Positions 1 to 64,000 of a stretch of 64,000 bases of DNA are shown here, piece by piece. Both the position numbers and the translations under genes were made by a program. The notes under the pieces were generated by a model. The model had not been told where the DNA came from, did no database searches, and saw nothing but the letters and a program-made list of their open reading frames with translations. Within the stretch, counting starts at the first letter, position 1. Each line of letters opens with the position of its first letter. This stretch comes from Sphingopyxis sp. QXT-31 (GTDB lineage: Bacteria; Pseudomonadota; Alphaproteobacteria; Sphingomonadales; Sphingomonadaceae): the NCBI RefSeq assembly GCF_001984035.1, contig NZ_CP019449.1, positions 2,232,001 through 2,296,000 on the forward strand. The letters are read 5' to 3'.

Positions 1-907
1 CCATTGTCCTTGACGTCGAATTCGGTGAGCAGCAGCCGGTAACCCATGCCGGTGACCGCGTCGCAAAAGGCGCGCCACTCCTTGAGGTCATAGGGGCCGA
101 TGCCCGTCTTGCGGTCGATCGTGCGCATTTCGATGTGCGACTGGATGCCGAGCGCGTCGCACGGCACCCCGCGCTTGCGGAACCCCTCGAGCAGGCGCAG
201 CACGCCGGCGCGGTGGTTCGCATGGCCGGGTTCCCAGCTCATATAGTCGTTATAAACGAGCTCGGCGTCGGGCAATTCGGTCCGCGCGGTGTGAAAGGCG
301 AGATCGACGACCGCCTCGTGGCTGCCCATCGCCTTCGACATCGACGTATCGACGAAGGCGCCGGTCTTGTCGTCGAACAGTTCATTGACGACATCATAGC
401 TGTGGATGACGCCGCGATAGCGCCGCGTCACGGTCTCGATATGGCTGGTGATCAGCCGCGCCGCCACGGTCGCGGGGCGCGCTCCATAGTAGTAATTATT
501 GACCCACTCGGGCAGCCATTTCGGGCGGTGCCAGAGCAGGGTGTGGCCGCGGATATCGAGGCCCTTCGATTTGGCATAGCGGACGATCGCGTCGAAGGCG
601 GCGAAATTATATTGGTCGGGGCCGGGGCGGATCGCCTGCCACTTCATCTCATTCTCGGCGACGACGAGTCCGCATTCGCGCTCGACTATGGTGCGATAGT
701 CGGGATTGCCGATCGAGCCGCTGTCCGATCCTTCGGCGCCATAGGCGATTGCCGAACCGAAGCGCAGCCCCTTGCCCTGCGCGATGGCGTGCAGGCCCTC
801 GTCCGGAGGCGGCGGCGAGGCAGCCGACCCGGCGCCGCCCGCGCAAGCGGCCAGCGATAGGGCCGAGAGGCCGGCGAGCGCCTCGCGCCGGCTGAGCGTG
901 GTATCGA

Positions 908-911
<4 letters not shown>
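1..911 (-). CDS. GH10 endo-1,4-beta-xylanase, lipoprotein-like (3' end cut off by window edge)
   Basis: Cleaves internal beta-1,4 bonds of xylan. Translating the minus strand from the ATG at 911 gives about 303 residues before the window edge. It begins with a short twin-arginine-like n-region (SRRE) and a lipobox-like LAAC, so the protein is probably lipid-anchored. GH10 landmarks are present: ENEMKW, GHTLLWH, the acid/base Glu in DVVNE, YNDY, and the nucleophile Glu in LLTEFDV. About 70 C-terminal residues should lie beyond base 1. The ATG overlaps the TGA of the upstream GH3 gene (ATGA), so the two are probably translationally coupled in one operon behind the palindrome at 3361-3376. This reading frame was worked out by eye because the partial ORF has no stop in the window. 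Confidence 0.88.
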
Positions 912-3313
<2,402 letters not shown>

Positions 3314-3360
3314 GATCGTCTCTCTCCCTTTTTTCTTGCGCGGATCGATTCTCCACGCTT

Positions 3361-3376
3361 ATGGTAGCGCTACCAT
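3361..3376. promoter_or_regulatory. Perfect 16-bp palindromic operator, copy 1
   Basis: The sequence ATGGTAGCGCTACCAT is identical to its own reverse complement. It lies 48 bases upstream of the GH3 start and about 30 bases upstream of the favoured GH67 start, between two divergent units. The same core recurs at 14707-14725 and 27391-27404, always in a promoter region of this locus. LacI-family regulators bind palindromes with a central CG, and similar motifs are known upstream of xylose-induced genes in Caulobacter. The likely ligand-responsive regulator is the LacI protein encoded at 5623. Confidence 0.8.
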
Positions 3377-3404
3377 GAACAGTCGCGACGGGCGCTGTCA
3401 AGTC

Positions 3405-5561
3405 ATGGCGAGCGCGAAAAGGGGGAGACGAGCAAAGAGGATGCGGGGTGCAGCGACGATCCTGGCATTTGTGCTCGCCCTGCTGCTCGCGACCGGCCCC
3501 TCGCGGGCCGAGGACGGCTACGACCTGTGGCTGCGCTATCGCCCGCTGGAACCCGCTTATGCCAAAGAGGTACGGCAAATCGCGCCCGCGCTGTCGGTCG
3601 ACGCGCCGCCGGGTCCGACGATCGATGCCGCAACCGCCGAGCTCAGCCGCGCCTTGGGCATCTGGCTGGGCCACCCGCTGGCGCTCGTTCCCGATGCGCG
3701 CGAAGCGCTTCAGTTGTGCCGGCGCGACCGGCCCTGCGCTGCGGCGCTGCCGACGCTGCGCGGCACCGGTCCGCCCGGTTCCTTTGGCATCGATCGTGTC
3801 GGCAGCCGGACGGTAATTTCGGCAGCAGACGACATCGGCCTGCTCTACGGCAGCTTCGCACTGCTCCGCCATATCCAGCAGCAGGCGCCGCTGAACGCGT
3901 TGCCGCAGGCCGACGCGCCGCGCGTCGCGATCCGCATGCTCGACCATTGGGACAATCTGGATGGCAGCGTCGAGCGCGGCTATGCCGGCCGCTCGATCTT
4001 CCAGTGGTGGCGCCTGCCCGGCTATGTCGATCCGCGGCTGACCGACTATGCGCGCGCCAACGCGTCGGTGGGGATCAACGCGGTCGCGGTGAACAATGTC
4101 AACGCGCCCGCGACCTTCCTGACCCCGCGATTCATCGCCAAGACGCGCGCGCTCGCCGACACGCTGCGCCCCTATGGCATCCGCGTCTTCCTGTCGGCGC
4201 GCTTTTCGGCGCCGCGCGATCTCGGCGGCCTGACCACCGCCGACCCGCTAGACCCCGAGGTTCAGCGCTGGTGGCAGACGAAGGCCGACGAAATCTATGC
4301 CGCCATCCCCGATTTCGGCGGTTTCCTGGTCAAGGCGAATAGCGAGGGCCAGCCCGGACCGCAGGATTATGGTCGGTCGCACGCCGATGGCGCCAATATG
4401 CTGGCGCGCGCGGTCGGCGACCGCGGCATCGTGATCTGGCGTGCCTTCGTCTATGATCCCGACCCCGCGGTCGAGCGGACGATGCAGGCGTACAACGCCT
4501 TCCAGCCGCTCGACGGGCAATTCGATTCCAATGTCGTCGTGCAGGTCAAGAACGGCCCGCTCGATTTCCAGCCGCGCGAGCCGGTGAGCCCTTTGTTCGG
4601 CGCGATGCCGAAGACACAGCTCGGGCTCGAACTGCAGATCACCAAGGAATATCTCGGCTTCTCGACCCATCTCGCCTATCTGGCGCCGCTGTTCGAAGAG
4701 GCGCTCGACACCGGCGGGCTGGGCCGGGATGAGCGCGCGACGCTGGCCGACATCGTCGCGGGCGGCCCCACCAGCCTGATCGCCGGGATCGCCAATATCG
4801 GGTCCGACCGCAACTGGAGCGGGTCGCATTTCGACCAGGCGAACTGGTACGCCTTCGGCCGGCTGGCCTGGGATCCGACGCGCTCGTCGGACGCCATAGC
4901 GCGCGAATGGGTCGCGCAGAGCTTCGCGCCCGACCCGGTGCTGATCGACGCCGTCGTTCCCATGATGCTGACGAGCCGCCAGACGGTGGTCGACTATATG
5001 ACCCCGCTCGGCCTCGCGCATCTGATGGGCAGCGACCATCATTATGGCCCCGCGCCCTGGGTCGACGATCTGGAGCGGCCCGACTGGAACCCGGTCTATT
5101 ACCACCGCGCCGACGCCGACGGGATCGGTTTCGATCGCACGGCGGAGGGCAGCAACGCGCTCGGCCAATATCCCGCCGGTCTGGCAAAGGCCTATGCCGA
5201 AGAAGGCGACCCCGCCCTGCCCTTCCTTTTGTGGTTCCACCGCAAGCGCTGGGACGACCGGCTGGCCACCGGGCGCACCGTCTGGGACGAACTGGTCGTC
5301 CGCTACGACCGCGGCGTCGCCGGAGTCGATGCGATGGCGCTGCAGTGGAACGGCCTTCGCAGCCGGTTCGACGCGCGCCGCCACGGCGAGGTTGCGGCGC
5401 TGCTGGCGGTCCAGCAGCACGAGGCGCGCTGGTGGCGCGATGCGTCGATCGCCTATTTCCAGTCGCTGTCGAGGCGCCCGCTGCCGCCCGGCCATGCGGC
5501 TCCGCCGTACCCGCTCGAATGGTATCGCACCCAACGCTTCCCCGAGGCGCCCGGCATATGA
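3405..5561 (+). CDS. GH67 alpha-glucuronidase
   Basis: Removes 4-O-methylglucuronic acid from the non-reducing end of glucuronoxylo-oligosaccharides. The catalytic triad is visible as E314 (in ANSEGQPGP), D387 (in PLDFQ) and E415 (in ITKEYLG), counting from the ATG at 3405. The spacings of 73 and 28 residues equal those I recall for the Cellvibrio enzyme (E292, D365, E393). The N-terminus is an uncleaved-looking basic stretch followed by a hydrophobic signal segment ending near SRAEDG. The start is uncertain: 3405 and 3441 are both possible, and the in-frame ATG at 3375 overlaps the operator and is unlikely. It heads the unit GH67-lacI-xylD. Confidence 0.93.
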   Translation: MASAKRGRRAKRMRGAATILAFVLALLLATGPSRAEDGYDLWLRYRPLEPAYAKEVRQIAPALSVDAPPGPTIDAATAELSRALGIWLGHPLALVPDAREALQLCRRDRPCAAALPTLRGTGPPGSFGIDRVGSRTVISAADDIGLLYGSFALLRHIQQQAPLNALPQADAPRVAIRMLDHWDNLDGSVERGYAGRSIFQWWRLPGYVDPRLTDYARANASVGINAVAVNNVNAPATFLTPRFIAKTRALADTLRPYGIRVFLSARFSAPRDLGGLTTADPLDPEVQRWWQTKADEIYAAIPDFGGFLVKANSEGQPGPQDYGRSHADGANMLARAVGDRGIVIWRAFVYDPDPAVERTMQAYNAFQPLDGQFDSNVVVQVKNGPLDFQPREPVSPLFGAMPKTQLGLELQITKEYLGFSTHLAYLAPLFEEALDTGGLGRDERATLADIVAGGPTSLIAGIANIGSDRNWSGSHFDQANWYAFGRLAWDPTRSSDAIAREWVAQSFAPDPVLIDAVVPMMLTSRQTVVDYMTPLGLAHLMGSDHHYGPAPWVDDLERPDWNPVYYHRADADGIGFDRTAEGSNALGQYPAGLAKAYAEEGDPALPFLLWFHRKRWDDRLATGRTVWDELVVRYDRGVAGVDAMALQWNGLRSRFDARRHGEVAALLAVQQHEARWWRDASIAYFQSLSRRPLPPGHAAPPYPLEWYRTQRFPEAPGI

Positions 5562-5622
5562 TCGCGGCGCGCCTCCGATATTCGCCTAGCGTCGGCAGGT
5601 CAGACGTTTTAGGGACGCTGGC

Positions 5623-6723
5623 ATGAGCGAAAAGAGCGCTACCATGCCCCGCCAGGGCCGCCGCCAGGGCAAGGCCCCGACCATTTCCGACGTCGCCGCC
5701 GCCGCGGGCTGTTCGCCGATGACGGTGAGCCGCGTGATCAATGGCGATTCCAACGTGCGGGCGGCGACGCGCCAACAGGTGATGGAGGCGATCGCTGCGC
5801 TCCGCTATATGCCGAACCGCGCCGCGCGCAGCTTGGCCGGCGGCGAGCAGTTGCGCATCGCGCTCCTCTTCGACAATCCCTCGGCATCCTATCTCAGCGA
5901 ATTCCTGATGGGCGCGCTCGAAGAAGCGACGCGGAGCGATATCCACCTGATCGTGCAGAGCTGCCTCGACGTCGCCGAGGCTCAAGCGCTGATGCGCAAC
6001 CTGGCGCAGGGCGGGATCAAAGGCTTCATCCTGCCGCCGCCGCTATGCGACGACCAGAGCGTGCTCGACCTGGTCAGCGAGCTCGATGCCATCGCCATCG
6101 CGGTGGGACCCGGCAAGGCGACGGGGTCGCACGGTGCGGTGATGATCGACGATTTCCAGGCCGCTTACGACATGACCCGGCATATCATCGACTTGGGCCA
6201 CGAACGCATCGGCTTCATCATCGGCAATCCCGAACAGGTTGCCAGCGGCCGGCGGCTGAACGGCTATCGCGCCGCGATGGCCGACGCCGGACTCCCCGTC
6301 CTGGACGAATTGATCGTGCAGGGGCGTTTCAGCTATCGGTCGGGGATGGATGGCGCAGAGCGACTGCTCGCCGTCGATCCCCGACCGACCGCGATTTTTG
6401 CGTCGAACGACGATATGGCCGCGGCGACCGTGGCGGTCGCGCATCGCCGCCACCTCGACGTCCCCAACGATATCACTGTCTGCGGTTTCGACGATACCGC
6501 GATGGCGAGCACCATCTGGCCCGAGCTGACGACGATCCGCCAGCCGATCCGCGAGATGACCGCCTGGGCGGTGTCGGCGATCGCGACGATCATGCGCGCG
6601 CGCAAGGCCGGCGAGCATGCGCAGGAGCAGCAGATGACGATGCCCTATTCGCTGATCCGCCGCGAATCCGACGCCGCGCCCAGCCTCGCCACGCGGCGGC
6701 CGAAGGGGGTCGAGCGGCGGTGA
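5623..6723 (+). CDS. LacI-family transcriptional regulator, probable xylose/xylan regulator
   Basis: DNA-binding repressor of 366 residues. The N-terminal helix-turn-helix is typical of LacI (TISDVAAAAGCSPMTVSRVING, residues about 18-39), followed by the hinge helix (YMPNRAARSLAGG) and a periplasmic-binding-protein-like sensor domain (about 70-340). Its position between GH67 and xylD, and the repeated palindrome in three promoters nearby, make it the obvious candidate regulator of the whole locus. The effector (xylose, xylonate or 2-keto-3-deoxyxylonate) cannot be read from sequence. A second in-frame ATG (5644) is an alternative start. A near-operator sequence covers the first codons. Confidence 0.92.
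   Translation: MSEKSATMPRQGRRQGKAPTISDVAAAAGCSPMTVSRVINGDSNVRAATRQQVMEAIAALRYMPNRAARSLAGGEQLRIALLFDNPSASYLSEFLMGALEEATRSDIHLIVQSCLDVAEAQALMRNLAQGGIKGFILPPPLCDDQSVLDLVSELDAIAIAVGPGKATGSHGAVMIDDFQAAYDMTRHIIDLGHERIGFIIGNPEQVASGRRLNGYRAAMADAGLPVLDELIVQGRFSYRSGMDGAERLLAVDPRPTAIFASNDDMAAATVAVAHRRHLDVPNDITVCGFDDTAMASTIWPELTTIRQPIREMTAWAVSAIATIMRARKAGEHAQEQQMTMPYSLIRRESDAAPSLATRRPKGVERR
5630..5645. promoter_or_regulatory. Imperfect operator-like sequence over the 5' end of lacI
   Basis: AAAAGAGCGCTACCAT matches the 16-bp palindrome at 3361 in 12 of 16 positions. The right half is complete and the left arm is degenerate. It spans codons 3-8 of the regulator gene, so it could be a weak autoregulatory or roadblock site. 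It could equally be a coincidence. Confidence 0.25.
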
Positions 6724-8501
6724 CCGGGTCCCCGCCCCGCCCCCGGCTGCGATCGCGCGACTGGTTCGACAATCCCGAACGCTGGGACATGACCGCGCTC
6801 TATCTCGAGCGCTTCATGAATTACGGGACGACCCCCGAGGAACTGCAGTCGGGCAAGCCGATCATCGGCATCGCGCAATCGGGCAGCGACCTGTCCCCGT
6901 GCAACCGCGTCCATGTCGATCTCGCGAAGCGCGTGCGCGACGGAATTCGCGATGCGGGGGGCATTCCGATCGAGTTTCCGGTGCACCCGATCTTCGAAAA
7001 TTGCCGTCGCCCGACCGCTGCGCTCGACCGCAACCTTGCCTATCTGGGGCTCGTCGAGATATTGAACGGTTATCCACTCGACGCCGTGGTGCTCACCACC
7101 GGCTGCGACAAGACGACGCCGTCGCAGGTGATGGCTGCGACCACGGTCGATATTCCCGCGATCGTGCTGTCGGGCGGGCCGATGCTCGACGGCTGGCACG
7201 ATGGCGAACTGGTCGGGTCGGGCACGGTGATCTGGCGCAGCCGCCGCGCGCTGTCAGCGGGGCTTATCGACGAGGAGGAGTTCCTCGAGCGTGCCACATC
7301 GAGCGCGCCGTCACTGGGCCATTGCAATTCGATGGGTACCGCGTCGACGATGAACGCGGTCGCCGAGGCGCTCGGCCTGTCGCTCACCGGCTGCGCCGCG
7401 ATCCCGGCGCCGTACCGCGAGCGCGGGCAATATGCCTATCGCACCGGACGGCGGATCGTCGAAATGGTCCATGAGGATCTGCGCCCGTCGCACATATTGA
7501 CGCGCGAGGCGTTTTTGAATGCCATCGCCACGGTCAGCGTGTGCGGCGGATCGAGCAACGCCCAGCCGCATATCGTCGCGATGGCACGGCACGCGGGGGT
7601 CGAACTCGAACCCGAAGTGTGGACCGACCATGGTTATGATCTGCCTTTGCTGGTCAACATGCAGCCGGCGGGGAAATATCTGGGCGAGCGCTTCCACCGC
7701 GCCGGCGGGGTGCCCGCGGCGATGTGGGAATTGCTGAACGCAGGCAAGTTATTCGGCGATTGTCTGACCGTCACCGGGCGCCGCATCGCCGACAATCTGG
7801 CGGGGCAGGAGAGTGCCGACCGCGAAATGATCCGACCGTTCGCCGATCCGTTGCAGGCGAAGGCGGGATTCCTGACGCTGAAAGGCAATTTATTCGACTT
7901 CGCGGTCATGAAGACATCGGTCATCTCGCCCGAATTCCGCACGCGCTATCTGTCGCGCCCCGGCGCCGAAGGGGTGTTCGAGGCGCGCGCAGTCGTTTTC
8001 GACGGATCGGACGACTATCATCACCGCATCAACGACCCGGCGCTCAACATCGACGAGAATTGCATATTGGTGATGCGCTCGTCGGGCATCCTCGGCTGGC
8101 CCGGATCGGCCGAGGTCGTGAACATGCAGCCACCCGATGCGCTGATCCAGCGCGGCATCCAATGGCTGCCGACGCTGGGCGACGGACGCCAGTCGGGCAC
8201 GTCGGACAGCCCTTCGATCCTCAACGCTTCCCCCGAAAGCGCGGCGGGGGGCGGTCTCGCATGGCTGCGCGACGGGGACATGATCCGCATCGACCTCAAC
8301 GCCGGAACCTGCGACATGCTGGTCGACGCGGACGAGATCGAGCGGCGAAAAGCCGAAGGCCTCCCCGAAATCCCGCCGAGCAATACGCCCTGGGAAGAGC
8401 TGTTCCGTGAAAAGACGGGCCAGCTTGGCGAAGGCGGGGTCATGGAGTTTGCACTGAAATATCGCCAGACGTCAAAGACGCTGCCGCGGCACAATCACTA
8501 A
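6720..8501 (+). CDS. xylD: D-xylonate dehydratase (Weimberg pathway)
   Basis: Converts D-xylonate to 2-keto-3-deoxy-D-xylonate in the cytosol. It is a 593-residue member of the IlvD/Edd Fe-S dehydratase family and closely follows the Caulobacter XylD sequence as I remember it (RSRDWFDNP start, FMNYGTTPEEL, PRHNH C-terminus). Iron-sulfur ligand cysteines are visible in SDLSPCNR, TTGCDKTTP and GHCNSMGT. The chosen start is a GTG at 6720 that overlaps the lacI stop (GTGA). Starting there restores the full N-terminus of the family, whereas the first in-frame ATG (6789) would remove about 23 conserved residues. It is co-transcribed with GH67 and lacI, apart from xylXABC. Confidence 0.94.
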   Translation: MTGSPPRPRLRSRDWFDNPERWDMTALYLERFMNYGTTPEELQSGKPIIGIAQSGSDLSPCNRVHVDLAKRVRDGIRDAGGIPIEFPVHPIFENCRRPTAALDRNLAYLGLVEILNGYPLDAVVLTTGCDKTTPSQVMAATTVDIPAIVLSGGPMLDGWHDGELVGSGTVIWRSRRALSAGLIDEEEFLERATSSAPSLGHCNSMGTASTMNAVAEALGLSLTGCAAIPAPYRERGQYAYRTGRRIVEMVHEDLRPSHILTREAFLNAIATVSVCGGSSNAQPHIVAMARHAGVELEPEVWTDHGYDLPLLVNMQPAGKYLGERFHRAGGVPAAMWELLNAGKLFGDCLTVTGRRIADNLAGQESADREMIRPFADPLQAKAGFLTLKGNLFDFAVMKTSVISPEFRTRYLSRPGAEGVFEARAVVFDGSDDYHHRINDPALNIDENCILVMRSSGILGWPGSAEVVNMQPPDALIQRGIQWLPTLGDGRQSGTSDSPSILNASPESAAGGGLAWLRDGDMIRIDLNAGTCDMLVDADEIERRKAEGLPEIPPSNTPWEELFREKTGQLGEGGVMEFALKYRQTSKTLPRHNH

Positions 8502-8508
8502 ACTGCTG

Positions 8509-10419
8509 TCACCGGATCGGGATCTCGAAGCTGGTGACCGGCAGGTTCGCGCCGTCGAACAAATTGACCACCGGACTGTCCGCCCAAGCGTAACGGACGC
8601 GTGTTGCCGGTTGCCCATCGTCGGCGATCTCGACCGTAGCGCCTTTCGCCAACGCGGACGCAAAACGGCAGCTACCCGCCGCATCGCCGCACAGTTCGAA
8701 TCCGATTGCCTGCGCGCTACTCCAGCTCGCCAAGGTACCGGTCACACCGTCGAACCGCACGACGATCGCACCGCCTTGCCGCGCCGCGCCCAGCACATGC
8801 GGGAACGCCTTGCCCCCGGCGGCGCGCGCTAGCCGGTGACCGAGTTCGATCTTGTTCGCAGGATGGATGTCGAGCCGCTCGCCGAGGTCGAGCGCGGGGA
8901 TCAGCGTCATCGCGGGGTCGGCATCGGCAGCGCGGCGTTGTTCGTCGCGGAGCATCCCCCAGCCGCTATCGAAAGGCTTGGTCACCGGATCGCCATAATT
9001 GGCGAGACCGACAACGAGCAGCGGCAAATCATTGCGGCCGAACTGGGCGCGCCACCCGGCGATCAACGCCGCAAGCCGCGCGTCATATCCGGGCGTCCCG
9101 ACGTCGGCCTCACCCTGATACCAGGCGATGCCGTCGAGGCGGATCGCGCCGAGCGGCGCGACCATCGCGTTGTGGATCAGCCCCAGTCCGGCGATCTGGT
9201 CCCACGGCGGGCGCGGCGCGGCGCCCGCCTTGTCCGTCGCGATGGCATAGGACCAGCCATCGCCGATCGGCATTTCGCTGCCATCGGCAAAGCTGAGCTT
9301 GAGCGCATCGGCGGGACCCTGAAAGCCGCCATTGCCCCAGCTGTCGCCGACGAGGACCATGATCTCGTTCACCCCGGCGCGCCAATATCCGGCGGGAACT
9401 GCATAACGGCGCGCATCGGACCAGCTGAAGCTGTTGGCGATTACCTCGCCATTGACGAAGGTTTCGTCGCTGTCGTCGATGACGCCGAGCGAAAGCGTCG
9501 CGCCTTGCGCCGCCTGCGCAGCGGTTAACGTCACGCTGCGCCGCGCCCAGACATAGCCGTTGAAGCTTTTGAAGTCGGCCCCCTTCCATTCGTCCCAATA
9601 GGATATCGCGGGAAAGGGCTGCCATGTCAGGCGGTCGGGCTTGATCCACGGTTCCTCGCCCGGTGCGTCGCCGCTGAGCTTTTGCCACCAGCCGGCCCAG
9701 CGCGGGAAGAACGCCTGGTTCGCCGCAAGCGGGTCGCGCGTGTAGAGCGCCAGCAGATCGGCCTCGTCCTGGCCGTAAATCGACCGTGTCGCGGCGGGCG
9801 TCAGCCAGGCGCGGATTTGCGTCCCGCCCCACGTCGCATCGATCGCGCCGATCGCCACCCCGCGCGCCGCCCGCAGGTCGCGCGCCATATAATAGCAGGC
9901 GGCGGAGAAATCGGGGACACTGTCGGCCGACGCGGGCGACCAGGACGGCAGCGCGGCGAAACGGCGTTGCGGCAGCGTCGCGGTCGCCTTTTCGACCGTC
10001 AGCAGCCGCAGGTCGGGGTCCGGGAAATTCGCCGCCTGCGTGTCGAAATCGAGCGCGCGGCGCACCGGCAATTCCATGTTCGACTGGCCCGAGCAGAGCC
10101 AGACATCGCCGAGCATGACATCCTTGGCCGCCGCCGCCACCTGACCGTCCGCGCCGCGAACGGTGAGTTCATAGGGACCGCCCGCCGGAAGCGCGGCGAA
10201 GCTGGCCTGCCAATATCCTTCGCCATCCGCGATTGCGGTCGCCTTCTTGTCCGCGAGCGTAACCGTCAGCTTGTCGCGGGGCGCCGCGGTGCCGTTTACC
10301 AGGATCGGCTGGCCGCGCTGGATGACGGCATGGTCGGTGAAGGTCGGGGCTAGCGTGACCTGGGCGTGCGCCGGACTGGCGCAAGCCGCGGCCGCCAGCA
10401 GCAGTGCTCGCCAGATCAT
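8509..10419 (-). CDS. Sialate O-acetylesterase-family SGNH esterase, probable acetylxylan esterase
   Basis: Secreted 636-residue carbohydrate O-acetylesterase. The signal peptide covers about residues 1-20 (cleavage near AHAQ). The nucleophile Ser113 is in GDVWLCSGQSNMELP, the hallmark of this SGNH branch. A jelly-roll-like insertion (WARRSVTLTA to SWGNGG) is typical of the family, and a late block, WYQGEADVG, is also seen. The family name comes from sialic acid esterases, but bacterial members in xylan loci deacetylate xylan; that role is inferred from context. The ATG overlaps the xylC stop (ATGA). It is the last gene of the xylX-A-B-C-esterase operon. The long upstream extension of this frame is not coding. 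Confidence 0.85.
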   Translation of the reverse strand: MIWRALLLAAAACASPAHAQVTLAPTFTDHAVIQRGQPILVNGTAAPRDKLTVTLADKKATAIADGEGYWQASFAALPAGGPYELTVRGADGQVAAAAKDVMLGDVWLCSGQSNMELPVRRALDFDTQAANFPDPDLRLLTVEKATATLPQRRFAALPSWSPASADSVPDFSAACYYMARDLRAARGVAIGAIDATWGGTQIRAWLTPAATRSIYGQDEADLLALYTRDPLAANQAFFPRWAGWWQKLSGDAPGEEPWIKPDRLTWQPFPAISYWDEWKGADFKSFNGYVWARRSVTLTAAQAAQGATLSLGVIDDSDETFVNGEVIANSFSWSDARRYAVPAGYWRAGVNEIMVLVGDSWGNGGFQGPADALKLSFADGSEMPIGDGWSYAIATDKAGAAPRPPWDQIAGLGLIHNAMVAPLGAIRLDGIAWYQGEADVGTPGYDARLAALIAGWRAQFGRNDLPLLVVGLANYGDPVTKPFDSGWGMLRDEQRRAADADPAMTLIPALDLGERLDIHPANKIELGHRLARAAGGKAFPHVLGAARQGGAIVVRFDGVTGTLASWSSAQAIGFELCGDAAGSCRFASALAKGATVEIADDGQPATRVRYAWADSPVVNLFDGANLPVTSFEIPIR

Positions 10420-11291
10420 GCCGCGCGCACCAGCGGCAGCGGGTGGCCGCCAACGTCGGGGCGAAAGGCGAAGAGCGCACCCGCGAGCGGCTGATCCGCG
10501 CGTTCGACGTCGGACATTTCCTGATGCGCCGATGTCGCATAGAGCGTCGCCAGATCGGGGCCGCCAAAGGCGAGCTTGGTGATGTTCGCGGTCGGAAAAT
10601 CGACCTTCGCAATCTCTTCGCCCGCCGGGTTGAAACAGCGCGCCGCCCAGCCCGCGTAACAGCCGACCCAGACATTGCCCGCGGCGTCGGTGATCGACCC
10701 GTCGGGGTGCCCCATGCCGTCGCCGAAAGTCACGAAAGGCCGCAACGCACCGGGCAGTCCGTCCGGCCCGATCGGGGCGGCCCGGATTGTTCCGGCGAGC
10801 GTATCGGTGAAATAGATCGTCGCGCCGTCGGGCGCGATGGCGGGGCCGTTGGTGATCGCGATCCCGCTGGGGCCCGCCTGCTCGACCTGTCTCGCCGCCA
10901 GCCGATAGAAATTGCCGGTTTCGTCCTCGCACGCATTGTCCATCGACCCGAACCACACGGCGCCCCTGGCATCGGTGCAGGCGTCGTTGAGGCGATTGCC
11001 CGGCCGATCGGTCTCGACCGCCAGCCAGGCCGTAAATTCGCCGCTGGCCGGGTCGAACCAGTGGAGTCCGCCCTGCAATCCGCAGAGCAGCCGGCCGTCG
11101 TCCGCCGGCAGTGCCCAGCCGATTTCGCCCGGCGCGGACCACTGGTCCAGCGCAGCCGATGCGGGGTCGAAGCGCAGGAGCCGCTTCTGCTTGATATCGA
11201 CGAACCACAGGCACTGGCGCGCCGCGTCCCACACCGGCCCCTCGCCGAGCGAGGTCGACGGCAAGGCGACCGGTTCGGGCGTCATCGTCAT
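10416..11291 (-). CDS. xylC: D-xylonolactonase, SMP-30/gluconolactonase family (Weimberg pathway)
   Basis: Hydrolyses D-xylono-lactone to D-xylonate. The 291-residue product is a six-bladed beta-propeller of the SMP-30 family. It shows the N-terminal LGEGPVWD metal-binding motif, the RPGNRLNDACTD motif with the metal-binding Asn, SGIAITNGPAIAPDG, and HPDGSITDAAGNVWV. Two ATGs (11291 and 11285) are in frame; the first overlaps the xylB stop as TGATG. Gene order xylX-xylA-xylB-xylC matches the Caulobacter xylose operon, which makes the assignment firm even though SMP-30 proteins vary in substrate. Confidence 0.92.
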   Translation of the reverse strand: MTMTPEPVALPSTSLGEGPVWDAARQCLWFVDIKQKRLLRFDPASAALDQWSAPGEIGWALPADDGRLLCGLQGGLHWFDPASGEFTAWLAVETDRPGNRLNDACTDARGAVWFGSMDNACEDETGNFYRLAARQVEQAGPSGIAITNGPAIAPDGATIYFTDTLAGTIRAAPIGPDGLPGALRPFVTFGDGMGHPDGSITDAAGNVWVGCYAGWAARCFNPAGEEIAKVDFPTANITKLAFGGPDLATLYATSAHQEMSDVERADQPLAGALFAFRPDVGGHPLPLVRAA

Positions 11292-12085
11292 CAGCGCCAG
11301 CCCGCGTCGACCCAATAGTCGTGGCCGGTGCACATGCGCGCGTCGTCGGAGGCGAGGAACAGCGCCATCGCCGCGACATCGGCGGGCTGAACGCGCGCCT
11401 TCAGGCATTGCGCGGCGATGATCTCGGCCTCGCCCTCGGGCGTGTACCATTTGGCCTGGCGCGGGGTTTCGACATTGCCGGGGATGATCGTGTTGACGCG
11501 GATATTGTCGGCGCCAAGTTCGCGCGCCATCGAGCGCGTCATCCCCTCGATGGCGGCTTTTGCGGTCTGGTAAAGCACCAGATCGGGCAGCGCGAGGTGC
11601 CAGCTGATCGATCCGAAATTGACGATCGATCCGCCGCCCGCCGCCTTCATGCCCGGAATGACCGCCTGCGCGGCGAAAAACAGATGCCGCAGATTGACCG
11701 CGATCCGCTCGTCCCAATAGGCGGGGGTGACGTCGCTTATCGCGTGGCGGTCATCGTTCGCCGCGTTGTTGAGCAGGATGTCGAAATCGCCCATTTCGGC
11801 GGCGAGCGTCGCAACATTATGCCCGAGGCTGTCGAGGTCGGTGAGGTCGCAATGGGCGAAACGCGGCGCGACAAACCCCTCACCCGTCAACCGCCGCACC
11901 AGCGCCTCGCCGGCGGCGTCCTGCATGTCGAGAAAGGCGACATGCGCGCCCTGCCCGGCGAAACCCGTCACCAGCGCCTCGCCGATCCCCGTCGCGCCAC
12001 CGGTTACCAAAACCCGTTTGCCCGCCAGGCTGGGATATTTCGCCGCCGACTTGTCGGCCTGTGTCGTCCGCGTCAGCACGCTCAA
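11291..12085 (-). CDS. xylB: D-xylose 1-dehydrogenase, SDR family (Weimberg pathway)
   Basis: NAD-dependent oxidation of D-xylose to xylono-lactone. It is a 264-residue classical short-chain dehydrogenase with the cofactor motif TGGATGIG (about 29-36). NNAANDDRH, GSIS with the catalytic Ser, and YQTAK with the catalytic Tyr and Lys follow. The C-terminus CTGHDYWVDAGWR is shared with Caulobacter XylB. The start codon is TTG at 12085 and overlaps the xylA stop (TTGA); the conserved region begins only about 16 residues in, so a GTG two codons later is also possible. It is coupled on both sides within the operon. Confidence 0.94.
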   Translation of the reverse strand: MSVLTRTTQADKSAAKYPSLAGKRVLVTGGATGIGEALVTGFAGQGAHVAFLDMQDAAGEALVRRLTGEGFVAPRFAHCDLTDLDSLGHNVATLAAEMGDFDILLNNAANDDRHAISDVTPAYWDERIAVNLRHLFFAAQAVIPGMKAAGGGSIVNFGSISWHLALPDLVLYQTAKAAIEGMTRSMARELGADNIRVNTIIPGNVETPRQAKWYTPEGEAEIIAAQCLKARVQPADVAAMALFLASDDARMCTGHDYWVDAGWR

Positions 12086-13521
12086 TCCCCCGTGTAGACC
12101 GTCTTGATCTGCGTATAAAATTCGACCGCCGCAAACCCCTGTTCGCGCGGACCATAGCTCGACTTGCGCGTCCCGCCGAACGGCACATGATAATCGACCC
12201 CCGCGGTCGGCAGATTGACCATCACCATGCCCGCGCGGACATGCTTGCGGAAATGGCGGGCGTGCTTCTGGCTGTTGGTGACGATCCCCGACGACAGCCC
12301 GAATTCGCCGGCGTTGGCGATGTCGAGCGCCGCGTCATAATCCTTGACCCGCACGGTCGAAACCACAGGGCCGAAGACCTCCTCCCGATTGATCCGCATG
12401 TCGGGATTGGTGTCCGCGATCAGCGTCGGCGTCATATAATAGCCGGGCGTATAGGCCTTTGCGGCCTCGCCCCCGGTGACGCAGCGCCCACCCTCGTCGA
12501 CCGCGATTTTCGCGTAACGCATATTCTGCTCGAACTGCGCTTCGCTCGCCGCGGGGCCGACCTGCGTTTCGGGGTCTAGCGCGGAACCGACGCGCAAGCC
12601 CTGCGCCTTTTCGGCGAGCGCGGCGACGAAGCGGTCGTGGATCGCATCCTCGACGATCACGCGCGACGAGGCAGTGCAGCGCTGACCGGTCTGGAAGAAA
12701 CCACCGTCGAGCGCGATCGCCACCGCCTTGTCGAGGTCGGCGTCGGCAAGGACGACGAGCGGGTTCTTGCCGCCCATTTCCAGCTGCACCCGCGCCTGCC
12801 GCGCCATCGCGGCCATGCCGACCTTGCCGCCGACGCCCTGCGATCCGGTGAAGGAGATCGCGTCCACGCCGGGATGGTCGGCGATCGCCGCGCCGACCTG
12901 GCCCTGCCCGAGCACCATGTTGAACACGCCCGGCGGCGCCCCGCATTCCATGATGATGTCGGCGAGCGCGCTCGCAATCGCCGGGGTCACATTGGCGGGC
13001 TTGATTACGACGGTGTTGCCGAAGGCCAGCGCCGGCGCCGATTTCCACGAGGGAATCGCGATCGGGAAGTTCCACGGGGTGATCAGGCCATAGACGCCGA
13101 CCGCCTCGCGATAGGTCGCGACGTCGAGCCCCGGCCGCGTCGATTCGAGCGTCTGCCCGTGGCGGCGCAGCGCCTCGCCGCCGAAATAGCGGAAGATGCG
13201 CGCGGCGCGCATCACTTCGCCCGTGCCTTCGGCGCGGGTCTTGCCCTCTTCGCGCGCCAAAAGTTCGCCAAGTTCGGCGGCGCGCGCCATGATCGTCGCC
13301 GCGACCTTGTCGAGCAGGTCGGCGCGGATCTCGGGCGACGCGGCGGCCCAGCCCGGCTGCGCCGCGCGCGCGGCGGCAACCGCGGCGTCGACCACTGCGG
13401 CGTCGCCGGCAGGAAAAAGCGCGACCACCTCGTCGGTGTTCGACGGGTTCAGGCTTTCCAGCGCGGCGTTGTCGGCGCCGATGCGCTCGCCGTTGATCAA
13501 ATGCCCGAGTTTCAAAGTCAC
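12082..13521 (-). CDS. xylA: 2-oxoglutarate semialdehyde dehydrogenase (Weimberg pathway)
   Basis: Oxidises 2-oxoglutarate semialdehyde to 2-oxoglutarate, the last step before the TCA cycle. It is a 479-residue aldehyde dehydrogenase with TPWNFPIAIP, SFTGSQGVG (cofactor), LEMGGKNP with the general-base Glu, and the catalytic Cys282 in GQRCTASSR. The start is GTG at 13521, preceded by AAGGA twelve bases upstream; it gives the family length, while the longer upstream frame runs into xylX. The gene lies 16 bases after xylX. Not to be confused with xylose isomerase, also called xylA in enteric bacteria. Confidence 0.93.
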   Translation of the reverse strand: MTLKLGHLINGERIGADNAALESLNPSNTDEVVALFPAGDAAVVDAAVAAARAAQPGWAAASPEIRADLLDKVAATIMARAAELGELLAREEGKTRAEGTGEVMRAARIFRYFGGEALRRHGQTLESTRPGLDVATYREAVGVYGLITPWNFPIAIPSWKSAPALAFGNTVVIKPANVTPAIASALADIIMECGAPPGVFNMVLGQGQVGAAIADHPGVDAISFTGSQGVGGKVGMAAMARQARVQLEMGGKNPLVVLADADLDKAVAIALDGGFFQTGQRCTASSRVIVEDAIHDRFVAALAEKAQGLRVGSALDPETQVGPAASEAQFEQNMRYAKIAVDEGGRCVTGGEAAKAYTPGYYMTPTLIADTNPDMRINREEVFGPVVSTVRVKDYDAALDIANAGEFGLSSGIVTNSQKHARHFRKHVRAGMVMVNLPTAGVDYHVPFGGTRKSSYGPREQGFAAVEFYTQIKTVYTGD

Positions 13522-13537
13522 GGCGTAGGGACGTCCT

Positions 13538-14677
13538 TCAAATATGATCGATGAGCCCGCGGCTCGCGAGATTGCGGAACAATTCGGTGATGCCCATCGT
13601 CCACGGCGGCGCATCGCGCGATGTGGTGACGGTATTTTCCAGCGCTCCGAGCCGCGGCGAGGAAATCGTCACCCGGTCGCCGACCTTGTGGGTGAAACCG
13701 CCACCCGGCACGTCGCGATCCTGCGTCGGCGCAAACAGCGTGCCGAGATAGAGCGCATAGCCATCCGGATAATGATGCTCGCTGCGCGCCTGCGCGGCGA
13801 GATCGAGCGGATCGCGGCTGATCTGGCCCATCTGGTTCTTGCCGGTCAGCACATAGCCATCGGCGCCCTCGATCCTGAGGTCGATCTCGGCGCTGCGCAC
13901 ATCGTCGATCGTGAAACCGTCGTCGAACAGGCGGATGAAGGGCCCCAGCGCCGCCGAGGCATTATTGTCCTTTGCCTTGCCGAGCAGCAGCGCCGAGCGG
14001 CCTTCGAAATCGCGAAGGTTCACGTCGTTGCCCAGTGTCGCCCCGACCGCCTCGCCCGCGCTGTCCATGACCAGCGCGACTTCTGGTTCGGGATTGTTCC
14101 AGCTCGAATCGGAGCGGACGCCGACCGGGGCGCCATAGCCGACCGAAGAGAGAACTGCCGATTTGGTGAAGACTTCGGCATCGGGGCCGATCGCGACCTC
14201 CAGATATTGCGACCACATATTCTCGGCAATCAGCGCCCCCTTGAGCGCGGCCGCCTCGGCCGAGCCCGGGACGACCGCGCGAATGCCCTGCCCGATATGC
14301 TGCTCCAGCCCGGCGCGGATGCTCGCGGCCTGCGACGCGTCGCCGCGCGCGCGTTCCTCGATCACGCGCTCGATCGCCGACACGGCAAAGGTGACGCCCG
14401 CGGCCTTGATGCATTGCAGGTCGATGGGGCTGAGCAAGCGCGCCCCGTCGCGCAGCGCCGGCGCCTCGGGATCGAGCACCGCGACCTGCCTGCCATGCTC
14501 GGGAAGCCATTGGCGGCGCGCGATCGCGGCCGATACGGTCGCGGCGCTGGGGGTCAGGTCGTAAAGCGTGCCGCCGTCGATCAGCACGGGCGTCGGACCC
14601 GCGCCGAAATCGACTCGTCCGAGCAGGCGAGCAGACCGCCAATCGGCAGGCAAAACGGGGCCCAACGCAAAACCCAT
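13538..14677 (-). CDS. xylX: 2-keto-3-deoxy-D-xylonate dehydratase, FAH family (Weimberg pathway)
   Basis: Dehydrates 2-keto-3-deoxy-xylonate to 2-oxoglutarate semialdehyde. The 379-residue product has the fumarylacetoacetate-hydrolase fold. The metal-site region around NNPEPEVALV, GNDVNLRDFEGRSALLLGKAKDNN, and the C-terminal THKVGDRVTIS are diagnostic and match Caulobacter XylX closely. The ATG at 14677 has a GGAGG ten bases upstream. A longer frame starting at 14725 would run through the operator and is rejected. It is the first gene of the xylXABC-esterase operon, about 35 bases downstream of operator copy 2. Confidence 0.93.
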   Translation of the reverse strand: MGFALGPVLPADWRSARLLGRVDFGAGPTPVLIDGGTLYDLTPSAATVSAAIARRQWLPEHGRQVAVLDPEAPALRDGARLLSPIDLQCIKAAGVTFAVSAIERVIEERARGDASQAASIRAGLEQHIGQGIRAVVPGSAEAAALKGALIAENMWSQYLEVAIGPDAEVFTKSAVLSSVGYGAPVGVRSDSSWNNPEPEVALVMDSAGEAVGATLGNDVNLRDFEGRSALLLGKAKDNNASAALGPFIRLFDDGFTIDDVRSAEIDLRIEGADGYVLTGKNQMGQISRDPLDLAAQARSEHHYPDGYALYLGTLFAPTQDRDVPGGGFTHKVGDRVTISSPRLGALENTVTTSRDAPPWTMGITELFRNLASRGLIDHI

Positions 14678-14706
14678 TGACCTGAAACCTCCCCACAGCC
14701 ATTGTT

Positions 14707-14725
14707 GTGATAGCGCTACCATCAC
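14707..14725. promoter_or_regulatory. Palindromic operator, copy 2
   Basis: GTGATAGCGCTACCATCAC shares the TAGCGCTA core and the right arm of the other copies, with a near-palindromic frame (one mismatched pair within the arms). It sits between xylX (minus) and GH43 (plus), so one site could serve both divergent operons. Confidence 0.75.
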
Positions 14726-14798
14726 GCTCTAGGGGGTCGTGTCAAGGTTGGCGATCAGAAAATCCGTCGCCGGGCGGGGCCGCAGCCTCACCGGACGA

Positions 14799-16511
14799 AT
14801 GGAGGGGAGAGGCGCGTTGCGGGGTTGGTGCTATATTGCCTGGGCGGCTTGGACTCTGGCGGCGACGCCCGCCGCGGCCCAATCGGACGTGCCGCCCGTC
14901 GCAAGCTTTGACTATGTCGCCTATTCGGGCACGCCCGATGCCGAATCGGCGGTCGCCGGACCCGGCGATTTCGCCAATCCGGTGCTGCCCGGTTTCCAGC
15001 CCGATCCCTCGATCGTTCGCGTCGGCGACGACTATTATCTGGTCAATTCGACCTTCAGCTGGTTCCCCGGCCTGCCGGTCTATCACAGCCGCGACCTTGT
15101 CCACTGGCGCCAGATCGGCAACGCCATCGACCGCCCCAGCCAGCTGACGATCGGCAAGGTCGGCGTCACGCGCGGACTGTTCGCGCCGACGATCAGCTAC
15201 GAGGGCGGGCGCTTCTATATCGTCAACACCTGCATCGACTGCGGCGGCAATTTCATCCTCACCGCCGACGATCCCGCCGGACCCTGGTCCGATCCGCACT
15301 GGCTCGACTTCGGCGGCATCGACCCGTCGCTGTTCGTCGATGATGATGGCAAAGCGTGGATCGCCTACAATGACGCGCCGCCGGGGCCGCCCGAATATGA
15401 CGGGCACCGCGCGCTGTGGCTGCAGCAGATCGACCTGGCCGCGATGAAGATGGCGCCGACGCGCACCTTGCTCGTCGACAAGGGCGTGCACGCTGCCGAC
15501 AAGCCGGTGTGGGCCGAGGGACCGCATATCTACAAGGTCGGGCGCCATTATTATCTGACCGCCGCCGAGGGCGGCACCGCCGACCAGCACAGCCAGACCA
15601 TCTACCGCGCCGAGGCGGTCACCGGCCCCTATCGACCCGGCCCGACCAATCCGATCCTGACCCAGCGCGACTTGCCCGAAGATCGGCCCTGGCCGGTGCA
15701 GGCGACGGGCCACGCCGACTTCGTCCAGATCGCCGACGGCAGCTGGTGGGCGGTGTTTCTCGCGACGCGGCCCTATGCGGGGCAGCAGACCAATTTGGGG
15801 CGCGAGACCTTCCTGTTGCCGGTGCAATGGAAGGACGGCTGGCCGCTGATCCTGCCGTCCGGAACGGCGATCGCGCCGACCGGCAGGCGCCCGGCCCTGC
15901 CCGCCTTCGCGGGTGACACGCTGGGCCAATGGCGCGACGACTTCGACGATCCGCGCCTGGCGCTCGACTGGATGATGCTCCGCACCCCGCAGGGTCGCGC
16001 CTGGTGGAGCCTGTCAAGCAGCAAGGGGGCGCTGCAGCTGACCGCCCGCCCCGTCGCCGCAGGGTCGCTCGACCAGCCGAGTTTCGTCGGCAAGCGGCTG
16101 CGCCATCACGACGCGGTGTTTGAAGCCCGCGTCACCTTTGCGCCCACCGCGACCGGCGACCACGCCGGGCTGCTCGCGCTCACCGACGAGAATCATTTTC
16201 TCTTCTTCGGCCGCGAGCGGCTGGCGGGCGGCGACGCGATCGTGCTGCGGCGCCGCGGCGCGGCGACGGAACCCGCCGAGGGTGTGGTCGTGAAGCAGGC
16301 TACGCTCGGCGCTAGGCCAGCCGCCGCGATCGATTTGCAAATCCGCCTGAACCGTGACAAGGCCGCGCTGCAATGGCGCGCGGCCGGGGCCACGGATTGG
16401 CAGACGCTGGCCGCCGATGTCGACGCGTCGGTGCTCGCCACCGTCGGCGCCGGGCTGTTCACCGGCGCGGTCATCGGCCCGTACGCAGCGCGCACGGACG
16501 CCCGGCCTTGA
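14799..16511 (+). CDS. GH43 beta-xylosidase/alpha-L-arabinofuranosidase, secreted
   Basis: Inverting five-bladed propeller glycosidase acting on xylo- or arabinoxylo-oligosaccharides. The three GH43 acids are visible: base D69 (GFQPDPSIV), D175 (GGIDPSLFVDDDG) and acid E240 (WAEGPHIYK). A C-terminal beta-sandwich (about 385-570, with HHDAVFEARVTF) is the accessory domain of the large GH43 subfamilies. A signal peptide ends near ATPAAAQ. The start is ambiguous. ATG 14799 is used here, a GTG at 14739 is upstream, and a TTG at 14817 has the best ribosome site (GGAGGGGAGAG). It is the first gene of a five-gene unit, and its stop overlaps the next start (TTGA). Confidence 0.9.
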   Translation: MEGRGALRGWCYIAWAAWTLAATPAAAQSDVPPVASFDYVAYSGTPDAESAVAGPGDFANPVLPGFQPDPSIVRVGDDYYLVNSTFSWFPGLPVYHSRDLVHWRQIGNAIDRPSQLTIGKVGVTRGLFAPTISYEGGRFYIVNTCIDCGGNFILTADDPAGPWSDPHWLDFGGIDPSLFVDDDGKAWIAYNDAPPGPPEYDGHRALWLQQIDLAAMKMAPTRTLLVDKGVHAADKPVWAEGPHIYKVGRHYYLTAAEGGTADQHSQTIYRAEAVTGPYRPGPTNPILTQRDLPEDRPWPVQATGHADFVQIADGSWWAVFLATRPYAGQQTNLGRETFLLPVQWKDGWPLILPSGTAIAPTGRRPALPAFAGDTLGQWRDDFDDPRLALDWMMLRTPQGRAWWSLSSSKGALQLTARPVAAGSLDQPSFVGKRLRHHDAVFEARVTFAPTATGDHAGLLALTDENHFLFFGRERLAGGDAIVLRRRGAATEPAEGVVVKQATLGARPAAAIDLQIRLNRDKAALQWRAAGATDWQTLAADVDASVLATVGAGLFTGAVIGPYAARTDARP

Positions 16512-18019
16512 CCCGGCCCGAGCCCGTCCGCGTGGTCATATTGGGCGGCGGCACCGCCGGCTGGATGACCGCCGCCGCGCTCGCCAAATTGCTGCCCGGA
16601 CAGGCCGACATCCATCTCGTCGAATCCGAAGAGATCGGCATCGTCGGGGTCGGCGAGGCGACGCTGCCCCACCTGCGCGAGTTCATCCGCCGCTTGGGGC
16701 TGGACGAGATGGACTTCATGCGCAAAACGCGCGCGACGTTCAAACTCGGCATCGATTTCGTCGACTTCGGCGCGATCGGCGAGGGTTATATCCATCCCTT
16801 CGGCGCCTATGGCACCGACATCGCCGGGGTCGGCTTTCACCATTATTGGCTGCGGATGAAGGCCGCGGGCCGTGTCCCGCCGATCTGCGACTTCTCGCTC
16901 CCGATCGTCGCTTCGCGCGCGAGGCGCTTTGCGCCGATCCCCGCAGGCGGCGACTTCCTCGATAGCAGCTACAGCTATGCCTATCAGTTCGACGCGACGC
17001 GCATGGCGCCGATGCTGCGCGCCTTTGCCGAGGCGCATGGCGTGCGGCGCAGCGAGGGCAAGGTGGTCGGAGTCGAGCGCGATGCGGCAAGCGGCGATAT
17101 CGCGGCGCTGCGCACCGACCGCGGCGACGTGATCGCCGGCGATCTGTTTGTCGACTGCTCGGGCTTTCGCGCGCTGCTGATCGGCGAGACGCTGGGCTCG
17201 CCGTGGGAGGATTGGTCGCAGTGGCTGCCGTGCGACCGCGCCGCGGCCTTGCCGTGCACCGCGCCCGACGGGCCGATCGAGCCCTATACCCGCGCGACCG
17301 CGATGCCCGCCGGCTGGCGCTGGCGCATCCCGCTCCAGCACCGCGTCGGCAACGGCTATGTCTATTCGAGCGCGCATCTGTCGGACGACGAAGCCTGCGG
17401 CGCGATCCTGGGCGCGATCGAGGGCGAGCCGCTCGCCGATCCGCGCGTGCTGCGCTTTCGCGCCGGGCGGCGGACCAAAAGCTGGGACCGCAATGTCGTC
17501 GCGATCGGCCTCGCCAGCGGTTTCCTCGAACCGCTCGAATCGACGAGCATCCACCTCGTGCAACAGGCGGTGACGCGGCTGGTCGAACTGTTCCCGCAGC
17601 GCCGTATCGACACGTCCGACCGCGACACCTTCAACGCGCTCGTCGATCGCGAATATGACCGCATCCGCGACTTCTTGATCCTGCACTATCATGCCACGCG
17701 GCGCGACGATTCGGATTTCTGGAACCATGTCCGCACGATGGCGGTGCCCGAAACGCTGCAGCGCAAGATGGACCTTTGGCGGACGAGCGGGCGCGTTGAA
17801 CTCTATACGCAGGGCCTGTTTCTCGAGGCGAGCTGGGTCGCGGTCTATCTGGGCCAGGGGGTCGTGCCTTTATCCTATGACCAGCGCGCCGACACGCCGG
17901 CGCCGGACCGCCTCGCCAGGTCGCTGACCGAACTCGATCAGGCGATCCGCCAGCGGGTCGCGGCCTGGCCCGACCATGGCGACTATCTGCGCCAGTCCGG
18001 CGCGTGGGAAGCGGCATGA
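16508..18019 (+). CDS. Flavin-dependent (tryptophan) halogenase family protein 1
   Basis: 503-residue FADH2-dependent halogenase homologue. The FAD-binding GGGTAGWM is at residues about 12-19. The catalytic Lys79 (in ATFKLG) falls at the same number as in PrnA, and the WxWxIP box (GWRWRIPLQ) and Glu344 (in LESTSIHL) are all present, so it should be catalytically competent if supplied with reduced flavin. The start is a TTG overlapping the GH43 stop (TTGA). A natural substrate is not known for relatives found beside TonB receptors and glycosidases; free tryptophan is only one possibility. No flavin reductase gene is near. Confidence 0.88.
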   Translation: MTRPEPVRVVILGGGTAGWMTAAALAKLLPGQADIHLVESEEIGIVGVGEATLPHLREFIRRLGLDEMDFMRKTRATFKLGIDFVDFGAIGEGYIHPFGAYGTDIAGVGFHHYWLRMKAAGRVPPICDFSLPIVASRARRFAPIPAGGDFLDSSYSYAYQFDATRMAPMLRAFAEAHGVRRSEGKVVGVERDAASGDIAALRTDRGDVIAGDLFVDCSGFRALLIGETLGSPWEDWSQWLPCDRAAALPCTAPDGPIEPYTRATAMPAGWRWRIPLQHRVGNGYVYSSAHLSDDEACGAILGAIEGEPLADPRVLRFRAGRRTKSWDRNVVAIGLASGFLEPLESTSIHLVQQAVTRLVELFPQRRIDTSDRDTFNALVDREYDRIRDFLILHYHATRRDDSDFWNHVRTMAVPETLQRKMDLWRTSGRVELYTQGLFLEASWVAVYLGQGVVPLSYDQRADTPAPDRLARSLTELDQAIRQRVAAWPDHGDYLRQSGAWEAA

Positions 18020-19290
18020 GCGGAGCGGCGGGCGCGACGCGGTCGGTGCTGGTCGTCGGCGACGGCGTCGTCGGGCTGGCCGCCGCGATTGCGCTCCGCC
18101 GCGCGCTGCCGGGCGCCGCGATCCGGCTGATGCAGTTGCCGGGCGACGAGGACAGCTGGCTCAACCGGCTGGGCGCGGCGAGCCCGATCATCCATCGCTT
18201 CCACCGGCAGATCGGGCTCGACCCCCGGCTCTTCACTCGGCGGACCAACGCCGATCGGGCGTATCTGCGCCACTGTGTCCGCGACGGGCAGCCGGCAGTT
18301 CGCGAAGCGAGCACCGCGGCGATCCCCTTTGTCGAGGGTGTGCCGCTGCATCACATCTGGCTGCGCCACCGCCTCGAGGACGGCGAAGGCGCGACCGATT
18401 TCGCCGCGATGCTGCTCGCGCTGCGCGAAGCGCGCGGCGACGAGGGCGGCTTCGGCCCGCGCTTCGACATCGCCGCCTATCAAAGCCTGCTCGGCGAGAT
18501 GGCGGCGGCGCTCGATATCGGCATCACGGCGGCGGCCGACGTCACGGTCACGGCGGACAATGGCGCGGTCGCGGGTATTTCGGCCGATGGCGGCGCATTG
18601 CTGCGCGCGGATCTCTATGTGGATGCCGCCGGTCCGCGCTCGCGCCTGCTCACCGCGCTCGGAGTCGGATGGACCGACTGGTCGGACTGGCTGCCGAAGC
18701 TGTCGCTTTCGATATCACCGGACGGCGGCGTCGCGCAGGGCGACGAGCGGCTGACCTACGAAGGCGGCGCGATCGTCTGGCAGACCCGCGTTTGGCGCGC
18801 CGCGCTCGCCCCCGATGCAACCGCCCGCGGCCCCGGCTGCCTCGGCCGCTGTTGGCTGGGCAACGCCGTCGCCATCGGCGAAGCCGCCGTGCGCGCGCCG
18901 ACCGCCGATGGCGTCGGCCTCGGCGTCGCGCTCGAGGATATCTTGCGGCTGATCGCGCTGCTGCCACGTCCCGACGGTGGCGGGCAAGAGCAGCGCGAAT
19001 ATGACCGCCGCGCTGGGATCGCCTATCGCGCGCTCGCCGACTGGAGCGGCCTCGGCACAGCGCCGGGCGCCGACGGCCCGCCAGGCCTTGCCGAAATAGG
19101 CGCGGCCTTTGCCGCGCGGGGCCGTGTGGCGATCGACGAACTCAGCCCGATCCAGCCCGGCGAGTGGCTTGCACGGCTGATGACGCTTGGCCCGCCGCCG
19201 CGCCGCGTCGATCCGACCGCATGGGCGCTGCCCGACGCCGTCGTCCGTTCCACCATCGCGCGCGCCGCGCCGGCGCGCGTGCCGACCTGA
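18016..19290 (+). CDS. Halogenase-like flavoprotein lacking the catalytic residues
   Basis: 424-residue relative of the preceding halogenase, starting at an ATG that overlaps its stop (ATGA). It keeps an FAD-type fold start (VLVVGDGVVGLAAA), a DWSDWLPKLSLS block aligning with the DWSQWLPCDRAAA of its neighbour, and LYVDAAGPRSRLL for LFVDCSGFRALL. By eye the catalytic Lys region (ATFKLG) is replaced by ADRAYL. The WxWxIP box becomes VWQTRV, and the ESTSIHL Glu region becomes TADGVGL. It is about 80 residues shorter. It is therefore probably a non-halogenating paralogue: a partner subunit, or an enzyme with another activity. Confidence 0.75.
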   Translation: MSGAAGATRSVLVVGDGVVGLAAAIALRRALPGAAIRLMQLPGDEDSWLNRLGAASPIIHRFHRQIGLDPRLFTRRTNADRAYLRHCVRDGQPAVREASTAAIPFVEGVPLHHIWLRHRLEDGEGATDFAAMLLALREARGDEGGFGPRFDIAAYQSLLGEMAAALDIGITAAADVTVTADNGAVAGISADGGALLRADLYVDAAGPRSRLLTALGVGWTDWSDWLPKLSLSISPDGGVAQGDERLTYEGGAIVWQTRVWRAALAPDATARGPGCLGRCWLGNAVAIGEAAVRAPTADGVGLGVALEDILRLIALLPRPDGGGQEQREYDRRAGIAYRALADWSGLGTAPGADGPPGLAEIGAAFAARGRVAIDELSPIQPGEWLARLMTLGPPPRRVDPTAWALPDAVVRSTIARAAPARVPT

Positions 19291-19310
19291 ATCGCCAAGA
19301 GAGGATGAGG

Positions 19311-21830
19311 ATGCGCAAAAGTCTATGGCTGATGCCGCTGGTGCTGGGCGCCTGCGCCGCACAGGGCGGCGGACCCGCAGCGTCGGCGGCGTCCGCCGAC
19401 GCGGGCAAGCTCCTACTCGCGCCGGTCCCGCCCGAGGCGACGGCGAATCCCGCGCTCTGGCCCAAACCGCACTGGCCGCAGCCGCGCGATGCCGCGACCG
19501 AAGCGCGCATCGCCGCGCTGATCGCGCGAATGACCGTGGAGGAAAAGGTCGGCCAGATCGTGCAGGCCGACATCGCCAGCGTCACGCCGGAGGAGGCCAA
19601 GGCCTACCATCTCGGATCGATCCTCAACGGCGGCAACAGCGGCCCCGGCAACGACGATCTGGCGCCGCCCGAAAAATGGCTCGGGCTCGCCGACGCTTTT
19701 TATGCGGCGTCGATCGATACGTCGGGCGGCGGCGTCGGTATCCCGATCATCTGGGGCACCGATGCGGTGCATGGCCATAGCAACATCGTCGGAGCGACGA
19801 TTTTTCCGCACAATGTCGGCCTCGGCGCCGCGCGCGATCCCGACCTGATCGAGCGGATCGCTCGCGCGACGGCGCTCGAAATTCGCACGACGGGCATGGA
19901 ATGGACCTTTGCCCCGACCGTCACCGTGCCGCAGGATTATCGCTGGGGCCGCGCCTATGAGGGCTATTCGTCCGACCCGGCGCTCGTCAGCGAATATGTC
20001 GGCCGCATGGTGCGGGGACTCCAAGGTCCGGCGACCGGCAAGGATTTGCTCAAAGGCCCCTATGTCATCGCCTCGACCAAACATTACCTCGCCGACGGCG
20101 GCACCGTCGACGGCCGCGATCAGGGCGATGCGCGGATCAGCGAAGAGCAGTTGCGCGACATCCACGGCGCGCCTTACGTTCCCGCGCTCGAACAGGGCGT
20201 CGCAACGATCATGGTCAGCTTTTCGGGCTGGAACGGGGTCAAGAACACCGGCAACAAGTCGCTGCTGACCGATCTGCTCAAGGACCATATGGGGTTCGAC
20301 GGCTTCCTGGTCAGCGACTGGAACGCGCACGGCCAGGTCGCAGGGTGCACCAACGCCTCCTGCCCGCAGACGATCAACGCCGGGCTCGACATGGTGATGG
20401 CGCCCGACAGCTGGAAGGCGATGTGGACCTCGCTCGTAGCGCAGGCGAAGGACGGCACGGTGCCGATGGCGCGGATCGACGATGCCGTCGCGCGCATCCT
20501 GCGCGTCAAGATGCGGCTCGGGCTGTTCGAGGCAGGCAAGCCGTCGAGCCGGCCCTATGCTGGGCAATGGGATTTGCTAGGCGCGCCCGCGCATCGCGCC
20601 ATCGCGCGCGAAGCGGTGCGCAAGTCGCTCGTGCTGCTGAAGGATCAAGGCGGAGTGTTGCCGATCAAGCCAGGCAGCCACATTCTCGTCGCCGGCGATG
20701 CCGCCGACGATATCGCCCGCCAGTCGGGCGGGTGGACGCTGACCTGGCAGGGCACCGATGTCACCAACGCCCACTTTCCGGGCGCCACCTCGATCTGGAA
20801 GGGGCTGGACGACGCCGTAAGGGCAGCCGGCGGCAGCGCCGAATTGGCGCCGGGCGGCGCCTACCGCAAGAAGCCCGACGCCGCGATCGTGGTGTTCGGT
20901 GAAACCCCCTATGCCGAATTCCAGGGCGACCTGAAGACGCTCCAACTCCGCCCCGAGCTTCGCGCGCCGTTCGCGACGATGCAGAAGTTGAAGGCGGCGG
21001 GCATCCCGGTGATCGCGGTGATGATCAGCGGGCGGCCGCTGTTCATGAACCCGGAGCTCAACGTCGCCGATGCCTTCGTCGCCGCCTGGCTGCCGGGCTC
21101 GGAAGGCGGCGGCGTCGCCGATGTCCTGGTCGCCGGCAAGGACGGCAAGCCGCGGTTCGATTTCACCGGCAAGCTGCCGACCGCCTGGCCCGCCACCGCG
21201 CGCGCCGACGGCCCGGTCCTGTTTCCCTTCGGCTATGGGCTGGGCCTGAACGACCGCGCGACATGGACGACGCTGTCCGAAGAACCCGGCGTGGAAGCCA
21301 GCGACAGCGGCAATGTCTGGTTCGCGCGCGGCGTTCCCGCCGCGTCCTGGTCGCTGCGCGTGCTCGACGGCGCGGGCGACACGACGCGGATCACCTCGGT
21401 CCCCGCCGCGGCGCTCGGCGGGCGCGTGACGGTCACCGCGACCGACCATGTCGTCCAAGAGGGTGCGCGCCAATTCGCCATCGCCGGCGGCCCGGCGACG
21501 GTCGAAGTGTCGGGCCACGCCCCGGTCGATCTGTCGCGCGAGAGCAACGGCGACCTGTTGCTGGTCGCGACGATGCGCGTCGACCAGCCGCCGAAGCAGC
21601 CGGCAACGCTGGCCGTCAATCGCACCCCCATACCCTTTGCGGCATTTTCGCTCGCAACCGCGGGGCAATGGCGCAGCTACGGCGTGCCGCTGAAATGCTT
21701 TGCTGCTAAGGGGGCCGACATGACCAGGGTCGAGACGCCTTTTCGCCTGACGACCGACGGCGCGGCACGCTTCAGCCTTGCCGAGGTGCGGTTGGCGTCC
21801 GTGGCGGATGTCATCATCCCCTGCCCATGA
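19311..21830 (+). CDS. GH3 exo-beta-glycosidase with ExoP-type C-terminal domain, lipoprotein
   Basis: 839-residue GH3 enzyme. A lipoprotein signal (LPLVLGAC type lipobox, residues about 8-16) suggests outer-membrane anchoring. It has RWGRAYEGYSSDP, KHYLADGGT, the nucleophile Asp336 in LVSDWNAHG, PFGYGLGL, and an extra C-terminal beta-sandwich (about 680-835) as in ExoP-like glucan/xylan exohydrolases. The ATG at 19311 is preferred to 19305 because GAGG then sits six bases upstream. The exact linkage (beta-1,4-glucan, xylan or mixed) is not readable. It is fourth in the GH43-halogenase-paralogue-GH3-cupin unit. Confidence 0.9.
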   Translation: MRKSLWLMPLVLGACAAQGGGPAASAASADAGKLLLAPVPPEATANPALWPKPHWPQPRDAATEARIAALIARMTVEEKVGQIVQADIASVTPEEAKAYHLGSILNGGNSGPGNDDLAPPEKWLGLADAFYAASIDTSGGGVGIPIIWGTDAVHGHSNIVGATIFPHNVGLGAARDPDLIERIARATALEIRTTGMEWTFAPTVTVPQDYRWGRAYEGYSSDPALVSEYVGRMVRGLQGPATGKDLLKGPYVIASTKHYLADGGTVDGRDQGDARISEEQLRDIHGAPYVPALEQGVATIMVSFSGWNGVKNTGNKSLLTDLLKDHMGFDGFLVSDWNAHGQVAGCTNASCPQTINAGLDMVMAPDSWKAMWTSLVAQAKDGTVPMARIDDAVARILRVKMRLGLFEAGKPSSRPYAGQWDLLGAPAHRAIAREAVRKSLVLLKDQGGVLPIKPGSHILVAGDAADDIARQSGGWTLTWQGTDVTNAHFPGATSIWKGLDDAVRAAGGSAELAPGGAYRKKPDAAIVVFGETPYAEFQGDLKTLQLRPELRAPFATMQKLKAAGIPVIAVMISGRPLFMNPELNVADAFVAAWLPGSEGGGVADVLVAGKDGKPRFDFTGKLPTAWPATARADGPVLFPFGYGLGLNDRATWTTLSEEPGVEASDSGNVWFARGVPAASWSLRVLDGAGDTTRITSVPAAALGGRVTVTATDHVVQEGARQFAIAGGPATVEVSGHAPVDLSRESNGDLLLVATMRVDQPPKQPATLAVNRTPIPFAAFSLATAGQWRSYGVPLKCFAAKGADMTRVETPFRLTTDGAARFSLAEVRLASVADVIIPCP

Positions 21831-22855
21831 AGGACTGGCTCACCCGCGCCGCGCCGATTGCCGAGATCGACGCGCGCGACGCCAGCGCAGCCCAGGCGGC
21901 GCTGGCGGCGGCGAACGGACGCCCGCTGGTGTTGCGAGGGCTGACCGCGGACTGGCCGTTGGTCGCGGCGGGAAAAGAGGGCATCGCGGCGCTGGCAGAG
22001 CGGCTGGCCGGCTACGGCCCCGGCGCGCCTATGAATGTCTTCACCGCGCCGCCGGGGACGCACGGCCATTATTTCTATCGCGGCGACATGACCGGTTTCA
22101 ACTTCCGCACCGAGCAGGCGACGATGCCCGAACTGCTCGACCGGCTGCTGTGGGCGAGCACGCTGGCCGATCCGCCCAGCTTTTACGCGGGATCGACCCC
22201 GGCCGCGGATTTCATGCCCGGCTTCCTTGCCGATCACCCCTTGCCGGTCGCGGCCCCGGGCGCAATCCCGCGGCTGTGGACCGGCAATGCCTCGCACATC
22301 GCGACCCATTTCGATCAGTCGGACAATATCGCGGTCGTCGTCGCGGGCCTCCGCCGCTTTGTGCTGTTTCCGCCCGAACAGGTCGCGAACCTCTATCTCG
22401 GCCCGCTCAACAAGACCCCGGCGGGGCAGCCGGTGAGCATGGTCGCGGTCGACGATCCCGACCTCGCGCGTTACCCGCGCTTCGCCGAGGCGATGGCCGC
22501 GGCAGCGGTCGCGACGCTCGATCCGGGCGATGCGATCTTCATTCCCTCGCTCTGGTGGCACAACATCCGCGCCACCGGCCCGCTCAACCTGATGGTCAAT
22601 TATTGGTGCGATGCCGGCGCCGGCAGTTCGCCCTTACTCGCCTTTGCGCACAGCTTGCTGGCGATCCGCGATCTGCCCGCTGCCGAACGCGCCGCATGGC
22701 GGACATGGTTCGACCATTTCATCTTCGGCGACGAGGGCGCGGCCGCCGCCGATCATCTGCCGCCACATGCCCAGGGCGTGCAGGGCGCAGCGTCGCCCGA
22801 GCGCGATGAGACGATCCGCAATTTCGTGCTGCGCGGGCTGATGGGGCCGCGCTAG
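21827..22855 (+). CDS. Cupin_8 (JmjC-like) domain protein
   Basis: 342-residue protein with a double-stranded beta-helix of the cupin_8/JmjC-like type. The Fe(II)-binding facial triad appears as H161 and D163 (THFDQSDN) and H245 (SLWWHNI), so it may be a 2-oxoglutarate-dependent hydroxylase. Such genes are often found beside flavin-dependent halogenase homologues and TonB receptors in sphingomonads and xanthomonads; their substrate is unknown. The ATG overlaps the GH3 stop (ATGA). The stop codon is shared on both strands with the facing gene (CTAG). Confidence 0.82.
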   Translation: MKDWLTRAAPIAEIDARDASAAQAALAAANGRPLVLRGLTADWPLVAAGKEGIAALAERLAGYGPGAPMNVFTAPPGTHGHYFYRGDMTGFNFRTEQATMPELLDRLLWASTLADPPSFYAGSTPAADFMPGFLADHPLPVAAPGAIPRLWTGNASHIATHFDQSDNIAVVVAGLRRFVLFPPEQVANLYLGPLNKTPAGQPVSMVAVDDPDLARYPRFAEAMAAAAVATLDPGDAIFIPSLWWHNIRATGPLNLMVNYWCDAGAGSSPLLAFAHSLLAIRDLPAAERAAWRTWFDHFIFGDEGAAAADHLPPHAQGVQGAASPERDETIRNFVLRGLMGPR

Positions 22856-24351
22856 CGGCTGACGAGGCGCGCGATATGGTCGGCGTGCTTTGGCATCGCA
22901 CGTGCCTGGGTTTCGAACACCGACGCGATCCGCTCCATCGCCGCGACGATCCGTTCGTCGTCGGTCGCGTCGACCAGCGGGTCATAACCCTCGGGCATGA
23001 TATTCTGCCCCAGCATCACTGCCGCCCAATTGGCGATCCCGAACAGGTCGTGGTCGAAGCGGCGGATACGGCCCTTGGTGCGGAACAGCTCGATCTTCTG
23101 CGCCAGGCTGTCGGGGATCTCCATCGCCGCCATGTCGCGCCAGAAGGGCGTGTCGCTGCGCGCGGTCGCCTTGTAATGCAGCACGATGAAGTCGCGGACA
23201 TATTCATATTGATCGATCATCAGCCGGTTATATTCGTCTCGCTCGGCCGCGCTGAAGCGCATGTCGGGGAACAGCCAGAACAGCTTGTTGATCCCGGTCT
23301 GGATCAGGTGGATGCTCGTCGATTCGAGCGGTTCGATGAACCCGCCCGCGAGGCCGAGCGCGACGACATTGCCGTCCCACAAACGCTCGCGCACCCCCGC
23401 CGTGAAGCGCAGGCCGCGCGGTTCGGCGAGCGGCTCGCTGTCGAGATGGGCGAGCAGGGTGGCGCGCGCTTCCTCTTCGCCGGCATAGGCGCTGGAATAG
23501 ACGATGCCGTTGCCGGTGCGGTGCTGGAGTGGGATGCGCCACTGCCAGCCGAAGCCATGCGCAGTGGCGCGCGTCGCGGGTATGAGCGGATCGACGCGCG
23601 CCGACGGCACCGCGAGCGCGCGATCGCACGGCAGCCAGCGCGACCAGTCGCGATAGCCGACTCCCATCTCTTTGCCGAGCAGCAGGCTGACGAAGCCCGA
23701 GCAGTCGATGAAGAGATCGCCCGCGACGGCGCGCCCGTCGGTGAGGTGCAGCGCCGCGACATGCCCGCTCGCCGGGTCGCGCGACACGCGCTCGATGCGC
23801 CCCTCGATGCGGGTGACGCCCCCGGCCTCGGCGCGGCGGCGCAGATAGGCGGCGTAGAGCGCGGCGTCGAAATGATAGGCGGCCGCCATCTGGTGGAGCG
23901 GCGAGCGCGGGTCGCCGCTCTGCGGCGCATAGCCGCCATGGCGCACCGCGGCGCCGGTGATGAAATAGTCGGTGAAGGGCCGGATGCGCGGATCGTCCCG
24001 ATGCTTGAGCCAGAACTGGTGAAAGGCGATGCCTTCGAAATTGTGGCCGGGGTCGCCGAAGGGGTGGAGATAGCGCTCGCCGAGCGCGCCCCAGTCGACG
24101 AATTCGATCCCCAGCTTGAAGGTGGCGCCGGTTTCGCGCAGGAACTCGGCCTCGTCGATGCCGAGCATCCGGTTGAAGTCGCGGATCGGCGGGATCGTCG
24201 CCTCGCCCACCCCGACGGTGCCGATCGCATCGGACTCCACGAGCAGGATGCGGCGCTGGCCGTCATTGAGGAAACGCGCCGCCGCGGCCGCCGCCATCCA
24301 GCCGGCGGTGCCGCCGCCGACGATCACGACGGTGCGGACCGGATCGATCAC
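22852..24351 (-). CDS. Flavin-dependent (tryptophan) halogenase family protein 2
   Basis: 499-residue halogenase homologue with every hallmark: GGGTAGWM (about 12-19), catalytic Lys79 in ATFKLG, WxWxIP (FGWQWRIPLQ), and Glu343 in LESTSIHL. It is similar to protein 1 but clearly not a recent duplicate. The start is GTG at 24351, overlapping the aldose epimerase stop (GTGA); the longer frame upstream is the shadow of that gene. It is the last gene of the GH5-epimerase-halogenase operon, so expression probably follows operator copy 3. A cytosolic location is likely because no signal peptide is seen. Confidence 0.88.
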   Translation of the reverse strand: MIDPVRTVVIVGGGTAGWMAAAAAARFLNDGQRRILLVESDAIGTVGVGEATIPPIRDFNRMLGIDEAEFLRETGATFKLGIEFVDWGALGERYLHPFGDPGHNFEGIAFHQFWLKHRDDPRIRPFTDYFITGAAVRHGGYAPQSGDPRSPLHQMAAAYHFDAALYAAYLRRRAEAGGVTRIEGRIERVSRDPASGHVAALHLTDGRAVAGDLFIDCSGFVSLLLGKEMGVGYRDWSRWLPCDRALAVPSARVDPLIPATRATAHGFGWQWRIPLQHRTGNGIVYSSAYAGEEEARATLLAHLDSEPLAEPRGLRFTAGVRERLWDGNVVALGLAGGFIEPLESTSIHLIQTGINKLFWLFPDMRFSAAERDEYNRLMIDQYEYVRDFIVLHYKATARSDTPFWRDMAAMEIPDSLAQKIELFRTKGRIRRFDHDLFGIANWAAVMLGQNIMPEGYDPLVDATDDERIVAAMERIASVFETQARAMPKHADHIARLVSR

Positions 24352-25244
24352 CGTGCCGCTTCCCGAGCCCGGGTACCGAAGCGCACCCGCGCTGCGATCG
24401 TCTCGCCCGGCGCGGCGACGGGCATCGCTTGCCCGCGGTCGCCGAGGTTCAGCGCATTGTTGCTGTGCGGCACCGGCTCGAAGCAGAAATAGGCGGCGCC
24501 CGGCGGCGTATAGACCACCGCGCACGGCAGGTCGGAGGTGATCGACAGCGCGAGCCGCCGTCCCTCCCACGCGATCCCGGCCAGCCCGGTCCAGCCGTCA
24601 TACCCATTATCAAGATCGGTCGCGGCTACCGCCAGCCCACCGCGGAAATCCTCGGCGGGCCCCGGGGTGTCGGCGTGCAGCGGAAGCCCGTCGCGCGCCG
24701 AGCCCCAGACCTGCGTCGCCGCAAAGTCCAGATGCGCGCCCGCGGCATCGAAATAAGGATGCATACCGAACGCCAGCGGCACCGCGATATCGGCACCGTT
24801 GGTCGCGGTCATGCGGATGTCGAGGCCGCTGCCGGTCAGTTGGAAATGCTGCTCGGCCACAAAGGGCCAAGGCCAGTCGGCGTCGTTCTCATGGTCGAGG
24901 CGCAGCACCGCGCGGTCGGCCACCGCCTCGACCACGCGCCACGCGCGGCGCCAACCGACGCCGTGGATCGCATGCCGGTCGGGCAGCCCGCTCGGCGGCA
25001 GGCGATATTCGGCGCCGCCCCAGCGGAAATGCCCGCCGCCGATGCGGTTCGAAAAAGGGACGAGCGGGAAGTTCGCCATAGCCAGCGGATTCCAGTCCGG
25101 CCCCGGCGTAACGCCCGATTCATGGAACATCGGCTGCCCGCCCACACGCCACGCCGCGATGGCACCGCCCGCCTCGGGCACCAGTATCAGCCGCGCATCG
25201 CCCGAGGCCAGTGTCAGGGTATCAAGCAGGGTGGTGCAGCTCAT
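24348..25244 (-). CDS. Aldose 1-epimerase family protein (mutarotase)
   Basis: 298-residue GalM-type protein interconverting alpha and beta anomers of sugars. Catalytic His is in GMHPYFD and catalytic Glu in CFEPVPHSNNA. In this setting it probably prepares beta- or alpha-xylopyranose for the dehydrogenase or lactonase of the Weimberg pathway. It starts with an ATG overlapping the GH5 stop (ATGA) and ends overlapping the halogenase start. No signal peptide is visible, so it is probably cytosolic. Confidence 0.88.
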   Translation of the reverse strand: MSCTTLLDTLTLASGDARLILVPEAGGAIAAWRVGGQPMFHESGVTPGPDWNPLAMANFPLVPFSNRIGGGHFRWGGAEYRLPPSGLPDRHAIHGVGWRRAWRVVEAVADRAVLRLDHENDADWPWPFVAEQHFQLTGSGLDIRMTATNGADIAVPLAFGMHPYFDAAGAHLDFAATQVWGSARDGLPLHADTPGPAEDFRGGLAVAATDLDNGYDGWTGLAGIAWEGRRLALSITSDLPCAVVYTPPGAAYFCFEPVPHSNNALNLGDRGQAMPVAAPGETIAARVRFGTRAREAAR

Positions 25245-27343
25245 TTCCCCAGTTCAACCGAAGGCGTGCCTTCGCGCAAGACATAGACCGGACCGATCTC
25301 GAGCGCCTGCTCCGCCCCCGCGGTGTGTAGCGCCAGCTGGCCCTGTCCCGCGGCAAGCGCCCGTGTGGCGGTCGTACCGATCTGGTAGAGCCGCCAGTTC
25401 GGCCCGACGATCAGGATATTGTCGGCAAAGCCATCGTAAGGCGCGCTATTCTGCTGCACCCGGATGGCGAGCTTGCCCTGCCCGTCGGGGGTCGCCGCCG
25501 AGACGGTGCGCGCGAGGACCGCGATGCGCAGCCGGTCGCCCTCGGCGATCGCGCCCTGCAGCGGCACCGAAGCCCCTGCGTCATAGGCATTGGCGCTGGC
25601 GGTGCCGACCGTCAGCAGCGTCGCGACGCGGCCATAGACATTGGTCGTGGTCGCCTTCGCCGTCTGCGCGGTGCCATAGAGCAGCCATTCGCGGTTCGCC
25701 GGATCGTTGAGCAGGTCGCCCTTGCCGACGAGCTGCGGCGGCAATTCGGGATCGGCGGCGGGCGCGGCCGGCGCCGCGGCCTGGCGGATCGTCTTCGCAC
25801 CCTCGACGACGATCACCTGGCCGATCTCGATCGTCTGGCGCGCACCGGCGAGCTGCAGCCCGAGCACCGCCTGTCCCTTGGCGATGTCGCGATCGGCCTG
25901 CGCGGCGACTTCGTAGAGCTGCCACTCGGAGCCGATGGTCAGCGCGGTGTCGCCGAACCCGGCATAAGGCGCGACATTCTGCTGGAAGCGGACGCCGATC
26001 CGCCCCTTACCGTCGGGCGCGTCGGACTTGATCGTGCGCGCCCAGAAGGCGGCGACATAATCGCCCTTGCTGCGCAGTGCGGTGCGGATCGGCACATTGG
26101 CACCGGCGTCATAGGGCGCCGTGCCCAGCGATTGCAGCGCGAACTGCACCGCCGCGCCGCCGCCGGGGATATCGGCGGACCGGACGTTCTTCGCCTTCAT
26201 GATCGCGCCGAAGGTCGCCCAGTCGAGCGCGGACGGATCGTTGATCAGATGGCCGGGCAGCGCGTCGTCGAGCGCCTGCAGTTCGGGGGTCGGCTGCCGT
26301 TCGCCGGCCACAGCGGCTGGCACCGCCGCGGGAGCGGGCGCGGTCGTCGTGTCGGGAAGGCCGATCGCCCCGCGCATCGCGGGCAGCCATTGCTTCTTGT
26401 CGCTGTCGTAAAAGGGGAAGGTGTTGGTGTAAGCCCAGGTGCACATGCCGATGCCCAGCGGCGCGAAGGCCTTGGTCACCGCGGCATGATATTTCACGCG
26501 CTGGTCGAGCGGCGCCGTCGTATGCGCGCCGGTCTCACCCATGAAGGGCAGCAGGCCGGTGCGCGCCGTGTAATCGCGGATCTTCTGCACATCGCGCACC
26601 AGCCGCGCGGCATCGTCGGCGCTGCCATATGTACGGCCGAGCGGCGGCACTGGCTCCACCCAGTCGGCGCCTTGGTGGGTAAATTCGAACGGCTCGTAAT
26701 AATGGAAGGTCGGATAGACGTTGCGATCGTCCGGCAGCGTCAGCGTGGCGAGCGAATCGATCCCGCTCCAGAACTCGCCGCCGATGATCACCGGCCGGTC
26801 GGGATTGGTCGCGCGCACCGCCGCCAGCGCAGGCGACAGCGCTTCAATCAGGTTGGCGTTGGTGAATTTGTCGTGCGGCTCATTCTCCAGTTCGAACCAC
26901 AAGGTCTTGATCGGCTGGTCGGCGAAGGCAACGGCGATCTGCTTCCAGATCCCGGCAAAGCGCGGTGCGCTGCCCAGCGGATCGCTGTGCATCGATTCGA
27001 AATTATGGCTGTCGAGGATGACGTTGAGGCCCGCCGCCTGCGCCGCGCCGACCAGATGCTTCACCCGCGCGAGGAAGACAGGTTCGATCGTGTAGGGCGC
27101 CTCCTTTCCTGCATGACTGTCCCAGCGCACGGGCAAGCGAATGGTCGTGAAGCCGGCTGAAGCGATATTGGCGAAATCGTCGTCGGCAATGCGATGCCCG
27201 CCCCATGCCGTTTCGGTTGGCGGCTCGAGGCTGTTGCCCATGTTGATGCATGTCCCGACGGGCAATCCACGCGGTGCCGCGATGCTGCGTACGGGCACCG
27301 CCATCGACGCCACGACCGCAGCCAGCAAAATTGCCCTTTTCAT
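25241..27343 (-). CDS. GH5 endo-glycanase with two tandem C-terminal carbohydrate-binding-like repeats
   Basis: 700-residue secreted enzyme. A signal peptide (about 1-22) leads into a GH5 TIM barrel (about 28-325) with acid/base E155 (LENEPH) and nucleophile E270 (FMGETGAH). An Ala/Pro linker (about 330-350) follows. The C-terminal half holds two copies of a beta-sandwich module of about 150 residues. Each copy has LxNDP near its start, then YDAGA(N/S)VP, then DGxGxxxxRxQQNxAPYxGF, then WxLYxxxxxA, and ends in (Q/E)xIEIG or LEIG. These look like family 4/9/22-type CBMs, by inference. The barrel could be a cellulase or a glucuronoxylanase-like activity. It is the first gene of its operon, 48 bases below operator copy 3. 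Confidence 0.87.
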   Translation of the reverse strand: MKRAILLAAVVASMAVPVRSIAAPRGLPVGTCINMGNSLEPPTETAWGGHRIADDDFANIASAGFTTIRLPVRWDSHAGKEAPYTIEPVFLARVKHLVGAAQAAGLNVILDSHNFESMHSDPLGSAPRFAGIWKQIAVAFADQPIKTLWFELENEPHDKFTNANLIEALSPALAAVRATNPDRPVIIGGEFWSGIDSLATLTLPDDRNVYPTFHYYEPFEFTHQGADWVEPVPPLGRTYGSADDAARLVRDVQKIRDYTARTGLLPFMGETGAHTTAPLDQRVKYHAAVTKAFAPLGIGMCTWAYTNTFPFYDSDKKQWLPAMRGAIGLPDTTTAPAPAAVPAAVAGERQPTPELQALDDALPGHLINDPSALDWATFGAIMKAKNVRSADIPGGGAAVQFALQSLGTAPYDAGANVPIRTALRSKGDYVAAFWARTIKSDAPDGKGRIGVRFQQNVAPYAGFGDTALTIGSEWQLYEVAAQADRDIAKGQAVLGLQLAGARQTIEIGQVIVVEGAKTIRQAAAPAAPAADPELPPQLVGKGDLLNDPANREWLLYGTAQTAKATTTNVYGRVATLLTVGTASANAYDAGASVPLQGAIAEGDRLRIAVLARTVSAATPDGQGKLAIRVQQNSAPYDGFADNILIVGPNWRLYQIGTTATRALAAGQGQLALHTAGAEQALEIGPVYVLREGTPSVELGK

Positions 27344-27390
27344 CCGGACCCTCCCAATCGGCCGTCGTTTGATCGCGGCTTACCACAATT

Positions 27391-27404
27391 TGGTAGCGCT
27401 ACCA
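27391..27404. promoter_or_regulatory. Palindromic operator, copy 3
   Basis: TGGTAGCGCTACCA is a perfect 14-bp palindrome with the same core as copies 1 and 2. It is 48 bases upstream of the GH5 start, exactly the distance of copy 1 from its GH3 gene. Its presence ties the GH5-epimerase-halogenase operon to the xylose regulon. Confidence 0.78.
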
Positions 27405-28042
27405 GTCTGCCGGGTCAAAACCTAATTGTCCCCATAAATGGGTCCCGCTCCAACGGGCGAAGGCGTCGCCGAATGCCCGTAATGCACTAAATATTGGTCA
27501 TAAGCTGGGGAAGATGACCGGCGGCGCGACATCCGAATTGGACAAAAGCCAGCGCCAAAGTCCTCTATGGAAATACCCACTGAACGCGATGCCCGCCCGA
27601 AAGACTGGCACAGAGCGTACTTTTAAGCGTTCGTGATCGGCATGTTTCGGACGGCTGCCTCGCGGTCGGCCAGGACTCAAATCAGGCGAGATGCCGACTT
27701 CCCGGTCCGACCTGAAGGGGCCCTGCGCGGTGCCGGGATCCGATCAAGGAGACCACCCATGACCAGGACGACCACGCGCGCGAAGCTGCTCAAGCTCCCG
27801 GCCCTCGCGCTCGCATGGTCCGACCAGCGCCGACTGCTCGAATTTACCTGATCGAATCACCCCTGCGGTGGCCACCGAATTGCGCCGCAGAGACTTTCCG
27901 AGACGTTGCGCTGAATTAGCTCGCCGGACGCCCTGTCTCTGACCACGCCCGAGCGATTGACCGCGGGAACGGTCGCACAACCGCGCCGATTGCGTGTGAA
28001 GGGCTTAGAATAACCGATTTATATCAGTCACTTACATGTTCG
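27405..28042. other. Gene-poor 640-base interval beside tRNA-Arg
   Basis: No protein family is recognised in any frame. Base composition is less G+C-rich at the edges than in neighbouring genes (for example around 27480-27520 and 28000-28040). The only support for coding is the 30-codon ORF at 27759 with a good ribosome site. The interval lies immediately 3' of the tRNA-Arg gene, where integrating elements commonly insert, but no integrase and no second copy of the tRNA 3' end were seen. Confidence 0.5.
27759..27851 (+). CDS. Possible 30-residue small protein
   Basis: A 30-codon ORF preceded by AAGGAG seven bases before the ATG, the best ribosome site in this interval. The product is basic at the start (MTRTTTRAKLL) with a short leucine/alanine-rich middle and no recognisable domain. 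It could be a leader peptide, a small protein or a decayed gene fragment. Support is limited to the ribosome site. Confidence 0.3.
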   Translation: MTRTTTRAKLLKLPALALAWSDQRRLLEFT

Positions 28043-28119
28043 TGGTGCACCCGACAGGATTCGAACCTGTGGCCCCCAGATTAGGAATCTGATGCTCTAT
28101 CCTGCTGAGCTACGGGTGC
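28043..28119 (-). tRNA. tRNA-Arg (anticodon CCT)
   Basis: The minus strand folds as a full cloverleaf. The acceptor stem GCACCCG pairs with CGGGTGC, the D-arm is AGCTCAGCAGGATAGAGC, and the anticodon stem CAGAT/ATCTG encloses loop TTCCTAA with anticodon CCT. The T-arm carries GGTTCGAATCC, and the 3' CCA is encoded. It decodes AGG, a rare codon in such genomes. Confidence 0.96.
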
Positions 28120-28179
28120 GCCGCGGTCCGTTTAGCGGCGGCGGATGCGCAGCGTCAATCGGCCCGGTAACCCGCCCGG

Positions 28180-28647
28180 TCAATTCGTCGCTTCGGGCGG
28201 CACGAAGGGCACGAGCAGCGGCATCGCCGCAATGCCCTCGTCGCGCAACGCCTGCGCTTCCTCGGGCGAGGTCTGGCCGTGGATCAGGTCCTCGGCGGCG
28301 CGGCCCTCGTGCATCGCGCGCGCAGCATCGGCGAAATCGCGACCGACCCAGCGCGACTGCGGCAGCATCTCGGCCTGTTTGGCGGCGATCCCCGCCATCA
28401 CCTTGCGCACCAGTTCGGGGGTCACCTCGCCCGCGCTTTCGGGGGCGGCAGGCGTAGCGGGCATGGCCGCCTGGTTCGACTTGGCACCGACGCGCGGCGC
28501 CATCACCGCCTTGGCCACATCGCTGTCGCCGCACACCGGGCAGGCGATCAGCCCGCGCACCTGCTGGTCGGCAAAGCTCTCGCTGCTCTGGAACCAGGCT
28601 TCGAACCGGTGATCGCCGACGGCGCAGCAAAGGTCGAAGACGATCAA
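28180..28647 (-). CDS. DUF1178 family protein
   Basis: 155-residue conserved alphaproteobacterial protein of unknown function. It begins with the family-typical IVFDLCCAVGDHRFEAWF and has a zinc-ribbon-like CPVCG at about residue 38. The helical C-terminus ends in PLLVPFVPP. The start is a TTG at 28647; the annotated frame extends upstream, but the family starts at this point. It lies four bases after the glutaredoxin gene and is probably last in comF-grxC-DUF1178. Confidence 0.82.
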   Translation of the reverse strand: MIVFDLCCAVGDHRFEAWFQSSESFADQQVRGLIACPVCGDSDVAKAVMAPRVGAKSNQAAMPATPAAPESAGEVTPELVRKVMAGIAAKQAEMLPQSRWVGRDFADAARAMHEGRAAEDLIHGQTSPEEAQALRDEGIAAMPLLVPFVPPEATN

Positions 28648-28651
28648 GGGG

Positions 28652-28912
28652 TCAGGCCGTGCCGAGCAGCGGGTCGAGCGCGCCCTTGGCATCGATCGCG
28701 GCGAGGTCGTCGCTGCCGCCGATATGCTTGCCGTCGATGAAAATCTGCGGGACGGTGCGGCGCCCGCCGGCGCGCTCGACCATCGCTTCGAATCCGGCGC
28801 GGTCCATCGTCACGTCGATTTCCTGATACGCCGCGCCCTTGCCGTCGAGCAGCGCCTTCGCCCGCGTGCAATAGGGGCAGAAGAATTTGGTGAACACTTC
28901 GATCTTGGCCAT
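28652..28912 (-). CDS. grxC: Glutaredoxin 3
   Basis: 86-residue cytosolic thiol-disulfide oxidoreductase using glutathione. The active site is CPYC (residues 12-15), the cis-proline is in TVPQIFI, and the glutathione-binding GGSDDL is present. Length and motif order are standard. It lies five bases after comF and four before the DUF1178 gene, an arrangement common in sphingomonads. Confidence 0.95.
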   Translation of the reverse strand: MAKIEVFTKFFCPYCTRAKALLDGKGAAYQEIDVTMDRAGFEAMVERAGGRRTVPQIFIDGKHIGGSDDLAAIDAKGALDPLLGTA

Positions 28913-28917
28913 GGCCG

Positions 28918-29775
28918 CTACCTTGTCATCCTTTCGTCAACCATATCGGAATCCAACGAAGCAAAGTCAAATATGTTGCCGCTGGCGAGCGCGTCGGGGA
29001 CGACGCGCGCCCAGCATAATGCCGACACGCGCGCCGCGCCGCTGCGTTTGAGCGCCCGCGCAGCCGCGCGCAACGTCGCGCCGCTGGCATGGACATCGTC
29101 GATCAGCACCAGATGGCACCCCGCGGCGCGCGCCTTCGCGCCCTCGGCGAGCTTGAAGGCGCCCGCGACGATCTTTTCGCGCTCGCGCCGCCCCTTGCCG
29201 CGCAGCGACGCGGTCGCCTTGGCGCGCAGCAGCAGGTCGTGGTCGTGCGGCACGCCGGTCAGCCGCGTGAGCTCATCGGCGACCAGCGCCGCCTGGTTGA
29301 AGCCTCGCGACCACAGCCGCCAGCGGTGGAGCGGTACCGGCACCAGCAGCGCCTCGCCGCCGCCGACCAGGCTCGTCAGCGGCCGCACCATCAGCCCCGC
29401 CATCAGCCGCGCATGGCCGACGCGCCGTCCATATTTCAGCCGCAGCGCGACGGTGCGCGCCGCCGGGCCATAAGCGACCGCCGACGGCGCGCCGTCGAAG
29501 GGCGGCGCATCGGCGAGGCACGCGCCGCACTGCATCTCGCCCCCCGGCAGCGCATCGGGCAGCGGGATTGAACAGCGCGCGCAGGCGGGGCCGTCGAGGA
29601 AGTGCAGCGACTGCCAGCAAGCAAGGCAGAATTGCCGGTCGCCCGCGACGATCGTCCCGCACGCCGGGCAGCGCGGCGGCAGCGCATAGTCGACGAGCGC
29701 GCGGCCGGTCCGCTGCAGGCCGCGAAGGATCGCATCGGCCGCTCCCGCCGAGGGTCCGCTATCGACATCGCCCAT
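28918..29775 (-). CDS. comF: ComF family phosphoribosyltransferase-like protein
   Basis: 285-residue ComF/GntX-type protein. The N-terminal zinc-ribbon-like region has paired cysteines (CPACG, CLAC, CARC, CGAC). The C-terminal type I phosphoribosyltransferase domain has the PRPP loop VLIDDVHASGATL and the LVPVPLHRWRLWSRGFNQA block. It is linked to DNA uptake in competent species; elsewhere the role is unclear. The ATG at 29775 was chosen because sequence upstream of it has no family similarity. It diverges from the methyltransferase gene. Confidence 0.88.
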   Translation of the reverse strand: MGDVDSGPSAGAADAILRGLQRTGRALVDYALPPRCPACGTIVAGDRQFCLACWQSLHFLDGPACARCSIPLPDALPGGEMQCGACLADAPPFDGAPSAVAYGPAARTVALRLKYGRRVGHARLMAGLMVRPLTSLVGGGEALLVPVPLHRWRLWSRGFNQAALVADELTRLTGVPHDHDLLLRAKATASLRGKGRREREKIVAGAFKLAEGAKARAAGCHLVLIDDVHASGATLRAAARALKRSGAARVSALCWARVVPDALASGNIFDFASLDSDMVDERMTR

Positions 29776-29829
29776 CGCTGCCCCCATGTGCCGCTTGTGA
29801 AGCAGGACGCGAGGCGGCACAAGCGCCGC

Positions 29830-30681
29830 ATGTCGCCGCCCCCCGTCCCGCTTTTCTCCGCCACACGCCTGCGCGCCCAGCGCGACCGCCTCGCGAAACT
29901 GGCGCCGGGCGCAGATTTCCTCGCGCCGATCATCGCCGAAAGCCTCACCGACCGGCTGGCGATGGTCACGCGCAGCTTCCCGCGCGCGCTGCTGATCGGC
30001 GGACACGACCCAGCGCTCGCGGCGCATCTGCGCGCTGCGGGCAGCGACGTGACGATTCTCGAGGCCGGGACCCGCCTCGCGGCGACCACGGGCGCGCTGG
30101 TCGGCGAAGCCGATGCGATCGACCTGCCCTTCGAAAGCTTCGACCTGATCCTCTGGCCCGGCGGGCTCGACAGCGTCAACGACGTACCCGGCGCGCTGGT
30201 GCGGCTGCGCGCGCTGCTCGCGCCCGACGGATTGCTGCTCGGCAGCTTCGTCGGCGACGGCAGCCTCGCGAAGCTGCGCCGCGCGGTGATGGCCGACGGG
30301 GTGCGCTCGATCGCGCGCCTGCATCCGCAGATCGATCTCGCGGCGATGGGCAATCTGCTCCAGCGCACCGGCTTCTCGCTGCCCGTGGTCGATGTCGAGG
30401 CGCTGAGCGTGCGCTACGGCGACTGGTTCGCGCTCGTCCGCGACCTACGCGCCGCAGGGCTGGCGAGCCGGCTCGCCGCCGCGCCGCCGCCGCTCACGCG
30501 CGAAGAGGTCGCCCATATCGCGCTCGCCTTTGCGGCGCAGGCCGACCCCGACGGCCGCGTCGCCGAAACCTTCCGCCTGATCCATTTCAGCGGCTGGGCG
30601 CCGCACCCCGACCAGCCGCGCCCCGCGCGGCGCGGCAGCGGGACAGCGTCATTGGCCGACGCACTCAAACCAAATGGCTAG
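29830..30681 (+). CDS. SAM-dependent methyltransferase, BioC/NDUFAF5-like
   Basis: 283-residue class I methyltransferase. Features are RLAMVTRSFPRALLIGGHDP (motif I region), DAIDLPFESFDLILWPGGLDSVNDVPGAL (post-I), and a C-terminal HFSGWAPHPDQPRPARRGSG tail. That tail is typical of the alphaproteobacterial relatives of the mitochondrial complex I assembly factor NDUFAF5, which hydroxylates or modifies a subunit. The exact substrate here is unknown. A GTG 11 codons upstream is an alternative start. It converges on mutT with overlapping stops (CTAG). Confidence 0.82.
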   Translation: MSPPPVPLFSATRLRAQRDRLAKLAPGADFLAPIIAESLTDRLAMVTRSFPRALLIGGHDPALAAHLRAAGSDVTILEAGTRLAATTGALVGEADAIDLPFESFDLILWPGGLDSVNDVPGALVRLRALLAPDGLLLGSFVGDGSLAKLRRAVMADGVRSIARLHPQIDLAAMGNLLQRTGFSLPVVDVEALSVRYGDWFALVRDLRAAGLASRLAAAPPPLTREEVAHIALAFAAQADPDGRVAETFRLIHFSGWAPHPDQPRPARRGSGTASLADALKPNG

Positions 30682-31106
30682 AGCAAAGCCTCGAGCAGCC
30701 CGATCAGCGGCCGGTCGGCCGGGGGCATGTCGAGCGCATAGAGTTCGACGGGACGCACCCAGCGCAGCGCCGTCGCGTGCCGCGCCTCCGGCACGCCTTT
30801 CCATTTGCGCAGCGCATAGACAAGCAGCAGCAGATGCCGTTCGCCCAGCGGCTCGCTCGCAAAACAGGCGGGAGCGAGGCACGCATGGTCGACCTCGATC
30901 CCCAGTTCCTCGGCGAGCTCGCGGATCAGCGCCGCCTCGGGCGTCTCGCCCGGCTCCAGCTTGCCGCCGGGGAACTCCCACAGCCCGGCCATCGACGTGC
31001 CCGGCGGCCGCTGCTGGACAAGCACCCGGCCGTCGCGATCGACCATCGCCGCGGCGACCACAATGAGACAGTTTTCGGCGGCTTTTAACGAGGCAGGTGA
31101 GGACAA
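30678..31106 (-). CDS. mutT: 8-oxo-dGTP pyrophosphatase, NUDIX family
   Basis: Cleans 8-oxo-dGTP from the nucleotide pool. It is a 142-residue NUDIX hydrolase with the box GGKLEPGETPEAALIRELAEELGI at residues about 47-70, preceded by RPPGTSMAGLWEFPG as in MutT. The start is TTG at 31106; a later ATG (MVDRDGRV) would cut a beta strand. It diverges from the first pilin gene. Confidence 0.9.
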   Translation of the reverse strand: MSSPASLKAAENCLIVVAAAMVDRDGRVLVQQRPPGTSMAGLWEFPGGKLEPGETPEAALIRELAEELGIEVDHACLAPACFASEPLGERHLLLLVYALRKWKGVPEARHATALRWVRPVELYALDMPPADRPLIGLLEALL

Positions 31107-31315
31107 ATTGTTAACCCTGATATGCGAAATCCATAGGCCTCGGGAACTCTAGGACCAGAATCCCCGAATTGCACGGCCAAGGTTTGAATTGCATTTCGTT
31201 CAGGGCAAAGGCGCGACGCGGCACGGACCAGTGACCGCCCGCACCGCATAAAAGCCACGAACAAAGGGCTTTGCGGTTCAGGGACAATGATCCTGTCAAA
31301 GGCAGGGGCAGGGAC

Positions 31316-31486
31316 ATGACACATATCGTGGAGCTGATGCGGTCGACCAGAGCCGCCACAGCTGTCGAATATGGGCTGATACTCGCATTGATCTTCGTGG
31401 CCGCCAGCGTCGCGATGACCAACGTCGGCAAATCGGCCAGCTCCATGTGGAACAACGTCGCGACGAAAAGTACGTCTGTCCTGTAA
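31316..31486 (+). CDS. Flp/Fap-type pilin, divergent copy
   Basis: 56-residue Flp pilin candidate. The hydrophobic segment EYGLILALIFVAASVAM follows a short basic leader ending in TRAATAV. The residue at the prepilin cleavage position before ATAVEY is Ala, not the usual Gly. The C-terminus (SMWNNVATKSTSVL) is unlike the second pilin. An AGGGGCAGGGAC stretch upstream may serve as ribosome site. No tad/cpa assembly genes are present in the window, so it must depend on a distant locus if functional. Confidence 0.8.
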   Translation: MTHIVELMRSTRAATAVEYGLILALIFVAASVAMTNVGKSASSMWNNVATKSTSVL

Positions 31487-31612
31487 CGGGACTCATCGAA
31501 AAATCCGGCGCGCCGCCACATTAAGAATTTCAAAACCAATAGCGCTTAGAACCGTCCCTGTTGACCAAGACCAGAGTGTCAACCGGGCAAGTGACTTGTT
31601 AGGAGACCAGAC

Positions 31613-31771
31613 ATGAAGTTCATCAAAAAGTTCATTCGCGACAACAAAGCCGCCACCGCCATCGAATATGGCCTGATCGCCGCTCTGATCGCCGTTGCCG
31701 GCATCACCGCGATGACCTCGGTTGGTAAGGGCGTGAGCAACACGTTCAACAACGTCAACGCCAAGCTCTAA
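31613..31771 (+). CDS. Flp/Fap-type pilin, main copy
   Basis: 52-residue Flp pilin: MKFIKKFIRDNKAATAI leader, then EYGLIAALIAVAGITAM and a short NTFNNVNAKL tail. An AGGAG eight bases upstream of the ATG and a strong terminator just downstream mark it as a well-expressed short transcript. As in the first copy the position before ATAIEY is Ala. Major subunit of the Flp adhesive pilus; export and processing need TadV-type peptidase and Tad genes elsewhere. Confidence 0.9.
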   Translation: MKFIKKFIRDNKAATAIEYGLIAALIAVAGITAMTSVGKGVSNTFNNVNAKL

Positions 31772-31815
31772 GCTTCGCGTCGGCGCCCGGTTTTTCCGGG
31801 TACCAATGAGCAGAG

Positions 31816-31850
31816 ATGGGGCGGTGGGTTTCCACCGCCCCATTTTCTTT
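31816..31850 (+). terminator. Rho-independent terminator of the pilin gene
   Basis: A 12-bp perfect stem (ATGGGGCGGTGG with CCACCGCCCCAT), four-base loop GTTT, then TTTTCTTT. It lies 45 bases after the second pilin stop. Confidence 0.9.
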
Positions 31851-31880
31851 GCGCGAGCAACGCGCCGCTGCTCCGGCTTT

Positions 31881-31907
31881 CGCCAGCCGCGAACTCAGCG
31901 GCTGGCG
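31881..31907. repeat. Perfect 10-bp inverted repeat over the protease stop codon
   Basis: CGCCAGCCGC and GCGGCTGGCG flank a seven-base loop that contains the TGA of the M48 protease gene (31895-31897). There is no U-tract on either side, so it is not a standard intrinsic terminator. It may be an mRNA 3'-end stabiliser or part of a Rho-dependent end. Confidence 0.5.
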
Positions 31908-33409
31908 TAGACCACGATCTTGACCTTCTGCCCCGGGGTGAGCCGGCTCGTCGAATTCAGCCGGTTGAGCACCTGGAATCGCTCGGTCTGGTAATTGCTG
32001 TACGCCATGCGCCGCGCCAGCGTCGCCACGGTGTCGCCGCGCGCGACGGTCACCACGTCGATCCGCCGCGGCTTGATCGCCGCCGCCTCGGCGCTGCTCA
32101 GTCGCCGCACGCTGCCAAACATCGAGTTGAACGCCGATCCGCCGCCGGCCTTGGTCAGCGCGACGAAGTGAAAGGCGCTGGTCCGCGAAAATTCATAGGC
32201 GAAGACGGTAACATCGACCGCGCCCGACTGGGTGTTCGCGCGCGCGGTCGATGTATAGGCCGGAATGCCGTTCACCGTGGTGCGCTGAATGCTGCTGGGG
32301 CTGAGCGCCGTATTGCCCGCGACCGACTTAAACGCCGCGGCGACATAGGCGTTCATGTCGCCATTATAGGCGGCGGTCGTGAACTGTGCCTGCCCGCCGC
32401 TGCCGCTCACCGACACCGCGGTCGTGCCGTTCTGCATCCCGTAGCCGCTCGGCACCGCGAATTTCAGCCGCAGGTCGGGATGCAGGAACTCATTGCCCTC
32501 GACGACGCCCTGCGCGGGATCGTCGCCATAGAGCACGCCGTCGACCGACGCGTAAAAGGCATCGGCGTTGCGCACGCCGCCGGCACCGGCGCGCGCCGCC
32601 AGCGTCTGGGCGTTGCGCACGCGCGACGCGGGGTCGGGGTGAGTGCTCGCCCATTCGGGCAGCGAACGCGCGTCGCCGCCCGACAATCGCGCTTCGAGGC
32701 TGGTCTGGTTGGCGAGGCTCGCGAGCACAGTCGACAGCGCCTTCGGGTCGTAACCCGCGCTCTTCAGATATTGCACGCCCAGCTGGTCCGCTTCCAGCTC
32801 CTGGCTGCGCGAGAAGCCCAAAGTCGCGAGCTGTGCGACCTTCATCGCATTATTCTGCAGCAATCCGCCCAGTCCACCAAGCAATCCGCCATTGTCGCCG
32901 ATCGCGCCGCCGAGCACCCCCGCAAGCACGCCGAGAACGGCGTTGCGCGTCGCCGCCGACTGGCGCTTCTTGCTGTGCTGCGCGGCGACATGGCCGACTT
33001 CGTGGCCGAGCACGCCGGCCAGTTCCGCCTCGTCGTTCATCAGCGCCATCAGCTGGCGCGTGACATAGACATAGCCGCCGGGGATCGCGAAGGCATTGTT
33101 CACCGGCGAATTGAGCAGGGTGACGGTGAAGTCGGAGCGCGCGTTGGACAGCCGCGACTGGACCGCGATATTTTGCCCGACGCGCGCGACATAGGCGGCC
33201 TGCGGCCCCGTATAGGTGCCACCGAATTCCTGGACCAACTCGGGATGCGCCTCGGCGCCCTGCTTGCGTTCGCTCGCGGTGATCGCGGTCGCGGTCTTGA
33301 TCGTCTTGGTCTTGCCCTTGGTCTGGGCCTCGGCGCTGGTGCCGATGCCGCCGGCGCCCACCGCGGCGGCGAGGCAAATCGCCAATGCTGTCGTCATTTT
33401 CCGGGCCAT
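31895..33409 (-). CDS. M48 family metalloprotease, BepA-like, with C-terminal LysM-like segment
   Basis: 504-residue secreted Zn-protease thought to act in periplasmic outer-membrane quality control. Signal peptide ends near SAEAQ. The zinc motif HEVGHVAAQH is followed by the third ligand Glu in ELEADQLGVQYL. A beta-rich middle domain comes next, and the last about 55 residues (VVTVARGDTVATLARRMA to LTPGQKVKIVV) resemble a LysM peptidoglycan-binding domain. The ATG at 33409 has GGGAG upstream; a longer frame to 33466 lacks a signal peptide at its start. Confidence 0.88.
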   Translation of the reverse strand: MARKMTTALAICLAAAVGAGGIGTSAEAQTKGKTKTIKTATAITASERKQGAEAHPELVQEFGGTYTGPQAAYVARVGQNIAVQSRLSNARSDFTVTLLNSPVNNAFAIPGGYVYVTRQLMALMNDEAELAGVLGHEVGHVAAQHSKKRQSAATRNAVLGVLAGVLGGAIGDNGGLLGGLGGLLQNNAMKVAQLATLGFSRSQELEADQLGVQYLKSAGYDPKALSTVLASLANQTSLEARLSGGDARSLPEWASTHPDPASRVRNAQTLAARAGAGGVRNADAFYASVDGVLYGDDPAQGVVEGNEFLHPDLRLKFAVPSGYGMQNGTTAVSVSGSGGQAQFTTAAYNGDMNAYVAAAFKSVAGNTALSPSSIQRTTVNGIPAYTSTARANTQSGAVDVTVFAYEFSRTSAFHFVALTKAGGGSAFNSMFGSVRRLSSAEAAAIKPRRIDVVTVARGDTVATLARRMAYSNYQTERFQVLNRLNSTSRLTPGQKVKIVVYASR

Positions 33410-33538
33410 TATCGCGCTCCCTTTGGTCCTGTTTGGCTTGCCATAGCCTATATCGGCGCACGACAAGACCCGCGATGAACATCTTGCTCAGCGGATTGTC
33501 AGGGAGAACGTCGATCCCGCGATCGGGTTCCGCTGGGC

Positions 33539-34486
33539 TCAGGCCCGGCCCATGGCGAGGAATTTCTCCTCGCGCGCGGCGAGGATCGTGTCGCGCGGCA
33601 GCCCCGCCAGCGCGTCCAATTCCTGCGCGATCGCGTCGCCCAGCGCCCTGATCGCGATCTCGGGCGCACGGTGCGCGCCGCCCACGGGTTCGGGGACGAT
33701 GCGGTCGATGACCTTGAGCGCCAGCAGGTCATCGGGCGTCATCTTCATCGCCGCGGCCGCATCGGCGGCCTTGTCGGCGGTGCGCCACAGGATCGACGCA
33801 CAGCCCTCGGGCGAGATCACCGAATAGACGGCATGTTCGAACATCAAGACGCGGTTCGCTGCGGCGATCGCGATCGCGCCGCCCGATCCGCCCTCGCCGA
33901 CGATCGTCGCGACCATCGGCACGCCCAGTGCGAGGCATTGTTCGGTCGAGCGCGCGATCGCCTCGGCCTGCCCGCGCTCCTCGGCCTGGATGCCCGGGAA
34001 GGCGCCCGACGTGTCGACCAGCGACACCACCGGCAGCCCGAAGCGGTCGGCAAGCTGCATCAGGCGGATCGCCTTGCGATAGCCTTCGGGCTTCGCCATG
34101 CCGAAATTATGCTTCATCCGCGACGGGATATCGTCGCCCTTTTCGTGTCCGATGACCATCACGCGGCGCCCGCGAAAGCGCGCCAGCCCGCCGAGGATCG
34201 CCTGGTCGTCACCGAAATTGCGGTCGCCGGCCAGCGGCATCCAGTCGTCGAACAGCCCCGCGACATAATGTTTGAAATGCGGCCGGTCGGGATGCCGCGC
34301 GACCTGCGTCTTCTGCCACGGCGTAAGCTTGGCATAGATGTCGCGCAGCATCTTCGAGGATTTGTCCTCGAGCCGCGCGATGTCATTGTCGATGTTGAGC
34401 GACGGATCGTCGCCCATTTCGCGCAATTCGGCAATCTGGCGATCGAGCGCCGCGACCTGTTTTTCGAAGTCCAGAAAGGCTGTCAT
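33539..34486 (-). CDS. accA: Acetyl-CoA carboxylase carboxyltransferase subunit alpha
   Basis: Transfers the carboxyl group from biotin to acetyl-CoA, first step of fatty acid synthesis, as an alpha2beta2 complex with AccD. The 315-residue product has DRNFGDDQAILGGLARF, VIGHEKGDD, VDTSGAFPG and EGGSGGAIAI as in all AccA proteins. ATG start at 34486. It follows xerD by 11 bases and is the last gene of orphan-xerD-accA, the gene order seen in many sphingomonads. Confidence 0.97.
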   Translation of the reverse strand: MTAFLDFEKQVAALDRQIAELREMGDDPSLNIDNDIARLEDKSSKMLRDIYAKLTPWQKTQVARHPDRPHFKHYVAGLFDDWMPLAGDRNFGDDQAILGGLARFRGRRVMVIGHEKGDDIPSRMKHNFGMAKPEGYRKAIRLMQLADRFGLPVVSLVDTSGAFPGIQAEERGQAEAIARSTEQCLALGVPMVATIVGEGGSGGAIAIAAANRVLMFEHAVYSVISPEGCASILWRTADKAADAAAAMKMTPDDLLALKVIDRIVPEPVGGAHRAPEIAIRALGDAIAQELDALAGLPRDTILAAREEKFLAMGRA

Positions 34487-34497
34487 GGGGGACGTCG

Positions 34498-35427
34498 CTA
34501 GGCCGATGGCGGCGTCAGGTCAACGTCCGCCGGCGTCGGGACCATGTGCGCCAGCGGATGCCGCCGGTTGACCAGCTCGACCAGCCGCCGGCTGTCGACA
34601 TGCGTGTAAATCTCGGTCGTCGCGATATCGGCGTGGCCGAGCATCAGCTGCAATGCGCGGAGATCGGCGCCGCCTTCGAGCAGGTGCGTCGCAAAGGCGT
34701 GGCGCAGCACATGCGGGCTCACCGCCGCGGGATCCAGGCCCGCGCGCGCCGCCAGTTCGCGCAGCATCTGGAACAACCGCACGCGCGAGACATGGCTCTT
34801 GCCCGACGGGAACAGCCAGGGCGACCCGTCGGCGACCAGCGGCAGCCAGCGATCGAGCGCCTCGCGCGCGCGCTCCGACAAAGGCGCCAGCCTCTCTTTG
34901 TCGCCCTTGCCGCGGATGATCAGATATTGGCGCTCGCCCGCGACCGCACGGCGCGGCAGTCCGACGAGTTCGCTCGCGCGCAGCCCCGATCCATAGAGCA
35001 GCTCGAGCAGCAGCAGCATCCGCACCGCGCTCGCCGGCGGCGCCTCGCCCGCAGCTTCCTCGCCCGCCTGCGCGAACAATCGCTCGACATCGTCGTGCGT
35101 CAGGATGCGCGGCAGCGGCCGGCGCGTCGCCGGGCGCGCAAGCGGCTGCGCGGGGTCGTCCGCCCGCTCGCCTTCGTCGCGGAGGAAGGCGTAGAACTGC
35201 CGCAGCGCCGACAGCTTGCGCGCCGCGCTGCTCGCCGCAAGCAATTGATATCCGGCCATGACCTGCCGCAGTGCCGCGGTGTCGGCGCCCTCCAGCCCCG
35301 CGGGCACCATCGCCGCCGCCTGCTCGAGGTCGCGGCGATACGCCAAAAGCGTGTTGCGCGCCGCGCCGCGCTCGGCGGCCATCATTTCGAGGAACCGGTC
35401 GATCAGCGCGGCGTCGCCGTCTTGCAC
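34498..35427 (-). CDS. xerD: Site-specific tyrosine recombinase XerD-like
   Basis: Resolves chromosome dimers at dif with XerC. 309 residues: an N-terminal SAM-like core-binding domain (about 1-90) and the catalytic domain. The active-site set is visible: Arg in GSGLRASEL, Lys in RGKGDKER, HVLRHAFATH (His-x2-Arg), the His in MLGHADIATT, and nucleophile Tyr in TEIYTHV. The start is GTG, one base after the upstream stop. It is housekeeping, not an integrase of a mobile element, judging by its accA neighbour. Confidence 0.92.
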   Translation of the reverse strand: MQDGDAALIDRFLEMMAAERGAARNTLLAYRRDLEQAAAMVPAGLEGADTAALRQVMAGYQLLAASSAARKLSALRQFYAFLRDEGERADDPAQPLARPATRRPLPRILTHDDVERLFAQAGEEAAGEAPPASAVRMLLLLELLYGSGLRASELVGLPRRAVAGERQYLIIRGKGDKERLAPLSERAREALDRWLPLVADGSPWLFPSGKSHVSRVRLFQMLRELAARAGLDPAAVSPHVLRHAFATHLLEGGADLRALQLMLGHADIATTEIYTHVDSRRLVELVNRRHPLAHMVPTPADVDLTPPSA

Positions 35428-35428
35428 C

Positions 35429-37237
35429 TCAAACCCGAACCAGCGCCTCGGCCGCGATCATCCGCGCCTCCGACGGCAGCCCGACTTCGCGCAGCGCGCG
35501 CACGATATGATAGAGGTGATAGGGCGGCATCTTCGACCAGTCGCCCTGCATCCCCGTCGCCGCGAGCAGCGCAACCATGCCCGGCTCGCGCCGCGCCGCG
35601 GCGTCCGAAATCGCCCGCGTCCAGCGCGTCTGCTTGCCAAGGTCGACGCCGAGGTCGCTCGCCGCCGACGCCGCCTCGCCGGGCTCGATCCGCCCGAGCC
35701 CCGCGAGTCCGGCGAGCAACAGCTTCGAACGCAGCGCGCCGGGGCTGCCGTCCTCGCCCGCGAAATTCGACACCGCACCGGCCGTCGTGCCACTCAGCGC
35801 ACGCGGCGATCCGACTGCGAGCACACCCCAGGCGCGGCTGCCGACGTTGACCGACGGCACCCAATCGATCGCGCGATTGTCATACCCGCCCGCGAGCATC
35901 GATCCGATCAGCTGCCAGGGATCTTCGTCCACCGCGGTACCCACAGGCAGCGCCGCGGCGGCGCGCGACGTCGCGATCAGCGCGGCATAGCGGTCGATGT
36001 CGCCCGTGCCGCGGCCCCACAGCCCCTGCATCGCGGCATAGCGCGCGGTCGCCGTCTCGCCGCCAAAGGCGTTCTGCAGCAGATCGGTCTGCGCGGTCAG
36101 CGTCTCGGGCGGCTCCTCGGCGCTCGCGGCGGCGCTCAGGAGCGAGACATAGGCTTCGCTCGACAGCACGCCGCGCGCGGCGGCGTCGGGCGCGGCGGCG
36201 ACGCGGTCGTTCATCTCGCTCATCGGCGCGAGCACGGTCCACGCGCGCATGGCGGGCGTCTCGCTGTTCCGCAGTTCAGCGGGGATCGGCGTCGCGGTCG
36301 CGGTCGCCATGCCGAAGCGCCAGCTGGTCAGCCGGTCGACCTTGTCCCACTGGATCGTGATCGAGCGTCCGCCCGCGATGCTCGCGCCCAGCACGCGCTC
36401 GGCGAGCAAAATGTCGAAAGCGGCGACCTTGCCGCTCGACCGCACTCGGCTCATCGCCCAGCTTGCCGGGCCGGCTTCGCCCGACAGCCCGGCGCAGATG
36501 CCGGCGGCGAGCCGCCAGCTATGCTGGTCGCCATGCGCGAGACCGCCGGGGACATAGGGGCAGAGGCCCGCCGGATCGGCATTCGCTAGAAACACCTGTT
36601 GCGCGATCTGCACCAAGCGCGGGCTCGCGCGGTCGTAATCGACCGACTGCACAATCGTGCGCGCGACATTCGCCTCGCCCATGCGCAGCAGCAGCCCGGC
36701 GCGGTCGGCGGCGAGGTCGGCACCGTTAATCGTCGCGGGCGTGTCGATCGCCGAGGCGAGCGAGCGGCGCAGCAGGATCGATCCCCAGCGCGAGGCGATC
36801 GGCCCGCGCGTCGCGCGCATCAGCGCCGCGGCATATTGGCCGCGCACCCCGAAAGCGTCGGGCGCCAGCCCGCCGGTCTCGGGCGTCAGCGGCCCGATAC
36901 GCGTCAGCAAGCGCCGCGCGCCCGGCGGCAGGTCATATTTCAGCGTTCCGGGCTCGACCTCCTCGCCCTCTTCGAGCGTCTCGTCTTCGGCCGCGGCGCC
37001 GGTGGTCGGCACCACCGCGGGCGGGGCAACGCCGGTCGCGGTCGGGGCCGGGGTCACCGAAGGCGTCGGCGTACCCGGCCGCGGCGCAGGCGCCGGCGTC
37101 GGGGCGGGAGACGGCGCGGGCGTCCCGAAACCTTCGGGCAGCAGCGATTCCTGCGCCAGCGCGGGCAGCACCAGCGCCGCCGCGATCGCCGAGCCCGACA
37201 GCCCGAGCGCCAGCGTCCAACCCTTGCTCTTCCTCAC
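35429..37237 (-). CDS. Conserved hypothetical secreted protein with Pro-rich segment
   Basis: 602 residues, not assigned to a family. A signal peptide (about 1-29) is followed by a Pro/Ala/Thr-rich low-complexity linker (about 36-75), an acidic patch ([11 protein letters not shown]) and a long alpha-helical Ala-rich region to the end, possibly helical repeats. Three cysteines occur close together in the middle, in LCPYVPGG and ICAGL. It sits one base upstream of xerD and 108 bases from aroK on the other strand, and is probably periplasmic. Function is unknown. Confidence 0.7.
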
Positions 37238-37345
37238 CGCGCGCCCTCGCCAAATCCGTCGATCACAAACACCTCATGCCCAATATTTGCGCGCCGCAGC
37301 AAAACCATTGTCCCGCGCGCCGCGGGCGGTATAGCCGCGCCCAGC

Positions 37346-37921
37346 ATGACGGGAAACCCGAAAAGCCCGGCCGGATCGACATCCGGGCCCGCAGCCGCCG
37401 ATATCCGCGCGCGGCCGATCGTGCTCGTCGGGCTGATGGGATCGGGCAAGTCGACCGTCGGCCGCCGCCTTGCGCAGCGGCTCGGCATGCGCTTCGTCGA
37501 CGCCGACGACGAGATCGAGCGCGCCGCGGGCATGAACATCTCGGAGATTTTCGCGCGCTTCGGCGAGGGGCATTTCCGCGACGGCGAGCGCCGCGTGATC
37601 GCGCGGCTGCTCACCGGCAAGCCGCTCGTGCTCGCGACCGGCGGCGGCGCCTTCATGAACGACGAGACGCGCGCGCTGATCAAGGACGCCAGCCTGTCGA
37701 TCTGGCTCGACGCCGACATCCCGACGCTCGTCGAGCGCGTCGCGCGCCGGAGCCACCGCCCGCTGCTCAAGGGCCGCGACCCCGGCGAAGTGCTCCGCGA
37801 CCTCGCCGCGGTGCGCAACCCCGTCTATGCCGAGGCGCATATCCGCGTCAGCTCGGCGTCGAGCCCGCACGAACATACGGTGCGCGCCATCATGGAGGCT
37901 CTCTCGACATGGAACGCCTGA
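37346..37921 (+). CDS. aroK: Shikimate kinase
   Basis: Phosphorylates shikimate with ATP, fifth step of the shikimate pathway. 191 residues with Walker [12 protein letters not shown] (about 29-39), the shikimate-binding [15 protein letters not shown] and LATGGGAF, and an adenine-binding RNPVYAEA. The long frame extending upstream is antisense to the orphan gene and not coding. Its 3' end overlaps the aroB start by 13 bases. Confidence 0.96.
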
Positions 37922-39012
37922 CCGTCGACCTCGGCAGCCGCAGCTATCCCATATTGATCGGTGACGGCCTGCTCGACGAGATCGGCACGCATGTCGCGCC
38001 GCTGCTGAAGCGCCCGCGCACGATGATCGTCACCGACGAGCATGTCGCGCCGCATTATCTCGCCGCGGTCGAGGCCTCACTGGCCGCCGCGGGCATCGCG
38101 CACAGCGCGCTCGTCCTACCCGCAGGCGAAGGCACCAAAGGCTGGGACGGCCTCGCGCGCCTCACTGAGTGGTTGATCGGCGAAGGCGTTGAGCGCAGCG
38201 ACCATGTCATCGCGCTCGGCGGCGGCGTGACCGGCGACCTCGTCGGTTTCGCGTGCAGCATCGTCAAGCGCGGCTGCGCCTTCGTCCAGGTACCAACCAC
38301 CCTGCTCGCGCAGGTCGACAGCAGCGTCGGCGGCAAGACCGCGATCAACGTGCCCGCGGGCAAGAATTTGATCGGCGCCTTCCACCAACCCGCGCTCGTG
38401 CTGATTGACCCGACCACCCTCGCCACCCTGCCGCGCCGCGAGCTCGGTGCGGGCTATGCCGAGGTCGTCAAATATGGCCTGATCGACGATGCGGCCTTCT
38501 TCGCCTGGTGCGAGGCCCATGGCGCCGCGCTGCTCGCAGGCGACAGCGCAGCGCGCCACAGGGCGATCGCGCATAGCGTCGCGGCGAAAGCGCGCATCGT
38601 CGCCGCCGACGAGCGCGAGACGCAGGACGTGCGCGCGCTCCTCAACCTCGGCCACAGCTTCGGCCACGCGCTCGAGGCCGAAACCGGCTATTCGGACCGC
38701 CTCCTCCACGGCGAGGCCGTCGCCGCGGGCATGGTCCTCGCGCATGAATTTTCAGCCGCCAACGGCCTTTGCCCGCCCGAAGAGGCTGCGCGCGTCCGCG
38801 ACCATCTCGCGAGCGTCGATCTCCCCCACAGCCTTGCCAGCGCGGGCATCAACACCGGCGGCGCCGAACTCGCAGCCCACATGGCGCACGACAAGAAGGT
38901 CCGCGCGGGCAAGCTGCCGCTGATCCTGACGCGCGGCATCGGGCAAAGCTTCGTGACCGACGAATATGGGCTGGATAAGGTCGCGGCGTTTCTCGACGGC
39001 GCGCGCAGCTAA
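37909..39012 (+). CDS. aroB: 3-dehydroquinate synthase
   Basis: NAD- and Zn-dependent cyclisation of DAHP to 3-dehydroquinate. 367 residues with [12 protein letters not shown], the [20 protein letters not shown] block, zinc ligand region [11 protein letters not shown] and HGEAV. The ATG at 37909 overlaps the aroK end by 13 bases in another frame, giving translational coupling as in many bacteria. Confidence 0.97.
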
Positions 39013-39134
39013 AGTTTCGCGCCCGATATTTTTGATATGCTTTGGTCCAGTAGACAGCCGGACCATCGCCACCCACATCCCCTGCATAGCTTGCTTCCCC
39101 GCCGCTCTCCCGCGCGCGATTATGGAGATTTGCC

Positions 39135-40394
39135 ATGCAGCGTTTTGCCCAGAAGATTTTCATCGCCCCCGGCCTCCGCACGCCTTTCGGGCGCGGCGGC
39201 GGCGCGCTTGCCGACCATGATGCGATCAGCCTGTCGGTCCCGCTGGTCCAGGCGATGGCCGCCAAGGCGCGCCCCGACCTGTTCGTTTGGGGCACGGTGA
39301 TCCCCAGCCTCGGCTGGAGCAACATCGGTCGCGAAATCTGGCTCGATGCCAAGCTCGACCCGACCGTGCCCGCCTTTTCGGCGGTGCTCGCCTGTTCGAC
39401 CAGCATGATCGCGGCCTTTGCCGCCGCCGGCATGCTCGGCGGCTCGGCCGAGCTCGCGCTCGTCGGCGGCGCCGAAGTGATGAGCAGCCCGCCGATCGGG
39501 CTCAAACCCGCCAGCTCGAAGCGCATCGTCAAGCTGTTCCGCACCGACCCGCCCGCCGCGGTCGCCGCGCTGCAGGCGCTGACCGCCGACGACCTGACGC
39601 CGGTCAAGGGTTGGGCGAACCGCATCACCGGCCGCACGATGGGCGACCATATGGAAGAGACCGCGCAGGAGTGGGGCATCGCCCGCGAAGCGCAGGACGA
39701 TTGGGCGCTGAAGAGCCACCAGCGTGCGATCGCGGGGTGGGAAAGCGGCTTCTTCGACGACCTGGTGCTGCCGCTCCCAGAGATCGCGCGCGACGCCAAC
39801 CCGCGCGCCGACACCTCGGCCGAGAAGCTCGCGGCGCTGAAGCCGGCTTTCGACACGTCGGGCAAGGGCTCGCTCACCGCGGGCAACAGCTCGCCGATCA
39901 CCGACGGCGCCGCGTCGCTATGGGTCGCAACCGAGGCAGGGCTCGGCAAGCTGCCCGAGGGCACGCCTTATGCCGAGCTGGTCGATCACGAGATTGCCGC
40001 GGTCGATCATCATGTCGACGGACTGCTGATGGCGCCGAGCTTCGCGATCCCGCGGCTGCTCGCGCGGCACGGGCTGCGTTACGAGGATGTCACGCTGTGG
40101 GAAATCCACGAGGCCTTCGCCGCGCAGGTGCTCGCCAATGTCGCCGCGCTCGAAAAGCCGGGCTGGACGCATGATCATGCGGGCGTCGACTTCGATTTCG
40201 GCCCTTTCCCTTGGGACCGCGTCAATCCCAATGGCGGCTCGGTCGCGATCGGCCACCCGTTTGCGGCGACCGGCGCGCGCGACCTCAGCCAGGCGGTGAA
40301 GGAGCTCTGGGACAAGCCCTCGGGCTCGTGCACGATCGTCAGCGTCTGCGCCGACGGCGGCCATGGCACGGTCTCGCTGCTGCGCCGCCGCTGA
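39135..40394 (+). CDS. Acetyl-CoA C-acetyltransferase (thiolase)
   Basis: 419-residue thiolase joining or cleaving acetyl-CoA units. Nucleophile Cys is in VLACSTSMIA, the catalytic His in AIGHPFAATGAR and the second Cys in VCADGGHGT; WEIHEAFAAQ carries the HEAF motif. GGAG sits eight bases before the ATG. The sequence resembles the FadI-like branch used in fatty acid oxidation rather than the short biosynthetic PhaA type. It is monocistronic, and converges on the D-aminoacylase gene with a three-base gap. Confidence 0.9.
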   Translation: MQRFAQKIFIAPGLRTPFGRGGGALADHDAISLSVPLVQAMAAKARPDLFVWGTVIPSLGWSNIGREIWLDAKLDPTVPAFSAVLACSTSMIAAFAAAGMLGGSAELALVGGAEVMSSPPIGLKPASSKRIVKLFRTDPPAAVAALQALTADDLTPVKGWANRITGRTMGDHMEETAQEWGIAREAQDDWALKSHQRAIAGWESGFFDDLVLPLPEIARDANPRADTSAEKLAALKPAFDTSGKGSLTAGNSSPITDGAASLWVATEAGLGKLPEGTPYAELVDHEIAAVDHHVDGLLMAPSFAIPRLLARHGLRYEDVTLWEIHEAFAAQVLANVAALEKPGWTHDHAGVDFDFGPFPWDRVNPNGGSVAIGHPFAATGARDLSQAVKELWDKPSGSCTIVSVCADGGHGTVSLLRRR

Positions 40395-40397
40395 CGC

Positions 40398-42038
40398 TCA
40401 GCCCCGTTCGCCGCAGCCCGGCGGGCGGGGCCGCAGCAGCGCGCGGCCGGCGGCGACGCCGGTCGTGCGCGAGCCGTCGACCGCCAGCTGGCCGTTGACG
40501 AACAATTTGTCGACCCCGACGCTCAGCTCGCGCGGGCGCACATAATCGGCGCGCGGCGCATAGCCCTCGGGGTCGAACACCAGCACATCGGCGAAATAGC
40601 CCGCGCGCAGATAGCCGCGCCGATCGAGCTTGTAGATGTCGGCGGTGCGCCCGGTCGACTGGCGTATGAACGTGGCAAGATCGATGACCTTCCGCTCACG
40701 CACATAACGCACATATTTTTCGGGAAAGGTCGCGAACATGCGCGGGTGCCCGTCGGAGCCGTCGGACGCGGTCACCATCCACGGCTGTTTCATCAGCAGG
40801 TCGACGTCGGCCTGCGCCATGTTGAACGACGCGACCGACGTACCGCCGCCGCTTTCGCCGCGCGCCTTCGCCTCGACGCTCGCGCGGATGATGCGCAGCG
40901 CCGCGTCGCGGCTGTCGAGCTTCCACGTCGCGGCGACCTTTTCGAGCGTCTGCCCGGTCCAGGGATAGCCCGCGGAGATCAGGAGCAACGCCTTCGCCCC
41001 GCCGCGCCGGCGCAGATTTTCCGCCATCTCGCCGCGAATCTTCGTCAGCGTCGCGGGATCGTCCAGCCGCTTCAGCAGCGCCTTGCCGCCGCCGTCGACC
41101 GCCCAGCGCGGCAGCAGCGAGGCGTCGAGGTTCGATCCCGACGCGAGCCAGGGATATTGGTCGGCGGTGACGTCGACCCCTTCCGCGCGCGCCTTCTCGA
41201 TCGCCGCGATCACCGCGCCCGCCTGGCCGTGGACGTCGACGCCGAGTGCCTTCAGATGCGCGAAATGGACCGGCATGCCCGCCTGCTTGCCGATGTCGAT
41301 GACCTCCTGCACCGATCCGAGCAGCCCGATGCTGTAGCTCGATTCGTCGCGCTGGTGCGTGTCGTAGATGCCGCCGCGGGTCGCCGCCTCGCGCGCTACC
41401 GCCACGACCTCGCCCGTCCTCGCGAAGCTCTGCGGCGCATAGAAGAGCCCGGTCGACAGGCCGACCGCGCCCTCGCACATGCCCTTCGCGACCAGCGCCT
41501 TCATCCGGTCGAGCTCGGCCGCGTCGGGCGCGCGCGCATCCTGCCCCAGCACGCGCTGGCGCACCGGCCCGAAGCCGACGAACGACACGACATTGGTGCC
41601 GATGCCCGACGCCTCGAGCTTCGCGGCGTCGGCGGCGACGTCGGGCGTGCCCGACCCGTCGACTCCGATCATCACCGTGCTCACCCCCTGGGCGAGCCAG
41701 GCGGCGTTGACGCGCATCGCCTTGTCGGGCGAGCGCAGAAAGCCGTCGGCATGGGTGTGCGGATCGACGAAGCCCGGCGCGACGATCATCCCCTTCGCGT
41801 CGATGATACGCGGTGCGGTAAAGCCGCCCGGCGGACCGACATGGACGATCCGCTCGCCGCGAATCGCGACGTCGCCGACGAAAGGCGCACCCTCGCCGCC
41901 GTCGTAGATCGTGCCGCCGCGGATGATGACATCGACCGCTTCGTCGGCCTTGGCGGAGGCCCCCGATATCGAGAGCAGAGCCGCTCCAGCAGGAAGCAGA
42001 GCCATGGTGCGCACGAGGCGAAGCGGGGCAAGCGGCAT
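40398..42038 (-). CDS. N-acyl-D-amino-acid deacylase (D-aminoacylase), secreted
   Basis: Amidohydrolase releasing D-amino acids from N-acyl-D-amino acids. About 546 residues with a signal peptide (ending near SGASAKADE). The metal motif DPHTHAD, HFAHLKALG, the TASDGSDGHPR metal Asp region and a C-terminal TGRTADIYKLDRRGYLRAGYFADVLVFD block are typical of D-aminoacylase/dihydroorotase-like enzymes. Start 42038 is preferred to 42044 because AAAGG is then eight bases upstream. It diverges from the LysR gene, and with dgcN-dgcA suggests D-amino-acid salvage. Confidence 0.9.
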   Translation of the reverse strand: MPLAPLRLVRTMALLPAGAALLSISGASAKADEAVDVIIRGGTIYDGGEGAPFVGDVAIRGERIVHVGPPGGFTAPRIIDAKGMIVAPGFVDPHTHADGFLRSPDKAMRVNAAWLAQGVSTVMIGVDGSGTPDVAADAAKLEASGIGTNVVSFVGFGPVRQRVLGQDARAPDAAELDRMKALVAKGMCEGAVGLSTGLFYAPQSFARTGEVVAVAREAATRGGIYDTHQRDESSYSIGLLGSVQEVIDIGKQAGMPVHFAHLKALGVDVHGQAGAVIAAIEKARAEGVDVTADQYPWLASGSNLDASLLPRWAVDGGGKALLKRLDDPATLTKIRGEMAENLRRRGGAKALLLISAGYPWTGQTLEKVAATWKLDSRDAALRIIRASVEAKARGESGGGTSVASFNMAQADVDLLMKQPWMVTASDGSDGHPRMFATFPEKYVRYVRERKVIDLATFIRQSTGRTADIYKLDRRGYLRAGYFADVLVFDPEGYAPRADYVRPRELSVGVDKLFVNGQLAVDGSRTTGVAAGRALLRPRPPGCGERG

Positions 42039-42118
42039 CGGCATAACCTTTCTGCGGGACGTCGGCGAACAGATGTCCCGAGCGGGCGCCCGACGTCCAG
42101 CCAGCGTTGTTGCACCCC

Positions 42119-42137
42119 CTATAACCCGATGGCATAG
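42119..42137. promoter_or_regulatory. LysR-type binding box (T-N11-A)
   Basis: CTATAACCCGATGGCATAG has CTAT and ATAG arms around exactly 11 bases, giving the T-N11-A pattern of LysR regulators. It lies between the divergent deacylase and regulator genes, 43 bases before the regulator start. Short arms keep confidence moderate. Confidence 0.5.
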
Positions 42138-42180
42138 AGAGGAAAGTGCGCCGACATTTTCAGCCCGAGGCCCTTAAGCG

Positions 42181-43065
42181 ATGAACCTGCGCCAGATCGA
42201 AATCTTTCACGCGGTGTTCCTGCACGGCACGGTCAGCGCCGCGGCGCGCTCGCTCAACGTGTCGCAGCCGTCGGTGACCAAGGTGCTGCGCCACGCCGAG
42301 CGCTCGATCGGCCTCACCCTCTTCGAACGTTCGAAAGGCCGGCTGATCCCGACGCAGGACGCGCACACTTTGTTTGCCGAAGTCTCGGACATCCAGGACC
42401 GCGTGCGCTCGCTGCGCCAGGCGTGCCAGAACCTCCGCCACGGCCGCGGCGGGCTGCTGCGCATTTCGGCGCTCCCCTCGCTTGGCCTCGGTGCGGTGCC
42501 CGAGGCGGTGTCGCGCTTCCTTGCCGATCATGACGACATCATGTTCGACCTCCAGACGCTTCACCACGACGAGATGGTGCGCAAGCTCTACGAGCATGAA
42601 ACCGACATCGCGATCAGCTTCGAGGTGCCGCTGTCGGCCCCCGTCGCGCATCAGGTGATCGGCGAGGGCGAGCTGGTCGTGATCTATCGCGAGGAGGATA
42701 TGCCCGGCGCCCCGCCGCGGCTGCACCTCGACGAGCTGCGCGGGCACAAGTTCATCAGCCCGGTGCAGAGCGGCCCGATCGGGCGGATGCTGTCGAGCGA
42801 GCTCAGCCGGCTCGAGGTCGAACTCGACGAGGTGGTGTCGGCCCGCACCTATTATGTTGCCGCGGCGCTGGTGAACGCCGGGGTCGGCATGGCCATCGTC
42901 GACAATTTTACCGCGCACGCCGCTTTGCCCCCCGGCCTGTCGAGCCGGCCGCTCCAGCCCGCGATCACCTTCGACATCAACGCGGTCTATCTGCAGAACC
43001 GCCCGCCGTCGAAAACCGCCTCGGCCTTCCTCGCGGTGCTCGCGACGGTGCTCGAGGGGTTATAG
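42181..43065 (+). CDS. LysR-family regulator of the D-amino-acid cluster
   Basis: 294-residue LysR regulator. The N-terminal winged helix is LRQIEIFHAVFLHGTVSAAARSLNVSQPSVTKVL (about 3-36), and the effector domain runs about 90-290. It is placed divergent from the deacylase and directly upstream of dgcN-dgcA, the place of the regulator of D-glutamate catabolism in other bacteria. The ligand is probably D-glutamate or an N-acyl derivative, by inference from the neighbours. Confidence 0.88.
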   Translation: MNLRQIEIFHAVFLHGTVSAAARSLNVSQPSVTKVLRHAERSIGLTLFERSKGRLIPTQDAHTLFAEVSDIQDRVRSLRQACQNLRHGRGGLLRISALPSLGLGAVPEAVSRFLADHDDIMFDLQTLHHDEMVRKLYEHETDIAISFEVPLSAPVAHQVIGEGELVVIYREEDMPGAPPRLHLDELRGHKFISPVQSGPIGRMLSSELSRLEVELDEVVSARTYYVAAALVNAGVGMAIVDNFTAHAALPPGLSSRPLQPAITFDINAVYLQNRPPSKTASAFLAVLATVLEGL

Positions 43066-43080
43066 AGCCAGGCTATGGGA

Positions 43081-43092
43081 TAGCGGGCGCTA
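43081..43092. promoter_or_regulatory. Short palindrome in the dgcN promoter region
   Basis: TAGCGGGCGCTA has perfect five-base arms around GG. It is followed by AT-rich GATATATACAC, which could be a -10 region. A CTATGGGAT stretch just upstream resembles half of the LysR box at 42119. Operator or core promoter function is inferred. Confidence 0.35.
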
Positions 43093-43160
43093 GATATATA
43101 CACCGCCGTCCCAACCGGGCGTAAGAACGCGGTTCCACCGTTACGCAGGTCTGCCGACAT

Positions 43161-44195
43161 ATGATCGAAACGCCCTATCTTCTCTACCTCGGCCACGCGA
43201 CCGACCCCGCCGATATCAAGACCTCGCGCGGGCTCGCCGTCTTCCGCCCCGACATCAGCGTCGGCGAATTTCGCCACGACGATTGCCCGCTGACCTTGAA
43301 CCTGCCGCGCATGGATTTCGCCGCGGCGCGCGCCGCCGGTGCCCGCACCCTCGTGCTCGGCATCGCCAACGCCGGCGGCAAGCTCGGCGAGCCGCTGATC
43401 CTCGATGCGCTCGCCGCGCTGGAGGCCGGGCTCGACATCGCATCGGGGCTGCACCACCGGCTGAACGCCGAACCGCGGCTGGTCGAGGCCGCCGCGCGGC
43501 TCGGCCGCCAGCTCCACGACGTGCGCGACCCGCGCCCCGACATCCCCGTCGGCAACGGCAAGAAGCGCGCCGGCAAGCGCCTGCTCACCGTGGGCACCGA
43601 CTGTTCGGTGGGCAAGATGTACACGACGCTCTGCCTGGCGGACGCGCTCGCCAAGCGCGGCGTCGCCGCCGACTTCCGCGCCACCGGACAGACAGGCATC
43701 CTCGTCGCGGGCGACGGCGTGCCGCTCGACGCCGTGGTCGCCGACTTCATCTCGGGCGCGATCGAACAGGTGTCGCCGCCGCGCGATGACGACGGCTGGG
43801 ACCTGATCGAGGGCCAGGGTTCGCTTTACCACCCCTCCTTCGCGGGCGTCTCGATGGGGCTGCTCCACGGCGCTCAGCCCGACGCGCTCGTGCTCTGCCA
43901 CGATCCCGTGCGCCCGCATATGCGCGGCCTGCCGCATTATCCGCTCCCCGGCATCGCGCAGACGATCGAGGCCAATCTCAACGCCGCGCGGCTCACCAAC
44001 GACGATGTCCGCGTCGTCGGCATCGCGCTCAACACCTCGGCGATGCCCGAGGCGGAGGCGCGCGCACTGTGCGCGAAGATCGAGGCCGAATTCGAGCTGC
44101 CGACCAGCGATCCCTATCGCTTCGGGGTCGAGACGATCCTCGACCGGCTGCTCGGCACCGAAGCCGCCGCGCAAAACGTCGCGGCCACCGCCTGA
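43161..44195 (+). CDS. dgcN: D-glutamate N-acetyltransferase, DUF1611 family
   Basis: 344-residue DUF1611 protein. The P-loop-like GTDCSVGKM (about 148-156) and the ATGQTGILVAGDG and ALNTSAMPE blocks are diagnostic. Biochemically characterised DgcN acetylates D-glutamate; its partner DgcA then makes N-acetyl-L-glutamate. The gene is followed four bases later by a dipeptide-epimerase-like gene, the standard dgcN-dgcA pairing, so the call rests on both sequence and order. Confidence 0.88.
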   Translation: MIETPYLLYLGHATDPADIKTSRGLAVFRPDISVGEFRHDDCPLTLNLPRMDFAAARAAGARTLVLGIANAGGKLGEPLILDALAALEAGLDIASGLHHRLNAEPRLVEAAARLGRQLHDVRDPRPDIPVGNGKKRAGKRLLTVGTDCSVGKMYTTLCLADALAKRGVAADFRATGQTGILVAGDGVPLDAVVADFISGAIEQVSPPRDDDGWDLIEGQGSLYHPSFAGVSMGLLHGAQPDALVLCHDPVRPHMRGLPHYPLPGIAQTIEANLNAARLTNDDVRVVGIALNTSAMPEAEARALCAKIEAEFELPTSDPYRFGVETILDRLLGTEAAAQNVAATA

Positions 44196-44199
44196 CCGC

Positions 44200-45192
44200 A
44201 TGCGCCGCTCCCTGACCGTCGCGGGTGAGACGCTGCCGCTGCACACGCCGTTCCGCATCTCGCGCGGCACGAAGACCGCGGCGCAGGTCGTCACCGTCGC
44301 GCTCAGCGAGGACGGGGTCACCGGCCGCGGCGAATGCGTCCCCTATCCGCGCTACGGCGAGGATGAAGAAAGCACGATCGCCGCGATCGAGGCGGCGCGC
44401 GATGCGATCGAGCATGGGATCAGCCGGCAGGATCTGCTCGCCCTAATGCCCGCGGGCGCAGCGCGCAACGCAGTCGACTGCGCGCTGTGGGACCTCGAAC
44501 TGCGCCTCGCGGGGAGCGATATCGCCGCCGCGCTCGGCCTCGAAAAACCGCTGCCGCCGATCGTCACCGCGATGACGATCAGCCTCGACGCCCCCGATCG
44601 CATGGCGGCCGCCGCGGCAGCGCTCGCCGATGCGCCGCTGCTCAAGGTCAAGGTCGACCGCAGCGACCCCGCGGCGCAGATCAAAGCGGTCCGCGCGGCG
44701 GCGCCTCATGCCAAAGTCATCGTCGATCCCAACGAAAGCTGGACCATCGCCGAAGTCGCCCGCCTGCAGGATTTGCTCGTCGAGCTGCACATCGACCTGC
44801 TCGAACAGCCGCTGCCCGCCGACGCCGACGGGGACCTCGCCGGTTTCCGCTCTGCAATCCCGATCGCGGGCGACGAGGCGGTGCATGTTGCCGCCGATCT
44901 GGACACGCTGCCCGATGGTTATGGTGTGGTGAACATCAAGCTCGACAAGACCGGCGGACTGACGGCCGCACTCGAGCTGGCAGAGGCGGCGCGGACGCGC
45001 GGGCTCGGCGTGATGACCGGCTGCATGATCTGCTCGTCGCTCTCGATCGCCCCCGCCTGGGCGATTGCGGCGCAAAGCAGCTTCGCCGACCTTGACGGAC
45101 CGCTCTGGCTTGCCGAGGATCGCCCGGGCGGGGTGAGCGCAGCGAACGGCATATTGTCGCCGCCGCAGCCCGGCTTCTGGGGTGGCATTTGA
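44200..45192 (+). CDS. dgcA: N-acetyl-D-glutamate racemase / dipeptide epimerase, enolase superfamily
   Basis: 330-residue enolase-superfamily protein. Catalytic Lys pair in LKVKVD, metal ligands in VDPNESW, EQPL and GDEAVH, and the second Lys in NIKLDKTGG. Alone it would be annotated L-Ala-D/L-Glu epimerase, but beside dgcN it more likely converts N-acetyl-D-Glu to N-acetyl-L-Glu. Both readings concern peptidoglycan D-glutamate. The start is ATG at 44200, four bases after dgcN. A dispersed repeat fills the gap to ampG. Confidence 0.86.
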   Translation: MRRSLTVAGETLPLHTPFRISRGTKTAAQVVTVALSEDGVTGRGECVPYPRYGEDEESTIAAIEAARDAIEHGISRQDLLALMPAGAARNAVDCALWDLELRLAGSDIAAALGLEKPLPPIVTAMTISLDAPDRMAAAAAALADAPLLKVKVDRSDPAAQIKAVRAAAPHAKVIVDPNESWTIAEVARLQDLLVELHIDLLEQPLPADADGDLAGFRSAIPIAGDEAVHVAADLDTLPDGYGVVNIKLDKTGGLTAALELAEAARTRGLGVMTGCMICSSLSIAPAWAIAAQSSFADLDGPLWLAEDRPGGVSAANGILSPPQPGFWGGI

Positions 45193-45266
45193 CGGCATCG
45201 GGGCAAAACGGGGGTGAAGGTTGCGGGGCTGCGGTCCTGCAGTGGTTTTGGGGTGGGAATAATACA

Positions 45267-45406
45267 ATCCTCCCCAGTTGTGGGGAGGTGGCAGTGCGAA
45301 GCGCTGACGGAGGGGGTTCGCCTCCTCGCGCAACGTCGCTTCAGGCCGCGCCCCCCCTCCACCACCCGCTTCGCGGACGGTCCCCCCCCCCGCAAGCGGG
45401 GAGGAT
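45267..45406. repeat. Dispersed G+C-rich repeat, copy 1
   Basis: An element of about 140 bases bounded by CCTCCCC/GGGGAGG hairpins. Its core GGTGGCAGTGCGAAGCGCTG (45287-45306) recurs at 60959 and in reverse at 63629. Both ends fold as hairpins (for example CCTCCCC-AGTTGT-GGGGAGG). The right end carries the ribosome site of ampG. Confidence 0.85.
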
Positions 45407-45409
45407 TAA

Positions 45410-46900
45410 TTGACCGCCGCCACCACCGCCCTCCCGTCGGAAACCCCCGCCAAGCCCTCCGCACGCCGCCTGTTCGGCCTCTACCTCCTGCTCGGCTTCT
45501 CCGCCGGCCTGCCCTTCTACATGTTCAACGCGGTGCTCACGCTGCGCCTGTCGAAGCACGGCGTCGACATCGTCATCATCGGTTTCTTCGCGTGGATCGC
45601 GCTGCTGCCGACCTTCAAATTCGCTTGGGCGCCGCTCGTCGAGCGCTACGATATCCCCGGCTTCGCGCGTTTCTGGGGCCGCCGCCGCGGGTGGATCATG
45701 CTGTCGCAGCTCGGCATTTTCCTCTCGATGGTCGCAATGGCCTTCACATCGAGCGACAAGAGCCTGCCGCTCACCGCGCTCTTCGCGATCCTGCTCGCCT
45801 TCTGGACGACGACGCTCGAGGTCGCCGCCGACGGCTGGCGCATCGAGCTCGCACCCACGCAGGCCGAGCAGGCGCCGATCGTCGCCGCGAACCTCTGGGG
45901 CTATCGCAGCGCGATGGTCGCTGCAGGAAGCGGCGCGATCCTGGTGGCGGCCTGGGCCGACTGGACCTGGGCTTATCTGGTCATCGCGGTCGCGGCCTTC
46001 GCGCCTTTCCCGATCCTTGCCGCGATGCGCCCCGACCAGCCGGGGACGGCCGGCCGCGGCGCCGCGCTGATCAAGGGGATATCGGCCAGCCTGCTGATTC
46101 TGCTCGCCGCGACGCTCGCCACCACGGCCGTCGGCTGGGTGCTGCTTTCCGCAGCGCAAGGCGCAGGCATCTCGGCCAAGACAAACATCACCCCCGTCGT
46201 TCTCGCCATTGCGCTGCTGCCCTTCGCCCTGCTCGCGCTCGCGCTGCCGCGCATCAACCGCCTGCCCGCCGACTTCCTGGCCCGCAAATCGGGCTTTGCC
46301 GCGGCCTATGTCGAGATCTTCTGGCGCTACGGTTATGCCATGCTCGCGCTGCTCGCCTTCGTCTCGCTCTACCGCATGGGCGACGTGCTCGCGCTGACGC
46401 TGTCGCACCCGCTGTGGAACGAGCGCGGCTACAGCCTGCACCAGATCGGCGTCGCCGACGGCGTCGTCGCCCTGTCGGCGAGCATGGCGGGGGTCGCGCT
46501 CGGCGGCTGGCTGTCGACGCGGCTGTCGCTCGGCTGGACGCTCGGCATCGGCGCGGTGACTGCTGCGCTCGGCAACTGGATCTACGTCTGGCTGTGGCAC
46601 AGCGAGCCCGCGTCGTTCATCCTCTATACCGCGGTCGCGGTCGACCAGTTCGGCAACGGCTTCGCGGGCGCGGTGTTCGTCGTCTATCTCTCGATGCTCG
46701 TCAGCCCCAAATATCCCGGCGCGCAATATGCCCTGCTATCGGGCTTCGCCTTCCTGCTGCCGCGCCTGCTCGCGGGCGCCTCGGGGTCGATGCAGACCCA
46801 GATCGGCTATGACGGCTTCTTCCTGCTGTCGGGCGCGCTCAGCTTCGCCGCGATCTTCCTGCTCCCCGTCATCGTCCGCGTGAAGGGGCGCACGGCATGA
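45410..46900 (+). CDS. ampG: AmpG-family muropeptide MFS transporter
   Basis: 496-residue polytopic membrane protein with about 12-14 hydrophobic segments. Imports anhydromuropeptides (GlcNAc-anhydro-MurNAc-peptides) from the periplasm for recycling in other bacteria. The N-terminal LLGFSAGLPFYMFN and the C-terminal YALLSGFAFLLPRLLAGASG are typical AmpG. The start is TTG at 45410 with GGGGAGGA a few bases upstream, contributed by the repeat. The stop overlaps the next start (ATGA). Confidence 0.88.
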   Translation: MTAATTALPSETPAKPSARRLFGLYLLLGFSAGLPFYMFNAVLTLRLSKHGVDIVIIGFFAWIALLPTFKFAWAPLVERYDIPGFARFWGRRRGWIMLSQLGIFLSMVAMAFTSSDKSLPLTALFAILLAFWTTTLEVAADGWRIELAPTQAEQAPIVAANLWGYRSAMVAAGSGAILVAAWADWTWAYLVIAVAAFAPFPILAAMRPDQPGTAGRGAALIKGISASLLILLAATLATTAVGWVLLSAAQGAGISAKTNITPVVLAIALLPFALLALALPRINRLPADFLARKSGFAAAYVEIFWRYGYAMLALLAFVSLYRMGDVLALTLSHPLWNERGYSLHQIGVADGVVALSASMAGVALGGWLSTRLSLGWTLGIGAVTAALGNWIYVWLWHSEPASFILYTAVAVDQFGNGFAGAVFVVYLSMLVSPKYPGAQYALLSGFAFLLPRLLAGASGSMQTQIGYDGFFLLSGALSFAAIFLLPVIVRVKGRTA

Positions 46901-47919
46901 GCCTCGGCGCCCTCTGCGAAGCGGGCTTCGCCCCCACGCTCGAAGCGACGCAAAGCGGCCGCATCCCCGGCGCCGCGCTCGGCGTGGTGAGCGCCGACGG
47001 CACAAGCGCGGTGCGCTTCGCGGGCATGGCCGCGCTCGTCCCCGAGCGCGAGGCGCTGACCCGCGAGCACTGGTTCGACCTGGCCTCGCTCAGCAAGGTG
47101 ATCGCGACGACGGTTATGATCCTGACGCTCGCGGACGAAGGCCGGCTCGACCTCGACCGCCCGCTGACCGACGCGATCCCGGATCTCCGCCAATATGATG
47201 TCGCGAGTGCCGCCGAGCGGCGGCTGACCTTCCGCGACTGCCTGATGCACCGCAGCTTCCTGCCCGCGGTCGAGCCCATCTATACCTATGGCGACGATCC
47301 CGCACGGCTGCGCGCCTTCGTCCTCCAGCGCGAATGGCGCCATGGCCCGCCGGTCTATTCGGACATCAATTTCATCCTGCTCGGCATCGCGATCGAACGC
47401 CTCACCGGCGCGCCGCTGTCGGACTGGCCGCTCGGCGAAGGCCTCGGCTTCGGTCCGCCCCCCGGTCCCGCCGTCGCCACCGAAAATTGCAGCTGGCGCG
47501 GGCGTGTGATGCAGGGCGAGGTGCACGACGAGAACGCCTATGCGCTCGGCGGCGCGCCGGGACATGCCGGCCTGTTCGGCACCGTCGACGGCGTGCTCGG
47601 CTTCGCGCGCGCGCTGATGGCGGGCGAGATCCTGTCGGGCGCGATGATGGTCGAAATCCGAACCGCGGGCGAGCGCCACCGCACCTGCGGCTGGGAACGC
47701 GCCTTTGCCGGCTGGCACGGCGGCGATGCCTGCTCGGCCGAGACCATCGGTCACACCGGCTTCACCGGCACCGGCCTCTGGATCGATTTCGAACGCGGCC
47801 TCGCCTGGACCCTGCTCACCAACCGGGTCCATCCGACCCGCCATGCCGACAGCGGCATCACGGCCGTGCGCCCCGCGGTGGGCAATGCGGTCATCACAGC
47901 CTGGGATGAACGGACATAA
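46897..47919 (+). CDS. Serine hydrolase, class C beta-lactamase/DD-peptidase fold
   Basis: 340-residue protein without signal peptide. The Ser-x-x-Lys is in DLASLSKVIA (about 66-69), a tyrosine motif in VYSDINF, and the third box is GHTGFTG in place of KTG. Relatives include PBP4B/YfeW-type carboxypeptidases and class C related esterases. Coupled to ampG by overlap and one base before dacB, it is likely to act on peptidoglycan-derived peptides, perhaps in the cytosol. The substrate is inferred. Confidence 0.82.
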   Translation: MSLGALCEAGFAPTLEATQSGRIPGAALGVVSADGTSAVRFAGMAALVPEREALTREHWFDLASLSKVIATTVMILTLADEGRLDLDRPLTDAIPDLRQYDVASAAERRLTFRDCLMHRSFLPAVEPIYTYGDDPARLRAFVLQREWRHGPPVYSDINFILLGIAIERLTGAPLSDWPLGEGLGFGPPPGPAVATENCSWRGRVMQGEVHDENAYALGGAPGHAGLFGTVDGVLGFARALMAGEILSGAMMVEIRTAGERHRTCGWERAFAGWHGGDACSAETIGHTGFTGTGLWIDFERGLAWTLLTNRVHPTRHADSGITAVRPAVGNAVITAWDERT

Positions 47920-47920
47920 T

Positions 47921-49399
47921 ATGACGCCAACGATCGCACGCTTCGCCCTCGGCTCGGCCCTCGCGCTGTCGCTTTCGCTGAGCGCTGCGAGCGCGCAGAC
48001 CAGCCCGGCGCCCGTCCCCTTGCAGACCATGGTCGAACAGAAGCTCGCCGAGGGCCCGCCGGGGTCGCGCTTCGGCATGCTCGTCACCACGTTGGATGGC
48101 GAAATCCTCGTGTCGATCGCCCCCGATCAGCGCTTCATCCCCGCGTCGAACACCAAGATGTTCACCACCGCGATTGCCTATGCCGAACTGCCTTTGCTTC
48201 AGCAGACCGCCAAGGGTACCGGCGTCCGCCTCGAACAGGCGGGCGGCGCGACCGATGTCGTGCTCCACGGCCGCGGCGACGCGCTGCTGTCGAGCGCCGA
48301 CGACTGCAAGACCGACTGCCTGCAAACCCTCGCCGACGCCGTCGCGGCGAAGACGCGCCACGTCCGCAACATCGTCGGCGACGACAGCTGGTTCCCCGAC
48401 GAGCGCTGGAGTCCCGGCATGAGCTGGAACAATATCCAGTCGCGCTACGGCACCGGCAATTCGGCGCTGACGCTCGACGACAACGAGCTGGTGGTGAAGC
48501 TCAAGCCCGGCGCGATCGGCGCCGCGCCGACATTCCACACCTCGGGCTATTACAGCATCGACAATCAGGTCGTCACGATCGCGGGCAAGACAGAGGAGAT
48601 CGAGGCCGACCGCATGCCGAACAGCCGCACCCTCCGCCTCACCGGCACCGTCGGTGCCGAGGCCGCACCGCTGACCCTGCGCTACGGCATCGACGACCCC
48701 GCGCATTATGCGGCGTGGCGCCTCGGCGAATTGCTGCGCGCGCGCGGGGTGAAGGTCGATGGCGAGATCGCGGTCCGCCATCGGCTGCTCGCCGCGACCG
48801 ACAATCCCGAGAACCGCAAGGGCGCGCCCGCCACCCTGCCGACCGAGCCCGCGATGCTCGCCGAACTGCCCGCGCCGTCGCTCGCCGAGAATATGATCCG
48901 TATCAACAAGGAGAGCCAGAATCTCCATACCGAACTGATGCTGCGCCGCGTGTCGCGCCACGCGGGCAGCGGCTCGATCGCCGACGGACAGGCGGTGATG
49001 CACCGCGTAATGACCGCAGCCGGGCTGCCTGAGACCGGCTATCACTTCGCCGACGGCTCGGGCATGTCGAGCTACAACCGCATCAGCCCGCGCGCCGCGG
49101 TCGCCCTGCTCAGCTGGATATCGCGCCAGCCGTGGAGCATGGCGTGGCGCGAGACGCTGCCGATCGCGGGGCAGGACGGCACCCTCAAAAGCCGCTTCAA
49201 GGGCACGATTTTGGAAGGCAAGCTCTTCGCCAAGACCGGATCGCTCAACGCGTCGCGCGCTTTGTCGGGCTATCTCACGACCCGCAGCGGCAAGACGCTC
49301 ATCTTCTCGGCGCTCGCCAACGACATGCCCGAGGACACCGACAGCCAGGCCACCGCCGCCGTCGACCGCGCTCTCGTCGCGATCGCCGAGGCGCTTTAA
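47921..49399 (+). CDS. dacB: D-alanyl-D-alanine carboxypeptidase/endopeptidase, PBP4 (S13) family
   Basis: 492-residue periplasmic enzyme of peptidase family S13. Signal peptide (about 1-25), SNTK (Ser-x-x-Lys) in FIPASNTKMFT, the Ser-x-Asn box in DGSGMSSYNRIS, and KTG in FAKTGSL. The large insertion between the first and second motifs is typical of S13. It cleaves D-Ala-D-Ala and peptide crosslinks, a source of D-Ala and D-Glu-containing peptides. Its stop overlaps the acylase stop on the other strand (TTAA). Confidence 0.93.
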   Translation: MTPTIARFALGSALALSLSLSAASAQTSPAPVPLQTMVEQKLAEGPPGSRFGMLVTTLDGEILVSIAPDQRFIPASNTKMFTTAIAYAELPLLQQTAKGTGVRLEQAGGATDVVLHGRGDALLSSADDCKTDCLQTLADAVAAKTRHVRNIVGDDSWFPDERWSPGMSWNNIQSRYGTGNSALTLDDNELVVKLKPGAIGAAPTFHTSGYYSIDNQVVTIAGKTEEIEADRMPNSRTLRLTGTVGAEAAPLTLRYGIDDPAHYAAWRLGELLRARGVKVDGEIAVRHRLLAATDNPENRKGAPATLPTEPAMLAELPAPSLAENMIRINKESQNLHTELMLRRVSRHAGSGSIADGQAVMHRVMTAAGLPETGYHFADGSGMSSYNRISPRAAVALLSWISRQPWSMAWRETLPIAGQDGTLKSRFKGTILEGKLFAKTGSLNASRALSGYLTTRSGKTLIFSALANDMPEDTDSQATAAVDRALVAIAEAL

Positions 49400-51780
49400 G
49401 CGGGGGTTAGGATTGTGCGCGCCGCGGCGTGGCGGTCCACCGCCGCCTTGCTGTACCACAAGGGCTGCATCGTCCCCGCGAGCCACAGCGGATAGAAGTC
49501 GCGGTAGCGCGGCGAGCGCGGGTCGGCCGACTGGCCGGGCAGCAGCAGGAAGCGGCTGTTGTCCCAAGCCCCGACGTCGGCGACGAACAAATAGCTCGCG
49601 CCGTGCGACACGTCGAAATTGCGGCGCGCGTTGAAACCGCGCGCCATCGGCGTGTTCCAGTCGCCGCCCGAGCGGCCGCCCATGATCTTCGGGAAGGCCG
49701 CGGCGATCGCGCGGTTCGAGGCCGCGAGGGGATGCTCGATGGTCACGCGGTGAAGGTCGCCCCATTGCCAGCCCGCGGGATCGGGCCCGCCGAGTTCGAT
49801 CGCCTTTCTCCACCCGGCGACCAGCGCGCCGTCGACCAGCGCATCGCGCGCCGCGGCGGGATCGTCGCCCAGCCTTTTGTCGCGCTCCGCCAGCATGCGC
49901 AGCATCTCGGCGAGGTTGAGCGACGTCACCAGGTCGCGCGCCGCCGCGGGCACGACCCGCTCGTATACCGCAGTCGACAGCAAGGGCAGCACCATTTCGT
50001 AGAGCATGGCCGCGCCGCTGTTCGCCTCGATCCCGCAATCCCAGCGCTTGAGCAGCGCGACCGCCTGCGCCGCTTCGGCCGAGGGAGCGGCGGGCAGCAT
50101 CTTGACCAGAGCGCGCGCGGGCAGCGACTGGACGTCGTGCTGCAGCGCGATGCTGTCCTCGATCCGGTGCTCGGGCTGCGCGCGCAGCACCTCGGCGCAG
50201 CGATCGTAGCGGAAGGGGTCGCTCCAGCCGAAGCTGATGATCCGCTCGCGATACGGATAATCCTTCGGCAGGTTCATCTGGTTCGCCGAGGCGAACCAGC
50301 CCTCGGCGGGGTTATAGACGTGCGGCATATCCTCGACCGGCAATATGCCCGTCCAGTCATAGTCGCCGTCGCCCGGCGCGGGGAACAGCCCGTCGTGCTT
50401 CGGCCGCCGCGGGGTGAAGCCGATCGTCTGCCAGCCGGTGTTGCCGTCGATGTCGGCATAATGGAAATTGGTCGGCGAGACGTGCAGCTTGAACGCCTGA
50501 CGCAGCGAGGCCCAGTCGGTCGACAGGTTGATCGCGATCATCGCGAAACGCGCATTGGCGCCGGGCAGCATCGCGACGGTGGCGAAGGCGACCGCGCGGC
50601 CGCGCGCTGCATCCTCCGACACGATCGGCCGCCCGTTCGCATAGCGCAGGGTGACGCGCTCGGCGGGCGCGCCCTTGACGAGGATATCCTCCTCGAAACT
50701 CTCGAACGCCTTCCATTCGCCCTTGTGCCAGTAACGGCCCGGATCGCCTTCCTTCGTGCGCAGGATGAACAGGTCGGTCTGATCGATGTGGAAATTGGTG
50801 CGGCCGAAGGCGAAGCGGTCGGTGTGCCCCTGCATGATCCCCGGCAGCCCCGGCGCGCCCGCGCCGATCACGTCGAGCCCCGGCGCCGACAAATGGCACA
50901 TATGCCGCGGGCTCGACCGCCCGATGCCGAGGTGCGGGTCGTTGGCGAGGATCGGACGCCCCGTCGCGGTGCGCGAGGGCGAAACGGTCCAGGCGTTGCT
51001 GCCCTGCGCGAAGCGGTCCTCGCGCCGCGCCTCGGGGTCGAACCACGCGGCCTCCTGCAGCGGCTCGAAGCCCCCCGGCCGGTTGGCGGGATCGAGCACG
51101 CCGAGGTCGGCCTCGCTCACCGCCGCGGTGTCGAGACCGTCGGGTATGGTGAAGGACCAGGCGGGGCGCAGCGGCGCCATCAGCCGGTCGGCCTCGAGCA
51201 ATCCGCGCGCGTGAAGCATCGCGCGGCGTATCTCGTCGTCGGCGTCGCCCATGCCGATACCGCGGCCCCGCACCAGGTCGCGCACATCCCAGCGCAGCGG
51301 GCTGATCCCGAGGATGCCATATTCGAGCGGCAGATGCGACGGGTCGGCGGCCAGCTCGTCGATCCGCGCGTTCACGCCCGCGATATAGCCCTTCGCGCAT
51401 TCGAGCACGTCGGCCGGTATTGCCGCCAGTTCGGCGTCGATATCCCCGCGATAGAGGAAGAGCCGCGCCGCCTTGTCGGCCGCGACGAAGCGCGGCCCGA
51501 AGGCCTCGGCCATGCGCCCCATGTCGCGCCGGCGCTCCATGTCGATCTGGAACAGCCGGTCGCGCGCGACCAGATAGCCCTGCCCGAAAAAGGCGTCGTG
51601 CTTCGACGCGGCGCGGATATGTGGCACACCTAGTTCGTCCTCGACCACCTCGATCGGCGCGCGCGCGCCGGCGAGCTTGATCTTTTGCGTGCCGCCCTTC
51701 ACCCGCGGTTTGGCGAACAGGCTGCCCGGCATCGCGACGAACGCGGCGGAAGCCAGCAAGAATGCGCGGCGCTGGATCAA
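49396..51780 (-). CDS. Penicillin-acylase-family Ntn hydrolase, Tat-exported
   Basis: 794-residue precursor of an N-terminal nucleophile acylase. RR near the start (MIQRRAFLLASAAF) is a Tat-like signal. The alpha chain runs to the processing site. The nucleophile Ser opens the beta chain in AQGSNAWTVSPS (about 262), followed by ILANDPHLGI and GIMQGHTDRFAFGRTN. Members cleave penicillin G, N-acyl-homoserine lactones or N-acyl amino acids; the substrate here is unknown. Location beside D-acyl deacylase and DD-peptidase genes favours N-acyl-peptide or lactone substrates. Confidence 0.9.
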   Translation of the reverse strand: MIQRRAFLLASAAFVAMPGSLFAKPRVKGGTQKIKLAGARAPIEVVEDELGVPHIRAASKHDAFFGQGYLVARDRLFQIDMERRRDMGRMAEAFGPRFVAADKAARLFLYRGDIDAELAAIPADVLECAKGYIAGVNARIDELAADPSHLPLEYGILGISPLRWDVRDLVRGRGIGMGDADDEIRRAMLHARGLLEADRLMAPLRPAWSFTIPDGLDTAAVSEADLGVLDPANRPGGFEPLQEAAWFDPEARREDRFAQGSNAWTVSPSRTATGRPILANDPHLGIGRSSPRHMCHLSAPGLDVIGAGAPGLPGIMQGHTDRFAFGRTNFHIDQTDLFILRTKEGDPGRYWHKGEWKAFESFEEDILVKGAPAERVTLRYANGRPIVSEDAARGRAVAFATVAMLPGANARFAMIAINLSTDWASLRQAFKLHVSPTNFHYADIDGNTGWQTIGFTPRRPKHDGLFPAPGDGDYDWTGILPVEDMPHVYNPAEGWFASANQMNLPKDYPYRERIISFGWSDPFRYDRCAEVLRAQPEHRIEDSIALQHDVQSLPARALVKMLPAAPSAEAAQAVALLKRWDCGIEANSGAAMLYEMVLPLLSTAVYERVVPAAARDLVTSLNLAEMLRMLAERDKRLGDDPAAARDALVDGALVAGWRKAIELGGPDPAGWQWGDLHRVTIEHPLAASNRAIAAAFPKIMGGRSGGDWNTPMARGFNARRNFDVSHGASYLFVADVGAWDNSRFLLLPGQSADPRSPRYRDFYPLWLAGTMQPLWYSKAAVDRHAAARTILTPA

Positions 51781-52177
51781 CAGGCCCTCCCCGAAAGTGA
51801 ATGACGATCGCGAACCAAAACCCTATCGCAGCCCCCCGGCGCGGCCCCATAACAAGCGGGGCGCCGCCTATAACTGCAAGCTATCCGCGTGATGGCGCCG
51901 CACGGCAACCCTATGCCCCCAGGCTATATGTCTATATCGCAAGGTTAGCAGCGGAGCAGTTGACCGGCTGCAACCACCCTGTAACCTCGCCGTCACGAAG
52001 CCGGACATCCGCGGCCCCCGGTCGCGGCCTTTGCCGGCCGGTTACGGTGACTATCCAAGAAAATAACGGGACGGGGCGACGCTCCGCCAGGCGGACAGGT
52101 GGGACGACAGGGCGAACCAGAGCACGCGGCAAGCGACGTGCGGTTCGACCTCCAGGGCAACAAAGGGGACGGTAGAA
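51781..52177. other. Upstream region of the TonB receptor gene
   Basis: About 400 bases between the divergent acylase and receptor genes. No convincing gene is present; a 124-codon plus-strand frame here has no family and an atypical composition. A TTGACC at 51960 with TAACCT 16 bases later could be a weak promoter. A CTATATGTCTATAT stretch (51924-51937) is AT-rich and could be another. The ribosome site of the receptor is AAAGGGGACGG just before 52178. Confidence 0.4.
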
Positions 52178-55177
52178 ATGCGTAATATTGGACGAGTTCG
52201 TGGGTCGCTGGGCCGCAATATCGCCTTCGGCGCGGCGATGACCGCGCTGGCGCTGGTTCACAGCGTCCCGGCCATGGCGCAGGAAACGCCCCCGCAGGAA
52301 GAAAGCGACGAAGCGGCCTCGGGCGATCAGATCATCGTCACCGGTTCGCGCATCGCGCGCGACGGCTTCAAGGCGCCGACCCCGGTCATCGTACTGACGC
52401 AGGAGGATATTCAGAACACCTCGCCGTCGAACAATATCGCCGACTTCGTCAACCAGCTGCCCCAGCTCGCGGGCTCGACCAAGCCGGCCAACTCGCGCCT
52501 CAACATCTCCAACGGCTCGGCGGGCATCAACGCGCTCAACCTGCGCAACCTCGGCGAGAGCCGCGTGCTCGTGCTGGTCGACGGCCGCCGTTCGGTCGGT
52601 TCGACGATCTTCGGCTGGGTTGACATCAACACCATCCCGCAAGCGCTGATCGAACGCGTCGAGCTGGTCACCGGCGGCGCGTCGTCGGCCTATGGGTCGG
52701 ACGCAGTCACCGGCGTCGTCAACTTCATCCTCAACAAGAAGCTGGAGGGGATTCGCATCACCGGCGACGTCGGCATCACCCATGTCGGCGACGGCTTCAA
52801 CTATTCGGGCAGCATCGCGGGCGGCAAATCCTTCGCCGACGGCCGCGGCCATTTCGTCTTCAACGCCGAGATCGCGCATCAGGACGGCATCTACGAAGTC
52901 GATCCGAACGACCGGCCGTGGAACCACAAGGGCTATCTGGCCTTTGCCAACCCGGCCTATACCGCAACCAACGGCCAGCCCGCCTTCATCACCTTCCGCG
53001 AAAATGCAGGGCAGACCAACCAGGCGCCCGGCGGCTTCATCACCGGCTCGGCGGGCAACAACAACGGACTGCGCGGCCTCTATTTCGGCCAGAACGGCCA
53101 GGTCATCCCGTTCCAATATGGCTCGTTCAACTCGCCCGCGCTGGGCGGCGCGGCCGCCGTCACGCGCACGGTCGGCGGCGACTGGCGCGTCAACGATTCG
53201 GGCCGCCGCATCGGCCTTGCGCCGAAGGACGATCGCTACGGCTTCTACGGCCGCCTCAGCTTCGACGTCTCGGACGGCGTGACTTTGTTCGCCGAGGGCT
53301 CGTTCAACAAGCAGGAAGTCTTCTTCAACGCCGGCCCGAACCTCGGCTCGGCGACGCTCAACACCACCGGCTGTACGGTCGTCCCGACCCCGATCACCTG
53401 TAACGCCTTCGCGCTGCAGACGCTCGGCGCGCAGCGGCTCGCGGGCGTCACCAGCGTCAGCATCACGACGACGGCCGCCGATCTTCCCTTCCGCGGCATC
53501 AACAACAAGCGCCAGGTCCAGCGCTATGTCATCGGCGCCGAGGGCGAATTCGACGCCTTCGGCAAGTCGGCGCGCTGGGACGTCTATGGCCAATACGGCC
53601 GCTCCGACGTGCGCGAACAGCTGCGCAACATCATGCACGTCGCCAAGATGACGGCGGCCACCAACGCGGCCTTTGCGCCGGCGGGCAATGCCGGCGGCTA
53701 TGCGGTTGGCTCGATCCAGTGCTTGATCAACGTCGATGCCGACCCCCTCAATAACGACGCCGCCTGCGTGCCGCTCAACCGCCTCGGGATCGGCGTCGCG
53801 GACCCGGCGGCGATCGACTATGTGCTCGGCGATCCGTTCCGCAAGCAGGTGCTGGAACAATATGTCACCGGCGCCAACCTGTCGCTGACGCCCTTCGCCA
53901 CCTGGGCAGGCGACGTCAGCATCGCGATCGGCGGTGAATATCGCGAAGAGAAGATCCGCGGCAGCGTGCCCGCCGAGTTCCAGCCGATCATCAATCCCAA
54001 CGGCACCACCTCGAACCGCTGGTCGGTCGGCAACTACCTGCCCTTCCGCGGCAGCTATAATGTGAAGGAAGCCTATCTCGAAACGCTGATCCCGCTGGGC
54101 TTCGGGCTCGAATTCAACGGCGCGGTGCGCGCGACCGACTATTCGACCTCGGGCTATGTCACGACGTGGAAGCTGGGCGCGACCTGGGCGCCGATCGACG
54201 ACATCCGCCTCCGCGTCACGCGCTCGCGCGACATTCGCGCGCCGAACCTTAACGAGCTGTTCCAGGCCGGCACCGCGAACAGCGATTCGGTGCGCAACCC
54301 CGCCTTCACCCCCGACCTCGCCAATGGCCCGCAGTTCTTCCCCTATTCGGGACTGACCACGGGCAACCCCGCGCTCGAGCCCGAAAAGGCCGATTCGTGG
54401 AACATCGGCGGCGTGATCACCCCGCGCTTCCTGCCGGGCTTCCAGGCGTCGGTCGATTATTTCCGCATCGATCTGGAGGATGCGATCGACTCGATCAGCG
54501 CGCAGGAAGTGGTCAACCGCTGCAACGAAGGCATCCAGGCCTTCTGCGACGCGATCACCACCGATCCGGTGCGCTCGACCCCGACGACGCCCTATCTGCT
54601 GATCCGCACCCAGCCGTTCAACTATGTGCGCCGGCTGGTGCGCGGCATCGACTTCGATGCCGCCTATCGCCTGCCCGTGGGCGAAAACAGCAGCATCACC
54701 TTGAAGGGCACCGCGACGCGCTACATCGAGAATCTGTCGGAGACCGGCATCGCCGGGACGACGCCGGTCAACACGGTGGGCGCCAACGGCGGCCAGTTCA
54801 GCACGCCCAAGTGGATCTTCCGCGCCAATGTCAATTATTCGACCCCGACCTTCTCGGGCACGGTCACCGGCCGCGGCGTCAGCTCGGGCAAATATCTGGC
54901 GAACGCGATCGAATGCACCAGCGGGTGCCCGACCTCGACCAGCCAGTTCCCGACCTACGACAACAACCGCGTCAAAGGCACCTTCTACGTCGACCTCAAC
55001 CTGACGCAGAAGATCAAGGTCGGCGGCGCGTCGGAGGCCGAATTCTTCTTTAACGTCACCAACCTGTTCGACGCCAACCCGCTGCTGCTCCCCGAAACGG
55101 GCCTTGCCGCGAACAGCACCTTCTCCGACCTGCTCGGCCGGACCTATCGCGTCGGCGTCCGCTTCAAGCTCGACTGA
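52178..55177 (+). CDS. TonB-dependent outer-membrane receptor
   Basis: 999-residue receptor. A signal peptide ends near SVPAMAQE. A TonB-box-like DQIIVTGSRI (about 49-58) follows, then the plug domain with LNLRNLGESRVLVLVDGRR and ELVTGGASSAYGSDAVTGVVNFI (about 60-190), and a long beta-barrel ending in VGVRFKLD with a C-terminal aromatic/hydrophobic girdle. The large size and loops resemble receptors for large organics or peptides, not iron. With no sugar genes next to it and a DD-peptidase/acylase cluster upstream, import of peptides or muropeptides is possible; the ligand is not determined. Confidence 0.92.
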   Translation: MRNIGRVRGSLGRNIAFGAAMTALALVHSVPAMAQETPPQEESDEAASGDQIIVTGSRIARDGFKAPTPVIVLTQEDIQNTSPSNNIADFVNQLPQLAGSTKPANSRLNISNGSAGINALNLRNLGESRVLVLVDGRRSVGSTIFGWVDINTIPQALIERVELVTGGASSAYGSDAVTGVVNFILNKKLEGIRITGDVGITHVGDGFNYSGSIAGGKSFADGRGHFVFNAEIAHQDGIYEVDPNDRPWNHKGYLAFANPAYTATNGQPAFITFRENAGQTNQAPGGFITGSAGNNNGLRGLYFGQNGQVIPFQYGSFNSPALGGAAAVTRTVGGDWRVNDSGRRIGLAPKDDRYGFYGRLSFDVSDGVTLFAEGSFNKQEVFFNAGPNLGSATLNTTGCTVVPTPITCNAFALQTLGAQRLAGVTSVSITTTAADLPFRGINNKRQVQRYVIGAEGEFDAFGKSARWDVYGQYGRSDVREQLRNIMHVAKMTAATNAAFAPAGNAGGYAVGSIQCLINVDADPLNNDAACVPLNRLGIGVADPAAIDYVLGDPFRKQVLEQYVTGANLSLTPFATWAGDVSIAIGGEYREEKIRGSVPAEFQPIINPNGTTSNRWSVGNYLPFRGSYNVKEAYLETLIPLGFGLEFNGAVRATDYSTSGYVTTWKLGATWAPIDDIRLRVTRSRDIRAPNLNELFQAGTANSDSVRNPAFTPDLANGPQFFPYSGLTTGNPALEPEKADSWNIGGVITPRFLPGFQASVDYFRIDLEDAIDSISAQEVVNRCNEGIQAFCDAITTDPVRSTPTTPYLLIRTQPFNYVRRLVRGIDFDAAYRLPVGENSSITLKGTATRYIENLSETGIAGTTPVNTVGANGGQFSTPKWIFRANVNYSTPTFSGTVTGRGVSSGKYLANAIECTSGCPTSTSQFPTYDNNRVKGTFYVDLNLTQKIKVGGASEAEFFFNVTNLFDANPLLLPETGLAANSTFSDLLGRTYRVGVRFKLD

Positions 55178-55200
55178 CGCCAAGGCAAACCGAAGCGAAG

Positions 55201-55229
55201 AGGGGTGGACGCGAGTCTGCCCCTTTTTT
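55201..55229 (+). terminator. Rho-independent terminator of the TonB receptor gene
   Basis: AGGGGTGGAC and GTCTGCCCCT form a 10-bp stem (two G-T pairs) closed by a GCGA tetraloop and followed by TTTTT, 24 bases after the receptor stop. Confidence 0.85.
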
Positions 55230-55244
55230 CCGCTCGCTCGCTTC

Positions 55245-57137
55245 CTAGTGTAAGGCGGCGGCTTCTGCCTCTTCCTTCGCCAGCTTTGCCGCGCGCCGCG
55301 TCTCGCGCAATTTTTCGAGGATGCTTGTCCCCTCGCGGCTGCCACCCGGCTGGAAACGATGGTCCATGCCCGCCGACAGGTCGCCGCCCGCCATCTGCGC
55401 GCCGAGCCGAACCTCGTCGAGGTGGCGCAGCGCAGCCTCGACATCCTCGATCTCGCGCGCGTCGATGTCGAGCTGACGTAGCGCCATCAGCCCCAGCGCG
55501 ATCGAGCTTTCGAACACCTCGCGCACCGCGCCGCTCGCGCCCGCGCCGTCGATCGCGATCAGCTGACGGCGGTCGAACACGCGGGTCAGGACCCGGGCGT
55601 GCGGAAAGGCCTCGACCACGGGGCGCAGCGCCTCGGCGTCGACGCTGCGGTCGTCGATGCAATAGACGATCAGCTTCGCCTCGTCGGCACCCGCGCGGCG
55701 CAGGAGATCGAGCCGCAGCCCGTCGCCGAAATAGACCTTGGTGTCGAAACGCTCGGACAGCTCGATCTGGCTCGGCTTCTTGTCGATCAAGGTCACCGAA
55801 CAGTCGACCGCGTGCAGCATCTGCGACACGATCTGCCCGAAGCGACCGTAGCCGATGACCAGCGCCGACCCGCGCGGCGCATGTTCGGGGCCCGCCAGCT
55901 CCTTGCTGCTCTTGTCGGGGGCGAATTCCAGGTTGCGCGCGAAGAGCATCAGGAAAGGCGTCGAGACCATCGACAGCGTTACCACCGCGCTGAACAGGCT
56001 CGCCGCCTCGGGCGCAATCAGCAGCGCGTCGGCGGCCTGGGTGAATAGCAGGAAGCCGAATTCGCCGCCTTGGCTGAGCAGCAGCCCCAGCCCCAGCGCC
56101 GCGCGCCAGCCCATCCCATAAATCCGCGCGATACCGGTGAGCACCGCGACCTTGACCGCCACCAGCCCGGCGGCGAGACCGAGCACCAATAGCGGCCGCT
56201 CGAGCACGGCATCGACGTCGAGCACCATGCCGACCGCGAGGAAGAAGAGCCCGAGCAGGATCAGGCGGAAGGGTTCGACATCGGCCTCGATCTCGTGCCG
56301 GTACGGCGAATCGGCGAGCATCACCCCCGCGATGAACGCGCCGAGCGCGGTCGACAGGTGCAGGCTGTGCATGAACGCCGCGCTCGCCAGCACGACGAGC
56401 AGGCCGACGACGACGAACAATTCACGCTCGCCGTAGCGGCCGACGAGCCGCAGCAATGGGTTGAGCACGAAACGCCCGACGAGCACCAGCGCCGCGATCG
56501 CGCCGACCGTGTAGAGCGCCATCTGCCACCCCGGCGGCGCCGAGGGATCGGCGGGCGCGCGCGACAGCGCCGCGACGATGGTGATCATCGGTACGATCGC
56601 CAGATCCTGGAACAGCAGGATCGAAAAGGCCTTTTCGCCGAAGGGCGAGTTGATCGTGCCCGAACTCTTGAGGCTGGGCAGCACCTGCGCGGTCGACGAC
56701 AGCGCGAGCGGCAGACCCAGCGCGAGCGCCGCCTGCCAGCTGAAGCCGAGCGTGGCGAGGATCAGCGCGGTCAGGATCAGCCCCGATATCACGACCTGCG
56801 CCATACCCAGCCCGAAGATCGCGCGGCGAAGATCCCACAAGCGCCGCGGATGGAGTTCGAGCCCTACGAGGAAAAGCAGGAAGGCGATGCCGAGCTCGGC
56901 GAAGGCGAGCTTCGATTCGCCGCCGCCGACGAGCCCGAGCCCGTGTGGCCCGACCAGCGCACCGGCGATCAGATAGCCGAGCACCGCGCCGAGCCCCAGG
57001 CGACGGAAGATCATCACGAACAGGGTCGCGACCCCGAGCAGGATCGCGCCTTCGAAGAGCAAGGTGTCGGTCGCGGTCTCGCCCGCCTTTTCGGCGGCGA
57101 TGTTCGACGCCGCGGTAGCGAACAGCAACAGGCTCAC
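55245..57137 (-). CDS. Monovalent cation:proton antiporter, KefB/KefC-like (CPA2)
   Basis: 630-residue protein. The N-terminal half has about 12 membrane segments with the CPA2 signature AELGIAFLLFLVGLELHPRRL and the LALSSTAQVLPSL segment. A cytosolic TrkA-N/RCK Rossmann domain begins at VIGYGRFGQIVSQML (about 425). The C-terminal tail is charged and Glu/Ala-rich. Expected role is K+ efflux in exchange for H+. The start is GTG overlapping the preceding gene's stop (GTGA). It converges on the receptor terminator. Confidence 0.88.
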   Translation of the reverse strand: MSLLLFATAASNIAAEKAGETATDTLLFEGAILLGVATLFVMIFRRLGLGAVLGYLIAGALVGPHGLGLVGGGESKLAFAELGIAFLLFLVGLELHPRRLWDLRRAIFGLGMAQVVISGLILTALILATLGFSWQAALALGLPLALSSTAQVLPSLKSSGTINSPFGEKAFSILLFQDLAIVPMITIVAALSRAPADPSAPPGWQMALYTVGAIAALVLVGRFVLNPLLRLVGRYGERELFVVVGLLVVLASAAFMHSLHLSTALGAFIAGVMLADSPYRHEIEADVEPFRLILLGLFFLAVGMVLDVDAVLERPLLVLGLAAGLVAVKVAVLTGIARIYGMGWRAALGLGLLLSQGGEFGFLLFTQAADALLIAPEAASLFSAVVTLSMVSTPFLMLFARNLEFAPDKSSKELAGPEHAPRGSALVIGYGRFGQIVSQMLHAVDCSVTLIDKKPSQIELSERFDTKVYFGDGLRLDLLRRAGADEAKLIVYCIDDRSVDAEALRPVVEAFPHARVLTRVFDRRQLIAIDGAGASGAVREVFESSIALGLMALRQLDIDAREIEDVEAALRHLDEVRLGAQMAGGDLSAGMDHRFQPGGSREGTSILEKLRETRRAAKLAKEEAEAAALH

Positions 57138-57562
57138 GCCCGCGCCGCCTGCGGTTCGAGCGCCGCGATCGCCGCGTCGAAGGGCAGCAGGATCGCGCCG
57201 TGCCGCGCGGGATAATCCTTCGCCGGCGCGAGCAGGTCGAAACCGGGCCAGTCGGGCCGCGCGCCGCTGCCGCCGAACCAGCCCGCGATCGCCGCGCGCG
57301 CCGCGCGGATTTCGGCGAGCCCCTTGCCCGCCGCATGGCGCGCGAGCAGCGACGCCGACGCCTGCCCGAGCGCGCAGGCCTCGACATGCATACCGACCTT
57401 GGTCACGCGCCCGGCATCGTCGGTGTCGAGATCCAGCAGGATGCGGCTGCCGCAGAGCGGCGCGCGCAACGAGGCATGATGGCGCGCGCCCGGCAGCGGC
57501 AGATATTCGGCGGTCGCGACCGCCAGCGACAAGATGTCGCGGTTATAGAGCGGCGCGCTCAT
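57134..57562 (-). CDS. IscU/NifU-like iron-sulfur scaffold-type protein
   Basis: 142-residue protein of the NifU N-terminal-like fold. It begins MSAPLYNRDILSLA, then RAPLCGSRILLDLD (cysteine 1 region), HVEACALGQASASLL (second Cys) and a helical tail without an obvious third Cys, so it may not hold a full [2Fe-2S] site. Common in alphaproteobacteria upstream of an antiporter. Start ATG 57562 overlaps the cvpA stop (ATGA). The name IscU-like describes the fold, not a proven function. Confidence 0.75.
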   Translation of the reverse strand: MSAPLYNRDILSLAVATAEYLPLPGARHHASLRAPLCGSRILLDLDTDDAGRVTKVGMHVEACALGQASASLLARHAAGKGLAEIRAARAAIAGWFGGSGARPDWPGFDLLAPAKDYPARHGAILLPFDAAIAALEPQAARA

Positions 57563-58113
57563 TTCGCGCCCGCGGCGGGTACGTCCTTGCCATTGGCCTC
57601 GGCCTCTCGCGCCGCGGCGCGGCGCTCGGCGATCACCTTGCTCATCGCCGAACTCGTCGCATTGAGCGCCGGATAGGTGCGGCTGGCGGTCATCCACGCA
57701 GGGCGCTGTGCATTGCCGTATCCGATGTCGTAGAGGAGGGTGATCAGCATGAAGCCGATCGTCGCGATCAGCAACCCCTTGATCGCGCCGAAACCCGCGC
57801 CGAGCCCGCGGTCGAAACCGCCGACGATCGACGCGCGGCTGCGCTGTCCCATCGCGCGCGATCCCCATTTGGCGAGCGCAAACACGCCGCCGAACAGGAT
57901 CACGAAGGCAAGCACGGCAGCACCGCCTTCGGTGCCGACCCAGCCCGCGACCAGCCCGGTCACCGTGCCGTGGAGCAGCCGCACCGCGAGGATCGCGAGC
58001 ACCCACGCAAGAAGCGTCGTCACCTCCTGCACCAGCCCGCGCGAAAAGCCGAGCACCGCGGAGCCGCCAACCAGCAGCAGCACGAGCACATCCAAAGCCG
58101 TCAAACTTCCCAT
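57559..58113 (-). CDS. cvpA: CvpA family membrane protein
   Basis: 184-residue inner-membrane protein with four hydrophobic segments, starting MGSLTALDVLVLLLVGGSAVLGFSRG, which is typical of CvpA/colicin V production proteins. The C-terminal tail is soluble and charged. It is often near purF; here it follows radA by 10 bases and precedes the NifU-like gene with an ATGA overlap. Confidence 0.86.
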   Translation of the reverse strand: MGSLTALDVLVLLLVGGSAVLGFSRGLVQEVTTLLAWVLAILAVRLLHGTVTGLVAGWVGTEGGAAVLAFVILFGGVFALAKWGSRAMGQRSRASIVGGFDRGLGAGFGAIKGLLIATIGFMLITLLYDIGYGNAQRPAWMTASRTYPALNATSSAMSKVIAERRAAAREAEANGKDVPAAGAK

Positions 58114-58123
58114 GTGCCGGTCG

Positions 58124-59485
<1,362 letters not shown>

Positions 59486-59534
59486 GCCGTTCGCTTAATC
59501 GGAACAAATGCGGAACGCTAGAGTTTTCAGGAGA

Positions 59535-60224
59535 ATGACGATAACCGCCCCCATCACCGATCGCCGGACGTTGCTGTCGGGACTCGCACTCGCGCCCATC
59601 CTCGCCTTGCCCGGCTGCGCCAGCCTGCCGGGTTTCAGCCTAACCGAGGCGATCCGCGAATTGCTCACCCTCTCGTCGCAGCGTGCCTTCGCTTTGCTCC
59701 TCAAACCGAACGGTTTCTACGACAGCCAGGTCGCACGCATCGACCTGCCGCCGCAGCTCGGCGGCAGCGGAGCTTCGTCGATCGTCGCGCGCGTGCTGCT
59801 GACAGGCGCCTTCAAGACGCGGCTAACGAAGCAGGTCAACAGCGCCGCGCGCGAAGGCGCCGAGCGCGCCGCGCCGCTCGTCGCCGACGCGATCCGCAGC
59901 ATTAGCATCGCCGACGCCGCGGCGATCGTGCGCGGCGGCCCGACCGCGGCGACCGACCTGCTCGAACGCGCGATGGGCCGCAGCCTCGTCGGCGCGATGT
60001 TCCCGGGCATCGACCAGGGGCTGCGCCTCGCGGACAATGCCGTCGTCACCGAAGCGCTGCGCGCCGCGACCGGCATCGATTTTCGCGGGCTGGTGCAGGA
60101 CGTCAGCGACCGCACGCATGACAGCATCTACCGGGCGATCGCCCAGGAAGAAGCCGCGATCCGCGCCAACCCGCGCGAAACCGGCAGCCCTCTGCTCACC
60201 GCCGTCTTTGGCCTCGCGCGCTAG
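59535..60224 (+). CDS. DUF4197 family lipoprotein
   Basis: 229-residue protein of unknown function. An N-terminal signal with lipobox-like LALPGC (about 18-23) is followed by the DUF4197 helical domain (ALLLKPNGFYDS ... AREGAERAAPLVADAIRSISIADAAAIVRGGPTAATD). Start 59535 is uncertain. An ATG at 59508 is in frame, and an AGGAGA lies almost at the codon. It diverges from radA and probably is monocistronic. Confidence 0.8.
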   Translation: MTITAPITDRRTLLSGLALAPILALPGCASLPGFSLTEAIRELLTLSSQRAFALLLKPNGFYDSQVARIDLPPQLGGSGASSIVARVLLTGAFKTRLTKQVNSAAREGAERAAPLVADAIRSISIADAAAIVRGGPTAATDLLERAMGRSLVGAMFPGIDQGLRLADNAVVTEALRAATGIDFRGLVQDVSDRTHDSIYRAIAQEEAAIRANPRETGSPLLTAVFGLAR

Positions 60225-60272
60225 GCCGCTATAGGCACCCTCACGAATCGACCTCCCAACAGGAAGCCCGCC

Positions 60273-60923
60273 ATGAAATTCTTCGCCGACACTGCCGAAA
60301 TCGCCGACATCCAGGAACTCGCCGCGACCGGCTTGCTCGACGGGGTGACCACCAACCCGTCGCTGATCGCCAAGTCGGGCCGCGATTTCAAGGAAGTGAC
60401 GCGCGAAATCTGCGCGCTGACCACCGGCCCCGTTTCGGCGGAGGTCGTCGCGCTCGATCACGCGACGATGATGAAAGAGGCCGAAGTCCTGCGCAAGATC
60501 GCACCCAATGTCTGCATCAAGGTGCCGCTGACGATCGACGGACTTAAAACGTGCAAGGCGCTGACCAGCGACGGTACCATGGTCAATGTCACGCTCTGCT
60601 TCTCGGCGGCGCAGGCGCTGCTCGCGGCGAAGGCCGGCGCGACCTTCGTCTCGCCTTTTGTGGGCCGCCACGACGACAATGGCTTCGATGGCATGCAGCT
60701 CATCTCCGACATCCGCCTGATCTACGACAATTATGGTTATGAGACCGAAATCCTCGTCGCCAGCGTGCGCCACGGCATCCACGTCCTCGAAGCCGCCAAG
60801 ATCGGCGCCGACGTGATGACCGCGCCGCCGTCGGTGATCAAGGGGCTGTTCAAGCATATCCTGACCGAGAAAGGCATCGAGGGCTTCCTCGCCGACTGGG
60901 CGAAGACCGGCCAGTCGATCTGA
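60273..60923 (+). CDS. tal: Transaldolase / fructose-6-phosphate aldolase family
   Basis: 216 residues, the short transaldolase type. The Schiff-base Lys is in [12 protein letters not shown], with [14 protein letters not shown] and [13 protein letters not shown] as expected. Transfers dihydroxyacetone units in the pentose phosphate pathway; the small subfamily also contains fructose-6-phosphate aldolase, so both names are given. ATG start with CAACAGGAAG before it. Repeat copy 2 starts 9 bases after the stop. Confidence 0.93.
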
Positions 60924-60931
60924 TTCCAATG

Positions 60932-61060
60932 ATCCTCCCTGTCGTGAAGCGATGGGGAGGTGGCAGCGCGAAGCGCTGACGGAGGGGCTATGACGCGGCC
61001 CCTCCACCATCCGCTTCGCGGACGGTCCCCCTCCCCACCGCTTCGCGACAGGGAGGATTA
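60932..61060. repeat. Dispersed G+C-rich repeat, copy 2
   Basis: Same layout as copy 1: GATCCTCCCT at one end, the core GGTGGCAGCGCGAAGCGCTG (60959-60978), a CCGCTTCGCGG hairpin, and GGGAGGATTA at the other end. It lies between the transaldolase and crotonase genes in the same orientation as copy 1. Confidence 0.85.
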
Positions 61061-61062
61061 CA

Positions 61063-61080
61063 GTTGACGTAAACGTCAAC
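61063..61080. promoter_or_regulatory. LiuR-type palindromic operator
   Basis: GTTGACGT-AA-ACGTCAAC is a perfect 8-bp inverted repeat with a two-base centre, 38 bases before the crotonase ATG. Its TTGACGT..ACGTCAA form is close to the consensus I recall for LiuR (MerR family) controlling branched-chain amino acid and fatty acid degradation. Confidence 0.6.
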
Positions 61081-61118
61081 CTGCGCCGATACTCTCCCGC
61101 GACAAAGGGAGAGATCCG

Positions 61119-61922
61119 ATGACCGACACCGCCGCCCCCGCCGTCCTCAGCGAACGCCGGGGCCATATATTGATCATGACGATCAACCGGCCCGAGGCGC
61201 GCAACGCGGTCAACGCCGCGGTGCATGTCGGCATCGGCACCGCGCTCGAGGAAGCCGAGAACGACCCCGAAATCCGCGTCGTGGTGATCACCGGCGCGGG
61301 CGAGAAGAGCTTCTGCGCGGGGGCCGACCTCGTCGCGCTCTCGCGCGGCGAACATCTCGCGCCGAAGGATCCGGCGCAGCAGGCATGGGGCTTCGCGGGC
61401 ATGGTGTCGCATCCGATCTCGAAGCCGATTATCGCCGCGGTCAACGGCTTCGCCTTCGGCGGCGGCTGCGAGATCGCGCTGATGAGCGACATCATCGTCG
61501 CCGCCGAGCACGCGCAATTCGGCCTGCCCGAGGTCAAGGTCGGGCTGTTCGCCGCGGCGGGTGGCGCCTTCCGTCTCGCGCAGCAGCTGCCGCGCAAGCT
61601 GGCGATGGAATATATGCTGACCGGCGACCCCATCCCCGCCGCGCGCGCCGCCGAATATGGGCTGGTCAATCACGTCGTCTCGCTCGCCGACCTGCTCCCC
61701 ACCGCGCTCGCGCTCGCCGAGAAGATCGCGGGCAACGCACCGCTGTCGGTGCAGGTGTCGAAGCGCGTCGCGCTCGGCATCCAGGACGGCCGCATCGCCT
61801 CCGATGCCGCCTATTGGGAGCACAACACGATCGAGCGGAGCGCGCTGATGCGCAGCGAAGACGCCCGCGAAGGCCCGCTCGCCTTTGCCCAGAAGCGCAA
61901 GCCCGAATGGAAGGCGCGCTGA
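61119..61922 (+). CDS. Enoyl-CoA hydratase (crotonase family)
   Basis: 267-residue crotonase. Substrate-binding backbone motifs FCAGADL and FAFGGGCEIAL, with both active-site Glu in GGGCEIAL and LPEVKVGL. Hydrates enoyl-CoA in beta-oxidation or in amino acid breakdown. A start at 61119 with GGAGAGATCCG upstream. It carries the LiuR-like operator and is 119 bases before a thiolase-like gene, together suggesting a degradative acyl-CoA unit. Confidence 0.92.
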   Translation: MTDTAAPAVLSERRGHILIMTINRPEARNAVNAAVHVGIGTALEEAENDPEIRVVVITGAGEKSFCAGADLVALSRGEHLAPKDPAQQAWGFAGMVSHPISKPIIAAVNGFAFGGGCEIALMSDIIVAAEHAQFGLPEVKVGLFAAAGGAFRLAQQLPRKLAMEYMLTGDPIPAARAAEYGLVNHVVSLADLLPTALALAEKIAGNAPLSVQVSKRVALGIQDGRIASDAAYWEHNTIERSALMRSEDAREGPLAFAQKRKPEWKAR

Positions 61923-61948
61923 GATGATGACCGCCGGCGCCCTCCAAT

Positions 61949-62033
61949 GTCCGTTCGCATCGAGCGAAGTCGAGATGCCCATCGGCTCGGCGCTTGACTT
62001 CGGGTCGTCTCGACTTCGCTCGACACGAACGGA
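61949..62033. repeat. Large inverted repeat upstream of thiolase-like gene
   Basis: Arms TGTCCGTTCGCATCGAGCGA (61949-61968) and TCGCTCGACACGAACGGA-type (62016-62033) continue into GAAGTCGAGA and TCTCGACTTCGC. Arms of about 26 bases, a few mismatches, enclose about 31 bases. The right arm ends in the GGAGAA that serves as ribosome site of the next gene. Confidence 0.75.
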
Positions 62034-62041
62034 GAATCTGG

Positions 62042-63541
62042 ATGACTGATCCCGAGCACATTCCCGTCATCATCGGCGTCGGCCAGGTCAACGACCGGCC
62101 CGAGGACCCTGATCAGGGGCTCGATTCTCTCGGCCTGATGGTCGCGGCGCTGAACGTTGCGGCCGAAGATGCCGGCGTCTCGCTGACGGAGCTCGACAGC
62201 CTCGCGATCGTCGACCAGATCAGCTTCCACAGCCTCGGCAAACTGCCCGAACCGCTCGCCGCCGCGATCGGCGCCAGCCCCAAGATCAACTACCAGTCCG
62301 ACGCCCCGCACGGCGACACCCCGATCCGCCTGCTCAACGAAGCCGCGAACCGCATCGGCGCGGGCGAGGTGAAGCTCGCCGCAATCGTGGGCGCCGAGGC
62401 GCTGCGCACCGCCGCCGGCCGCGCCGCGAAGGCCGCGAAGGGCGAGGACAAAAGCTATAACGCGGTGCGCCAGGTCGCGACGCGCCGCGAGCCCAATTAT
62501 GCGCAGGTCCACGGCCTGTCGGCGCCGGTCGACGTCTACCCGCTCTACGAAAACGCCACCCGCGCCGCCTGGGGCCAGAGCCTCGCCGAAGCACAGGACG
62601 AGAGCGCGCAAATATGGTCGCGCTTCTCCGAAGTCGCCGCCGCCAACGACGGCGCGTGGATCCGCAAGCCCGCATCCCCCGCCGACATCCTCCGCGTCGA
62701 TGAACGCAACCGCCCGATCGCCTTCCCCTATTCGAAGCTGATGGTTGCCAACTCTTCGGTGAACCAGGGCGCCGGTTTCATCGTCACCAGCCTCGCCGAA
62801 GCGCGCCGCCGCGGCATCGCCGACGAGCGCCTGATCTACGTCGGCATGGGCGCCGCCGCGAAGGAGCCCGCGAGCATCCTCCACCGCGACCGCTACGACG
62901 GCAGCGTCAGCATGGAGACGAGCATTACCCGCACGCTCGACCTCAACGCCATGACCGTCGACGACTTCGACTGCGTCGAACTCTACAGCTGCTTTCCCTG
63001 CGTGCCCAAGATGGCGCGGCGCATCCTCGGCTGGCCGTGGGATCGCCCCGCGACGGTGTTCGGCGGCCTGACCTTCGGCGGCGGCCCGATCGCCAATTAT
63101 ATGAGCCACGCGGTGGTCTCGATGGTCGAGAAGCTCCGCACCGAGGGCCGCACCGGCTTCCTCTTCGCCAACGGCGGCTTCGCGACCGACAATCATTGCA
63201 TCGTCCTGAGCAACGCGCCGATCGCTGCCGCGCGTTTCCCGCAAGACTTCGACTATCAGGCCGAAGCCGAGGAAAAGCGCGGACCCGTCCCCGAGCTGGT
63301 CAAGGATTACGCCGGCCCCGCAACGATCGAAAGCTACACCATCTTCTACGGCCGCGACGGCGCGCCCAAGGCCGGCGTCGTCGTCGCCCGCACGCCGGGT
63401 AACCAGCGCACGCTGGCGCATGTGGATGTCGGCGACGCCGCGATGCTGACGTTCCTGACCGACGGGGCGGCCGAGCCGGTCGGCACGGCGGGCGCGGTGG
63501 TGGCGCTCGGCGAAGATCGTTTCGGCTGGCGGGCGGCCTAA
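62042..63541 (+). CDS. Thiolase-like protein type 1 (TLP1-type), probably non-canonical
   Basis: 499 residues. The N-terminal two thirds are thiolase-like (VIIGVGQVNDRPEDP, NAMTVDDFDCVELYSCFPC, GGLTFGGGPIANYMSHAV). The nucleophile-Cys region near residue 90 reads SDAPHGDTP and has no Cys. An extra domain of about 75 residues at the C-terminus (AGPATIESYTIFYGRDG onward) matches the added C-terminal domain of TLP1 proteins. It may bind acyl-CoA without Claisen chemistry. GGAGAA lies seven bases before the ATG, inside the inverted repeat. Confidence 0.82.
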   Translation: MTDPEHIPVIIGVGQVNDRPEDPDQGLDSLGLMVAALNVAAEDAGVSLTELDSLAIVDQISFHSLGKLPEPLAAAIGASPKINYQSDAPHGDTPIRLLNEAANRIGAGEVKLAAIVGAEALRTAAGRAAKAAKGEDKSYNAVRQVATRREPNYAQVHGLSAPVDVYPLYENATRAAWGQSLAEAQDESAQIWSRFSEVAAANDGAWIRKPASPADILRVDERNRPIAFPYSKLMVANSSVNQGAGFIVTSLAEARRRGIADERLIYVGMGAAAKEPASILHRDRYDGSVSMETSITRTLDLNAMTVDDFDCVELYSCFPCVPKMARRILGWPWDRPATVFGGLTFGGGPIANYMSHAVVSMVEKLRTEGRTGFLFANGGFATDNHCIVLSNAPIAAARFPQDFDYQAEAEEKRGPVPELVKDYAGPATIESYTIFYGRDGAPKAGVVVARTPGNQRTLAHVDVGDAAMLTFLTDGAAEPVGTAGAVVALGEDRFGWRAA

Positions 63542-63677
63542 TCCTCCCCGCTTGCGGGGAGGGGGACCGTCCCAAGGATGGTGGAGGGGGCGGTCGGCCT
63601 AGAGCAGCGTAGCCCGAGGACGCCAACCCCCTCCGTCAGCGCTTTGCGCTGCCACCTCCCCACTAGTGGGGAGGACC
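63541..63677. repeat. Dispersed G+C-rich repeat, copy 3 (opposite orientation)
   Basis: Starts at the stop of the thiolase-like gene with CCTCCCCGCTTGCGGGGAGG (a near-perfect hairpin). It contains the reverse complement of the core (CCTCCGTCAGCGCTTTGCGC, 63630-63649), and ends GTGGGGAGGACC next to the ALDH stop. It fills the whole gap between two convergent genes. Confidence 0.85.
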
Positions 63678-64000
63678 CTAAATCTCGAAACTCACCCCCT
63701 GCGCCAGCGGCAGCGCGTCCGAATAATTCACGGTGTTCGTTGCGCGCCGCATATATTGGCGCCAGCTGTCCGAGCCGCTCTCGCGCCCGCCGCCGGTCTC
63801 CTTCTCGCCGCCGAAGGCACCGCCGATCTCCGCCCCGCTGGTGCCGAGATTGACGTTGGCGATCCCGCAGTCGCTGGCCGCCAGAAACCGCTCCGCCTCG
63901 CGCATATCGTTGGTGAAGATCGCCGACGACAGGCCGGCCGCGACCGCATTATGCTGTTCGATCACCGCGTCGAGATCGTCGTAGCGCATGACATAGAGGA
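63678..64000 (-). CDS. ALDH7-type aldehyde dehydrogenase (C-terminal part; 5' end outside window)
   Basis: C-terminal 107 residues of an aldehyde dehydrogenase running off the right edge. [58 protein letters not shown] is typical of the antiquitin branch (L-aminoadipate-6-semialdehyde dehydrogenase, lysine breakdown). TAG at 63678-63680 just beyond the repeat. Substrate preference cannot be fixed from this fragment. Confidence 0.85.

Follow-up and report, generated by a model that had tools for sequence, protein, structure and literature searches.

BrvH-type halogenases of a Sphingopyxis xylan locus as possible partners of a TonB-dependent receptor

The nearest solved relatives of hal1, the first halogenase of the locus described here, are the flavin-dependent halogenases (FDHs) BrvH from Brevundimonas (PDB 6frl) and Xcc4156 (PDB 6y1w), both with intact motifs. 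According to the available parts of the published accounts, the two enzymes have open sites, accept indole and do not halogenate free Trp, and a peptide substrate has already been suggested (PMC7336383); the activity of BrvH on indole is low and its natural substrate is unknown. A second FDH gene adjoins that of BrvH in the same partial accounts. However, in contrast to the module reported here, neither a Lys-less paralogue nor a receptor partner is described in the available text of the two papers, from which the word "TonB" is absent. QhpG, which has the FDH fold, acts in the cytoplasm on a Trp within a peptide chain, and its gene lies with that of its substrate (PMC7876137, available text). 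QhpG, as well as LodB and GoxB, thus resembles the system considered below as an FDH-fold flavoprotein acting on Trp of a co-encoded, export-bound protein; however, QhpG hydroxylates, its client is described there as a small amine dehydrogenase subunit rather than a receptor, and its similarity to our halogenases is low (NCBIfam 33 bits against a 240-bit cut-off). The lanthipeptide Trp halogenase MibH, whose structure is among the PDB matches, is likewise an FDH acting on peptidyl Trp, but its client is a lanthipeptide and it is 26% identical to Xcc4156 (PMC7336383, available text). JmjC hydroxylases of the FIH/JMJD5 type share the HxD...H triad with the cupin of our locus, although the sequence match covers only ~107 core residues. 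Finally, CUT loci of Xanthomonas and Caulobacter also contain a TonB-dependent receptor (TBDR) along with glycosidases and a regulator, but the available text of the 2007 CUT paper mentions no halogenase, SapC, Pass1 or cupin. Caulobacter vibrioides was positive for cupin_8 and, as a control, for SapC; it was also positive for PF04820, a family likewise matched in E. coli, so an FDH in C. vibrioides is a candidate. Among the matches listed in the open-access literature there was no account of an FDH-TBDR pairing; one may exist elsewhere.

The window, the whole 64,000-nucleotide stretch of Sphingopyxis sp. QXT-31 DNA that was analysed, holds the following features; the last two lie outside it and are numbered on L009.

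1..911, minus strand: GH10 xylanase, partial, running on upstream of the window
908-3313, minus strand: GH3
3363..3374, no strand assigned: operator-like site GGTAGCGCTACC, between this GH3 gene (908-3313, minus) and GH67 (3441-5561, plus)
3441-5561, plus strand: GH67
5623..6723, plus strand: LacI-family regulator (PF00356)
14710..14720, plus strand: LacI-type operator-like site ATAGCGCTACC, before GH43-hal1-paralogue-GH3-cupin
14739..16511, plus strand: GH43 beta-xylosidase-type glycosidase (PF04616 and GH43_C2), first gene of the plus-strand operon, with the operator-like site upstream
16508..18019, plus strand: hal1, BrvH-type FDH (PF04820, 609 bits; nearest PDB entry BrvH, 6frl)
18016..19290, plus strand: paralogue of predicted halogenase fold, without Lys79 and Glu344 and with an acidic residue at 335, ATGA-coupled to hal1
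19305/19311..21830, plus strand: GH3 glycosidase (PF00933/PF01915/Exop_C), N-terminus lipoprotein-like by eye
21827..22855, plus strand: cupin_8/JmjC-type Fe(II)-2OG oxygenase, FIH-like (PF13621; H161-x-D163...H245)
22852..24351, minus strand: hal2, second intact FDH (PF04820, 612 bits), last gene of the minus-strand operon
24348..25244, minus strand: aldose 1-epimerase (PF01263)
25241..27343, minus strand: GH5 family glycosidase (PF00150), first gene of the minus-strand operon
27392..27403, no strand assigned: operator-like site GGTAGCGCTACC, before GH5-epimerase-hal2
L009:9939-11441, minus strand: FDH A, a halogenase
L009:11711-14935, plus strand: TBDR A

Open reading frame coordinates and Pfam profiles placed every gene named in the initial annotation where it had been reported. 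The overlaps said to join these genes are present at the TTGA (GH43/hal1) and ATGA (hal1/paralogue and GH3/cupin) junctions of the plus strand and at the GTGA (epimerase/hal2) and ATGA (GH5/epimerase) junctions of the minus strand, but a gap of 14-20 bp separates the paralogue stop from the GH3 start. Coupling of the module to the glycosidases and the epimerase holds at the overlapping junctions; however, as cupin and hal2 are convergent, the genes form two operons, and a single-operon reading of the whole module is ruled out. Within each operon, we infer from this layout that the genes are co-transcribed. A genome-wide profile search for PF01613 flavin reductases found none near the module, as previously noted, the sole match lying at 1,413,411, more than 0.8 Mb away.

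The pattern RTAGCGCTACC occurs at six distinct sites in the genome, five of them within the xylan cluster: before an MFS gene, between FDH A and TBDR A, between GH3 and GH67, before GH43-hal1 and before GH5-epimerase-hal2. Because the pattern read backwards gave 47 genome-wide matches, the count alone is not striking; the placement of five of the six sites is. One operator-like site is common to the TBDR A region and to both halogenase operons, and the LacI-family regulator (5623..6723) is its likely binder. TBDR A and FDH A occupy the stretch 1.1-6.1 kb upstream of window base 1, and the window's halogenases are about 17 kb from TBDR A. The cluster thus combines what defines a xylan TBDR carbohydrate locus: a TBDR, xylanase, xylosidase, glucuronidase, regulator and one common operator-like site. 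The proposed tie between the halogenases and the xylan genes is borne out by this common site and by the overlaps with GH43 and epimerase, and the halogenases look part of the xylan regulon.

The initial annotation had gone further and pointed to xylan, or an aromatic attached to it, as the substrate. The recurrence of FDH modules outside xylan loci led us to reject this substrate: the genome encodes 14 FDH-family genes, with clusters in GH10/43/67, GH16+GH3, GH20, GH97 and GH13+GH97 loci, and two of the non-xylan clusters include paralogue and cupin. In other sphingomonads, hal1 relatives (59-73% identity) have GH2, GH9, GH16 or GH97 in their flanks. Translational coupling to GH43 and epimerase and the common operator-like site would fit enzymes that modify xylan or feruloylated fragments, or that make a xylan-specific signal, but the orthologues and paralogues in non-xylan loci make this very improbable, as does the absence, on inspection by eye, of signal peptides from the enzymes (none was seen in hal1) while GH3 has a lipoprotein-like one. 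The GH43-halogenase-paralogue-GH3-cupin order itself was found again, in L067, which comes from nearly the same organism since its hal1 is 97% identical; GH43-halogenase-paralogue-GH3 also recurs in L068, L069 and L078, where cupin was not detected. The reading that we tentatively favour, at somewhat less than an even chance, is that the halogenases, paralogue and cupin are not xylan enzymes but a receptor-partner module, probably modifying a receptor Trp before export.

Whichever the glycan, the usual neighbour of FDH modules is a TBDR. In 20/20 loci from outside the family, picked from 20 of 37 matching genomes and covering 11 families, the FDH has a TBDR no more than 2.1 kb away. In a different set, of 20 control FDH loci, paralogue was found in six and cupin in two, and since both are absent from many TBDR-FDH pairs, neither is essential. 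In a tree of the organism's own 65 TBDRs, built by a quick method with SH-aLRT support only, all five TBDRs linked to an FDH belong to a single clade of 11, six members of which have no FDH, and the three bearing NWx6W form a 100%-supported trio despite differing glycosidases. FDH and TBDR distances are correlated (Mantel r=0.50, with 0/2000 permutations as high). The association has exceptions. FDH and paralogue occur without a TBDR in the fetched flank in 4/20 control loci (L247, L249, L253, L265) and, in a survey of the best 80 of 194 loci, all picked for likeness to hal1, in L089, L113, L118, L122 and L133. By profile, 14 of these best 80 of 194 loci have no TBDR, some being short contigs or window-like xylan loci. 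Pfam scans of neighbours covered 20 chosen proteins and yielded genes that were in part irrelevant.

These exceptions, with the L113 pair adjoining an RND efflux pump, would be expected if the substrate of the enzymes were a small aromatic compound in the cytoplasm (indole, phenol or one brought in with the oligosaccharide), yielding a halogenated product during glycan use while the TBDR imports the aromatic; BrvH-type enzymes do halogenate free indole in vitro. However, BrvH does so weakly, no biosynthesis genes were noticed among the annotated neighbours, and xylan-, GH16-, GH20-, GH97- and GH13-linked loci would not all be expected to carry aromatics. We regard this explanation as unlikely, though a serious contender, and return to the receptor as client.

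FDH-linked TBDRs often have in common a loop motif, NWGxLSExW. In the organism's own genome, NWx6W is present in 3/5 FDH-linked TBDRs and 0/60 others (Fisher p=2e-4). A search for the strict motif regardless of FDHs gave 59 matches in 56 of 397 family genomes, compared with 0 for a reversed-pattern control. Of these 59, 57 have an FDH close by, and one such FDH is a fragment located where its contig ends; the 19 kb at the motif TBDR L222 hold no FDH, and the motif TBDR L205 comes from a contig of 3.5 kb. Outside the family, two of nine strict matches are in TBDRs, each with an FDH and a paralogue following it; the remaining seven are not in TBDRs and were set aside as chance or unrelated. The looser [NT]Wx6W occurs in 12/15 TBDRs at most 600 bp from an FDH (20 FDH loci picked in genomes without the strict motif). 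In a sequence set chosen by receptor label, the most conserved of 301 loop 10-mers is the one at TBDR A 536, and Trps 303 and 987 are likewise conserved in these TBDRs. Within the TBDR model, only the order of strands and the length of loops were used to position the motif.

A strict motif needed at every FDH locus is excluded by linked TBDRs that lack it. TBDRs of the hal1-type loci L073, L099 and L131 have no motif, and C-type linked TBDRs have a WGG. F-like linked TBDRs have a different loop Trp in 14/16, counting L274 and L275, which have none at that place and were grouped with F though without the F Trp; of the labels, that of L104 is F though the alignment shows the motif, that of L282 is doubtful and those of L270 and L277 were set by hand. 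NWx6W is present in L010, L012, L104 and L258. The case for a client Trp specific to the module is strong for A-type TBDRs, and the Trp is not at that place in F, C, L073/L099/L131 or L274/L275.

Sugar binding may be all that the loop Trp does, and the motif and the FDH may have been passed on jointly. That FDH and TBDR genes were merely co-inherited or transferred in carbohydrate islands, without functional link, would agree with the over-representation of related genomes, with a motif nearly fixed in one TBDR lineage (60/60 label-selected rows) and with the six FDH-less sister TBDRs of the clade; but the TBDRs at all 20 sampled loci outside the family, the involvement of several TBDR types, the conserved 4-bp hal1-paralogue coupling and the matched FDH/TBDR distances make it quite improbable. 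The enzymes are discussed below as receptor modifiers.

Both halogenases are intact, as initially annotated: the FDH motifs (GxGxxG, catalytic Lys79, WxWxIP, Glu344) are found in hal1, as GGGTAG, K79, WRWRIP and E344, and in hal2, with Lys and Glu aligned to K79/E344 and WQWRIP. K79, E344 and WxWxIP are kept in 80/80 hal1 relatives (best 80 of 194 loci). Judged from these residues, hal1 and hal2 look able to halogenate. The paralogue, described as inactive-looking, does lack Lys79 and Glu344, at whose positions it has Ala and Asp; however, it belongs to a conserved subfamily and is not a product of decay. Among the best 80 of 194 loci, a paralogue is directly 3' of hal1 in 70, with a 4-bp overlap in 51; the catalytic Lys is present in 0/70 (2 gaps), the Glu in 8 and both together in 0, and Asp or Glu is found in 68/70 at the position of the active enzymes' Leu335. 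Because of this conservation and of a changed but consistent signature, the reading as a decaying pseudogene was rejected. A narrower search, with a divergent query and few candidates scored per genome, found the paralogue in 3 of 199 genomes, own included. Its AF2 model (pLDDT 87.2) predicts a halogenase fold, with BrvH as best PDB match (TM 0.80 by query).

The signature also bears on whether these enzymes might instead be FAD monooxygenases that oxygenate the receptor as QhpG does its client, Lys79/Glu344 being kept for another reason and the paralogue being the actual hydroxylase. NCBIfam matches of hal1 and hal2 to QhpG and LodB, and of the paralogue to the UbiH/UbiF hydroxylases, are weak and all far under the cut-offs, and the paralogue's acid at 335 (68/70, best 80 of 194 loci) can be likened, by description and not by alignment, to Asp260 at the FAD site in the available QhpG account. 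Set against this, the halogenase residues are kept in all of the best 80 of 194 relatives and characterised relatives halogenate in vitro, so that we find this alternative improbable. The best PDB match of the cupin is FIH (E=5e-16), over residues 159-265, which align to FIH chain residues 183-286; from this alignment the HxD...H iron triad is H161, D163 and H245.

In the mechanism that we propose, the xylan LacI regulator probably induces the module together with TBDR A, and the module's enzymes most likely reach the receptor while it is still an unexported precursor in the cytoplasm. There the active halogenase would halogenate (or oxygenate) the invariant Trp of WGxLSxxW, at the foot of a long extracellular loop. 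The FIH-like cupin may hydroxylate a nearby residue, for example the adjacent Asn, and the paralogue, with its FAD fold and without halogenating residues, could be a partner subunit or a second monooxygenase. Modification of the loop would adjust how glycans bind or how the receptor is gated. The gene content, the common operator-like sites, the TBDR association in genomes sampled across the phylum, the conserved paralogue and the loop motif are observed; that the receptor is the substrate, what the chemistry is and how uptake is affected we infer. The open sites of BrvH and Xcc4156, their failure to halogenate free Trp and their acceptance of indole support a candidate peptide substrate. That many sugar TBDRs of Pseudomonadota are halogenated on a loop Trp by dedicated BrvH-type halogenases under common regulation, with an FIH-like hydroxylase and a conserved non-halogenating halogenase-fold partner assisting, is a wider and more doubtful proposition.

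In the available accounts, work on BrvH, Xcc4156 and their relatives has so far proceeded with no natural substrate known, and the TBDR pairing, the loop motif and the Lys-less partner point to one named receptor peptide as a testable one. The wider proposition, if true, would amount to a maturation pathway for outer-membrane receptors and give the BrvH-type clade its missing natural substrate. If the receptor is indeed the client, halogenation would also, going by general knowledge, join the modifications known for outer-membrane proteins, and the presence of 14 halogenase-family genes in one glycan-eating bacterium would be explained.

The genes and residues reported in the initial annotation were present as claimed, as verified by gene calls, Pfam and junction DNA. 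The halogenase-associated genes of the window are:
16508-18019 (+), hal1, a flavin-dependent halogenase (FDH, PF04820)
18016-19290 (+), the paralogue, a Lys-less halogenase-fold protein
21827-22855 (+), a cupin_8 protein
22852-24351 (-), hal2, a second FDH
The overlap proposed at the paralogue/GH3 junction is in fact a gap of 14-20 bp. The proposal of a single co-translated module was not borne out: because the cupin and hal2 genes are convergent, the gene order predicts two operons, GH43-hal1-paralogue-GH3-cupin (+) and GH5-epimerase-hal2 (-). By Pfam and annotation, the xylan/xylose locus of this 4.29-Mb genome (window G000:C1:2232001-2296000) also encodes GH10, two GH3, GH67, GH43, a LacI regulator, a dehydratase, a gluconolactonase-like protein, an SDR and an aldehyde dehydrogenase. 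Directly upstream of the window are FDH A, a third halogenase, and TBDR A, a divergently oriented TonB-dependent receptor. Another TBDR (window 52238-55177) is of a different lineage, 27 kb from the nearest FDH-family gene. In a named relative, Sphingopyxis sp. H050, hal1 is 97% identical.

Genome-wide, there are 15 matches to PF04820 (including a 38-position scrap), six cupin_8 proteins, two SapC proteins, and 64 TBDRs by PF00593 plus one by Plug. Its other FDH loci are arranged as follows:
L010, TBDR-FDH-paralogue-FDH with GH20, and a cupin past two opposed genes
L011, TBDR-FDH-SapC-cupin-FDH-GH16 with GH3
L012, TBDR-FDH-paralogue-cupin-GH97
L013, TBDR-FDH-GH13-GH13-GH97-FDH
L014, a lone FDH beside a Na/H exchanger
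In these FDH clusters the glycosidases vary and the receptor is mostly constant. One SapC (L011:8437-9156) lies within the TBDR-FDH-SapC-cupin-FDH operon; the other (G000:C1:1058397-1059053) has no PF04820 match nearby.

The same association was found in other genomes. In the flanks of 80 hal1 relatives from named genomes (the best 80 of 194), a TBDR was present in 68 and a cupin in 56 by BLAST (66 and 58 by profile), and the flanking glycosidases include GH10, GH16, GH97, GH5, GH2 and GH9. Outside Sphingomonadaceae, a TBDR was within 2.1 kb of the FDH in 20/20 loci picked by hand, from 20 of the 37 matching genomes (11 families). A further 20 loci served as controls, chosen within the family among genomes lacking the strict receptor motif NWGxLSExW. 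In 16 of these a TBDR was found within the fetched 19 kb, in 15 cases no more than 600 bp from an FDH-family gene. No TBDR was found in the 19 kb of L247, L249, L253 and L265, yet these controls have the pair of active halogenase and Lys-less paralogue. At L113:11479-17686, a hal1 relative and paralogue adjoin an RND efflux pump and outer-membrane factor, with no TBDR in the flank; L118 and L133 have a much similar layout, compared by gene sizes alone. At L217, where the module is otherwise complete, one halogenase gene is in two complementary pieces in different frames (a frameshift or an assembly error).

In a quick tree of the 65 own TBDRs, the five FDH-linked receptors fall in one 11-member clade (98% SH-aLRT), TBDRs A, D and E forming a trio with 100% support. 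When 70 TBDRs taken from FDH loci were set against the six clade members without FDH, two columns stood out, 538 and 545 (TBDR A numbering), with Trp in 90% of the former and none of the latter. The segment that spans them is YNWGVLSEQW in TBDR A, YNWANISNTW in TBDR D and FNWTPIAAPW in TBDR E, and NWx6W occurs in 3/5 FDH-linked own TBDRs vs 0/60 others. It is present in all of 60 label-selected TBDRs (59 from the survey and A), in which the segment ranks top in conservation among 301 loop 10-mers. In the AF2 receptor model (pLDDT 80.7), the segment comes after strand 515-533, where a 120-residue loop begins; this loop is taken as extracellular from its length. A Cys pair (L009:11711-14935, residues 716 and 730) in a separate long loop is present in 89% of the 70 FDH-locus TBDRs and absent from the six unlinked members; it may form a disulphide.

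A DNA pattern for NWGxxSExW gave 59 matches in 56/397 family genomes (control, 0). The 28 from the first 199 genomes were all ~6 kb or less from an FDH by coordinates, and 29 of the remaining 31, fetched and annotated, had an FDH nearby (at L214 only a fragment, at a contig end). No FDH was found in the fetched, annotated locus L222, nor in L205, a contig of only 3.5 kb. Among 398 phylum genomes, nine matches were outside the family, two of them in TBDRs (L241, L242), each followed by an FDH and a paralogue. Of the 15 adjacent TBDRs of the controls lacking the strict motif, 9 have NWx6W and 3 have TWx6W. F-like linked TBDRs have a different loop Trp, mostly preceding Gly, in 14/16 (not L274 and L275), C-type TBDRs have WGG or similar, and the L073, L099 and L131 TBDRs have nothing at the motif place.

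The paralogue directly follows hal1 in 70/80 survey loci by gene calling (best 80 of 194), with a 4-base overlap in 51 of these. At position 79, the 70 paralogues have Arg (57), Ile (5), Leu (3), Ala, His or Gln (1 each) or a gap (2), and never Lys; Glu344 is retained in 8. All 80 active enzymes have Leu at position 335, where paralogues have Asp (58/70) or Glu (10/70); the window paralogue has Glu and that of L010 Arg. The FAD glycines are GxGxxG in 47, GxGxxA in 16 and gapped in 7. AF2 confidently predicts a halogenase fold for the window paralogue (pLDDT 87.2; best PDB match, BrvH). Because of this conservation after hal1, residue signature, FAD glycines and predicted fold, the paralogue looks like a maintained FAD-fold protein, probably incapable of halogenation by the known route. 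That it is a dying gene was rejected: 70/80 loci keep it, with a consistent acid at 335 and FAD glycines largely kept.

The LacI-type operator-like site RTAGCGCTACC has five matches in the window, representing three distinct sites (0.05 expected), and six distinct sites genome-wide, five of them in the xylan cluster:
site 1, before the MFS gene
site 2, between FDH A and TBDR A
site 3, between GH3 and GH67
site 4, before GH43-hal1
site 5, before GH5-epimerase-hal2
The backwards-read control pattern has 47 matches genome-wide, so the evidence is where the sites sit, not how many there are. The sole copy beyond the cluster (G000:C1:4217201-4217212; L014 about 6201) precedes the Na/H exchanger gene, which converges with the lone halogenase of this genome that has no TBDR. 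A looser form, a pattern without chance control, is intergenic in 40/80 survey loci (best 80 of 194), in 16 cases between an aldehyde dehydrogenase gene and an MFS gene preceding hal1; others are before TBDRs. Because they have operator-like sites in common, hal1 and hal2 belong to one putative regulon with TBDR A, even at a distance of about 17 kb; we infer that the LacI protein of the locus binds these sites.

FDH and TBDR distances were correlated (Mantel r=0.50, n=56 pairs selected for a TBDR within 2.1 kb), and receptor type, mapped on the FDH tree, shows 7 changes vs 21.6 in shuffles, a few type labels being doubtful. The matched distances and few type changes show a long FDH-TBDR partnership, not proof of chemistry. 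The enzymes are members of a known halogenase clade; in the open-access literature searched, no description was found of the partnership, the Lys-less partner or the receptor motif.

Among solved structures, the cupin is closest to the asparaginyl hydroxylase FIH, and in the A-type motif Asn usually precedes Trp (Thr in three control TBDRs). By eye, no signal peptide precedes the domains with which hal1, hal2, the paralogue and the cupin begin. The TBDR, in contrast, must be exported, so these proteins would encounter it only in precursor form. As described in PMC7336383, BrvH and Xcc4156 have open sites, do not halogenate free Trp and accept indole, and a peptide substrate was already suggested. 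A precedent is QhpG, an FDH-fold enzyme that modifies a client Trp before export (PMC7876137). Each of these points rests on association; on the lack of signal peptides, the properties of BrvH/Xcc4156, the QhpG precedent and the FIH-like cupin with the motif Asn, receptor modification by the halogenase module is the best single account.
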